Source: Acridotheres tristis
Taxonomy: Eukaryota; Chordata; Aves; Passeriformes; Sturnidae
Assembly: GCA_037013685.1 (NCBI GenBank)
Contig: CM072906.1
Coordinates: 3,695,001-3,759,000 of the forward strand
Reading direction: 5' to 3'
Length of the DNA stretch: 64,000 nucleotides
The position numbers and the translations under genes are program-made. Under the pieces are notes generated by a model. The model saw only the letters and a list, made by a program, of their open reading frames with translations. It did no database searches and was not told the origin of the DNA. Position 1 is the first letter of the stretch; the number at the start of each line of letters is the position of its first letter. Positions 1 to 64,000 of the stretch are shown here, piece by piece.

Positions 1-3000
1 AGCTTTCCCAGAAAGCTGCATCAGAAGGGGCATTAATAGTGAACTAAGATGTCAGAAAGATATAGATTGAAAATATTTTATTATTCTGATTAACTCCAAA
101 CTATTTCCATACATGTAAAAAAGTTTATTAAGCCACTGAATAGCAAACAGTAACAAAATCTGTGAAAAGCTACATATGGAAATAATATTCATTGTTGACT
201 AGATCTAACAATACTGATTTTAGGAAGAAAGAAATTAGCTGCTTTTGGTATCTCTCTCATGCATTACCCAGACAGAGAACATAAAGTAACCAAAAGAAAA
301 CACCTACTTGTGTGCATTTGCAAGTATATATTTAATTGCTCCAATATAGTTAGAACCAACAAGCCTGCATTTGATACAGAACATATAATATAAGAGTGAT
401 CTGCATTTTCAGGTGTATGTATTTTAAGCCTGTTGTGATGAAAGCAAATTCATAAATCTTGAAATTCTGCAAATAATTGACATTTAGATAGGTGAAAAAC
501 TTAATAATTTTAGTGTCTGACAAGAACAAAAATGAAATTTAACATCATTCTGATAGACAGACAGCTCAATAAATGTATGTCCAGACTCATCTGAAATATT
601 CCACTCCAAGGAGATTCAAAGACAATTATAGTGACTGCAAAAGAGCTGCAGAGTGACAGACATTCAGGTAAGAGGCTATGGGGGTTTAAGGTTTGTCACT
701 ACTTGTACCAAGGCTGCACAATAACTCACTTTGGTTTTGAACCCAGTCTGCAGTGCTAAAATGTAAAGACAGACTTGGACTGAGACATGAACATGTGGGC
801 TGCACATCTGGAAGAGCAACTTTGACAGTTTAAACCAAGTGACCAGCCTGGCAGGGGGGCAGGCAACTCAAGAAATGTCATCATGTCCAGAAGTAGCATA
901 ATTTTCAGTTACAGATTTATTACAGAATCAACACTTTATCCTGTTCTCATAGAAGTCTATATCACAAAACTCCAGAGATGACTCATCTACTCATGTGTAT
1001 ATTTTTCTTGCCTTCCTTTCCTCCTCTTTCTTTCTTGCCTCCAGACTGATGCACATTTGCCAAGCTGTTATTGCCTTGGAATACACAGCTGGGAGGGAGG
1101 GAGCCCAAGCACTCTCCTTCCCAGGGAAGTTTGAGAAATTCTGCACCTGTACTTTGTTAAATCTGCTCTATCTCTGGGTGGTGTTTGCAGCTCTATTAGC
1201 CATGATTAACACTCAGGTAGCAACTGGCAATTAATTGAAAAGCTGTTAGGAAATATTTCGTATTTGAGCATGAAATTTAGTACCTGAATAATCAAAACTA
1301 GATTGACAACAGTTTTTCCTTACCTTTGCAGGCAGAACTCCATGTGTGAGCCATTATTTAATTTGAGTTTCTGTCCATATCTTGTGGAACAAATAATCTG
1401 CAACAGCCTCAACCATCCAGACTAACAATCTTTACAGTAGTCCACTACTACTAAAACCTTCAAGAAAACTAGCTGGACCACCTGATCCACTATACACTTA
1501 ATTGGAAAGTATCTGCTAGGAAGATTCTCATTCTGTGAGTTTCATAAATGCTACATTTTTAGTCACCACATCCTTTTTACCTCCTCACTCTAAATTTCCA
1601 TCTAAAATGCTTTCTTTCTTGTTGCCTGAGTAATAGCACAAAACCCAGGGTGGATTCGCTGGAACATATTCTAGCGTTGTTATAGCAGCAAATAAAATTT
1701 ACACACACTAAAGTATAAAACCTACTATATCATTATTACTGATAAATAAGCTCTGTATAACTTCCTACTTCCTGGAATGCAGACCATGCTTTTGGTTGGG
1801 CAGGGAAGCTAGTTTAGACTCTTCTCCTTCATCTTTTAAATTAGGAAACAAACTGCAGCTTTACAAAAAAATTTCTTGGGGCACTTATTTAGATAACTTA
1901 TCTCACAGGTGACATTCTCCTTGGTTGTATCCATATAATTCTGTCCCAAAAGGTATAGCAGAAGAAATTACAGTTCCAGCACATAATCACAGAGCAGCAG
2001 AAGATGAACTTCAATTATATTAACTGCTCCCTTCTTCTTCTCTGGGAAAACAAAAAGAAAAGCAAAAACCTCCTTTGCAAATGAGAACATTTTGCATGAA
2101 CATCAGACAAAGGAGAAAGCTGCACATGGCTGGCACAGAGCTGCCTCTTCTAGCTGAGATTTAGACAAGCACAGAGTAGCTCATGGAGGTCAAGAGAAGT
2201 GAGGAATTATAGTAACTGTGCACCAAAGATACTATTTCACCAGCCAGGTTATCTGCTTTGGCCTTTACCATTTTTTTAGCTCAAGCTGATCTTTATTGGT
2301 GTAGCTGGTAAGTGAATTTCTTGCATTTTGGGATTCCGGATGTTTCTGACACAATTATAGCAGAAAAGGGCTGTGACATCTGCTCGGATTCTGGAAGAAA
2401 GCCGTGGAATTAAATGTCTATTTAACCTATGTTTTGACCTTTCTACCACAGTGAAACATTCATCCCCAGAAGAACCATTAGTTGACCACTAGAGTCTTCA
2501 CTGTGATACACAAGAGTCCTCTTCATTAAGACAACAGCAAAGCAGATAAAAGCCATTTATTATGAGAAATGACAAATGGACAAGCATTGACAGAACAAAA
2601 ATGGAGGCGTTTCCCTAAGAGGCCTCTCTCTTTCCAGCCTCACCACCTCCAGACTGAAAGGGAAGAACTGCAGTGAACACAGTATTTTAATCACTGTGGA
2701 GAATGTTAAGGTCAGGGTTAACTGAAAAATTGAATAAACATTGATTTAAATTAAAAATAGTCTAGTTAAGGATTGAGAATGTCTTTATTTCCCACAAGTA
2801 AATCCTACACAAAGATATTTACTGTCACTCTCAGTGCAGTAAGGCAAAGTGAGGCTGTATTTACCCTTTTGGGAAGGGCAGGTATGTGAATTCACTATAG
2901 CCATGCTCAATTGATAGCACTGTGAAACAAATTGTGCCAGCAACAAAAGAAAAGCTTGGTCATTTTTAAGCACTAACCCCAGGATGCTGACTTTTATGAC

Positions 3001-6000
3001 AGTTATTATGCAAACATTTGTAAGTCCTTAAAGTTATAATGCAATTTAGATAGGGAATTGGGATTAAAATATACCTATACTATCACTGATAGGTACCCAC
3101 CTTAAGCAGAGGCAGCTCCCAGTCCAACAAGAGAACAAATGGAGAAAGTGGCCAGAGTCACTCTTTTCCTGGGCATCTTCTGTTTAATTTTAATCCACTA
3201 GAGATAAAGTCTATAAAAATCTTTACCAGTCAAACATCTACTTCTAATGAAGCAAAGTTTAAAAAGTCCATGAAAATGGAGCAAAAAACATGAAGTATGG
3301 AAAGGCTTGTCCATCAGTTTGGTAACCTGGGAGAAAAGAGTTGAGAACTCCTTGCTCTGCTATTAACTTCCTTTGCTAAAGCAAAGGCACCTCAGTCCTA
3401 CAGTCCTGCAGCAAATGGCACCATTAATAATTCAAGGGAGAAAGAAAACAATAAACATTAAAACTTTGAAACACTTGCACAGTTCTACTCAACATCTGAT
3501 TCTTGTTAAGTAACATACAAGATGTTTTCAGGCTTCAGCTGTTGGTTCTTAAAGCTCTGGCTTGCATACAATGCTCTTCACACAATTTAAAACCACAGTA
3601 ATGAAATTACTATATGAATCAGTTATTAATTACTTAGAAATATTATAAAAAGCTAGAAATGAAATATCTTTCTATTAATTTCATTCACAATCTCTTTCCA
3701 TTCATTCTTTATACCAGAAATTTTCTCTGCTCAGAAGGTGATCTCAGGATCTTACATATAAAATGATAAGGTACATGAATAAACTCTGGCCTTTCTTTCT
3801 TTCCTGGAGTCATGCTGGCATTTGCACACTTCACACACTTTTGATAAAGTATAAGAACACAAAATCTCAGGCTGCTAATAAAAGAATTTTATTCTCATGA
3901 TTTTAGAAGCTACTTTTGCTTAAGACAAGTTTATTACCAGTGGAAGAACTATTATCTCTTTATTCCTCTGAGCCAGCAAGAAGCAAAGTCTCTTTTCCAT
4001 ACTTCAAAGTACCTTTTTGGATACTGATCATAACAGAGCATTAATATCAACTTCAGCTGGTACATTTGCTTGAAAAAAAGTGTTATGAGATTTATTATTG
4101 TAAATCCTGAAGTTAAATGAAGCTAAGAAGAGGCTTTGTTTCAAAGTCCAGAATGGTTGCAGGAGTTTAACTGGTAGTCATGGAAGAACTGCAACCACTC
4201 AATTTTCTAAATAATAAAAAAATAATAAAAATTCTTTACCTTCCAACAAGGCTTATGTCAATAGAATATCTTCTGACTTAGTTCATTAAAATACTTCCTT
4301 AAGAAATTACTTAAAAGTACAGAATAAGGACAGTGTAAATCAACAAAGTGATTAATCTGTTCAAAAAGCCAAATATAACTGAAGCCACCTGTGTTTTCAC
4401 TGCCTCCATTCCTCCTCCCCCTTTTCTCCTCCTCCAACAAGTTCTTAGTCCTGACAGAAAACCAAAGCAGTCCTACACAGCCACACACTGAAATCACCAG
4501 ACTCCACAAGTCCGAGCTGTTCATCCCTTTTGTCCACCCACCTGTTTCCACAGCAGATCTGCTTGGTGCTCCAAAGCCCAGCTTTTCCTTTGGCCTTCAG
4601 GCGAAATTCAATTCACTTCCAGAGTTCCCATGTGTAAGAATTGTGCTTGTACAATGTTCCAGTAGAGGCAAATTCTGTATTATATGATGACACTACAGCC
4701 CATGGATGGCTGGACTTACACTCCCTTAACCTATTTTGCTTCCTTGAGGGGACTAATCCTCACATAACATCTCTAAGTGTATCCACATTAAGGGATTTGG
4801 CACTTGAACTGGGCAGTGCAGGTCGTGTTGCTCATGCTCTCACAGAGCCCTAGTGCAGGTGACATTTGTATTCACTGCTCCCTTCATCTCTGGGCAATTT
4901 CTAGCCAATACCTCCTTGCAGACAGATTTCCTTCCCTTTTGTGCACTGCACTAATTTTGTACTCGCAAAGGCACCAGAATGTGTCAGGTACAAATATGAG
5001 CATATCTCAAAGAACTGCAAGTTTACTGTTCCAAAAAAAAGTAACTCTCTTGCCAATCCCTTTATGTACCTCATAATCGATTTGAGGTAAGAGGCATCAA
5101 CTGGGATACATTTTGCAATATGAGTTTTTGGGATATATTTAATAAAATGTGAACAAAAGTAAAGAATTTAGCAGGTTAAAAGGAAAACCAACTTTTAAAG
5201 TTTAATTATTTTAAACCAAGTATGCCTGTTCTTTTAAAAACAGCCCTATCTAAAATAAAATGTGAAATAAGGGCAGCCCACACGCCATGAAATCCAGCAT
5301 CACAAAGTACAGAATATACCAGTAGTTCAGGCTTGCTGCAGAAATTTCAGAGAAAGTCAAAACACCGAACTGGTGGGTGTTACTGAGTAAGTGGCTGCAA
5401 ATAGCATGTGGAGTGCTGAACCAGCTCCTTACAGCAGAGCTTCATCTGCAGGTGCAGAAAGAAATTTCTTCATCTGAGTTTATTCAACAAGTTTATTTTG
5501 ATGCCTGGTTCATTAAGAGATGGGAACTCAACAAGGATTTGGAAAAGGAAGCCAGTTGGATTTTTCCTTTTCATTTTTCCTTTGTGCAAAATCAAGGTGT
5601 GGGATGCTTAGCTCTAACTTGTGGGAGGATGAGATCTGGTACTATGAATATCTTGGAAGTGGGGGGAGCTAAAAACAAATTTTCATTTCTCATTTTTAAT
5701 GATTCCTTTGTGCATTTTAACTGAATCCCATCAAATGTAACTTAACAGAAAGAATCAGTTAAAAGCTCATAGCACCTAATAAAAACTAGTACTCGATGGA
5801 TTAAAGAACAAAATCAGAAGTTTGAAAAGATATATGTTCACATATCTTAAATCAATGACTCCAGTCCTACTGACTGTCAAAAAGTAACATCATGCCAAGC
5901 ACATGGAATCTGCTATTTAAGAATGTAATTAAAAATTATAGATATAAAATAAATTGTGTAAATTAGTATTTCCAGCTTGCCATTTTAAATCATGAATCAA

Positions 6001-9000
6001 GTATTTATCTCTCTTGTTTAAGCTAACAATAGAAAAAGGAAGTAGTGAAAACAGTATTTTAACTTCTGGCATCAAATTTACATACAAATAACCATCCTCA
6101 AGTATATGTCCTTGCTTTTTCAAGAAAGAATTCAGATGTTTATTTTCTTCCAGTAACATGCCAGCATTTCAGAAAAAGCAAATCAATGATGACCTGCCTC
6201 ATATTTCTCATCCTTGTGTTTGTTCCAAGGACTGAACACTGCCACAGCAGTGGATCTCATGACTGCTTTCCATCAGGTGTATTAAACTGATTGTCAGTTA
6301 GGTCAGGATTTCAGGTTGCAGAGCAAAGATTTCTTCTACTCAATTCTTTAGAAATATGAGTTAGAAAATTGCAACTTTCATTTTAGTTTAACCATCCTCG
6401 TAACTATGTTGGATTTAAGACAGTCCTTCATCATTAATTTCTGCTGCTTTTGTTTGCAGATTTATTTTGATGTTGTTTTTCACTACTAATAAGGAAAGAA
6501 ATATAATTCTGAAGAAATGATGCCCATGTTGTGTATAGTGAACACTTCTCAGGGGTCATTTTACCCTCTCCTACCACCAATGCCTAGGCACGTCTCTGTT
6601 TCCCAGCTGAGAACACTATCAGTTTAAGTAATAGTTTAAGCTTATACAAATAAAGTTTGGAACAAGGTCATTCTGATTTACCCAGGTCTTAGACAGCACC
6701 TTTCTGCCAAAAGCCTGAATCAACACCACCATGAGAATCCATAAGGATTTCCTGCAGCTCCAGAGACTGTTTTACCACAAGCCTCTGTTCCAGGTCAGCC
6801 TCTCCAGCCATCAGTTCCTGTCAAGCCTGACTCATACCAGAAATCTTTCCCAAAAGTCAGGTCAAAACACTTTGTTTAGGTGTCACCCTTCAGACAACAA
6901 CTTGGTCTTACATCTACATCTGCTCTCCTTGGCTCAAGCAATCATTGTCCACGCTTCATGCCACAGCTAAAGCCTCTATCTGTGCTCAGTCACCTAGAGG
7001 GAATACTGATGGATTTATTTAGGAATGACAGACAGACACATGGTGAGGTTTGAACATTAGGGTCATTGTGGTTTCATTTATCAGAGAATGGAAGTCAGGA
7101 CTAGCTCCTAGTTCTGGCTCCAGGGCTTGCTCTGGTATCTTGGGCAAGAAAATTTAGCACCATGGACTGCCATGCATGTCCATCCTGACTCTTTGGACTG
7201 GTAGGGAAGGATGGAGATTCTTACCTCTGCAGGAGATCTTCAACCCAGCAGGACCCTGATCTGAGCTGGAGAAGCTGAGCACTGCTACAACACAAGTCAG
7301 TGTAAATATTTTCATCATGCCCTGCATGGAGGCAAGTTCTGAAGAGAGGCATTACAGCAGCTGCAGCAATTCCAGTACCAGGCTTCTCTCTGTTTGCCAT
7401 GTTACTGAGTCACTGGTCCATATTTTTCCAGGAAATCACACTTCTTCACACACACACCCACTTCCAGTGAAACGTGAGCCCAACAACATTTGAGTAACAG
7501 TTAAACTTTTGAACCTGCTCTGTCGGAATAGCCTTGAACTCAGCACAAATGCTTGAGGCCAGACTGTGTACAGCCCAAGTTCAGTCTCAACTTTATTTAT
7601 AGGTCACACCAGATTGGGAACAAAACAGGTTTTAGTCCTTGTTATGCTCTTATTCAAGCCAGCAAGGAGCTATGAATCGAACAAAAAATACAATTAATTG
7701 CTATCTCCTTTTCCTCAATTTCTCTCTTCACAAGGAGTTTTCAGAGCATTTTTCTTTATGATACATATCCATGGTAATGGCCAACTGTTACCTCTACACA
7801 CAATATATGAAGAATAACTTAGATTTTACTACTCACAAGTACACTCAGTCTCTTTTTTATTCAAAAAAGAGATTCCTTAGAGAGAACTACGCATGTATCA
7901 ATAAAAGCACAGCAAAACCAAGTGCTGGGGGTAGACAGGAACACAGAACTGCTCAGCAAACTGAGATTATTTCCTGGTGACAACTTGGATCTGGAACATA
8001 AGCCTTTAAAACACTTAGCCTTTACTGTTTGCTAGATGTAAACTTCAAGAAACCCAAGCCTGCAAATGTTATAAAGGACATATAAATGGTCCCTTTTTGC
8101 CTAACAGGAACTGTTTCTAAGCCTAAAAAACTGATACTTCACAATGCTACCATTTAAAATGTCTCTTCACAGACTCTAGCTTGTAAAATTAGAGGAGCCT
8201 TGCAGAACATGTTACAGGGAGCTGTGTCTATCTTACCATCAGCTTTTTGAGTTCGTCAAGAAGCTGAAGTTAAGGAGCAGATAATGTTAACAGTGTGAAT
8301 CCACCTGGAAGACTCTACTGAACAGAAGCTATCTACTAGTGTAATCTGTGATTTGTGTTGTGAAGGAGGAACTGGGGAGAAAGTCAAACAAAATACATCA
8401 TATTCAAGAAAACTAAGATGCTGAATGTGAAGCTTTGATCCTTTTTAAGGTGACAGAAAAAGTGCCAGGATTTCCTATTCTAATCATGAGATGAATTATT
8501 ATGATAATATACCCTTGCCAAGGGAAAGATTAATGCAGTAAGGGCCACAGCAAATGGCTGTCAGAGCTGAGAAGTCATTACACCAGAAATGGTCTCAGAA
8601 AAGTGAAAGTAATCTAAATTCTTATTGCCCTTCCACTCAATGCAGAAATGGGAGAGATGGCTGCAGGGAGGCTGCACGCCAGGGACAGTAAAACAAATTC
8701 AGAAAACCAATGTCACCTATCTTGAGATTTTTTCTTCAAATGTGGTGCATGTTGCCTCAACAAACAGTAGGACAAGGTGTTTGTGCATAGGCAGCACAGA
8801 AAGTAGATATTAACAGAATAAAAGATCACCTAGCAGTGAAAGGCTTCTCCCTCTTTTCAGACAGCCTGGTGTGTTTAAGGACAGGCAACATGAGATGCAA
8901 GCCAACAGAGCTCCCCTCTGCTGTGGCATGACAGCTCCATTTTCATGATGGGATTCCACAGAGTCTTTAACTGCTGCAAGGAAACACTAAACTAGTTTAT

Positions 9001-10940
9001 GCCTTGGTCACACACCTGCCCTCACCACCGTGGCCATGTTGGACATTTTGCAGCTGCACACAAGGTGATCTCACAGAGCAGCATTAGAGCACTTCAAACT
9101 GCCAGTGTTTCTCATAATGAAACATACGACTTTTATAAAGTCGGGTCGAATTTGTTGCCAGAATAAAGGAATCCAGGTCATTTGTACCAGCATAAACCAA
9201 ATCCTTTCTTTTCCAACCTACAGTCTCCTATGTTCCTTACAAGGAAAATCATACACCAAGTACAGGAGACCACAGAAAACTTCCTTTCTTGAGCAGGTAA
9301 TTGCCACCAAGTGACCTAATGGTGAAAAATACAGAATGATTTTGATTAACAGAATGTAATAGAAATAGAGTTGTTTCATATAACCTTTCAGTCTTCAGTG
9401 CTGTAGTTAGGTCCTCTATTAATAGAACTGTCAGAAAGTGTACTCATGCCTGAACTGACATCAGGTACAGAAAGTTGAGTGAGTGAATTTAGTGCTGGCT
9501 TAACTGACATTGTGAACAAAGCTCACTTTTTATTCCTGAAAGAGAAATACCATCCACAATAGTGTCACTTCCCATCAACATGCCTGAATTCCAATCTAGG
9601 TAACTGTCTCTTAGCATAATAAGTTTACAAAATGCACTTGCACATGATAGCCTCCTATGGATAGATTGTTTTTTAAGATTGAATGAACCTGACTGAAGCA
9701 ATAGAAAATACAAATACAAAATAGATTTAGGAATTAGAGTCAACCTACAAAAGAGAAAGGCTTTCACAAAGACTTTCTTTTTTGGCTAAGGACACCCTTA
9801 TGAGATGTATTTCAGTAATGGTATCATACACTATGGGATGTCTTCTGTCATCCCAGTTTAATAATTGAAAAGGACACAGATTTAATCAGAACTGCAAGAA
9901 TATCTGGGAATAGTATTCTGATTAATTGTACTAGCACAATAATGAAACTCTCAGACTATACTGGAAATTGGAGCACAGGAAATGACGCCACCATTGCTCA
10001 TTCTCTTTCCTTTTGTTGCACACCAGTTTGGTGTTCACAACATAAGGCCTTTGTAATAGAAAAAAAAAATAAAAATTCCTTTTTATAAAGGATTTTAACA
10101 TTTTGGCCAACTCATACAGGATAAATCTGTTTGTAGTAATTTCTTTCTGCAATAGAGCAGGGACTTTCCTGCTTTCTATCACTGGTAATAATGCTTCATC
10201 CAATTAGCCAGAAACTGCATATACTTGAGAACTGAAATGTAAAATTAGGGAATCCAATGAAATACTTAAATCCAGAGAAGCAGAGCAACCCATATGTTTT
10301 ATTTTAGAATTGCATATACCTATTTACGACACTGTATTTTTCACAGTCAACATGTGAGTCTACAGACAATTTGTACTTTTGTCAGATTTCTCCTGGCAAT
10401 TTACTTAGTTCCTTGGGATAAACTATCTCAATTTTTAGCTTTTCCCTCTGCAGTGACTGTCCTCAGACTTGCAGTCATCCTTGAAAAGCCCTTTTTCTGA
10501 AGGTTTTTGCTGGATATCCAAATCCAAGCCTAGGTTGTCATTCAGGGATACACTGATGCAGGAAAGCCCCTACACCTCCTAAGTGTAAGGGCTGATTTAG
10601 GCCTTTTACTTCTCTTTTTATTGCCTAGGCACATCCTCAGTGCAGTGGCACAGTGCTCCAAAGCATCCCCATCACACACACAGACAAAAATGTACATTTT
10701 GTAGCAATCCTTTATGACCAACTTTGACCTGGTAGTTGATAACTATTTTAACCTGTTCTATTTATCTACTCTTTTTAGCTGCTCCTCAAAACCTCCCGTA
10801 TTTAGTGGGTTGGAAGATGGCAGCAGCCTGAGGGCCAGCAGGGCTCTGAGCACAGGCACTGTTGTTTCTTCCTCCCTGTGTCTGACAGTCCTGTGCAGCT
10901 GGTGGTAAGGGCAGATGTGCTTCAGGGGCTACTGAACCTC
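1..10940. other. Upstream intergenic DNA, no gene supported
   Basis: AT-rich sequence with many short open frames on both strands, none longer than 115 codons. None resembles a family I recognise and none is bounded by a convincing series of splice sites in phase. There is no CpG island until about 11.43 kb. In human the next gene on this side of UBE2G1 is a sphingosine-transporter-like gene (SPNS3), reading away from it; I see no exon of it here. A non-coding transcript or distal enhancers cannot be excluded from sequence alone. Confidence 0.6.
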
Positions 10941-10947
10941 AGCAGAA

Positions 10948-11128
10948 TCTCATTCCACTCCCTGCCATGGCCAGGGACACTCTCCACTATCCCAGTCCGC
11001 TCCAAACCTTGGCCTTGGACACTTCCAGGGATCCAGGGGGAGCCACAGCTTCTCCGGGCAACTTGTGGCAGGGCATGACCACCCTCAAAAAGAAGCATTC
11101 CTTCCTAATAATGTCCTTCATGAGGGCC
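10948..11128 (-). mobile_element. CR1 LINE fragment (antisense to + strand)
   Basis: On the + strand this reads as the reverse complement of a CR1 3' region. It has a 'ctgccatggccagggacac' block, then 'ccttggacacttccaggga', then 'ggcaacttgtggcagggc' and 'ttcctaata', in the order expected for avian CR1. It is diverged and lacks a clean 3' terminal repeat, so it is an old truncated copy. Boundaries are approximate. A second CR1 fragment in the same orientation follows directly. Confidence 0.8.
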
Positions 11129-11132
11129 TTTG

Positions 11133-11395
11133 CAGATCCCCGAATCGTTAGGGTTGGAAGGGCTCTCTGGAGATCACCCAGTCTAACCCCGTGCCAAGGC
11201 AGGGTCACCAGGAGCAGGTGACACAGAAAGGTCTAGGTGAGTTTGACATTTCTCCAAAGAGGAGGACTCCACATCCTCCCTGGACACCCAGTGCTCTACC
11301 ACACTCACGTAAAGTTCTTCCACAAGTTGAGATGGAACTTGCTGTGATTTAGTTTATGTCCCTAAACGTCCTTCGTGAGGGGATTCCCCTCGTGA
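11133..11395 (-). mobile_element. Second CR1 LINE fragment, different subfamily, abutting the first
   Basis: It starts with the CR1 antisense signature 'gaatcgttagggttggaagg', continues through 'gccaaggcagggtcaccagg' and 'gaggactccacatcctccc', and ends near 'gatggaacttgctgtgattt'. Internal blocks differ from the preceding fragment, which suggests a different CR1 subfamily and a separate insertion in the same orientation. It stops about 40 bp before CpG-rich promoter sequence begins. Boundaries are approximate. Confidence 0.8.
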
Positions 11396-11501
11396 AGCGC
11401 TCTCCCTTCCTCCTCGCTAACTCAGGCTTGACTCGGGGAGGGGAGGCAGGGACCTTCCCAACATGGCGGCCAAGCACGGCTCCCCGCCCTCAGCCGCTCT
11501 C

Positions 11502-11512
11502 AAGATGGCGGC
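11502..11512 (+). promoter_or_regulatory. YY1-type motif AAGATGGCGGC
   Basis: AAGATGGCGGC matches the established YY1 consensus, about 304 bp upstream of the UBE2G1 ATG and within the CpG island. YY1 sites of this type often lie at or just downstream of transcription starts, so the UBE2G1 start may be near here. This is inference from the motif alone. Confidence 0.5.
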
Positions 11513-11815
11513 GCGGAAGGGCCGGCGGCCGCCCCGGGTGCGCCTGCGCGGGCCCGAGTGCGGTGAAATTCCTGGCGGGGGGAGCGGGAGGTGGCGGCGC
11601 TGAGGGCTCGGAGCAGGAGGCGGAGGGCGGCTCGGAGCCACGGCCGCGCTGCCCTGCCCGGGACCCTGCGTGCTGTGGCGGCCGGCGCCGAGCCAGACCC
11701 CCGGCGGGCGCGGAGCGGACGGGCTGAGGGACGCTCGCCGCCACCTCTCGCAGCGCCAGGAGCCGCGCCGTCCCCGCCGCCGCTGGGACTCCCTCCCCGG
11801 GCAGAGCGGGGGAGA

Positions 11816-11861
11816 ATGACGGAGCTCCAGTCCGCCTTGCTACTGCGGAGACAACTAGCAG
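11816..11861 (+). CDS. UBE2G1: UBE2G1 coding exon 1
   Basis: Encodes residues 1-15 ([15 protein letters not shown]) plus the first base of codon 16. Donor is G|GTATCT. The leader upstream is open in the same frame back to a TGA at 11564, but contains no in-frame ATG. Confidence 0.96.
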
Positions 11862-14800
11862 GTATCTGGGCCGGCGGCGGAGGAAGGAAGGGAGGGCGGC
11901 GGGTGATCCGCCGCGGGGGAGCAGCGGCCGGGCGGCCTCGGAGGGGCCGCGGCCCGCAGCGGGGGAAGGAAGGGGCGCCGGCTCGGGGAGGGGGCGGGCG
12001 TGCGTGTGTATGTGAGGGGGAAGGGGAGATTACGGCCCCCCCTCGCCGTGCTGTGCCCAGCCGGGAGCCGAGGGAACTAGGCCGAGCGGGGGAGGGGGAG
12101 CCCGGCCGGCGATTGCTGCCAGGGGAGCCGGGGGAGGGGAACGGGACCGGCACGGTGGGGGAGCGTCCCCTCGGCTGCCCCCGTCCCGCCGGGGGAGTGC
12201 GGGGTGGCACCGGCCACGCTCGTCGGCCCCCCAGCCCCCGGGTACCAAGCCTGGAGGACTCCTCGTTCCCTCCCCTTGCGGTCCCGTCTCCCTGGGGCGG
12301 GGGGGAAACCAAGCCGGAGCTCGTCCCGCAGCGCGGGGGATTTGTGCGGGCAGATGTTGGGGGGTGTTTCTGAGGCGCCGGAAAGAAGGGGAGGAAGGAG
12401 GATTGTTCCCCCACCCCCGGAATCAGGCACTCCGGGCCTAGGCTGACTCCACGCACTCGCACCCCCTTCCCGCGGGGACCTGCGGTACCCTCGTCCCGCC
12501 TCCCCTCGCCGGCTCCCCCTCACCTCCCGTGCCCGGGAGGGGGAGGCCGCCGGCCCCTTTGTTGTCAGGAGAAGCGGCGGGGGCTCCGCAGGCACCGGCG
12601 GGGGGGAGATGACCGGGCAGCAGCGGGTGCAGGCGGGGGGGTGCGGGTGGGACCGCTGCGGGGGGACCCGCGGGGAGGGGCGGGGGGGTCCGCCGGGGGC
12701 GAGAGGGCGGGACGGGCGCGGGGAAGGAGGAGTTGGGGACCGGGCTGGGGGACGGACACGGCCCGGGTGCTGCGGCCGGGCCGGCGGCGGAGGGCAGCGG
12801 GGTGGCAGCGGCGTGTCAGACGGGCTCGGTGTCGCCGCGCCCCCTCCCTTTGTCCCCGGGCGGGCGGCCGAGCTGGCCCGGCCCGGCCCCGCCGAGGGGC
12901 CCCGCATGCGCGGAGCCGCACAATGCGGCTCCATGTGAGCGCTGCCACACTTAAAGGGAAACGAGCCGGCAGCGCTGCCTTCTTCCCTCCCCCACTTGCA
13001 CATGTTCGCCGCATCCCCTGCCTGCTGGGCCGGGATACGGCGATCCGCTCGAGGAGGCACACGGGTCTGCATTGTACCTTGGGAGAATCGGGTCGCCTTT
13101 TTCGTCCCTTACGTAAAAATTGCTAAAAAATTCGTACCCACTTCAGGAAATGTGTGCCAGGTGTACCTAAACTCGGGCAATTACAGCGCTGGCTGGAGTT
13201 GGCCGAGTAGCCATACAAAGGGACAGGGTCACTGGGTGGCACAGGAATTCCCGGAGGAGGATTTTGGCCCGAGACTTCGGTTAATGTGGATGGAAGCCTA
13301 AGGGTGGAAAGCAGCATTGTTAGCAGTAAGGAGATGAGGTTGCATAACCGGGTATAGCGAACAGGATGGTGTGTTTGTGCATCTCCAGCGCTGTTTTCTG
13401 GCTTTGGTTGATGATCAGTTTGAGAAACTTCAATATCGTTAAGTACTAGCACAGAATGTTTTACCTGTTTAGGGTGAAGCTCTTGGAAAAAAAAAAATAA
13501 AAAAAATCTCATACTGTGGGTAAAAATCGCATACTGTGGCCTTAGTCCTGAACATCAGCATGCACCTGTTAATGCCCTGGTAACTGCTGAAGTTATTAGT
13601 GACACTCAGTGAGGCGTCTGCACTTTCAGATAAGCTAATAACGCCTCGGTATGGGCTTACTGCAGGAACTCCATACTGCATGTGACGTGAAGCTTCTCCT
13701 AAATGCGATCTCTTAAGGGAAACAGCATTGTAGAATAGTTGCTTTTTAACTTGGTTTAGAAGAAGCATTTGGTAACCGAGAATGCTTCAGCTGTCTGGAA
13801 TGTCTCTTTTAATATAGTAATTGTGCTCCACAAAAGAAAGCTGGACATTTAGTTGAAGTTTCTTGATAAGTAAGTATTCAGCATCTGTAGTGTATTTTTT
13901 TTTTTTTGTCTTGTGAGGTCTTAAGGCATTGGATATGTAAGTACCTTTGTAGACTACTAAATCTAGGGGCTAACTTCTGTGTAACTTTCTGCTCATTCTT
14001 ATCTGAAGGCTTTGTGTGTACTGGTGAGGTTTTCTAGTTGTCCCTATTACTGATTCAACTCTACTCACTGCAGCCATTTTCTTGAACCATGCAGATATTG
14101 TGGGGGTTTTGTGGTTTAAGTAATATCAATACCTTTGGTATCCCTTTACATGTACTAAAAGAAATTGAAACCGTATTAAAAGTGACTTTGAGTGTGCATG
14201 AAGAGTCTTGAACTCTTCAAAAGTCCTACGTGGAGTAACTGACCTGAGAAAGTTATCACATATGGAAGAAACTATTTTCTATGTGGTGTCTGAACTGAGC
14301 TGGCACTGTACTGACACTGGTTTTTCTGGTGTCAGGCCCCTTGAAGTGATAGTGCAGAGGCTGAGCTTCATGATCTTCCTTCCCTAGTCTCACCTGCTCC
14401 AACGTGTCCCTTTGTTAATACCCACACTGTTTCTTCTACCTCAAACCAAAAGTCACCACTCTGATGGTGTTTGTCCTGGTGGGACTGATATTCAGTCTCT
14501 CTGCTCCATGCAGTTTTTCCCTACATCAGGTGTGGTGAGTCATGGGCTTGTACCTGGTGGTTGGGTTTTGGATACGAGTTAGCTGACCTAAGCTAGTTTA
14601 AGTTACATTAGATCATTCACTTGTGCTTCAATAATGACCAGAGATCTGAAGCTGAAGGATGACATCCAGAAATGAAGGGAGGTTAAAGTGAGAATCTGAA
14701 ACCTGTGCAGTGGTGGAGCAGTTGAGGAGTATAATAAAAATTCTTTAATGATGAGACTGGATATCTCTTTTCAATGCCCAGAAGAAAAAAAAAACAACAG

Positions 14801-17800
14801 CAGGAGGAGGGAGGAATGTTAAGCAGTAGTTCTCAGAGTGGCTACTTGTTTGGTCCTTTAGTATGCTTTGCTTCTTAATTATGGGGAAAGAAGGTATCTG
14901 GCACAGAGCACTTTAATGAGATGTTTTAATTCCTGAGTACTTTGTCAAAGTATAGGTCAGCTGATGAGGCTGCTGCTTGTCAGTGAGATGTAAAACAACG
15001 GCTCTTACCAAACAACAGAGCAAAACTTGACAACGTAACCTGAAGTTGCTCCAATGAGTGTATGAGGACACTTTTTTTTTGAAAGCAAGCTGGCTTGTAA
15101 CTCGAGCAGGGAGCCGGTACCACAGCACCGTGTACAACATGTTTGTGAGCTTCAGTGGCATGTTCTGGATGCTGATAATACTCAGAGAGAAGAGGCATTC
15201 AATGACAGTCACAAAATATAACTTCAAGTTACATATGGGTTACTTTTTAATCTAAATTCAGTGTGGCTTCACAGTGCCTTTGCTAATGAAATACTGAGCT
15301 GGATCCCAGGGAATAAGCATAGTAGCTGTTTTTATATTGACATGTGCTCACTTCCATTTAGTCACAAGAACAATTCAAGGTAGTAAGAACTTTGGGTAGT
15401 TTTTATGTTTTGGGGGTTTTAAGTCTTAAGGAAGTAATGAGTTGGGATCTCTTAATAGCAAAGCCATTTAAAAAGGGTAGTCTAACTAGAGCAGGAGGAT
15501 CAAATATCTATGGGTATCTATAAAATTAAATGCTGTTCTCTCTTAAATCAACTTAATTATAAGCTGTAGCAGCTTCTGGAAATATCTTAGGATTCAAACA
15601 TACTTGTTCTTACGTGGTGTTTTTTGAGGAGGGGGCACTTTGTGGATTGATAACAATGTGAAATAAAAGCCATGATCTGTCCATTTCTTCCTGGCAGAGT
15701 GCAGAAAAAACTAAAAGGAAAAGAAAAATGCCCCTGAACTTAAAGTCTATGGCAAGTATGTAGATTACTGTAGCACTGAGTTAGCAGAGTTCACCCCTCA
15801 GGGGAGCTGGTGAAGGATAAACTGTTCTTTTTACAGCCCCAAAACTTTATGTTCTTTAAAAAGAGATGCAGACAGCAGGGTGTAAAGCTTCTCTTCCAGT
15901 CTCCAGAGCTGTCAAGCCCAAACGTTTTACAGACTGAGGTATGTCTCTGAATACTTTTATTTCATCTTTCTGCCAAATTCTTGCTGACACAGGGACTTCA
16001 GAGTAGGCAGACTTGTCTAGTTCAACCAGCAAAATCACATAGGGAGGACGCAGTTAAATCAGTAGCACACAGTGGAACTAGAAGTGCCAGTCCTCTTTAA
16101 CATAAACATGGAGCATTGGAAATGGGAATAACCATGCCTTTGTTGGCTCAAGTTGAGCTGGGTTGTAAATAATCTCCAACTTAGGATACAGAAAAAGCCA
16201 CACTAATGCTTTTCTTAAGCATGAGAAACATGGCATTATTTCAGTTTAAAGTGTATACATACAGCTTCTATTTCAAAGCAGAAATGTCTAATTAAAAACT
16301 AACAAGTTGGAAAACTGTATTAAATTCTTAATGTGACAGTTGAACGATTTTTACTTTCTTCTGTGGAAGAATCTTGCTGTGTAATGTTGAGCTGGTTCAA
16401 TTTTTGGCAATTAGGACTTACCTTTTAAAAATCTATTTGAGTAGTGAATGGAGAGGGAATTGGAGAGTGAAGGTCACTTTATACCTCAAAGCTGAGATGC
16501 ATATTTCTGGGGTGGCTGGTGTATAAGAAACTTTTGTTGAGCACTGGCTTACAGTAATTTTGTCTATGAGACAGTCATTAGAGTGGCACTGATGTGAAGT
16601 ATTAATTTGCCTGTTTAACAGATTGCTTGTTACCTCCTTTGTGAAGGTCTGTTCATATGGACAGTAATATCCTAAATAATTAGGACTCCAAGGTTCTATA
16701 CATGTAAAACTTAGCATTTTTAAGTGGTCTTGAAATTTTAAACACTCCTGCATATTTTTTAACATAACCACCAATGTTTTGATCTGATGCTTTTTGAGGT
16801 CCTTGGGTGCAGTGTGTGTGTGGCAGTCACCTTACCCCCCTGGCAGTGTAGGGCCCTGTTAGAACAGATGAGATAATCCAGTTTCTTGTGAGGTTTTGCT
16901 GACAGAATTATCAAAACTCCCTTTCTCAAGCTGACTTTATAGACAATATCATTGCTAAAACACAGCCCTTGCTCAGACTCCAGTCACTACAACAGCACAA
17001 ACAGCCTGAATTTCTGTTGCACTGTAAATAACATGATAAAAGTGACTAATGGCAAACTTTGCCTGCTACGTGTTAGTTTTCCAAATGCTTCTCTTGCAGA
17101 AATAATCTGAACTTTGCATCTTCAAAGAAAAAAATATTTATAACAGCAGCCACCAGCGAAATTTCAGGAGTGCTGGCAGTTTTGGAAAGTGAAGTTTAGC
17201 TAAACTACAGAATGGAAGGGCTTGATGACTCAACCACTTGCTCAAACAGGATGAAGAAATAACTTGCCTTGTCAAGGAGTCCCTGCCTTGGCTCTGCCTA
17301 GGTCAGCTTACTAATCTTTCAGGGAAAGAACCAAACTTACCATGAACTCTGAGTTCTTTCCTTCTCTGCTTCCCCCAAACAAGGCATTGTAAGTTACACC
17401 AAAAGCAGTAGAGTGATTTATTCCTGTTTTGTTTGAGAATGGGAGAACATTGCTGGAGATCCTCTGAAGTGAGGAGCAAAATTAATACCATTTGAGAAAA
17501 TACTCTCATCAGAATTTATGCTTTGTTGGTAAGAGCTTCATTTGGAGATGTTAAATCATACAAAACCAACAAAAATGTCTTAACTTGTGTCATTGATACT
17601 GATTCTGGCTTCAGTATTATAGTTATTTGCTGCAAACTAAGGATTTCTTGATTTGCTATATATATTTGTTTAAGAGAAACTGATAGGGATAAATCAAGAA
17701 GAGTGAATGGTCTTCAGATGAAATCACATGTAATTATAGCTGATTCTGCCTTGACTTTTCTGTATATTGTTGAGATTTCTTTTTAATGCAAGACAGACTT

Positions 17801-20800
17801 GGAACAATATGTGCATATTCAATTAATATAGGATTACTTGGTCCCTTCTGTGGTTGGTGCAAGTTGGTTTTTAGTTCCCCCAAAGCCCTATGTTAAACAG
17901 TTTGAAAATAAGTGACCTTTGTAGATGGAACTTGTTTGCCTCAAGTAGGCATTCTGCTAAATTTTCTTCCTGTAGTGTGTTTAATCAACCTGTGTTTTGA
18001 TGGAAAATACAACAGTTTGTTCCCAGCATAGAAATGGGGTTCTAATGAAGTGGAACAGATCTCAAAGGTGGCTGCTGTTCTGAAAGCAAGAACTAACCTA
18101 ATACTCAAATGATTGTGCAGACTTGGGTGCCTGGAAAAAGGAGAGCAGGTGGCTTGTGTGAGGAAAGAGGCGTGTGACTCCTGAAACTCTCCTGTCCACT
18201 TCTTGTTCCAGTGCATGGGAACACAGTCCGGGCAGCCCTTCACATGCAGGCCTTTGCTTCACCGAGCTGCATCTGCTCTGTGCTTCACTTCTCAGTGCTG
18301 TGTGCATATCTCAGTGTCTGGGCTTGATGAGATCTTTCACTTACAGTCTCCAGCAGGCTCGAGCCTTAGGCCACCCTGCAAGTGTAAGTGCTCAAACTCG
18401 CTTTTCTTTCCTACTCTCAAGTCCAAGGCATATCAGCTGGAGCAGAGATCAGATATCCAGACCTTGTAAGAACACTAAGTATAGCAATCTAATTGAAATG
18501 GGGTTCCACAAAAATAACTGCTCTCCTGGACAGAAATGTTAGCAGTTTTTGCACAGGTTTAGAACAATAATAAAGACTTTTTGATAGAAACCCTGTGTAA
18601 AGGTTTTCACTTACAATCTCTCTTTGTATGGATTGTTAATGGAAGTGTATTTCTGTGCTGTCGTCATACACCTCATAGGTCAGGCTGGCTGTTTTTTTAG
18701 CTGGCTGGCATTTGATGCTGATCTAGAAGATGTTGCTGTCAGGAGTCATTTAAAGAAATGTCTTAAAACGATTCTAAATAACAATGTGGCTCAAGTTAGG
18801 ATATGCAAACCTGTTATTCATATTATAAGCAGGAGAGAAAACAAGTTGGAAAATTGTCCTTGACTTGCACAACAACTTGGATGTTAACATCTCCCTGTGG
18901 CATAGGCCTGCCATAGAGGCTTTTCAGTGCATTTCTAGTGGTGTTCTGTTTTTGTCTATGGACCATACACATCCTAGAAGCCTTGGCTCTATGCAGCACT
19001 GCTGTTTCATGATTAATATGTATGTGACTGCTCAGAAGATACTTGGATGCAACTTTTTTTTCATACCTTTAGTCTGTTGGTAATTAGCTTTTAAGAAGTT
19101 AATCAACCTCTCCTGTCTATGGTAAACTCAGCTGCATTAATGGCACCTAGGATGACACCTGTTTTGCCAAATTCCAGCAGTTGTGTGCTGTAGGTATCTG
19201 AAAGTGTAATGTCCTTTGTAGGTGACAGAAATAAGCGTGTGTAGAGTGATTCATCTGACCTGTTTTTGACACCTGATATAATTATGGCGTCTCAGAAACT
19301 ACTTACCCTGAGAAGATCTCTTGGATGCTGCTGAGGATGGCCATCTCAAACACAGACAGATGCAGATACCCACTGAATGCTTTCTAACTCTTAGGAGTGG
19401 AAACAGGCATCAGACATGGAGGACAAAGAGGAGGTGGCATTTCTGTTACACGGAGTGTGATAGAGGAGTGTGGCTCTGTGCTGCAGTTGACTCTATGGGC
19501 AGAGCACTGAATATTCCCTGCTGACATAATTGCTTCCTTTTACATGTGGCTTTCCAAATCAGGGTTCTTCCAATTCTTTTTGCTATCCTTGTTTTTCCCT
19601 TCCTCATAACACTTCCCCTCAAAATTGAGAACTTATGGAGAATGGTTTTGTTGTGATCTTTTAATAGACCTTATTCTATCTCCATTTTAACCCGGGTAGT
19701 GTAACTGTGCTGGGTTCTGGTCTGATGGGATACACAGCATGCTTCTAGTAGTCTAGTCAAAGAAGGCTGTTCAGGAAACATTTTATCTTGCTTTCTAGGA
19801 GTATTACATGACTGATGGTAATTTGAACATATATTTGGGACTTACTGCTGAAAACCTTAATTCTGGTAGCATAACTTTCAAAACAATGCTATGGCATTCA
19901 AAGGTTTTCATCAGATGAGTATGTTTTGTATTTCCAGTGATTTGGCCAGGAAAGTAATTTGAACACCACATTTATTTTGGAAGAAAAGATCTGTGGGCTT
20001 AGTAGGCACAATGTGATCCACAGTAGTAACTTAAGTTACTGAGCTTAGATATTTATTTAATGGCAGATGCATAGAGGGAGGGGAAGCAGACCTTCCTTCT
20101 GTAGCATGGGATGTTGGAAAAGGACTGGTTTGAGTGTGAGTACACAGAAGGGTCCATGTATGAAGAGTGCTGCAGAAAGGAAATGCCTCACAATAGGCTG
20201 TGAGTGTTCTTGCCTGTCTTTAGGACTCTCAGGTGGAATGGTGCATGGGAACAGGCCGTGGGCTGGGTAAACTGGGTTGCCAGGTTAGATCAGTTGCTGG
20301 GTATCTGTGCTCTAGTTGAGACTGAGAGCTGGTTTTGATAGAGAGAATTCTAAAGTGACATTGACAGTGTCTACTGATGTCTACCTCCATGGGCTTAAGG
20401 GATTACAGGGAGCTCCATAAGAAGCAAGGCAGTACCAAAGACCTGCAAGCTCCTGGTTGGTGTGTTAAGGCTCAGTTTTCTATTAAATAGCTAACCTGAA
20501 CTTCCAGTTGTCTGTCTCCAGCTATGCCATGACTCCTGTGACCATGGAGCTACAGATACACAGAATCAAGAAACTCAGTTTTTACCTTAGTTCTAGAATA
20601 GTGTGATATCTTACTCGGAAAATAATTCTAATCTCTATTTACTCAATTTTCTCTGGTACCTTAATCCTCATACCTGTAGTGGCAGTTTCAGGAATTTTGG
20701 GCTAGTGCTGCTCTCCACTTGTTTGCAAAGCTGAACTGTGGTCATGGCTAGGAATTTGACTGGGAATAAAACCAAAAATCAAGCAAGAAACCTCTAACCT

Positions 20801-23800
20801 TGTCCTCTGTCCTTTCAAAATCTGCTTTACAGTGCAAATGTAAGGAAGGCCTCACAGGTATAGCTGAGGCCAGGGGAAGTGAAGCAGTACACAAAGGTGT
20901 ATAGCACTGCACTGAGATGCAGCTTGCCTATTAATGCTAATTGTGCAACCCTTCTTACAAATTTTCCGAGCTCTGAGAATTTAATTTGTTGAAGTCTGAA
21001 ATGCTGCCCTTAAGAAGTGATGTGTGGAGCACTGGACATTAGTTGCCAGGTTAAAGTCAAACCTGTAGCTTCTACTGAAATGGTTGGTAGAATCTCTGCT
21101 TAAGACAGGTTTGTCTTTAAGTCTCTGAAGGACACTGAAATTATTTTGAAGGAAGACTAGAGTAGTAATCTGTTCAAAGTGTTGTGTATTTGTCACTCCC
21201 ACAGTGGCTATCAGGAGTGTGTGCATATTTTGTGCTACGTTTTGTCTGAACTTCTTGGATGAGCTTGTGGAGCAAGACAGAACATGTGTTGAAAGCAGAT
21301 AAAATGGAGAGCTTGGGGAATACATCTCCACACAGAGATCATGTTACTTTATCATAATCTCAGCCATACTTCTCTAGAATCTGACATGTACAGGTGGGTC
21401 CTGCAGGCAACAAAGTTTTGGCAATCATAACTGACCTCAGTGAAGCAACAGGACTCTATGGAAGTCATGTGGGGTAGAGAATTGAGGGTCTAGAATGAGG
21501 GTTTTCAGTGTGAACAGTTGTTAGAAGCTCCTGGACTGGTGCTGAGCCTCACAAAAAGCAATGAAGACAACACAAGTCTGAAGGTGCAGCAGATATAAAG
21601 TGCTGATATGGCCTGCTTGCTCTAAGAGCTGTGTAAGCCAGCTAGATGGTTTAGCCAGAAGCCTTAGCCAGGACTTGGGCTCCCTAGTGTGTTTTGGTTT
21701 TTTTGTTGTAGTCTATCCACTGGCTGCACAAAACTCGAACACCGTGTAACTTACTAAAGAGGCTGCTATTAAAAATATATAGGAGCTCATGGTTTTGAAA
21801 GCTTTGTACTGTAATGTAGCTTAAAATACTCGAAGAGTTCATATGCAGTGGCTGGCTGGGTGAGACATGAGGCTGAAAAGTTTGGATGCCATACATAGCA
21901 GTTCCATGGAGCTATGGGGCTTGTTCTGCTTAGTCATTTTTGTTGATGCTGTTTTGCTCTGGGATTGGTGAAGGTCTCTTGGCTTATATAAAGGCAGTTT
22001 CAGTGAGTGTGGGAACATCAGTAGCTTGATGTAAACTAAACACTGAAACTAGAAGTGCAGCCCATGGTACTGTGTTGGCTCAAGTTTAAGGCAATGCTAA
22101 CTTAGTTCTCCTTTAGTAAGAGCTAAAAGGACAGACTGTGTTGTGTGGCAGATCATGTGGAAAGGGAGCCATGGGCCTTTAAAATCTGTTCTGGATTTAA
22201 ACAACTCTGTTGGATTACAGGCCTTTAGTCTTCCTCACCTCCCAAATCAGGTATTGGATTTAATCCCGGGTTCAGGACTGGGATTAAAGGAACTGAATGT
22301 CTAATTTATAAGCAGACACTGGATTCTGTTCCAAGTATGTTGCTGCTTGGCAGCAGTCCAGGTGTGTGCTGCTTTGGCTGTCAGCTGCTACTTGGTCTGC
22401 AAAGGGCTCTACCTGAAACTCCTAGGCTGAGTGTAAGAATGTTTTGGATTTTGCTTGGTAGAAAAATGCCTATTATATTAAATAATCAGAAATGCAAAAA
22501 AGTATTGTCAGAAATGCTAAACCACAGCCTGAATATATAGTAGTTGCAAATAAATGGCATTTAGTTAGGCATGGACATGATGGAAGTATGTTAATGTACT
22601 TATTTATGTGTAAAAAGTACAGCATATCTTTAGCTGAACAAGAAATCTCAAAGTAAAGCTGTTGGAAAAATAACGTGGAGGGAGGATCCAATTTTTCATA
22701 GGTGTGTCTGGCTTCTCTGCTTTCCCAGGGCAGTTTTTCAGCAGGGCTTTGTAGAGGACCTGCACTGAGAGCTCATTCTGCTCTCCCTGCCTGAGAGGGG
22801 AACTGGGCCCTTTGCTTTATCCACGTGTTTGTGTAGGGAAGCTCCTGTTGGGGCTGTAAGCAGTTAAGTGCTGTGGTGGTGGGTGGGGACTGGCAGGCAC
22901 AGGGAGCAGGTGTCCCCTGCCCCGGGTGCAGTCCGTGTCACTCGGTCGCTGGGCAGTGACACCGGCCTGGCAGCAGCCCTGTGTCACTGAGCCGTGTGTG
23001 TGTGTTCCCTTCGTGCCTGCAGCGCTATTCCTTTGGGATTTTGGTGCATGGATTTCACCACTGTGTGAGGCTCAGCTAGTGAAGAGAGAGGCAAGAGACA
23101 GGTGGCATCACTGGTTAACTTTCCTGATATGCAGCACTGACTATATCCAGGGAAAAAAAACAAAGCCAAACAAACCTTGGGCCTTGGCGTTTGCAGGTTT
23201 TAATGAGTAGCAGCTACTGGCTATCCATGGTAAAGCAGCCAAGGATGATGCTTTTCATGTCTCAGTGCAGAACTTTCCTGAGACTTCCTTTTTTGTCTGC
23301 CTGCCAGCCATGTTGTTTAGTTGAACATAAATAATCTGGATGGAAGAGCTCATTTTTAAATTGCTGTTGGTAATTCTGCATACTTCTCGTGAAGAAGGTG
23401 TATGAGCTTCTATTCATTGTTTTTCCTCAGAGTATTTCTGCAATCAGCAGCTGTTTGAGATATGCTTCAATATTGCTGTCATGGAAGGAAAATAACCTTT
23501 TCACAAGCTGAGATTGATGCCACCTCCTGTGAAAGAAGTAATGTTCTCATTAGCTTTATAGGCAACATCCACTAAGAAATCTTCTTCAACTGCTTTAACT
23601 GAAGATTTCTGTTAATGATTGTCCCTTTTATACAGTTTACAGATGTTCTACATTGGAGTTGGCATCCAGGAATCTTACCCCTTCTCACAAGTTCTCTTGC
23701 AATGTAGTGCTACACAGTCCTTGGTGTGAGTTGGAGTGTAAGAGCTGTCTTTCTTTGGGAATAAATGCATGAAAAATGTTTTGAACTACTTAGGGATCAA

Positions 23801-26800
23801 GTTGTTTGAGGCTGAGACAGATGTGGAAAGAAAATGAAACAGCACACATTAAGAAATAGAGAAGAAAATGTGTATATTTGCTTTGGAAACAATGTGGCAT
23901 ATTTAAATAGAGAGAAACATTCTGAATTTTTTCCATCTTAAGTTCTGGCAGTTTTTAAAGTCTTATCAGTGAGCAGTGATAACTTGCAAACAATAAAGAA
24001 GCTAAATGTGAGCAGTTTGAGTTACAGCAGTTCATCCTTTTGTCTCTGTGGAAATGCAGAAATTATGGGACTTGTTTCACAGGCTTAAATTCAAGTTTCA
24101 AAGTCTTAGGTGAGATAGTGAAACCTAGTATTTGCATTCTGACATCTGTAGTTACTATGGTGGGTGTTCTGTATTACAGTACTAATAATATCTGAAAGGA
24201 TGATGTAAATGTCCTGAGCAGAGATGGCTTTTTTCACAAGCAATAGGCAGTTTTTTTAATGAAATCCTGCGTGAAAAAGCAGGTTATATTCAGCCACTGA
24301 TGTGCTGGCACTTTTAATACCATGCTGAAGAAATGTTTTTATTAAGGAGGTAGTAAGGGATTGGTGAAGCTCTCTTCTGATGTAAGATGCTCACCTAGGC
24401 TATCTGCCCTTTCAGCTGAGATTAAATAGTTACTCAAGCTTGTGCAGCTGTTTCCACAAAGTTTCATAGATGCCAGGGTCTGAAAACTGATTTGCTTAGT
24501 GGAGGCATGGCCATGCTGTAGCTTTTGGGTTTGAGGTTTGGATCGTGGTTAGAGAACCTGTGATGTCTTTTCTTTCAGGCATTGTCTGGAAAAAAACATG
24601 GTTGGGCTCAGTAGCCAAATCTTTGTCTTGCACTTGGGGACTGGGTGGCTCCCCTCACCTGATTGCACCCTTCTGATAGCTCCTGGGAAAAGCCCTTTCA
24701 GCATGTTCCTTGGGATTTTAGAATTGAGTCATCTTTGTGGATAAGTTTGACTGAATTAGTAATGACCAAAGTTGATGTTCCTGCTTCCTGTTGTCTCCCT
24801 CTTTACAACCTTGGTCCTTCACATGAGCTGAGCACTTTGTTTTCCCAGTGTGGACTTAGACTCCTCTGTGTAGGGCTTGAATTGATTCTTCTTACCTTCT
24901 TCAGCCACACTTCAAATAGTTCAGAACTGGCCACCAGTTATTACAAGCTTATGGGCAAATCAGTTTGGATTTAATGGCAGCTTTTTCTCCAGAAAGGTAC
25001 AATGTTCTTACTTGAAGTTCCTCTGCATGTACCTGAGGGCATTGTAAGGCCCTCTGAACTTAAATCTTACAGCTTTTGGGTTTTCAAAACGGGAATATTT
25101 AGACAAACTGTGCTGTGGAACAGAATAATGAGGACTGCATAGAGTCTGACAGGTTGTAAAATAAGTATGGTTGGGTTTTTTTTCCTCCACAATAACCGCC
25201 ATTCTTAATTTAATCTGGAAATTACTGACCAGTTGAAGGAATAACTTCTTTCCCCCTTCTTGTATCCTAAGTACCCAAGATCTATCATAACTTTGTACTG
25301 TTGGAAATGCTGGATGAAGAATTAGAATGTGGCATAAATATGGCATTTAATGTCATTTCTGACGTGAAGCTGTCAGTTAATAGATGTTCTCACCTTCCTA
25401 CCCCCACCAGTGGATTATGAGGCAAAACTCATTTAAGTGTTTAATTCCAAATGGAGCAGGCTGAAAACAGAAGTTCAGTGGAGTCTAGAGCTAACTGTGA
25501 CTTGTGTGTAGCTATTTCCAGAGAAGCTCTGTCTGGCAGTAACTGTATGAACTAGCCTATAAAATACTTCATGCAGCACTTAGAATGTTCTGTTCCTTAT
25601 CACTGATTGGAAAAAACTGTGAAGCAAAAGGAAGAAATGAAAACACACAACCCCACACCTGAACAGCATAGCAGCTTCTCTGTTCTCTTGTACTAGCTCA
25701 AAATACAATAAATCATTGTCTCCAGAATTCACTGGCACAGGTCTCAAATGCTTTCAGAGTCTGAAAAGAAAATTTTAAAAAGTAGAATGTTACTTTTAAA
25801 TAAAAGCATAATGTGACTTTGGTCTTCTGTTAGCATTTTCTAAAGACAGACTTTAGTTTAAGTTGGCTCCTTGATGTTCTTGTAAAGCTTTTTTATGATT
25901 GGATTTTTGTTTCCTGACTTGAACACTCGTTGGTGTCTAGCTCAGGAGACCATGTCCCATAGCTGTGTGTTGTTCTGGCCCTTCTGCTCACGTTGCACTC
26001 AGAGTTTTGGGGTCAGGCATGGTCCCAGCTCTGGCAGAAGTGTTTGTGGTGGGGGGCTGAGGGTGCTCACTCAGGCTGCAAATCCATGCACTAAATGTCC
26101 CAGCGTTTTTGGTCATGTATGGACACAGGAGCAAAACCACAAATGTGTATTATAGACATCTAAAGTTACTCTCAAATTCTTTTTCCTACACAGAGCTCAA
26201 CAAAAATCCAGTGGAAGGCTTTTCAGCGGGCTTAATAGATGACAATGATCTTTATCGATGGGAAGTCCTTATTATTGGTCCTCCAGATACGCTATAGTAA
26301 GTACTGATACTTATACAGAAACTTAAGTGAACTGGGATTTACAAGTTCTGGTTTGCTCCTACTCAATAGAAGCTAACCAAAACCTTTGTGCTGAATTAGG
26401 TAATGCTCTTCTGTTGCTAGCAGAATACGTGTAAATAGCTGCATTTGCTATGTAGAAGTTCTGAACTGCTTTGCTCCCTTGGGAAGAGGCAACACTGATC
26501 TCTTTGTACTTGTATGGAAAAGAAAGAGAATAGGTACATTTCGAGGCAGTTTCTGTTTTCTTTCACATGTAAGTAAGGCAGATAAAATCCAGTGTTTGCT
26601 GTTGCTGCTGGGAGGCTGTAGTTCAGCTGATAGTGCTGTGTTAAACCATTACAACTTGAGATGGTAGGAAAGGATGGAGTTCAGGCAGGATGTAGCTGGG
26701 GGAAGCTGCAGCAGTCCATAGCTTTAGCTTCAAACGCTGTCAGCTTGAGATGGGAGAAGCTGCAAGTGTGACCTGGAGTACTGTGGGGTGATCATCATCT

Positions 26801-29800
26801 TCTCCAGTTTGTGGGAAAAGGTTCTATGCCCAGGAGTGATCAGTTTAAAGTGTACTCTTAAAAATGAACTCTGTTCTCTTCATTAAACTGTTGCAGTGGT
26901 AAACTGCTGATACAAAAAGCCCAGTGACATTTACTTGAGGTCACTTTTGGTTGCAGCATGAAGTTCTGTGTGTCTGTCAGTAGACTTTGAATAAGTATTT
27001 AAACCCAGTAATCAAATTGTTTGGCTTTTCCTCAGACTCACTGCACTGTGGTTCTCATGTCTTGCATGAGATGGTTTCTCCAACTTCTGTTGACCTTTTC
27101 TGAGCAGTCTTGTGGTTCTGTTATATTCTCATGGCTATTTTATAAATATTGTCAATAAAGAAATGCTGGTGGTTCTAATTGATTGTCATCTTAGGTGTTA
27201 AAAGTTGCAATAGTGGTTTTTTAACTCCACTTTTATAGTGTCCTGGGCTTTTTTATTTTGAGGTGTTTAGGTAATAAACTCTTCTATTCCAGTCCCCATT
27301 TGGTGTTTTTCAGGGTAGTATTACACTGAATCCTTCTTCCCTGGGCTGTTGGATAAGAATGGTCATATATTATAGTTTACCTTAAACAATTTTCAAACAT
27401 CAGTCTCATTCCTGGTCCCACTTCATTTATTCTGAGTTTGCTTGAAAAGACTTAGTGCATTACTCTGCTGACAGAAACCCTTTCATCAGGAATTGTGCTA
27501 AAAATGGCCCTGATCTCCCTTAATTAACAGCTATATTTCATTAAGTGATATCTAATGTATATCCACTTCAAAACCTGTATTTATATGCAGTTGGTATGGG
27601 GCAACCAGGGGTGCCCTACAGTAGCTTCAGGATCTGCTTCTTTAAAAAGGAAAAGGAAGACTTTCTCAGTTTGAAAGGAAGGGTTTGGCTGGTTTGGGGC
27701 TATCAACAAGTGCAATCAAGCTCTCCTTTGTCTTGAGATTATGGATGTTAAAATAGTGTTTCTGGAATTCTTACCTCTCCTGGGATGAAGGATTCTTTGG
27801 AAACTGCCTTTTCTAAAACTTGTGAAAAATGAATGCTGTGGGTTCAAATCCCCTCAGCTGCTTCAAAGAGCAAAGTTACTTAAAGACAGTGCTTTTTGGG
27901 GTTATTTTTTGGTTTGTTTCTTTGGGTGTTTTGTTTTGTTGGTTTTTTTTTGAGACACCTGCTGGAACTGCACCCCTTTGGTTAGTGGTGGTAAAACATG
28001 TTATTTTTCCTCAGTAGCCAGTGCACTTTAGAGACTCCAGCTCCTTTACAAATACAGGAAAAAAAATGGCACTGAATAGTTTTCTATTCACCAATTCTTT
28101 TGTCTGTGTGGCTGCTGAGGAGTAGCTTGTCACACTGTGCATCTCATGCCACCTTTGGAGGTTTCTGTTGCACTTTTTGTTCTGCTTTTCCAATTCCAAA
28201 TTTTGTTACAACCTTCAGTTAGAAGAAATGACAGTAGCAGGACAAATGTTAAAATTGTTGACATTAGCAAAGTATTCCATCCATAAACCTTTCCATCTAA
28301 TCCATTTTTCAAAAGGGACTATTCCTGGCCTGTGACTCCACATAAAACCTGCATGTCTCTTGTTTATTATTGTTTTCCAGTGGAGTGGGTAACTAATGCA
28401 GAACACCTCACTGTCATGCCTGAGTCACTTTAGCTTAGTGTTGAAAAGGTGGCACTGGCAGTCTTTTTACATTTAATGCTCTAGACACAGCCAGAGCTTT
28501 CTGCAGTTTTTCCCTGGGGCTCACTGCTGGAGACTGAGATCACAAAATTAGGACTGAGGTCTCTAACAGAGGAAAATGGGTGTCTGCTGAGCTGGACTTG
28601 AAAAAGACAGTTATTGGCAATACCTTTTTTTCCCCTGTTAATAAATTTACTGGGAGGAAAAAATGTAAGTTGTGATTCCAGATGGTAAATTCCTTAGCAG
28701 ATTTTTTTTAATTTTTTTTTCCCCCACCCCCATGGTTTTTCCCCTCTGGAACATCATCCTAGTTCTAAAAAAGATCGTGCTGGGGAACTGGCAGTATCTT
28801 GTGAAAGGATCTTCTCAATGTAGAAACTCTTTACATTGCATATGGAAGTGTTGATACTGTTAATTACCAACATGATGTGGAGTTGTGTGAGGTGTAAACT
28901 TAGAACATCAGTTAAGTTCCAATCTTCAGCTTAAGCTTACAAGAAACTCTACTAAGATATTTTTGATTCCCCAGTGAAGGTGGTGTTTTCAAGGCTCATC
29001 TTACTTTTCCAAAAGACTACCCACTGAGGCCGCCAAAAATGAAATTCATCACAGAAATCTGGCATCCGAATGGTAAGAAATGTCAAAGTTTCAATTTCTT
29101 TTCACAGTTCAGAACTAAAACGCAGTGAAGACAAATAGATGTATTTCTGTTCGTGTTAGAAATATGAAACTCTGCTTTTACTTTGCCATTTTGCCCTCTT
29201 CACTTAATAGAGAAGTAATAACAATGGTAGAGTTTTTAGTAGTGCTGCTCTGAGAGCATAAAATACTCTTAAAGTATTTTCAAAAGCTGTTCAGAGTAGG
29301 TTCTTGCATTCTTGGTAATTGTTCAGGGATTTTTTTTTTTTCTTAATTTTTTTTTTTCCTAAGTGCAAAATTCTAGTCTGAGGAGAAACTTGACTTCTAT
29401 AGCTGCCTTATGTTATACCTTCAAATATTTCATGTTGCTGTTACTGACTTGGCAGTTCAGTATAGAAGGCCCAAGGTTGTCCTCATCTAGTGAAGCAAAG
29501 AAAATCTTGTAGTCCCTCTAAAGGAGACTTTTAATGCCTCATTTACCTATGGACTGGTGGAGATTGGATGGGAAGGTAAAATAAAATGGAAGATGTTTTT
29601 ACTGGGGAAGAGAAATGTTCTTCAACCTCAGGAACTGTAGATGTTGAAAGGTGGGAGGAGACAGTGCTCCCATCAAAAGGACAGGGAATATTTTAATGCT
29701 GTGTCAGTTCAGCTCTGGAAATATCAGAGTACTTGTCAGGCACTTTCTAATTCCAGCAGTTTAAATCATATTTCAATATGTTCCAGTAATATCCAGCTGA

Positions 29801-32800
29801 TGCTGTTGCTGTGGAAAAAAGTCACTCTCGAGTTTGCTGAACTTAACAGAAAAATCTGTAGTGGAAGCCTGTCTAAATAAATAGTGTTGAGAGTTGCAGC
29901 ATGGTGTTAGACTGAGTCCTTCCTCCCCATGTGACCTCTCTCTCAGGAGTCCAGGCACATTCAGGCTTCCACCAAGCCCTGTTTATTACAGTTTAAGTTC
30001 TCCAATAGTTAATGACTTTCTTTCTTTATATAAAGTGTCTTCAGTAACGTGTTGGAGTGGCTGGAATGAAGACGAACAGTTCCATGAGTGTCCTGAAGAA
30101 ATGCCAGCATGTTGTTCATGACTGAAATATGCCTTGTTCTATTTTGTAGTTGACAAGAACGGTGATGTCTGCATTTCAATTCTTCATGAGCCTGGAGAAG
30201 ACAAATATGGCTATGAAAAACCTGAGGAACGCTGGCTTCCCATTCACACAGTGGAAACTATAATGATTAGTGTTATTTCTATGCTGGCAGATCCCAATGG
30301 CGATTCTCCTGCTAATGTTGATGCAGCGGTAAGGCTTTCCTTGGTCTGCCAATTGTCTTCCATGTAGAAACCTTGCAATGGAGTTCTGTTGCTAGTTGAG
30401 CAAACAGTAACTTTAGGAAGAGCCTTTCTATCACAGACTAAGGCTGCCATTGTGTTGGGAAAAGCAGTGGTGTTAGATGGAACTGCTAATTAGCCTTGGG
30501 AAATTTTTTTCTCTTCTCTAGAACAGTCTTCCTGTCCCATGGATTAGAGCAGTAGGTTTGACTGTGCAGGTCTGTGCTCTGAGAAGATACTCAAAGGCTC
30601 TACTGGGCATCTGACCTTCAACAGGGAGGGTTGTCCCAGACTAGACTGACTGGCTCAGGAGTGAGGAAAAATGGTCTGATTTTCAGTCAGAGACCAGGGT
30701 GAATGTGCAGGTGTGAGATGCAAGTGTTGGATGCAGCACAGTGTTCTGGAGCATGGTCTGTGCTGTGTGTATAAACACAGCTCTCAGCCCTCTAGGAGAG
30801 CTGTGTTAGAGCAGAATAGAACAGTGAGGCTGAGAAATGTTTGTGGTGGGGAGAGAAAAAAGTCTCAGTTCTGGAAGGGCATAGGAGGACAGACTTCAGG
30901 CCCTGCTCATCTGACATAACACTGACATGCTCTTGAATTGCAGTTCAGCAGTTAGTGTTGTCTTCTCACAAAAGAGAAGTTCTAGCCTTTGTAACTGTGG
31001 GAGTGAGGAAGGAGGAGATGAGAATTGTGAGATGCAGAGTTTTGTAAAGGAATTCTAACCTGCTCTGTCAGCCAAGCTATAGCTTGGTGGGTGGGAGTTT
31101 TGTAGTTTCCTGGAGCCTTTGATCTGCTATGTTGTGAGTATTTTCAAAGGTGAAAAATCGTCATGGGAAGAGACATGGAACAAATTTAATGGGAAGAAAA
31201 CAGAAAATAAAAAGTTATAGTGAACAACTTCCTCATTGAACCTTTTTGTGTCATGTTACTGGTGGAAGCAGACACCCAGGAAATATGGACATTTCCTGCT
31301 GAGAGCACTGGGAGGAGCAAGTTTTTAATGAAATGCTAGAAGTGCAGTTAAAATTCCTCAGTTCACAAACTCTTGAATGTAGCTGGCCTAACCCTGGAGA
31401 AAGCACATGCTTTTAGCTGTGCTTGTCACCTTCTTGACATCAGACTTTGTATTGTGCCCCACTCTGACAACTACTTCAGGAGTGGGTTTTTTATTTTTTT
31501 GCTTTTTTTTTCCTTAGGAAAGTTAGGCAGAAAATGAATTTGCCTTAGGGCAAATGTCAAAAATGAAAACAGCCTTTTCTAGCCCAGCATGAAAGAACAA
31601 AAAAAATCCAAATTTGACTGTAGAGATGATAGTAGTGAGGCATCACTTCAGATGCTAGAAACTATTTTTCTGGCTGCAGCATTACATGTTTCAAGGAACT
31701 TCTAAAGTTCTGCTTGAGCAGTTGGCTTCTCCTGCTGGATTGTAGATCTCTTCATATTAGCAAAAAACACCCAACAGGGTAATGAAGAATCAGCAGCTCC
31801 TGTGTTTACTACAGCAATAAAATTTGGCAGTTACTATAAGATACTTTGTTTACTGTGATTAGTTTCTGCTTTTAAATGAGTCTAGTGAATAAGGTGTTAC
31901 AGGCAGTTCATAGGATTATAAGGGCAGGGGATATACTTGCTTTCAGGAAAAATGAACTATGCATGTTGGAGTACTATCTCTTGGAGTGGGAGAAAAATGA
32001 GGGTCAGGAACCTGAATAGATACTTTGAAAAGCAAATAGAACAGTTTGTGACCTAAAATAACGTTTTTGGAGATTCAGCTGTCAAATTGGAAACTCTGCT
32101 TGCTATTCAAATCTGAACAATTCATAGAACTACAAATATAAAAAGTAGAAACAAAAACTAAGGCTCTGAAGCTCAGAGGGCACAAATTCAATGCTTTTCT
32201 TGGCCTTAAGCCATCTTGTGTAAGCTGTCCTGTGTCCCAGTCCAAGGAACCAAATGTTTGCTGCATGAATTGCTGAAAAAGAACAAACTGATCAGTAGCC
32301 TTATTTGTGCTTTCATAGGAAGGTTAAGACATGCTGGGCTCTCCAGTGTGCTGATGGTTTAAGTGAGCCTGGAGGTGATGAGTGTTAGGGTATGCCATTT
32401 ATACAACCTTCACCCCAGGGGGACTGGAAAGGTGTCCTGTGCTAGGTGCCTCGGGTGAAACAATGTGGGGGTTTTCAATCCCTTCCCTCACCCCTGCAGT
32501 AAGAACATATTGCTTGTATCAGAAACTAAGAACTGTAGAACTTCATGAAATTAGGGGTTCTTTATGTTTTCCCCACCACTTCTGACTGGAAGGCAGTACC
32601 CAGCACATCAATCTTAACCACACCTGATGCTCCTGTGCTTTCATCTGAGCTCGCTGTGAGCCTGGCACAGAACAAACCTGGCTGCACATTCTCATGTAGG
32701 TTTTTGTGATACCTTGATGTGTGCATCTCTGGGTTCAGACTTCCCTCTTACCTGTCTTCCTGCTCATCTTTATCTTGGCTCTTCATCTCTGCAGTTCTGA

Positions 32801-33547
32801 AATCAGATCCCTGTCACAGAGAGCAGCCAGCCCTGTAGGTGAGCTGAGTATTCTCCTAAGGTCTTTCTCACAGAGAAATATCTTACAGCCATATCTAACT
32901 AGGAGGTGTTTGCTTTTGAAGGACACTGCTGTGCCTCTTCTAGATACTGTGACTTCTTTATTTCTGTCCTGGAGTGTCCTGGCTAGATTGAAGGGAACTG
33001 AAATGGTCTTAAAAAAAAAAAAAATCTCAGAGTACCTGTTGGCTCCACAGTACCTGTGTACCTTTTTCAGCACTGCAGTTAAAGACACTGTCTCTAACAC
33101 ATAACAGCTTGTGGTCTGCAGGTTGAGTTTGCTGTTACTTTGCAGGCTGAAGCAAATAGATTTTAGCACAGACAATGTGAAATACTGATAAAACACCAGG
33201 TTAGTCTTGGAGCATGCCTAAAATCCAGAGGAAAAATTGCATCCTCACTGTCTTGTGAGCAGCTGGCACAGAAACCCAGAGCAAACTTTCAAAAGTCCTG
33301 AATATCACAGATTTTCAGTGAGTAGCTCAATGATTGTAAGCAAATTTAGGTATTGACTAGATGGCTAATGTCTGAAAGTATAAACACCAAGAGTCTTCCT
33401 AGAGCTTGTACAACTCCTTGTTGTAGGACTGACATCTGAAAGCTGTCTATTCAATTACAGAAAGAATGGAGAGAAGACAGAAATGGAGAATTTAAAAGAA
33501 AAGTTGCCCGCTGTGTAAGAAAAAGCCAAGAAACTGCTTTTGAGTGA
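11816..33547 (+). CDS. UBE2G1: Ubiquitin-conjugating enzyme E2 G1 (complete, 5 coding exons)
   Basis: CDS = join(11816..11861, 26194..26296, 28975..29072, 30150..30328, 33461..33547), 513 nt, 170 residues plus TGA, the usual length of the family. All four junctions are GT-AG and in phase. The product takes ubiquitin from E1 as a thioester on its active-site cysteine and passes it to substrates with an E3; UBE2G1 is known to extend Lys48-linked chains with CRL4 ligases. Visible: N-terminal helix (residues 1-18), HPN motif (80-82), catalytic Cys90 (TGC at 30170-30172), and the acidic loop after the cysteine (about 94-112, [17 protein letters not shown]) that marks the UBE2G/UBE2R class. As far as I can recall the human protein, I see no substitution. 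The ATG has A at -3 and an in-frame TGA at 11564. UBE2G2 is excluded by the N-terminus. Confidence 0.97.
12903..12912. promoter_or_regulatory. NRF1-like motif CGCATGCGCG
   Basis: CGCATGCGCG is close to the palindromic NRF1 consensus GCGCATGCGC, a common element of CpG-island promoters. It lies about 1.1 kb downstream of the UBE2G1 ATG, in intron 1 near the far end of the island, next to a perfect inverted repeat (12912-12932). Confidence 0.45.
12912..12932. repeat. Perfect inverted repeat (9-bp arms, 3-nt loop)
   Basis: GGAGCCGCA at 12912-12920, CAA, then TGCGGCTCC at 12924-12932. It could form a stable hairpin in DNA or in the UBE2G1 primary transcript. It sits at the distal end of the CpG island, next to an NRF1-like site. 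Confidence 0.85.
26194..26296 (+). CDS. UBE2G1: UBE2G1 coding exon 2
   Basis: Encodes residues 16-50 (starts [14 protein letters not shown], ends IIGPPDTL then a split Tyr). This is the first part of the UBC fold. Donor is TA|GTAAGT, a near-consensus site. Confidence 0.97.
28975..29072 (+). CDS. UBE2G1: UBE2G1 coding exon 3
   Basis: Encodes residues 50-83 ([20 protein letters not shown] up to the HPN triad at 80-82). This covers the beta-sheet core of the UBC domain. Acceptor gattccccag, donor G|GTAAGA. Confidence 0.97.
30150..30328 (+). CDS. UBE2G1: UBE2G1 coding exon 4 (catalytic cysteine)
   Basis: Encodes residues 83-142, including [12 protein letters not shown] with Cys90 at 30170-30172, the acidic loop and the SPANVDAA segment. 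Acceptor ctattttgtag, donor GCG|GTAAGG. Confidence 0.97.
33461..33547 (+). CDS. UBE2G1: UBE2G1 coding exon 5 and stop
   Basis: Encodes residues 143-170 ([20 protein letters not shown] then KSQETAFE) and TGA at 33545-33547. The exon continues 37 nt past the stop to a strong donor, GTAAGT at 33585, so the gene has an intron in its 3'UTR. Confidence 0.96.
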   Translation, partial: KEWREDRNGEFKRKVARCVRKSQETAFE

Positions 33548-33584
33548 CACTTATTCAGCAGCTAGTAGCTTCACTTTTTTCAGG

Positions 33585-35668
33585 GTAAGTATCTTTCTCA
33601 AGACAAGTCAGTTGCCTGAGCTGAGGATTTCCTGCCTAAGTGTTGCTGAAGTATTTTTCTCCCCCTCAAAAGCAAAAAGAAACCCCCAAACTGTTCTTCT
33701 CAGCTGCATGATCTCAGTGGAGCTCTTTGGCTGGATGCAGTACTAAAGACTAAAAGAATTTAAGTGCACTTGACAGCCTATTCTGCCAAAATTGGGGAAC
33801 TTCTCTTGTATTCTTGTGTTTTATGCTGTTCAGAAGTTGAACTTCTCTTTATCAGAATTCATCCTGCTTTATTAATGGCACTTAGAGGTTACTGGAGCTG
33901 AAATAGAAGGGGGTGATAATTCCTTGATATTCGTTATTGTGAAGAACACTTATTAGAATCTTAAAAGCATCTTAAGTGTCTTGTTTATCTCAGGAGTTGT
34001 GGATTATCTTGCAGATGTTGGTGGCATGTTGCACATAGGAGTTAAATGAGACTTCAGTGAGGTTATCAGGAGCCACTGAGAAGGGTTTGTTTCAGGTATC
34101 TCTGGGAATTTTAACAAAAAGTCTCCTGGAACAGCAGAAAGCATCAAATTGAGATATTACACATCAATAATATCAAGAAAGGTGGTATTCTCTTCAGCAG
34201 CCCAAAAAGCATGTTTAGTGAGGAAGGCTTGGGAATAGCTTCATAAAAACAGCTATGAAAAAAGCTTGGAAACTGAACTGTGGCATATCTGAGAGCTTGG
34301 ACAAGTTTTGATCTGAGAGTGGCTGATGTGATATTTGCATTTTTTGCCACCGTGTTAAAGAGCTTCTGACTCAAGATACTTACTCTAATTTACACAATCC
34401 CACCTCAGTTTTAATGGGACTTTTTTTTTTTTAATAACTTCTTGTAGAAAGCCCTGTATTAAAGTATGGCACTTAAATCCCTGGCCTTTGGTCACTTTAT
34501 CTGGGGTATGCCAAGGAAAAACTTCCTTCATGAGCTAATAATTTCCTACTCTTGCTTTTCAAAGCAAAACAACTTCATGTTGAAGCTGTTGGTTGGTTTG
34601 GCAAATAAACTGCTCTGACCCATTTGGCTGGCAAACCCTAAATCCATATGTACTGGTTATCTACAGCATCCATAATTCACAGGGACAGAAATATGGCACT
34701 CTGTGTAGTTCAGAGGGGTTGTACTAACTGAACCAGAGCAGCTTACTACATTCTTCTGCTGGGTAGTTTTTTTTTAATCACAGTTGTACAGGAGAGAGTT
34801 CCTTTCTTACCCTTTTGTAAACACGGAGGGGGGTTGAGGGAAGGCTCCATCTATGATAGATTCGTTCTGCAGTCCCTCTTTGCAGAAATGCTTTGATTGA
34901 AAGGAACTTTCTCCAGTATGGATTAAGCATGAAAAATGCTTAATATTGATCAAAAGACTAAGCAGAGGAACAGAAAGTCTTGTACAGCTGCCTGTGACTG
35001 GAGTGCAAGAATTGTTAATACAGCTGACTTTTTTTTTCCTGTCTTGGAGAAAGGGAGTAACTGTGAGTAACACTCCAGAGTATCCTTAACTAACCTCAGC
35101 TCTGTTGCCATGTTGAACTTAGCTATAGTGAAACAATGCTCTTGACAAATATTTTAAGTAATTGGCTGTGTTGCTTTTTTGGAAGGCAAAAGCTTTTTTA
35201 AGTCTGGTGACTCCTCCCAAGTGAGCCATGGGCAGGGAATTGGATGAGAAGGGACCAGAGCTGGTTTCAAACCAGCCCAGTGTGACTGGGGGCTGTGGTG
35301 TCAGTGCTTGCTGTGCCATTTGTACCTACCGTTCACAGTAAGTAATGCACAGACTTGTCAGTGAGAAATCTGCAGTGTTTAGCCCTATGTGTGAATAATC
35401 AAAGCTTTACACACTGCACTCAACAAGCAACACGAGTTACAGGAGCCAGAAAGTCTGATCATTGAGTGAGCTTGGATACACGGTGTGCTGAACTAACTCC
35501 AGTCTTTCTCAGGTGATGAGTTTTTGGATTTATCTTCTGTTCAGAGGTATGTGAAGCTCTTGAACAAGTAATAATTAATCTTCTCGAGCTTGGAAAACTA
35601 ATTAACATCGTGAAAATAATTGAGGGTGAGGAGGGGGTTTTATTTTAATACCTGTGATTTCTTTACAG
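33585..35668 (+). other. UBE2G1: UBE2G1 intron within the 3'UTR
   Basis: Inferred from a strong donor (CAGG|GTAAGT) 37 nt after the stop codon and an acceptor (tttctttacag) at 35668, after which the sequence is a continuous UTR-like block. No coding potential or repeat was recognised inside. Messenger sequence would confirm the junction. Confidence 0.7.
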
Positions 35669-35890
35669 GTCTCCAATTGAGAAACATGGCACTGTTTTTT
35701 TTCCTGCACTCTACCCACCTATTGCTGGACTTCTGTTGTTACAAGTTGGCAAACACTGGCTGGAACTGGGCTGCAATAAAACATGCCAGTTATCAATGCT
35801 GACAAGAGCCTAACAAGTGCCAACACAAGATGATTACGCATTTTGAAATCTAATGAACTGCTTTAACCTTCAGGAAGAATTGTAAAGATG

Positions 35891-35898
35891 TGTACATA
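35891..35898 (+). promoter_or_regulatory. UBE2G1: Pumilio response element (UGUACAUA) in UBE2G1 3'UTR
   Basis: TGTACATA matches the known PUM1/PUM2 consensus UGUANAUA exactly. A near copy (TGTACATC) follows about 40 nt downstream. It lies on the sense strand in the conserved-looking first part of the 3'UTR, where it could bring repression or decay of the message. Confidence 0.5.
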
Positions 35899-36223
35899 GC
35901 ACAACATGATCCGGATAATATATATACTGTTCATGTACATCCACAAATACACATTGTACCAAATAATGCTGTCTGTAGTTAGGGATAGAATTGTGTAAAT
36001 TCTAAAGATTTTAGCAGGTTTTTTTTCTCTCCCTATTCATTGTTTCCTGAGTTAAAAAACAAAAACAAACAGCAACTTGTGAAGCATGTCAAAACCAATT
36101 AGGATACTAAGTTGTTTTTTTGGTTTTGGTTTTTTTTTTCCCCTCCCACTTTAATTTTCCTTTGACCCACCAAGGCTTAATTAAAATTTCTTGCTTATTA
36201 AAGTTTAGTATCTGGTTTTTTGG

Positions 36224-36244
36224 TTTTTTTTTTTTTTTTTTTTT
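36224..36244 (+). repeat. Poly-T tract (21 T)
   Basis: An uninterrupted run of about 21 T, preceded by TTTTTTGG and followed by GGTTTTTGG. A shorter tract of similar TTTTGGTTTTGG type lies about 100 bp upstream. If transcribed, it would be a poly-U tract in the UBE2G1 3'UTR. Length is likely polymorphic. Confidence 0.85.
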
Positions 36245-36435
36245 GGTTTTTGGAAATGTGGTCCCTTTTATTTCCCCCATCAGAACTTAAAATTTTCTTA
36301 ATTAAACCCTGAAAGGATTTGCTATCAATTACTTGTGTCTTCTTTTATGACCTTTGTAGTCTCAAAGGTGCTTTTTTTTTTCTTCACACCCCTTTTTAAA
36401 ACCCAGTTATTCATCCTTCTTGAATTTGGTATAGC

Positions 36436-36441
36436 AATAAA
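36436..36441 (+). terminator. UBE2G1: Candidate proximal polyadenylation signal AATAAA
   Basis: Canonical AATAAA about 770 nt into the last UBE2G1 exon, after the T-rich tracts. One of several candidates; which are used cannot be decided from sequence. Confidence 0.3.
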
Positions 36442-39316
36442 ACTGGCCATGGAGCACCCTTGAGCAGCCTGATGGATTTTTAACTTCCAAGGACTTGAGT
36501 GCTTTCACTTGGAAGTTTGGTTGACTAAGTTAGTCCAAGATAAGAATGAGCTGCTTTTTATGGGTGAAATTTTTGGTTTGCCTTTTTCATTGCCTGTTTG
36601 TGGGGTGGGGTGTGTGTGGGGGAGGCTTGTTTTTTTTCTCAAGGTTGAGTTCAAGCATGCACATCTGTAGGCTTTCAAATGACTAACTTCTGGGTTTGGT
36701 ATCAAAAATAGTTTCCCTCCTTTACTCTCTCCTGTGGCCCTTCATCTGCTTTGCCTTCTACTTCAGAGTTTTCCTCACCTAATGTACAAAGAAAATGGCG
36801 ATGTATATTTTCATGTAATTTGATTTTTGGAATTCTGTCACCTTCTGTAGTGAGTTCTTCCAAAATATAATTTTTTCCAATAATAATGTGTCAAAGTGGC
36901 TGTCTTGAGTATTGCAGGAGGAAGGGTACCTGTAGCTGGAGCACAACTTACCTGAACATCATCAACAACACAACACTAGCAAACAGTTGAGGAATTGGAA
37001 ATGCTATGCTTCATTTTGAATAAGAGCAAACAAAACACACAACTTTATCCCTGTTGTAACCATCTCTGGCCCTCTAGTGAGCAAATACTAATCTCAGAGT
37101 ATCTGCTTCCAAGAGTTTTCAAGCCTTTGACCAAAGAAACTCATAGGAGGACTTGAAACTACTCAACTTTTTCCTTACCACAGCATAACCCACTAATAAA
37201 TCAAGAGTTCCAGTGTCAAAGAGTCAGGTTTTAAGAAACCTTCAGTCCTCAGTTGCTGGCTGGTCTTCATTTTATGTTGCTGTGCAACATGCATATGCTG
37301 AAAGGCAGATACTGCAGGTTTGGTGAGGGGGGTTGGGGTGGAAGGAGGTGACAGTTGTTAGAGGCAAGGCAGCCCTTGGGGACAAAAAGGCATTTAGTGT
37401 AAGAAGACTTACAGGGAAAGGTACTACTTCCTCCTACAGCTGGTTTAGATAAACAGGTATGTTTGATATCTACATTTATGTGTTTGGAAATGAATTATGT
37501 TGTGAAATCATTAGTTAAATTTGCTTTTAAATGGCTAGGCTGTTCTTGCAGCCAGGCAGGTGCATGCAGGACTTAATCCCCCAGACAACAGAGCTGCTTT
37601 GAGTTTCTGTTGGAGCACTTGTCCAAAAGGTCTTCAGAGCAGGTTTCTTTCCCATCAGCTGACTAACCTTTTCCACTTAAAGTTGGGATTGTGCAGAATT
37701 TCAGTGGCATGGTGTCATTCTTTCCATTAAAGACTGGAAGAAAGCTGATCTTCTTAAACCTAGCAACGGACTTACTCCCCCACAGGCTGCCCTTCCTTTT
37801 CCTTTTTATTTTTCAGTGTATCTAGAACTGAGGCAATTCAAGGTATTTGCTGGTTTCAGCAAGTTCAGCAGTGGCCTGTTTTGTCATCCAAAGTAACACA
37901 GTTCACCGTGGACTCACCTGTAATTTCACAAAATGGTACAAAGCTTGTCTGTGCTCTCCAGAATTGCTGCTTGTTTGTTCTTTAGGTAGTAGGCCTGGAA
38001 ATGTTTGTCTTGCTTCAGTGGTATGGAAGAACTGGGAATTCCATAGCACTGCTCCTTCCCCTCTTTGAGAATTCAAATATATATTTGGCTTACCCAGATG
38101 GTTTGTGATCCCACCTGACCCAGATTCTCCCTAGGGAGGAGTGTTACCATGGGATGCTGTTAAGATCTACAAGCTGCAGGTATGGCTAATGCACAGTGAC
38201 TGAATGAAGGAGGCAGCTCAGGGTCTGGTGCCAAGTGTCCAGGTTGTAGGAAGCCTCTGGCAGGCAAGGAAATGGCCCATTTCACTTTTCTTCGATCACA
38301 GTTGGCTCTTTGTTTGTTCTGCCCCACACTGAAAGGGACACTGGTGGAAAGCTGTTAGTGATAAAACCAGATGGGAACACCACTGAGGAGCTGCAGTATT
38401 GACAAGTAGTATGAGGATTCGTGGTGAACAAGGAAGTAAAGCAGCATTCCTCAGTTGTTCTTGTAGCGAGACTTTGTATCTGGTTTGGTTCATGCAGGCT
38501 CTTGGCATCCTGGCTGCTCAGTTAACACTGTAGGTTCTCCAGGGGTTTATTATCCTGGCCAAGGGTTTGAGCTGATTTTTGCCCCAACACGGTTGCATTC
38601 CAGAGATCACTGCATCACTGGGAGAAAATGAAAAGCATCAACCAATAATGAATGACTTACTAGTGTAGCCATCTTAATTCCTTTTTTTTATTTCTCCATG
38701 TTGCACCAGAGAAGATCCCTAAAATTCAGAAGGACTGTCAACCCTCACTCTAAAATTCCTTCTGCTGCAATGCCTGAAAACACTTATTGGACCTGGCTGA
38801 TCAATAAGCAGAGCACATTGAGTCTGAAGTGATTAAAGTGTATTTTGAGCTTTGGTAGGCCCATGTGGAGTGGACTCCTCTGTGTCTGTACCATCTGGTG
38901 CACTGCTCTTGGTGCAGTGCCATCACTGCACACAGAGCAGCAGCGTGACTCCCTTCAGAAGCAGCACGAGTGATTCTAAACCAAATCAGAAGCTGCTTGG
39001 GGTTTAGAGAGACTGTCATACAACAGCTTCCTGCCCAGGCAAATCCCCAGAGGCGATTACAATTCCCTTGGTGCAAAACATAGCAGTGGTTTGAAATGTG
39101 ATCCCTGTTGTTACTGAGAAATTAAACTAAATCACCGTTCCTCAGAGGATCAATAGTAGTACCGTGAGCAGTGGGGTAATTTGCTATACAGCACTGTCAT
39201 ACACAGCTGTCATCAAGCTGTGCAAAATGGGACAGGTTGTTTCATGGTTTATCTAGAAAACTAGTCTGTGGCCCTCCTGGGCCCAGCTCTGGATTTGCTG
39301 TTTTATCCAGCACCAA

Positions 39317-39322
39317 AATAAA
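39317..39322 (+). terminator. UBE2G1: Candidate distal polyadenylation signal AATAAA
   Basis: The last canonical AATAAA before the ANKFY1 CpG island, followed by modestly GT-rich sequence. A 3'UTR of about 3.7 kb would fit the long UBE2G1 messages known in mammals, but this is inference. If used, it leaves only about 1 kb to the ANKFY1 start codon. Confidence 0.35.
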
Positions 39323-39990
39323 TATGATGCAGAACAACTTTTAGAAGGTCACTTCATGGTGGAGTTCAGAAAAAAATTATGTCTGTAAAACAATACTGTG
39401 CATAAAGTCTCCAAAGTTGGTCCTCAAAGCAAGCACCAAATTTGCTGTTGGAGCAGCATCGAGTATTTGGCATTTTTGCGGTATCTAAGCAGGAGCAATG
39501 ATGAGCAGTGACAACAGGCGAGGGGCCAGCTATGTTGTACACGGGGCTGGGAAAATGATCCTGTTATTGGTCATTGCCTGTCGACTTGTAACCACTTTTC
39601 ACCCACCGGGCACCAATCCAGTGTCCAGGGGGCACAGATTCAGTGTCCAGGATTGTTGGCTCTGAAACAAAAGCAGGAATTGAAGTGACGAGGAGCCCCC
39701 ATGTCCCCGAACTCCCTCGCTGTGGTTCCCGCGGCCACTGCCTGGGCACAAGGTGCGTTCCGGGCTCAGGGCGGCGGTCCCGGGGCAGGTGAGCGGAGGT
39801 GATGCACAGGTGCGTTTGTCCCGGTGCTGGGTGCATTTATTCCAGCGTTCCCCAGCCGTGCCAGTCGCCGCTTTGCTGTTCACCGCCAGCCCAGCGCTCC
39901 GGCCGGGATCACCGGGTGTCTTCTCGCCGGGGCGGCTACACCGGGCCGGCTGCGCACTGCGTCCGCGACCGGGCTGGGCCGCCGGCCGGC
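39323..39990. other. Intergenic spacer between UBE2G1 and ANKFY1
   Basis: A+T-rich until about 39.58 kb, then rising in G+C and CpG toward the ANKFY1 promoter. No coding exon or mobile element was recognised. It passes directly into the 10-bp tandem array. Confidence 0.6.
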
Positions 39991-40240
39991 CGGGACAACG
40001 CGGGATAACGCGGGAAGAGGCGGGATAACTCGGGATAAAGCGGGATATCTCGGGAGAAGGCGGGATAACGCGGGAGAAGGCGGGATAACGCGGGATATCT
40101 CGGGATAACGCGGGATAGCTCGGGATATCTCGGGAGAAGGCGGGATAACGCGGGATAGCTCGGGATAACGCGGGATAACGCGGGATAGCTCGGGATAACG
40201 CGGGATAACTCGGGATATCTCGGGAGAAGGCGGGATAACG
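39991..40240 (+). repeat. Tandem array of 25 decamers, consensus CGGGATAACG
   Basis: Twenty-five consecutive 10-bp units, each beginning CGGGA, with no insertion or deletion across 250 bp. Unit counts by hand: CGGGATAACG 9, CGGGAGAAGG 4, CGGGATATCT 4, CGGGATAGCT 3, CGGGATAACT 2, and three singletons (CGGGACAACG, CGGGAAGAGG, CGGGATAAAG). All variation lies in the last five bases, and variants recur in blocks (for example ATATCT then AGAAGG then ATAACG), which suggests duplication of multi-unit blocks. It ends about 55 bp before the first TCTCGCGAGA element and 128 bp before the ANKFY1 ATG. Confidence 0.97.
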
Positions 40241-40294
40241 CGGAGCGAGCGGGTCCCTCCCCGGGCGCGGCCGGTGGCGGCGCTGTCGCGTTCC

Positions 40295-40304
40295 TCTCGC
40301 GAGA
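40295..40304. promoter_or_regulatory. ANKFY1: TCTCGCGAGA element, distal copy (BANP motif)
   Basis: Perfect 10-bp palindrome TCTCGCGAGA. This element is known to be bound by BANP at CpG-island promoters, in a way that requires unmethylated CpG. Position 64 bp upstream of the ANKFY1 ATG (from its last base) fits a core promoter element. Confidence 0.8.
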
Positions 40305-40337
40305 GTCGCCGCCCGCCCCAGCGCCGGAGCATTGCGG

Positions 40338-40347
40338 TCTCGCGAGA
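40338..40347. promoter_or_regulatory. ANKFY1: TCTCGCGAGA element, proximal copy (BANP motif)
   Basis: Second perfect TCTCGCGAGA, 43 bp downstream of the first (start to start) and ending 20 bp before the ATG. It may lie at or just after the transcription start. The pair suggests that ANKFY1 is under BANP control. Confidence 0.8.
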
Positions 40348-40367
40348 GCTGGGGCGCCGGAGCCAAC

Positions 40368-40377
40368 ATGGCGGAAG
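40368..40377 (+). CDS. ANKFY1: ANKFY1 coding exon 1 (10 nt coding)
   Basis: ATG GCG GAA G, encoding MAE and the first base of the next Glu. Donor G|GTGAGG. Assigned because MAEEEVAKLEKHL is the known start of the family and the phase fits exon 2. Confidence 0.93.
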
Positions 40378-43300
40378 GTGAGGGGGGGAGCCCGGGTGAG
40401 GGGCCGGGCGGGGCCGGGGACGGCGGGGCCCGGGGGTCTCCGCTGCTCGCGGGGCACTGCAGTGTGCAGCTCCCGCGTTGTCCCGTGCGGGACGGGCTCG
40501 GTCCCGCCCGCTGCGGGTGGGGCGGGCCGCCCCCGAGGTGAGCGGGAGATGGCGGGGACCGCGGGCGGACACCCCGGGCGGGGCCGGCCTGGCGCGGGTG
40601 GCTTTGCCTCTCCGGAGGGGCCGTGGGGTGGCCGTGGGCGGTGGGAGCCGGCCGGGACGTCCCGCCGACCCGTCCCCGCAGGCCGTGGGTCAGGCGGGGC
40701 CGCAGGGGCTCTCGTGGGGCTCATCCCGGCGAGCCCTGCCCGAAGCGCCGCGGGCGGCGGCTTTCCTTGGAGCAGGGCGGGCTGCCTGTGCTGCAGCCTC
40801 CCGGTCACTTGTGCCGGAGTGCTTTTGTCAGGCTCGGGTGAGATCTGCAGAGCTCCTGGAGTGCTGCTGTTTTGCCTGAAGGCTGTCAATTACACCATTC
40901 AAATTCATTTAACCTAATGAGATTTGAAAAGAAAACGTTTGGATTTTTGCATTCTACTCTTTTCTGCAAGACAAGCTTCCTCTTTTACTTGGAGGAAACT
41001 TGGGGCAAACGGAGCTAAAATGCTCCAAGTTAAAAAATGAAGCAAATAAAGTTAAGAGTCGTGAAAGCAGAACCTTCAGCTCTTGAAGTGCAGCTCTTGG
41101 ACAGTAGTGAAATTTTAAGAATACTTTTAGAATATTGACTAAGACGGAGCAGATGCTGCTGGACTGACATGCATCAGCTTGAGAGGATGCTGCAGTCAAG
41201 CTGGTTTGATAAGTCCTTAAAGGAATGTCTTATTTCTTGTGTGCTGAAATACCACTTCTTCATATTTAGCTGACCAGTCTCTTATGCTTGCTTTTAAGCC
41301 TTGGTGACCCAGTTCTGGAGGGCTTTAGATGTCCAAGTTGATTCACGTAGTGAAACTTCCCCAGTGAGACCCTCAAGGATGTGAGGCTCTGGCTGAGGGT
41401 CCTCCTTTGCAGAATTAACCGGCAGCTGATACAAGCAAGCTCTGTTTCAAACAATCTGTACTTCTCAGAGATTCTTCCCTGACTTAAGTAATTCTCTGCT
41501 CTTTTGGCTGATGTGATTCATGTGATCAATGAATGATCCTGTGTGAACAGGAATAACAAGCTGGAGTTGTCAGTACCTCAGGATGTGTTGGAAGAGGGGC
41601 TCATTTTGTCCTTGCAAAGGAGGTACCTACCTGCAGCCACACTTTTCTTGTTAAGAGCTACAGTTGAGTCAGCTGAAAAATGAAGGACTGTTAAGGAAGG
41701 GATCTTGTAAAATTGTGGTTATTAGCTCAGAAGCCAAGTGCGTTTTCTCATAAGGAAGTGTTGCCTCTGTTTAGAAAAATCCTGCATCACATTTATTGTA
41801 ATTGCTAGCTGCAGATTGACTTAATATCTTAGTAAGACAAGAGCCAAGTTGGCATTTGTAAATTCTGAGTTCTGTACTGCTGATACTGGTGGTTTACATG
41901 CAGGCTTGGGGAAGAACTGCTGGATTAATGCTTGAGTGTAAAGAAGCAGTAGCTGTAGAGCTTTGGAGTGGTGGCAGGGTAAAGATCAAATGCATAAAAA
42001 AGTGAGGAGGAGCAAGAAAACAGTGACTTGTATGTCCTTGGGGAGATAAGGGCCAGAGTGTGGAGCAGTGGAGGGGTTAAGGAAGTAATTTGGTTTTCTG
42101 AAATATTTCACTCAGGTCCACTTTGTAAGTAAACAAAGTTTATCTGTATGGCTTCTGGGACTGCTTTTGATGGGTGGAATGGGCTGTGTGATGGGTTCCA
42201 CTAGATGCTCCCTCTAATTTTTGATATGTGCTATCTGTCTCCTCACTGCCTTTTGCCTCCCTATTTGCATTCAGCTATTTCCTCCCGAGTACTTCTGTGC
42301 CTGTCCTATAAGAAAATGACAGTAGCCTTTCCTGAAATCCTCTTCAAAGTCTTTGATATGGAATATAAACTTCTGCCAGTTCATGAGATGCTGGTCAATT
42401 TGCCGGAAATCTTTTAACAAAAGCTGCTCTTACTTACCTGGACTGAAGCTCAGAAGAAGAGGCATTTTGTGTTTTCCACTCTGCTGAACCCAGGCATCCT
42501 GTTCAGTGAGGTGTTTGGATTGGTGTTGAGCCAGAGGCTTACTGGGATCTTACTGAGCCTGGCCTTTCCGTGCCTTGAGGCAAGGACCATCATTAAGTGT
42601 GTGTGTGTGTGTGCCTGCAGTAATTGTGCATTTTATCTATTCACTCTTTAAGTGAGCAGTTTATGGGGAAAACTGAGGCTTTGCTCTTGTGCTGTAAATG
42701 TTGGCTAATTGGACATTGAGAACTCTCTTGAATGTGTATTTGAAATGTGCTGTAAATTAAGTACTGTCCTCAAGAGCAGCTACTACACAGCATGTGTGCA
42801 GATTGTCAGGTAGAATAAGAGAAACTCTTCATTTTACAATTCTTCTAATTGATACAGTAAGCAAATACCTATCAGTCCTTCTCACTGAGTTTGCAGGAAG
42901 CATATGGTGTCAATCTGAAATCAAGAGTTCTCCAAGCTTTGCTTCTTGGAGGTACTTTCACTGCTAGTAGGGATTGTCTGGGATTGCTCTGCAAGCAGCA
43001 GGAACCAGCTGGACTGTTGGTCATGTACAAAGCTTCAGCTACTGCTGCTTGTGGGTTTAAGGTGGTTTTGCATTGTATCCTAGTGATTTCAGGCTGATTT
43101 GGAGCTAGTGAGCTGACTTTGGTAAAATGACAGAATTTAAGATGTTACCTCAGGTACGGATTCTTTATTCCCACCTTTGCACTCCCGTGGTTTAAGTGGA
43201 AGGTGCAGTATTTCTATAAGGTGGTGCATGCAATGAGCTTCATTAGGCACTTCTTATTCCTAGCATTTGAATTTGTGTGCCATCTAAAAATCTCCCTGGA

Positions 43301-46300
43301 TGAACAGTGGTGCTGTTCTCAGTGTCTTTTACTCTGGGCTCCTGTCAGACTCCTGCTCTAATGGTAGGACGTGCTTTGTGCCCCCCAGCACTATCTTTAT
43401 GGAGAAATGAGGAAGGAGTACTTGCTCAAGGGACATGTCCTTCTAGTTCTGGGAACACCAAAACTGCATTCATCTTCATACAGAAAGACTGACCACAGCA
43501 GGATTTCAAACCATGCTTGAGGCTTGGTGTAGTGCTGATGGCACAGTTCTGAAATCAGAGTATATTTCAGTAGAAAAAGAAGGGTATCCCAAAGGAGATG
43601 GTGTCTGTGAAATTTTGAAGGATGAAGATAACAAAATGGCTTTTGAAGGAAGTACCTGCCAAACCTGCTTACGTAGTATTAACTGAAAAATAAAATGGGA
43701 TATGTTGCCTCTTGTTTATCCATTACAAAAGCTGCTAAATTAAAAGACTTCTGAGGAAGCATTTGCTGCAGGGTCCATAGAGGACAGGCTAAACAAGGTG
43801 TTCTGTCTGCAGCAGAGCCAGACTGATGCTCTGCCCTGGGGACCTGTGTCAGAGCAAGGCCAAGGTCAGCTGTGCTGTTGAACTTTTCTACAGAAGCAAG
43901 AAGAAAACACTGATGAACAGAGCTCAGTTTCTCATTGTTTGTACTAGTGATATTTTGTAAATATTTTAGAGAAGTCATTGAAATATGAATTCCTGGCTAC
44001 TAGGGAGTAATCTTGTAGGAACTTTCCCACCTAAAATCACTGGTTAGCTTCCAAATTTATCCTCTCTGCCCCCTCTTATTTTGGGACTTATTTTAGGTTT
44101 GGGATTTGGCCTTACTTGAAAAATCAATTTAATGATAGTTAACATTTAGTTTCTGCAACTAATCCATAAATAAGTACTCATAAGTTGGATTGGTTTTAAA
44201 TACCTGTACAAATGTTTCCTTCCAGCAGTGGAATGTAGAGGTTTTGAATTCACTGAAAAACTTACCCCCCTTCGTGTTGTGGAGTGACCAGTTAAGTGTG
44301 ATGGAAAAGCAGGTTCTGGAAATGGGATGGAAATGCCTGTTCAAGGATCAGATTCCCAGGTGCTGTCGCTTTGCTGATCCTGAACTGAAATAGCCACCAT
44401 GGACTTGACTCCATTTGTGATGCCTTACCAGTGGAGGAGTGTGTGTGCCAGCAGGGAGTAGTTTTGTATACTTGTGACTGGCCTTTTAGCACATGGATTC
44501 TGGGGACAATCTGTTTTCCACTCTGGCTATTTTTTGTGGAATTTCTTAGCTGAAAGTTTGAGGAGTTCTGAGCAGGACAGTTAAATACTCTGAGGTAGAC
44601 ATGGTACATCAGCAACTGTTCTAATGGTCACTTGTGGTTCAAGTATCAGCTGTAAAGTCAAACTGCATCTTAACTAGGCTGAAAAAATGGGTAAGAACTA
44701 AAGACTCAGTCCTCTGCCCCACCATAATTCCCACAGAAATGGACTCCATGGTTTAGGAACTTCATAGCATTCCTGACCAAACAGAATTCAGAACTTTCTT
44801 TGTAAGTGGCTTTTATCATTGTGTTATGATTTTTCAATGTCTTTAGGAAAATGACACAAAAATAGAAGGTTTAATACCAGGGGTGAGATGCTCGGGTATT
44901 TGGAAGAGGAGTGACTCTCCTTGGAGTGTTGCAATTAAACAACATGTGTAATCTGAGGGTTACCTCAGATGCCAAAGGTGTGCATGTCTCAGCCTTGTGG
45001 TGACACTGTGTGCCTTGCAGAGGAGGTGGCCAAGCTGGAAAAGCACCTGATGCTCCTCCGTCAGGAGTATGTGAAGCTGCAGAAGAAACTCGTTGATACA
45101 GAAAGGAGATGCAACGTTCTGGCTGTGGAGGCCAACCAGGACAATGCCAGTGACACCTTCATCAGTCGACTTCTCACCATTGTAGCTGAGCTCTATCAGC
45201 AGGAGCAGTACAGGTGAGGAAGCCCCTCTGGGGAAAGGGGAATTACAGGAACCTTGGATTTTATTGACTGCACTAGGTCCTAGTTTTAGACAAGGAAAAC
45301 TCTTTGCTGCTGGGTGTGAATAAGGTCCTGAGTAGATGGAAGTCGTGGCATACTGAATCCACTTGAATTGAGAGCTCTGAGCAGAAGTTTGTCTCTCAGA
45401 CAAGTCCAGAGAAAACTAACCATGATCACTGTCAGCAGCAAAGCTCTCTTTGAATAGAAGGAGTTTTGAAGTGAACCATACTTAGTTGATGGATTAATTA
45501 GACAATGTGTCTGGAAAAACTGTTCCTTTCTTGAAAGACTTTGTCCCAAAATGTTTAAGTTCTTATGTTCCTGTTGTGTGTGAAGAAGCCTGATTAATTT
45601 GGCTTGTCTGGTTGTATTAGTGAAGTATGTGACTTAGTGATACACTGTATTTTTAAAGCTCAACACAAAATTATGGTTAATAGTTTCTTTTCCATAGGCA
45701 CACTAAGGATCCCTTCCATATTCTAGATCCCTGAGCTGATTAAGTTCTGACACTACTATGATACTCATCAGTGGCTTTGCTGTTACTGAAAGCACTGCCA
45801 ATATAGTAAAGGAGTTTAGTCATGTGAGGGAAAATCTATTTTAGTTAAAATTTCCTTGTACCAATAGCTCTTCATGAGCCTCCCTGAGAAGAGGCTCTGT
45901 GCCTGCAAGAACTTACTGTATGTAGCCTGCTGGGTAAGAGATTTGATAGGTAGGATATGTGAGAAGAGTTGGAGCACTTTATTTCTATTCAGCTTCTTAG
46001 CTTTAAAGGCCTTGAATAGTTGTCTAAAAGGGCCTGCATACCACAGAATGGGAAAGCTGGCAGGTCCCAGTGCAGGTTTCATTAAGTAACATCTCTGTGT
46101 TGTGCTGTAGTTTATAGCAGTGCTTTGATTTGGAAAATGGTCTGGAAAGCACACCTACACAGTCAGAACATTTGCAAGCCACGGGATTTCAAAATGAGAA
46201 GGGCAAGTATTTTCTAACTGCAGTGGATAACCTGGTGTAAAGGGTCAGGATGAAATGGTGTTCCTGACAGCTGGTCTCCTGGGCACTGGGGATCCTGCCT

Positions 46301-49300
46301 TGCACTCAGACTACTGTCAAACAGCATTGTTCTCTTGCAGGTCTTGCCTGAAAGCATCAGTGCTTAGCTGACTGTATTAGTATGGACACTGTGACACAAA
46401 TGTTTAACTTCAGGATTGTTGGCTTTTCCTAACTTCTACAATAATTCTCTTGCTGTTTATTCTGAAATGATTTAAAAAACCAAACCCAACCAAGCACTTG
46501 AAATATGAATGACTCATTGCATTTCTCCCTAGAAAAACAGGAATTGTCATTTGACCACATGTTGTACTTAACCAATTGTGTTTTAATGTCTCAAACAACT
46601 CGAACCTAAATGTGGATACCCAGACACAGATATTGTGGAGATGCTGAATCTATACATACCTAAGTGCAGGAGAAGTCTGCATGATACGTGTTTGTGCTTT
46701 TTTCTCATGTCAGTGATCTGAAGATAAAGGTTGGGGACAAGCACATCCGTGCTCACAAATTTGTCTTGGCTGCACGCAGCGACACGTGGAGTCTTGCCAA
46801 CCTTGCCTCAACAGAGGAGCTGGATCTGTCAGGTCAGTCACTGCTGAGTAATGTGATGCCTCAGTTGTCTTTAGGGTGGCTTGTGAAAGGGCCTGTTGGG
46901 AGAAGGTGACTTAAGTGCCTTTCAGTCTAGTGCTGTCCACTAAAAGCGATGCTTAATCTGTTGATTACTGAGTTCTCTCTCTGAAAAATGAAAGTGAGCT
47001 TGAGAACTGGGTGCCAGTGGTAGTTAAATCAATAACCTGCCTTCTTTCTCTTTAACAAACAGGGGTTGAGATTGGTGGCCTGTTTGTCTTTTCTAGAGTC
47101 AACTAAACATAATGAAAAGCAACTCTATATGGAGGAGCTTGACTTCTTCCTTTTTGAGGAAGGACAGGGCTTTTTGAGGTAGTGTGCATAATTTCTCTGA
47201 AGCGTGTCATGGAAATACCTTGCTGCTTGTTAACATAGTGTGTGTGGGAAGTGAATGCAAGCACTGATGTGTTATTGAAATTGTTTGCTTTGGCACTTTG
47301 ATACCTTTGTAAAACAGGTGAGGAAGAGAAGTTTTCTAAAATACCATCTTCTACCTGAACGTTTTGTTCTGTTGTAGCTGTTTCTTGCATGTACTTACAC
47401 TGGGCAGTGCTTCAGCAGATTGAACCTCTCAACAGGCTTTTCTGCACTTAACAGTGTAGGAGAGCATTATTTAATTAGTTTGTGAGCAATAAAACCAGGT
47501 ATGAAGTTAAGCAGGCTTGCTGACTGGCGTGTTGAATATTAAGCATTGGCTTCACGTTCTGCACTTAATCTTATCATGAATTCTAAGTGCAGACAAACTG
47601 GAAAGTAGCAAGTCACAGCAAGCTGGTTTTATGGGACAGCATGGGCTTCCTTGCAACATGATTTTTGGATCTTTCTGCAGCCACAAGAAAATAGATGCCA
47701 AGGAGTTTTGAAACTGAGTGCTATGCTAACAAAAAATATTGCTAAAAAGCTCTTATGTTAATTGTAGTGTCGCTACAAGTGGCAGTCCAAAGCATTTCTA
47801 ACTCCACATCTGAGCTAGTCTGAGAATCTCAAATGTAACTGCAGTCTTACATGTTTAACAATGCGAACACTGCTTAAATACATGCTAGTAAATGATACTT
47901 TTCACTGTAAAATTGAATTATTGATTTTAAAAGAATTATAAATGGCACAGAGATTAGTTTATGAAGTAGCTGGAGCAGGAAACAAGCTGTTCCCTGGAAA
48001 TGGTTTTCTTAAGAGGCTCTGTTAAGAATTTGCAAGCTAAGATTGCCCAAATCTTATCTTCAGAATGCAGGCAGCATTTGAGATTGAGCACTTTTAGAGT
48101 TCATGTAATCTGTAGAATTTTCTAATCTTTAAAAGAGTAGAAAGAGATGAACACATGTTCTCTTATTGAGAGGGAGAAAATGCACTCTTACCTCTGCCAA
48201 GGCAGAGCTGATAGTACATCTCAAGTAGGTTTTCTGATTGCTTCGAGTTTGGCAAAAAATACTTGACTTACTAAAACCTTGTGATTCCTGGGAGACAGTC
48301 TGCATGGCAAGTCTGCTACTACTCTGCAGGTAATCTGGGCCCACCCTCCATCTAAAGGAGATGTTGTAGGGTGGCTATTTCTGTGTCTTTAATGTTTTTA
48401 ATTCAATTTTTTTAAAGAACAAAATAGCTCATAGGATTAAGGTTAATTTTTTAAATGAATGGTATTTCTGCTGTAGTTGATCTGATCTTCTGAAGTTATC
48501 TTCTTAGCTACATCCTTGTAAGATAGATTGTCATTTTAATTGTGAGTGGGTGACAAAGGTCCTTGGCCACTGGGCTTGCGTAGTGTCCCATGGTGTGATT
48601 TTTCTGGTTTTCCTGCTGTGTAAAAACATCAGTTTGTGATCAGTCTTGTAAAGACCTGAAATCTAACCAGCTCCTTAAAGTGGCTCTTTTGCACTTTTCC
48701 AAGAAATGGCTACCAGCAGTTGGAAGTGCTTTGTAGGCGTTACCGAAGTGTAACAAGGTGTAAGTGCCTTTGTTGGAATGCAGCAGTTCATTACAAGTGG
48801 CTGTTAAATGAAAAGGGGGCTTTGTTCTTGCCAGGTGTGGATGTGCATTAGGCCATCTGTGAGGGACTGAGGACTTTATAAGGTCCCCTCAATATGCAGC
48901 CTTGGTGTAGCAGATAGATTTATGGGGCTTCCTGCATTCTGTAGTGTTGCAGTGTAAGGTTTTCCTGCTTGGTGCCAGCACTGTTACTCCTTTCAACTTC
49001 TGACCAATTTCACCAGTTTTGACATTTTGAACTAAGTACAATTTCAAAACAAGGCTATCTTTTTTTTTTTTTTTATGGTAGCTGTGACTTTTAGAAGTCA
49101 AAGGAATAGCAACTACTAGGATAGGTGATTGTTTTAGGCATTTTATCAATCCTGTTGCTCCCCTGTACCAGATGCTGACCCAGAGGTTACCATGGCAATG
49201 CTGCGGTGGATCTACACAGATGAACTTGAGCTAAGAGAAGATGATATCTTCTTGACAGAGCTCATGAAATTAGCTAATAAATTTCAGCTCCAGCTGCTTA

Positions 49301-52300
49301 GGGAAAGGTGAGTGTTAGTAAATATACTTGAACTCTTAAACCTTTTTTGAGCAGAAATAAGATGATAGCTGCTGGCAATAGGATAAAATTATGCCTTTTC
49401 AAAGTCTTGAGCTTTTAATAATACAGCATGTCATTCAATTTATCAGAGGAAATGAAGCATTGAGCTAAACTGTAGCAGACTTCTTGTAGGTTTTATTCCC
49501 AGTCATACTAATAACCCTAATCTGGTGTTGAGAGGAGATCAGTAGAAGAGCATCAGGTTCAGGAGAGCTGCAAGAAAGGAATTGTTAGAGAATGCTAGGA
49601 GGAATCAATGGCAATTCGTTTGCAATATTAAAGTGGCATAAGTGAAATTTTTGTAACTTCTGTGCATCTTGTGCCACCTTTCTTCAGAAATAAGGTTAAT
49701 GTAACAGTATTATGCTTTCCCATTCTGAGACTATGATTATACTGTGGCACTGGGGGCTAGGTTATCTTGAATTATAGAGTGTTCTAAACCATCTAGAGTT
49801 AGTGAGAAGCATGAATGTGCCAATTGAAACCTCGTCAAGTTTTGTACAGCTTCAAAGCCTTCAATTTAGTCAAAGTATTCTTTGATAGAATAATCCTTTG
49901 CCCAGGGGATGTCTGAGGCAGTACATGACATTCATAATCTATGATTTATATGCCTTCAACGTGAAGCAACCAAATTGCTGTCAAGTGTTCTGACCAGAGA
50001 AGTTAAAATCTGTAAGGCCAATGCTAAAATTGCTTCAAGCCTTGTACCAGCCTAAGAGCTGCCCTAATATTGTACTGTGAGCTTAGTTGTCTGGTCATGA
50101 TAGTCCAGTGGCAGGTCCATGTGTAGGATGCCATTCATAATTATGAGATGTTTTTGTAGGTATAGAATAATCGAAAAATGGAATTGTTTTAGGCTGGAGA
50201 AGGCCACTAAGATAAGAGTGGTCAACAGCCCAGCACTGCCAAGTCCATCATTAACCATATCCCAGGTTAATGGGGGATACACATCTGGTAAATCCCTGCA
50301 GGGGTGGTGACTCTGTGCCCCAGGCAGCTGTGCCAGTGCCTGACTACCCTTTCAGTGAAGACGTTTTTCCCAATATCCAGCCTCAACAGCCCCTGCTTTG
50401 ATGACTGTAGTAAATGTTCCCCACTGCATAGCAGTGAATGAACTGCAGTTTGTACCCTGGGGAGAACTGGGATGGATCTCTGCCTGCAGACCCCTGCAGT
50501 GTGGTGTTATCATGGGACCTTGGCTAGGTGGATTCTGATAGAAATCCATGCCATATTCTACTGGCATCTATGAAAAAGAGTATTGGGACTCTGTTACATG
50601 GGAGAGTGATGTAAATAAAGCTTTTTGATTACTGACCACTGGCTTTCCTGTTCTGACAGATGTGAAAAAGGAGTTATGTCACTCGTTAATGTCAGGAACT
50701 GCATCCGTTTCTATCAGACTGCTGAGGAGCTCAGTGCCAGCACACTCCTCAACTACTGTGCTGAGATCATTGCCAGCCACTGGGTGAGTCCTGCCACAGG
50801 GAAGCAAGATGAAAAATGTTTGCACATTATAGAAACTTAATAGTAGAATTTTGCTTACCTTGCCACACTGTCTAACCTCAGTTAGTTGGTCAGTTGTGTT
50901 GAGAATGTCTGGGTGAGGGGGAGTAACATTTACCACAAGACTTGTTCTGTTCATTGGAAATACTTCCCTGTACCAAGTATCTTGGTTTCCTAAACATGAG
51001 CAAGTTAGAAGGGACTGTCTCCTAATAACCAAGAGGGTTGTTTATCAGATCTGGGCTCCAAAGTGTTTAGAAGTTCATCCATAATTGGTCTCTGTCTATA
51101 CAGATCACAAATCCCAGGCCTGCTTTTACTTCTAAAAATAATGCATGGCAGCCAGGGAAATTTATCTTCTGTAATGGAGGGAGAGGCAGCCAGTCTTGCA
51201 ACCAACTTGGAAGTTTCACCTGCTCTGATCTCTTATTTTGAAGAAAGCTTGATTAACTGAGTAATGAATTAGCCTTTAAAATAACACTTGTCAACAGTGG
51301 ACTTGAGGGGTCTTTAGGCTGTTCTAAATCTAAACTGCATACTCTAGATGTGGAGGTTTCTTTCCTTGGCTAATTCTAAGGCAGAGGGAAGTGTTTTGAT
51401 ACATTAATACGTAAAAAAAGATTCATATATGTGAACCTGTGGGTCAGCAGTTTTAACTCTTGACTTTCTTCTTAACTCCTAACTTTTGATACTTATCTCT
51501 ACCTGGAAATTAAGTTGCTTCTGTTTAGTCAAATGAGCACTAACTCAGACCTAAAATCTTTTTATTCCTAAGCTTCTGTTTACTTTTATCTATAATTTTA
51601 TGAATCAGTCTTCAGTAGTTGTAGGACTTTTTGTCAGAGTTAAGAATAAGTTAGTTGAGGATTATTTTAAAGACTAGATGTTAACCCTCCACAGTAGTAT
51701 TAAAATGCTACTTTTTCATGTCTATAGACAAAAAGGAATAAAAATTTCACTAACTGATCTTGAAACTGAAATGTAAGATTTAAAGCTTCCTGACTGTTTC
51801 TTCCTAATCTTAAAGGACTCTCTGGGATTGATTTTAACTGAACTTGTTTTGTGAACTTCAGAATTACATTGTGCAATGCCCTGTCTATAAATAAAACAGG
51901 AGTATAGCTTACCCTTCTCTTCTTCAATTGCTCCTAGGATGACCTGAGGAAAGAAGACTTCAGCAGCATGAGTGCTCAGCTATTGTATAAAATGTTCAAG
52001 TCAAAGACAGAATATCCTTTGCATAAGGCCATTAAAGTTGAGAGAGAAGATGTAGTCTTTTTGTATCTTATTGAAATGGATTCTCAGGTATAGTGAGACT
52101 AACTTGATCTATCTTCTCGAATTTGGTGTTACAAATAACTAGTTCCTAAGTATCAGTGTGAACCTTGTTAGTCATTTTTGTCACTAATTCTTATTTGCAT
52201 GTTTAGCATTGCCACAGCTACTTCTGTGTCTGTAATGGAGGTCTGTCTAGCAGTAGCTCCGTGAGGACATAATTTAGAAGTGATTCATAACACTTAAAAC

Positions 52301-55300
52301 ATCTTGCATGCAACACAATATATCTGATAAAATCCATTACCTGATATTGCTCTGCACATTTAAAGCTGAGTGGTTATAATAGACAGCTTTGCTGCTTCAT
52401 GGTAGTTCAGTAAGGATAATTTCCTTGAACAGCTTTTCTGTTGGAAGCTGAAGTTACAAATATTTGTTCTGCTTGGATAAAAACTCCAAACAACTAGCAA
52501 ATAAATTTTGCCCCCAACAAAGGGCAAGGAAGAATTATTAATGTCAGTTGGCTGTATTTGTGTTTTAGCTTCCTGGGAAGCTCAATGAATTGGATCACAA
52601 TGGAGATCTTGCTCTGGATCTAGCCCTGGCCCAAAGATTGGAGAGTATTGCAACTACACTGGTGAACTACAAGGCTGACGTAGATAGGGCAGACAAGAGA
52701 GGCTGGAGTCTGCTCCATAAAGCCATCCAGAGAGGTAAGTAGATGGGATATGAAGCTTTGTTCACTTCCTAGTGTGGAATAAGTATTTCAAAGTCTGTTC
52801 CTGTGTCATGTTATAGTTGACACTGCAGTTAGAAAATCGTAGTGAAGTATGAACTTTGTCCTGTTTATTTTTCTTTTTTCAGACATAAAAGCAAACAGAC
52901 TATTATTTGAGATCTGAGAGCCAGCCTGCTGGCTGGGTAGACTTATGCTACCTGACATCCAGGTGCAATCTAGTAGAACATTGCTGGTAAAATAAGAAAT
53001 ATAGGGAGACACTGGCAATATTCTAATTTGACAGTATCCTTTCTGACAAGTAGTTGAATTGAGTACAACAAGGGTCACAAAGACAAAGTCTTTTTCTAGA
53101 CTTGGGTTGGATGCAGCATATGCTGCTTTGTGATGTGGTTAACAGTCAGGGTCCTCAGTACTGCACAGCAGGTTTAGAGGAGGAAAATCTGACTGAAAGA
53201 AGATGAGGATCAAGTGGAGGTACCTCTGTCCAGCCTGAATATTTTCAAAGCTCCAGTGCAGTTACCAGAATGGAATCTAAGTACAACTACATGATTATAT
53301 TGAGCTGTTCTCCACCTTAGAGTGGAAAATGCATCTTATGAGAATTGGAGCACAGCAGGTTCTGGTTGCCATGGCCACAGTACTCTGAAGGCTTTGGATC
53401 AGCAGCATCTTGGCCTGTGGTCAAAGTGTGGTAAAAATCTGCAGCCAGCACCTTGTGTTGCTCGTTATTTCTGCACTGTCTTTGGCAGCTCTGTTCCAGA
53501 AAATTTATTTCTAGCACCAAACTGTCTTGGACCCCTAGAAGTAAAGGAAGAAGTTGGGAACTCTGTTTTAAGCTCACAAAATTTAAATTAATCTCCTCCA
53601 TACCTTAACAGGGTAATACTGGCATCTGATCCTGTGAATGAGACTCCAGCTGCAGGAGTAGGAGACATTGTAGGCATAGGTCAGTGTTGTGGTGGCTGCA
53701 GCCCTATAAAACACTGGAAAAATTGCAGCAGGATGCTCTTCATTCTTAATCCTGCATTTGTCCCTAGTTCTGTCTGCTTTCAGTCTGAGCTAGAGCCCTG
53801 AGAATGAATATTTGCTTTTCAGTAACCACAGCTTCAGTGAATTCATCACAGTTAACAATCACATGTTCTGGAAATGGAGCTAAAGCAAATTGTCTGCACT
53901 TGCCACATGATTCTTACTGTTTATGATCACTGCAAAGTGGGAGAATGTCTGATATGGAAATCAGAAAATCGGGTTTTTGTTTTTGTTGGCAGAGATAACC
54001 TAGCAATATGGATTGAAATACTGCTCTTTGTTCTCCAGTCTTACATTCAGGCCAAGCTAAGTGTGAATATGTCTATGCAAAGTAGCCTTTGAAGCTAGGG
54101 CAGCTAATACTTTCCTGAAGTCATTCTTTGCATTGGTGTTTCAAGTTCAAGGTTTCATATGGTGAAGTGAGTGTGAGTTGGGACTCCTGAGAAGCTCTCA
54201 AAAGGAGTTCTTGGGAATGCTGTGCATGGTGGGTCTGCACTGCTCAAGCCCTTACCCTGTATATATATGAGAGCCTGAATTTCCAAGAACAAAGGCAGTG
54301 TTATTACTTGTTTATGTAGAAGACTCAATAGACTGATGTGAACTAGAAACTTTGACTAGTCTTGGAATGGTACCTTTTGTTCAAAAAATACTTGTATATT
54401 TAGTATCACAGTTTGTCCAATGTTTGATTAGAACAACAATGGATTTATCTTGCTAGAGGAATGAGGAAAGTCAGTATCTCTGTAACAATAAGCTGGTGTG
54501 AGAACTTGAGTCACAGGTAACCTGTGGGAAAAACACTTTTTCTAAGGCCTTGCTGTGTGAAATATTTTAATCCTGACTTTGCAGTGAAGCTTTGTTGAAG
54601 TTGCCCATTGCTGAGGCATTCTAGGAGCAGATACTTGTGTTGGAATGAATGTATGGTATGAAGTCATGTATATCCATTTCCTGGAGTATAAAATATATAG
54701 GCTACATATATCCATTAATAACCTTGTTTTGTTTCACAAAAGGAGATAAATTTGCTGCAAACTTTCTCATTAAAAACGGTGCCCGTGTGAATGCTGCTAC
54801 ACTGGGAGACCAGGAGACTCCTCTGCACCTTGTGGCATCCTACAGCCCCAAGAAGCACTCACCAGATGTCATGGCAGAGATGGCACAGATTGCACAGTCC
54901 CTCCTGCAGGCAGGAGCCAATCCAAACATGCAAGACAGCAAAGGCAGGTAAATACTGGGGGAAGGAAAGTCTGCTAGCAGTGTAACACAGTGCTGTGGTC
55001 ATCAGATGCAACCTCCTAAGGACCTGTTCAGGTCTTTCAGCAAAGCACAGCTGATGCTGGAAGCAGGAATTCATTTACCCAGTTTGAGACTCAGAGCACT
55101 GAAAGTAGAAAGTTGTGCAGGCTGAATGGTGCCCTGTCATGGCCAATTAAACATAGCCCAGCTACAGGAAGCTGGGGTGAGTTGTCAGTGTTAGAACACA
55201 TGGCACACAGTTAAATTGCCTTCATTGAATCACTGAATGGTAAAAGCTAAGTTAAGATGACAAATAGTATACCTGAAGCTGTTAGGGAAACTAAAATGAT

Positions 55301-58300
55301 CTCAAAAAATTCCAGTTTCTGCAGTGTGTTTATCTGAAGTGTAGGGCCTGTAAGCTTTTTCACAGGTTAGGTTGGGCTGGCAAGCAAGTTCATAAAATGA
55401 TATAGAAGACTTGGAATCTGTCAGCTGCACAGTTCTGATAGGTGAAGCTATTGTGCTTCTTCCCTGAAAGTTACTTCTTACATTAATGAGTTTCTTACTA
55501 CCAAATTAATTGGAGTCACGTTCACTAAAAATTTGGAATTCTCTTTTAAGAAGTGCTTGTGCCCTTCTCCTTTAAGCAGAGGTGGAAGTTCAGCCCATGG
55601 TCCTCTAGGGGCACGTTGGTGACTGGGGCCAAAGTCTGAAATGTCTCACTTACTTCTGTAACTTTTCCTGTTCTTTGCTCCAATTACAGGACCCCGTTAC
55701 ATGTGTCCATTGTGGTCAGGAATGAGCCTGTGTTCAGTCAGCTCCTGCAGTGCAAGCAGTAAGTCTCACTTGAATATAAAATACACTGAGGTTACCTTGT
55801 ACAGTGAAGATGTGAAAACTGGTTTAACAGCTCCTGTGCCTTTTTGCCTTATAATAAGACTAGTAATAAGTTGGGATGCAAAAGTGTAAAGGCTTTGCAT
55901 AAGTGAAGATGCTAAAACCATGTCAGAAGTGTGGAGTAAGTTTTTACCCTACTGTAATGAAGCAGTGAACTGCATCTCTGTGTTTTTCAAAGAGGCTGAA
56001 ATAATTCCAGAGGGGAAGTAATGTAGGAAGCTTGATTTGTAGTGGAGCTAAAAGGAGTAATAGCACTCTTGAAGTATGTCAGTATATTCTTGAGTTCAGC
56101 TTGGGTTCTGCTTAGAGGTGACTTCTTAGGGTGGTGAAGCAGAACACTTTATGTGACTCGGTTTCATTGCAGCTGCATTTGCAGTTCTTGTCCATGACTT
56201 ACTCAAGGAGATTTGCCTCTTTGTTACACTTAATGGGACCCCAGACCTTCCAGGGATTCTACACTTCCCTAGGAGCAATGAGCTTGGATCTAGTAGTCAC
56301 TAAAAGTGCTTGTTTCAGAGTATTCACAAATTCTGGAGTACCTGGAGCTACAGTAGTTGTCATAGAGGTATGAGATGAACTAGTACAGCTGTTCAGACAC
56401 TTGGAACTTCAGCTGTGTTAGGGAACCACTTCTTAATGTATGAACTGGGGAACACTGACTCTTATTTTTAGACTAGACTTGGAGCTGAAGGATCATGAAG
56501 GAAGCACAGCTTTGTGGCTTGCAGTCCAGTACATCACTGTGTCATCTGATCAGTCTGTGAACCCTTTTGAGGATGCCCCTGTTGTGAATGGAACCTCATT
56601 TGATGAGAACAGTTTTGCAGCAAGGTTAATCCAGCGAGGCAGCAATACAGATGCTCCAGACACAGTAACAGGTAAACCAGAGGTTTGTATTTCATTGTAG
56701 ACAGAAGGCTTGTGTGTTAATTGCTGAATGCTGACTGCACTTGGAGGAGCTGCACGAGGTTTCTGCAGCATTTGCTCCATAATAAATGCTAGTGGTAGTT
56801 GCTTTACCTAGAGCTGGTGCACTGACAAGCTGAGATGGACTTGCAGGAAAGGACAGAAAATCTGGACTCATTGCCAGGTTTTAGTATCCTCTTTACAATT
56901 TTAAGATGTATAATCACTGAATGGAAGTGCATGTGACAGTACAGTGTTGGAAGGGGGCTGCTGTTAACCCTAGTACCAAGGGTTTTCTTTGTTGACTTCA
57001 AAGTGCAATGTTGTAAGGTAGTGGGGAAGATGTTAGCACACTTGTTAGTATCAAAGTGTTGTTGGAGTAACAGTGTTCATGGTTTTTCTTTAGGAAACTG
57101 CTTGCTTCAGAGAGCAGCTGGTGCAGGAAATGAGGCAGCTTCTCTCTTCCTAGCAACTCATGGAGCAAAAGTCAACCACCAAAACAAATGGGTAAAAGCA
57201 GAAACTTAGTCTGAAAGTTTCCTTACTTCTCTTTGGAAATAAGATAGCAGAGATCTCTTATAGCTAAACCATAGCTTAAAGCTAGCACTGTCTGAACCTT
57301 TGCATATTTTCAGGTATTTGCTAGTGACCACTTGCATTCTTGTGGCACTATTCATGCAGAATCACCAGTTGTTAACATGCTTTTAGCACTAACCACAGTG
57401 CCTGATGTAATCAAATCCTTAGTAAAAGTAACTCGTGTAGTTTAGGACTCCTAACGAGCTTCAGCTACTAGGAGTGAAACTTCACACCAGCTCTTGTAGT
57501 TTTAATAGTTTAAAAGCTGCTTCTCTTCATGTCTCCAACTGTTAACCCAGCACCCTGTTTATTAAAGGGAGAAACCCCACTGCACACAGCCTGCAGGCAT
57601 GGCCTAGCAAACCTGACAGCAGAACTCCTGCAGCAAGGAGCCAACCCCAACATCCAGACTGCAGAAGCAGTGCTTGGGCAGAAGGATGCATCTGCTCCTC
57701 CATCAGCAGAGAATGTTCATCTGCAAACTCCCCTTCACATGGCTATTGCTTACAATCACCCAGATGTGGTGTCAGTCATCCTAGAACAAAAAGGTAGGTG
57801 TCCAGACTGTTGATGCTGCAGTGAATTGGTGTCTGAATGGCATCCAAGCTGTTTTGACAACAGACAACTGAGAAAGCATGTCTTCCTGTAAATAGTGTTT
57901 AAATAGAGCAATTAATAAGACTGGCTAACTAGTCTTAAATAATCTGCTTGTTAAAACAAGAAAATTATTTCATTTGTGTTTGTAAATTCTCCACTGTTGA
58001 TAATGGACTTGAGCAGTTAGTCTCATGTTCTATTCTACCTGTACAACTGAGATCATTTCAAAGCATTTGCTTCAGGTAAATGCTGGAATCAATTTTGGAT
58101 AAAGGTATTTTTCTGTGGTGAGACTTCTGCCTCCCTCAACTGCTTAGTAAGAGAACTTTATACAAGCTGTGCTGGTATTATAGTAGAGTTGAGACTTGAG
58201 TGCTCAAATACCAGCAGATGAGTTCGTTAAATGCTACTAGTCAGCTTCTTTCTAGCAGCAGGAAGGGAATTTGACAGCTGAAGCAGGGCCAATTTTGTCT

Positions 58301-61300
58301 CCTACCATAAGTGGGATTTAGAAGGAAGTAGGTGAACTGGGTAAATATTGTCCATCCCAGGGAATGGAGAAGGAGGGATGCTGCCACCATATTGTAGAGT
58401 CTCCACTCTTTATTCTCAGAGCTTTGTATATGCCACTCTATTTGGAATTGTAGCTAGAAAATTGATATTTTTCTTAGTATATGTATTAAGATCAGGCTGT
58501 AGTTGCAATATGGTCTGAACCCTAGGCAGTGTCACATCAGGGAAGCTGAAGGTACTTTGCTCAGATCTTACAAACTGACTGCTAAAGGAACAGCCTGCTA
58601 CAAAATGTGACATTGCTGTGCAGCTTTCGGTGTGTGACTGTGGGTCAAGTACAAGAATGCCCTAATTCCTTCTGCTTTCTTGTAGCTAATGCTCTTCATG
58701 CTACCAACAACTTGCAAATTATTCCTGACTTTAGTCTAAAGGACTCGAGAGACCAGACTGTGCTGGGATTGGCTCTTTGGACAGGTATGTGCCTTCAGGA
58801 TGAGAATTTACAATGATGGGGAAGCTATGATGTGAACAAGATTTTCTTAAAGATAAAACAGCTGGTGTGTCTTCATGTTCTGGCTTGTGCTGCAGGGGAG
58901 GAGTTGTCAAGGAGAGCTTTAGATGGTTCTTCATATTTTAAAATAAGCGTTCACATATGACTTAGTGAAAGATTTCTAGTCCTAGAGCTTCTGCCCAGAA
59001 CTGTACTTGCAGTTCAGTGGAATTCTTCCTCTGTGAGCTCCCTGGTAGTTTTCATATCAGATCACTGTATTGTCTGTGCACATTAACTCCATTCTGTTAG
59101 TCTCAGTGTGTCTATTTTACAGAAAGTAAAATACTAATGAACTTGAACTGTTCAGGTATGCACACAATAGCAGCCCAGCTGCTTGGATCTGGGGCATCCA
59201 TCAATGACACCATGTCAGATGGACAGACACTCTTACACATGGCAATCCAGAGACAGGACAGTAAGAGTGCCCTCTTCCTGCTGGAACATCAGGCAGATAT
59301 AAATGTCAGGTAAGATCCTAACTGATACAACTCTCACCTGTTTATGTATCTAAGAGCAGGTGCTCTTAAGGACTGCTTTTGTATAATGGCTTGAGATTTG
59401 TTTCAGATGGTGATTTACACAGTTGTATGTTTGGCACTGTTTTGTGGCACTAGTGGCACTAGTTATGGCTGAGAGATTACAAATATTAACTTGGACTTGT
59501 GTATAGCTCCACTGGTCAGTGCCTCCTCTCAGAAGGCTGCAGAAGGAGGTGCCACTTAATTCTAGAGAAAACAGCATCCTCTGTGGCAGACTGAAGTCCT
59601 AGGGACAGGCCTAAAGGCACTGGACTTCTATTGTCTCATGCATTTTTCAGCTTATTAGAGCTGCATGTTTGCTACCATGTAAATTAATTAGATACAGATC
59701 CAACAACAGGAATCTGATAAACTTGACTCCTCAGTATCTCCTAGACAACTTCTATTAGACTTCACAGAACATTTGTCTGCTTACATGACTGACAGGCTGT
59801 CTGTTAAATTTGGCAAGCTGTACTGTAATGAATGTCAAGGGTACAAACTGCCTAATGCTGCTGTTCTGACTTCAACTTTTTAACAGTTGGTATTTGAGTG
59901 TTGCTTGAAGTGTTGCCATGTTGGAGACAAAGCTGTTTGCTTCTGTGGCAGCAGGCTGGCTCAGAAGGAACTCTGTTCAAATAATGGCTGCACTGGAGGA
60001 ATTGAATGTCTCTGAGCTACGAACACTAACTTGTTTTTCCAGCTTTAGAAATCAGTTACTTGGTAAAAGTGAAGGGGGGAAGAAAGGTAGACTACAGAAC
60101 TGTGATGAAATACATGGTGTGTTTATGATGGTCTTATCACAGCAGGAATACATATGAGAGGTTATTGGCTTTGCCAATCAAGTGCTGTCACTGAACTTTA
60201 TAATGCATCTGTAACACCTGGAAGTGTCCCTGCTGCAGGACCCAGGATGGAGAGACAGCCCTACAGCTGGCCATCCAAAACCAGCTGCCACTCGTGGTGG
60301 ATGCCATTTGTACCAGGGGAGCAGACATGTCTGTGCCAGATGAGAAAGGAAATCCTCCCTTATGGCTCGCCTTGGAAAACAACCTGGAAGATATTGCATC
60401 AACTCTGGTAAGACTGTCAGTTGGCTTTAATCTCACTTTTGTTCATCCTCTTAGCAACAAAAGGCTTCATCAGCAAAAACAAACTCAGTGCATGAAGAGA
60501 ACAGACTAGCCCAATATTACTAATTTCTGGAGGTCTTTTCTTCACCAGAAATTCCTCTTTAGTGCAGGAATCTTATAAATACTCTAGTCTGCATAACCAA
60601 ATATCTTGCAGCCACTTCAATAAAAATATATATTCTATATATATATTCTGCTGTCTAGATTCTGGATCTGGGAGGAGTAAGGATCTGCTTAGACCAGTCT
60701 GTAGCATACACAGCTTGTGTAATGATCAGCTTTCTGAATAAAACTGAATACTCATTTTATACTTAAGTGTATGTGCTGCTTTTTGTTGCATCTTAAAATT
60801 GAACCAAGAATGTCTTTAAAGGCTTATATTTATTTTAAAGACTGTTACTTTCAGGCATGAGTGACAAGTAGACCTCCTTGTGTCTTTTTCATAAGGAAGT
60901 TACTTGAAAGCTTTGTCCAGTTGTCTGCTAGACACAACTGTGTAAAAACTCTGCTACTGACCTGAGAAATGCATCTTGTAACTGTTCTTGACTGTGCTAG
61001 TATTGGATAAGAGTATTTATGGAGTCAACACTTAACTACTCATATTTAAACCTTGTCAATAGTTTGTAAAGTGGAGTAGAACAAGTCTTAAGTGCCACAT
61101 TGCTCAAGTGTGTAGTTCTGTAGTTGAAGAATACAAATATTAGCAATAGAATTCCTGGAAAAAAAAACCCTCTCTGTTTAGCTGAATGTCTAAGAAAGCA
61201 GGTAAATGGGACAGACCTTCAAAGGCAACATCTGCTGATGCTGCTTGATTTACTGTAGGTCCTTGTCATTGCTGAAAGTGAGGTAACTAGTCCAACCTGC

Positions 61301-63321
61301 TTTACATCTGTCTATCAAAGTATATGAACAAATACTTGAATTGTTAATAAATACCACCTAATTAAGGATTACACAGTAAACCAATAAAGTATTGATCTGG
61401 AAGACTTTAAAGTAGCTTCCTGAAATTCAGTGACTGTCACAAGAATAGACAAGGCATCTCAAGTTGTACCTCTAGGGTGTAATGTTCCAGAAGCATTCCA
61501 GGGATTGTAGCAGGAGCCTGTTGGAAAAAACCTTCACTGTGTCATTGGGCTTCTCCTTCCAGGTTAGGCATGGCTGTGATGCAACGTGCTGGGGGTCAGG
61601 ACCAAGTGGCTGCTCACAAACCCTTCTCCACAGAGCTATTGATGAGAACAGTGAACAGATTGCTTGCTTCCTTATCCGCAGGTCAGACCCCTTCCAAAAT
61701 ACAAACCTTCTAACATGCATGCATGTAGGGATGTCCCTGGCATAAATTAATTGAATGCTATCTTAAATCAGTAACAACTGTGTGCTTCCTTGGGCTTTTG
61801 GTGGCTGGGTGACACTTATGGAATTCTGACCAATCCAAAAGACACATTCTGTTATCCATATTAGCATCATCTTCTTGATGACAAGAGTCAAACCAAAACC
61901 AGGAACTTGTGCTTTTGTAGAATGTGTCAGCAGCTGCTGGATCAGCTCTTGTAATCATTTCTGTGACCTTTTTTGAAGCAGTTTAAATCTGGATTAAACA
62001 AAATTAATAGACTGGACTGTGTTTGTTTTAGTGGGTGTGATGTGAATAGTCCCAGAAAGCCAGGCCCGAATGGAGAAGGAGAAGAAGAAGCCCATGATGG
62101 ACAGACACCCCTGCACTTGGCAGCCTGCTGGGGACTAGAGGAGGTGATCCAGTGCCTTCTGGAGTTTGGTGCCAATGTCAATGCTCAGGTATGTGGAAAG
62201 ATCATCCACAATTTTTTAAAGTAGATTTTTAACCTCCAACATTTTGAAAACAAATTTTCCTCTCTGTGTATTTTGCTTGATAGAGAAAAGAAAATCTTGC
62301 TCTTAGAGCTGAGCCAGTGCAATGACTGAATGCTGCTCTGCTTTCTCTCCTGTCCCTTTTTACTGCACCTGGTGCTTATCTGCCCATATGGTGGTTAATT
62401 CAGGAAGCTATGCTGAAGAAAAATGATACAGAAAACTTGCTGCAATGTTAGTTTTCTCATGTAACAGTAGGATTCAGTGTCTTCTGTCCCTAGTTTGAAT
62501 TAAAGGCAGGAGCACAGCTGCTATTAATCATTAAATCAGCTGCATTGTAAAACTCCAGAATGCTCTACTTTGTTAGGATGTTTGGGAAATGTCTTCTGTT
62601 ATTGAGTAAACTGAGATGATGTAAGTATGAATTACACTTCATTTTTGATTACACAGTAATCCTTTAACAGAAGCTTTATAAATAACAACAAAAGAAGTGA
62701 ATGGATAACATTTTTAGGTCCTGATGCTGTTGAAAGTGACATTAAATCACAGAACACAGTCACAAAGCAGCCTTGGCTGTAAACTGCTGCTTGATGTAAA
62801 CAAATTGATAAACACCTCAGCTGACTTTGCTATTAAATTTGAATGCTGATCTCTGCCCCCAAATTGACTGACTAAATGGGAGATGTTATGGTGAGCTATT
62901 TGAAGGGCTGCATAGCACAGCACTGAGGTCAGCCTGTTGGGAGAAACAAATCTCAATTTGCTTTTCTTACACTGTGGGTTTGAGCTTGCCCTGCAGCTGT
63001 TTGGTGTCCATGCTGAAGGAAGCTGGGTAGCTCACCCAAGTTTCCTTGACCCTTCAGATTTAGGGAAGGATTTATGTACCACTGAGTCTATACATAACAA
63101 ACTTCGTGGTTTCCTTCTAGGATGCAGAAGGAAGAACTCCAATCCATGTTGCCATTAGCAACCAACATAATGTTATCATTCAGCTGATGATTTCCCATCC
63201 AGATATTAAGCTGAATGTACGTGACAGGCAAGGAATGACTCCCTTTGCTTGTGCTATGACTTATAAAAATAATAAAGCAGCTGAAGCAATTTTGAAGAGG
63301 GAACCAGGAGCTGCAGAACAG
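40368..63321 (+). CDS. ANKFY1: Ankyrin repeat and FYVE domain protein 1 (Rabankyrin-5), 5' part, exons 1-18
   Basis: CDS = join(40368..40377, 45021..45213, 46714..46832, 49172..49307, 50660..50783, 51938..52087, 52569..52734, 54743..54947, 55690..55758, 56472..56671, 57094..57191, 57568..57793, 58686..58784, 59156..59309, 60239..60407, 61563..61681, 62032..62188, 63121..63321) and continuing past the window. 2595 nt, 865 residues, no frame break; the family is about 1170 residues. Rabankyrin-5 is a Rab5 effector on early endosomes and macropinosomes. Order: helical N-terminus (4-60), BTB/POZ (about 68-165), then ankyrin repeats from about 217 (TPLH-type motifs in exons 8, 9, 12, 14, 16, 17, 18), with NPFED at 421-425. 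Remaining ankyrin repeats and the C-terminal FYVE finger lie outside. ATG context AACATGG is strong. Identity is secure; exact ankyrin borders are not. Confidence 0.97.
40378..45020 (+). other. ANKFY1: ANKFY1 intron 1 (4.6 kb)
   Basis: GT-AG intron (acceptor gtgccttgcag). The first 400 bp is CpG island; the rest is ordinary intron with a (GT)8 run at 42597-42613. An ATG at 44969 is open in frame into exon 2, which would matter only if transcription began inside the intron. No other gene was recognised. Confidence 0.8.
42597..42613 (+). repeat. (GT)n microsatellite
   Basis: About eight GT repeats in ANKFY1 intron 1. Short and probably neutral. Confidence 0.85.
45021..45213 (+). CDS. ANKFY1: ANKFY1 coding exon 2
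   Basis: Residues 4-68. Charged heptad-like sequence (EEVAKLEKHLMLLRQEYVKL) predicts an N-terminal helix or coiled coil, followed by SDTFISRLLTIVAELYQQEQ leading into the BTB domain. Donor AG|GTGAGG. Confidence 0.97.
46714..46832 (+). CDS. ANKFY1: ANKFY1 coding exon 3 (BTB start)
   Basis: Residues 68-108. SDLKIKVGDKHIRAHKFVLA is the standard opening of a BTB/POZ fold (the D...H..V.. pattern). Donor G|GTCAGT. Confidence 0.97.
49172..49307 (+). CDS. ANKFY1: ANKFY1 coding exon 4 (BTB middle)
   Basis: Residues 108-153, including MLRWIYTDELELREDD, the BTB segment with the conserved aromatic-Tyr-Thr-Asp pattern. Acceptor ccctgtaccag, donor AG|GTGAGT. Confidence 0.97.
50158..50395 (-). mobile_element. 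CR1 LINE fragment in ANKFY1 intron 4 (antisense to the gene)
   Basis: The + strand shows the antisense CR1 order: a diverged 'tagaataatcgaaaaatgga' start, 'cccagcactgccaagtccat', 'caggggtggtgactctg', 'gccagtgcctgactaccctt' and 'tttcccaatatccag'. A truncated, diverged copy about 265 bp upstream of exon 5. Borders are approximate. Confidence 0.8.
50660..50783 (+). CDS. ANKFY1: ANKFY1 coding exon 5 (BTB end)
   Basis: Residues 153-194 (CEKGVMSLVNVRNCIRFYQT to EIIASHW). Helical, matching the end of the BTB domain and the BACK-like segment. Donor TGG|GTGAGT, phase 0. Confidence 0.97.
51938..52087 (+). CDS. ANKFY1: ANKFY1 coding exon 6
   Basis: Residues 195-244, from DDLRKEDFSSMSAQLLYKM into the first ankyrin-like unit (YPLHKAIKVEREDVVFLYLI). 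Phase 0 at both ends. Donor CAG|GTATAG. Confidence 0.97.
52569..52734 (+). CDS. ANKFY1: ANKFY1 coding exon 7 (ankyrin)
   Basis: Residues 245-300. Ankyrin units LDHNGDLALDLALAQRLESI and GWSLLHKAIQRG. Donor G|GTAAGT. Confidence 0.97.
54743..54947 (+). CDS. ANKFY1: ANKFY1 coding exon 8 (ankyrin)
   Basis: Residues 300-368, with ETPLHLVASYSPKKHSPDV and LLQAGANPNMQDSKG, a classic ankyrin hairpin and loop. The acceptor (tttcacaaaag) has A at -3, an unfavourable base. Confidence 0.96.
55690..55758 (+). CDS. ANKFY1: ANKFY1 coding exon 9 (ankyrin)
   Basis: Residues 368-391, RTPLHVSIVVRNEPVFSQLL then QCK and a split Gln. At 69 nt it is the shortest internal exon here; its length is a multiple of three, so skipping would keep the frame and remove part of one ankyrin repeat. 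Confidence 0.96.
56472..56671 (+). CDS. ANKFY1: ANKFY1 coding exon 10 (ankyrin plus NPFED motif)
   Basis: Residues 391-458. Ankyrin sequence DHEGSTALWLAVQ is followed by an inserted loop with NPFED at residues 421-425 (56560-56574). NPF followed by acidic residues is the known ligand of EHD-type EH domains, and Rabankyrin-5 is reported to bind EHD1. Confidence 0.97.
57094..57191 (+). CDS. ANKFY1: ANKFY1 coding exon 11 (ankyrin)
   Basis: Residues 458-490 (NCLLQRAAGAGNEAASLFLA to NHQNKW). Donor TGG|GTAAAA is weaker than most in this gene. Confidence 0.96.
57568..57793 (+). CDS. ANKFY1: ANKFY1 coding exon 12 (two ankyrin repeats)
   Basis: Residues 491-566. GETPLHTACRHGLANLTAEL and LQTPLHMAIAYNHPDVVSVI are separated by a low-conservation linker (about AEAVLGQKDASAPPSAEN). 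The acceptor (ctgtttattaaag) is weak. The frame and the family alignment require it over the upstream CAG at 57550, which is 17 nt away and out of frame. Confidence 0.95.
58686..58784 (+). CDS. ANKFY1: ANKFY1 coding exon 13 (ankyrin)
   Basis: Residues 566-599 (NALHATNNLQIIPDFSLKDS then RDQTVLGLALWTG). 99 nt, a multiple of three, with both ends in the same phase. Donor G|GTATGT. Confidence 0.97.
59156..59309 (+). CDS. ANKFY1: ANKFY1 coding exon 14 (ankyrin)
   Basis: Residues 599-650 (MHTIAAQLLGSGASINDTMS, DGQTLLHMAIQRQD, LLEHQADINV). Acceptor gaactgttcag, donor AG|GTAAGA. Confidence 0.97.
60239..60407 (+). CDS. ANKFY1: ANKFY1 coding exon 15 (ankyrin)
   Basis: Residues 650-706 (QDGETALQLAIQNQLPLVVD, GADMSVPDEKGNPPLWLALE). 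Ends at phase 0 before GTAAGA. Confidence 0.97.
61563..61681 (+). CDS. ANKFY1: ANKFY1 coding exon 16 (ankyrin)
   Basis: Residues 707-746 (VRHGCDATCWGSGPSGCSQT then LLHRAIDENSEQIACFLIR). Acceptor cttctccttccag, donor AG|GTCAGA. Confidence 0.97.
62032..62188 (+). CDS. ANKFY1: ANKFY1 coding exon 17 (ankyrin)
   Basis: Residues 746-798. GCDVNSPRKPGPNGEGEEEA carries a short acidic stretch coded by a GAA/GAG-rich run, followed by DGQTPLHLAACWGLEEVIQC and FGANVNAQ. Phase 0 at the 3' end. Confidence 0.97.
63121..63321 (+). CDS. ANKFY1: ANKFY1 coding exon 18 (ankyrin), last exon in window
   Basis: Residues 799-865 (DAEGRTPIHVAISNQHNVII, DRQGMTPFACAMTYKNNKAA, ends GAAEQ). 201 nt, phase 0 at both ends, donor CAG|GTAAGC. 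The next family segment (starting VDNKGRNFLHVAV in human, from memory) is not found before base 64000. Confidence 0.97.
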
Positions 63322-63944
63322 GTAAGCTGGGAGTGTTCAAACCATGCTGGTTTTGTTACTGCACTAGTTTGTGGTTAACAGCTGTTCCACAAGCCAGTTC
63401 TGTTTTATCCTTTTGTGGCTTTACATGCAATCTGTTTGCCAGATGCCAGTTCTCTTATTAGGAAGCTGTAGGTATGTCTGTGATATGTATGAGTAAGAAC
63501 ATTGAGGGTTAGTGTCTTGTCAAATCTTCTTCTCTTGTCAATACTAAACTGAGAAACAGGCATATGTGTGTATAAGGAGAAAATTCTAACTCTACTCTTG
63601 TCTTGTGCTGGACTAGTACAGAAAAAATCTATTACCCAGCTATCCAAAAACAGAACACTTGACCTAAAATAACTGAATAATAGATGCTATGCTGCCCTGC
63701 TGAACTGTAAAACCTCCAACTGTATCTTCAGGCTTCTGGTGTGACACTTCAGGCAGCTGTTCAGGAGATTCTTCCTATCCTGTGTAAGTTTAATTACTAG
63801 TAAAATATTTGAGTGTTTAGTGAGCTCTTGTAATATATCTAAAACATGGTTACAAACACAGTCAGTTTAAATATGTTTTAACATCAGCTGAAGAGCAAAA
63901 TTGAACAACATGTACTTGGTATTAAGCCAAAAAAACAAATTCTC

Positions 63945-64000
63945 AGGTTGTCCAGAGAAGCTGTGGCTGCCCCATCCCTGGAAGTGTCCAAGGCCAGGTT
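63945..64000 (+). mobile_element. CR1 LINE, start of a copy in ANKFY1 intron 18 (runs off window)
   Basis: From 'caggttgtccagagaagctg' through 'gccccatccctggaagtgtc' and 'caaggccaggtt' the sequence matches the sense strand of a CR1 3' region. It is cut by the window end, so length and 3' terminus are unknown. Unlike the other three copies it lies sense to the gene. Confidence 0.85.

Follow-up and report, generated by a model that had tools for sequence, protein, structure and literature searches.

A 250-bp array of decamers lies just upstream of ANKFY1 in Acridotheres tristis, and its period is close to one turn of the DNA helix. Does this period reflect a function at the promoter, or is the array one product of a general process that makes tandem repeats? 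A sequence-only reading had offered three options, namely a phased protein platform, a nucleosome-excluding or bending element, or a young minisatellite. Here we report an analysis of the array, of the 64-kb window in which it lies (the whole stretch of DNA analysed, 64,000 nucleotides) and of the genome of the same species (1.04 Gb, 85 contigs). Avian promoters and upstream regions are described as abundant in tandem repeats in a study of the blackcap (PMC10781513). The array is real and neat but looks like an ordinary promoter minisatellite, and nothing in our results points to a function of its own.

Array and gene setting

The array consists of 25 consecutive decamers on the forward strand, each headed by CGGGA (25/25) and free of indels, which confirms the earlier claim of 25 uninterrupted units in register:

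39991..40240, + strand: 25-unit decamer array, commonest unit CGGGATAACG (unit count, Tandem Repeats Finder)
40241..40243, + strand: broken 26th unit with the first three bases CGG, where the tandem match stops (Tandem Repeats Finder, sequence)

The units are of eight types: CGGGATAACG (nine copies), CGGGATATCT (four), CGGGAGAAGG (four), CGGGATAGCT (three), CGGGATAACT (two) and three singletons. Tandem Repeats Finder reported the array at 39991-40243 with scores of 317 (period 30) and 303 (period 20) and gave no period-10 row for it; the six further rows in the window had a best score of 69, and the array is thus its top-scoring tandem repeat. Nowhere else in the window do three or more CGGGA heads follow one another every 10 bp. 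With 25 x 10 bp in head-to-tail order, the array falls within the range of minisatellites (units of about 10-60 bp), the option that the evidence favours. A chance origin was rejected on the basis of the Tandem Repeats Finder scores, the unit count and the genome-wide matches relative to a reversed control (see below).

The unit count could also be an artefact of collapse or expansion during assembly. GC-rich promoter sequence is reported as missing from earlier assemblies (PMC8081667; PMC9516821), often so according to the latter, and the draft genome of the zebra finch contained a misassembly of the repeat upstream of dusp1 (PMC3410896). However, a collapse would not be expected to leave eight types of unit without a simple order, and a single long read would span 250 bp; we regard an artefact as exceedingly improbable.

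The window holds the first part of ANKFY1, with UBE2G1 upstream on the same strand. Probes consisting of the human protein sequences matched ANKFY1 exons within 45020-63324 and UBE2G1 at 11816-33544, both on the + strand. A Pfam search of six exons identified families in four of them (BTB and ankyrin repeats; UQ_con); two ANKFY1 exons were without a family, and one UQ_con match was below the curated cut-off. The gene name ANKFY1 given earlier is borne out by the exon matches of the protein probe and by the BTB and ankyrin repeats. The array ends 128 bp upstream of the ANKFY1 start codon, inside the CpG island of the gene, which was called in 200-bp windows (GC content of at least 0.55, CpG observed/expected of at least 0.65) with the array itself included in the measurement:

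39631..40920, no strand: CpG island with the array, the probable core promoter and exon 1 (composition scan)
40295..40304, no strand: exact TCTCGCGAGA palindrome, a CGCG element (sequence)
40338..40347, no strand: second exact TCTCGCGAGA palindrome, a CGCG element (sequence)
40365..40374, + strand: AACATGGCGG over the start codon, which we take to be a YY1-like site (sequence)
40368..40377, + strand: probable coding part of ANKFY1 exon 1, ATGGCGGAAG, followed by the splice donor GTGAGG (sequence, downstream exons)

The join of exon 1 (ATGGCGGAAG) to the downstream ANKFY1 exons is probable. The two CGCG elements are 43 bp apart (start to start), and 54 bp separate the end of the array from the first of them. 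This element is described as driving bidirectional transcription at TATA-less CpG-island promoters and as being located no more than 50 bp from annotated start sites (PMC6192621). BANP has been reported as its binder. Because of the 54-bp gap and the vicinity of CGCG elements to start sites, the array is probably located just outside the probable ANKFY1 core promoter.

The CpG island of UBE2G1 (11301-13210) yielded no Tandem Repeats Finder rows, and such arrays are therefore not general to the islands in the window. A 22-bp unit (GGGCACAAATCCAGTGTCCAGG) is present in two copies at 39608-39651, 339 bp before the array and across the left edge of the ANKFY1 island.

Related arrays in the genome

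A search of the genome for four CGGGA heads at 10-bp spacing gave 643 overlapping matches (352 + 291) versus 228 for the reversed control, many of the matches listed being runs of the CGGGA pentamer. When the sixth base was required not to be C, which removes pentamers but also tails starting with C, the pattern (CGGGADN4)3CGGGA gave 346 overlapping matches (198 + 148) versus 26 (16 + 10) for the reversed control; since matches overlap, long arrays weigh more in these counts. Thirteen non-pentamer places, identified by eye among the first matches listed, all on contigs C1-C6, form together with ANKFY1 a set of 14 loci; places judged to be runs of the CGGGA pentamer or close to such runs had been dropped. 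Their 250-bp flanks, with the array left out, were island-like at 10 of the 14, compared to 6.2% of 5000 random places, all drawn from the 64-kb window alone. The four loci with other flanks are located on C1 (at 10.87 and 87.5 Mb), C5 (59.7 Mb) and C6 (70.2 Mb); the latter (L046, from C6:70238300 onward) comprises 69 units of CGGGARGGRT in perfect 10-bp register and is the longest of the 14. Among the listed loci of this genome, the CGGGA head is constant and the tails differ from locus to locus, which makes the arrays look independently born.

A search of the same genome gave two matches outside the ANKFY1 array, an isolated word on C19 and, on C5, a place at the border of another repeat, whose units measure about 8 bp (by eye). 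A 25-base array pattern had no matches in viral contigs and none in prokaryote contigs, and one reading frame of a related locus, searched against Pfam, gave no families. Period-10 arrays of about 53 to 141 copies (Tandem Repeats Finder), such as GGGAAAAATC and AAAAAACGGG, were observed at L055, L057, L073 and L075 (C5 near 111 Mb, C34 and C41).

Unit spacing

The importance of a spacing of ten bases was assessed with a series in which the fixed letters CGGGANAA (CGGGA, any base, AA) occurred three times and only the spacing was varied. In the same genome, there were at least 18 matches at 9 bp, at least 63 at 10 bp, at least 81 at 11 bp and at least 39 at 12 bp (repeat match counts being lower bounds), with 0, 0, 5 and 0 matches, respectively, for the reversed controls. 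Grouping of matches within 5 kb (by hand for 9 and 12 bp) gave about 7, 22, 28 and 15 loci, respectively. The ANKFY1 array contributed 2 of the 63 matches at 10 bp, and 12 of the 22 loci at this spacing are on contigs of 0.03-3.4 Mb (C44, C54 and C55 left out). A strict 10-bp rule was rejected on these four counts, by which ten is not singled out. Another spacing count, over loci retrieved mostly through 10-bp matches, was for that reason left out of the evidence. Many of the spacing-11 arrays on the large contigs (C1, C3, C5, C6) are near a contig end, for example at 149.3-149.9 of 150.9 Mb on C3 and at 111.0-111.5 of 112.5 Mb on C5.

The unit length of this one motif, over the four spacings, peaks at 10-11 bp, which is near the helical turn, and the series bears on the question of whether GC-rich minisatellites of birds have unit lengths that follow the helical repeat. 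Unit length would itself be a signal if DNA geometry on the nucleosome or in break repair set the lengths that are born or kept, in which case CpG-island arrays, that of ANKFY1 included, would in addition hold an upstream nucleosome in a fixed rotational setting; we consider this reading unlikely.

Helical phase, nucleosomes and G-quadruplexes

The premise that all CpG and GGG of the array share roughly one face of the helix fails at its length. Over 25 units, the drift amounts to -429 degrees at 10.5 bp per turn (17 degrees back per step) and to -176 degrees at 10.2 bp per turn, so that 7 or 17 units, respectively, are within 60 degrees of the middle unit. A bending element is likewise not predicted: in a wedge model, the ratio of end-to-end to contour length was 0.96-0.98 for the array, compared to a window mean of 0.939 and a value of 0.32 for an A-tract control, and 82% of the sampled windows were at least as bent as the array. 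Intrinsically curved DNA was therefore rejected.

Artificial nucleosome-positioning DNA includes the Shrader-Crothers sequences and the TATAAACGCC repeat (cited in PMC5361685), which were made or selected for histone affinity. The ANKFY1 array shares with them the 10-bp alternation of GC-rich and AT-rich halves. Its WW-minus-SS amplitude at period 10.0 averaged 0.491 in 147-bp windows, compared to a maximum of 0.222 in the 63454 windows elsewhere, and no window elsewhere reached the amplitude of the array at periods 10.2 and 10.4 either; at period 10.5, the array had only 0.173, a value reached by 48 windows elsewhere. Reference values at period 10.0 were 0.165 for the 601 sequence and 0.579 for an artificial TATAAACGCC repeat. 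Since many 10-bp repeats score high by construction, permutation of the columns is the fairer control, and it equalled or exceeded the amplitude of the array in 2.3% of 5000 trials. The amplitudes of 12 other decamers of the CGGGA class were 0.20-0.50, and the commonest ANKFY1 unit had the strongest GC/AT alternation among the 15 units compared. The alternation of GC and AT halves is of the nucleosome-favouring kind, which argues against the nucleosome exclusion suggested earlier.

These values raise the possibility that the array is a selected nucleosome-positioning element, which would fix a nucleosome in one rotational setting upstream of the CGCG-element promoter. The amplitude at period 10.0 and its rarity among permuted columns favour such an element, but its high value is in part what any 10-bp repeat tends to show, at period 10.5 the array no longer stands above all other windows, and amplitude is not measured histone affinity. 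Furthermore, the alternation is not common to the class, and a spacing of 11 bp is at least as frequent as one of 10 bp. Selection for positioning is therefore unlikely, and in the minisatellite reading the alternating halves would, as a by-product, probably offer a comfortable site to the nucleosome directly upstream of the promoter. If the copy number varies, the array could shift or add a nucleosome beside the ANKFY1 promoter with its CGCG elements and so change the output of the gene.

Another reading concerns the G-rich strand, in which GGG recurs with seven bases between tracts and which might form G-quadruplexes or support an R-loop. The pattern of G3+ tracts with loops of N1-7 is unbroken from 39992 to 40234 and comprises 25 G-tracts exactly seven bases apart, so that sets of four tracts with loops of at most seven bases are present, but seven-base loops are the limit of the pattern. 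The propensity score is not strong (G4Hunter mean of 0.88, best 25-nt window 1.24), and a ViennaRNA fold of the array with quadruplexes allowed and RNA energies chose none. The same island has three other G4 patterns, one of them with eight tracts in 55 bases (40382-40436). A stable G-quadruplex as the main point of the array was rejected in view of the weak G4Hunter score and the ViennaRNA fold, and the reading as a whole is very improbable.

Origin of the array

The description of the minisatellite as young is doubtful because of the eight unit types and because identical neighbours occur in only 1 of 24 pairs (against an expectation of 4.2; P 0.04 for a number this low). The trio CGGGATATCT-CGGGAGAAGG-CGGGATAACG is found three times, repeated trios overall number 3 versus a mean of 1.08 (P 0.09, not significant), and base identity reaches its maximum of 0.863 at two lags, 6 and 9 units. 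This order is compatible with multi-unit duplications besides single-unit slippage. The 250 bp of the array contain 35 CpG, no TpG and one CpA, which is consistent with an island that is unmethylated in the germline. A further short copy of the array is present in the first intron:

40471..40485, - strand: exact inverted copy, 15 nt long, of the initial 1.5 units of the array (39991-40005), within ANKFY1 intron 1 (sequence match)

Outside 39961-40280, no other stretch of the window matches the array over at least 11 nt, and when the neighbouring 600 bp were shuffled 1000 times, one shuffle gave an equally long match; the copy may be what is left of the sequence that seeded the array.

All five head columns are invariant in the 25 units, and all five tail columns vary. 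The eight unit types can be linked by about nine independent changes (the fewest, counted by hand), all of which are in the tail; the probability of an untouched five-column stretch anywhere is 0.017. The spared head columns could reflect constraint on CGGGA, as expected if CGGGA or GCGGGA, an E2F-like core, were read by a factor for which the array forms a homotypic site cluster. The invariance, however, rests on few independent changes, and the head is common to arrays elsewhere, including the four of the 14 loci whose flanks are not island-like, which makes a site cluster highly improbable.

We consider it most likely, with a probability of roughly 0.8, that the array is a CpG-island minisatellite that arose by local tandem duplication, one of many with a CGGGA head and most likely without a selected function at ANKFY1, where it is probably neutral. 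The reasons are the presence of the same head with other tails elsewhere (346 versus 26 reversed matches), the island-like flanks of 10 of the 14 loci against a background of 6.2%, the spacing series, the unit order (one trio found three times, period 30 in Tandem Repeats Finder, lags 6 and 9) and the 35 CpG with no TpG and one CpA. Against it stand the invariance of the head (P 0.017), the non-significant excess of repeated trios (P 0.09), the four loci with flanks that are not island-like (one of them the 69-unit array), the single window behind the 6.2% background, the commonest ANKFY1 unit, which alternates most strongly of the 15, and the UBE2G1 island, which lacks an array. The minisatellite would have started from a short GC-rich promoter sequence with CGGGA and grown by tandem duplication in steps of one to several units, with slippage or break repair in open germline promoter chromatin as the possible route. 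The crossovers of flycatchers, which are reported to be densest in promoters and CpG islands (PMC4878770), offer by analogy a mechanism for such a birth. The case is a warning that a striking promoter array of helical length can be one of many locus-specific minisatellites.

Known counterparts

Three 14-base words of the array and their reverse complements were not found in the open-licence literature searched, and none of the titles and abstracts listed from it describes this decamer class. We found neither tandem repeats nor minisatellites mentioned in the available text of PMC9516821, and that of PMC13060365 and PMC7757076 contained nothing on such arrays. Several known repeats share individual properties with the array. 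In vocal-learning birds, dusp1 has repeats close upstream of it (PMC3410896), as ANKFY1 does here; they differ between species, measure 578-2817 bp, are called a microsatellite and, as the authors note, show a correlation with singing-driven expression. The short tandem repeats of avian promoters (PMC4203960; PMC4725869) are likewise located within 2 kb upstream of genes, but the chicken promoter census (PMC4203960) counts units of 2-6 bases, so that a 10-bp array falls outside it. The MAOA uVNTR (PMC5874270) and the insulin-linked polymorphic region (PMC11336075) are also arrays upstream of a promoter; they have variant alleles with reported effects on expression, whereas the ANKFY1 array is known from one assembly.

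Among the phenomena described in birds, the array resembles the sequence stuttering of dot chromosomes, a GC-rich, locus-specific and imperfect tandem expansion of local origin in genes (PMC12954441). According to the available text of that study, stuttering occurs mainly in introns of dot chromosomes and in blocks of tens to hundreds of bases, whereas the ANKFY1 array has a 10-bp unit and is located at a promoter. As in stuttering, the motif differs from locus to locus; the array itself is on a contig of 11.1 Mb (C24), which is not a dot chromosome.
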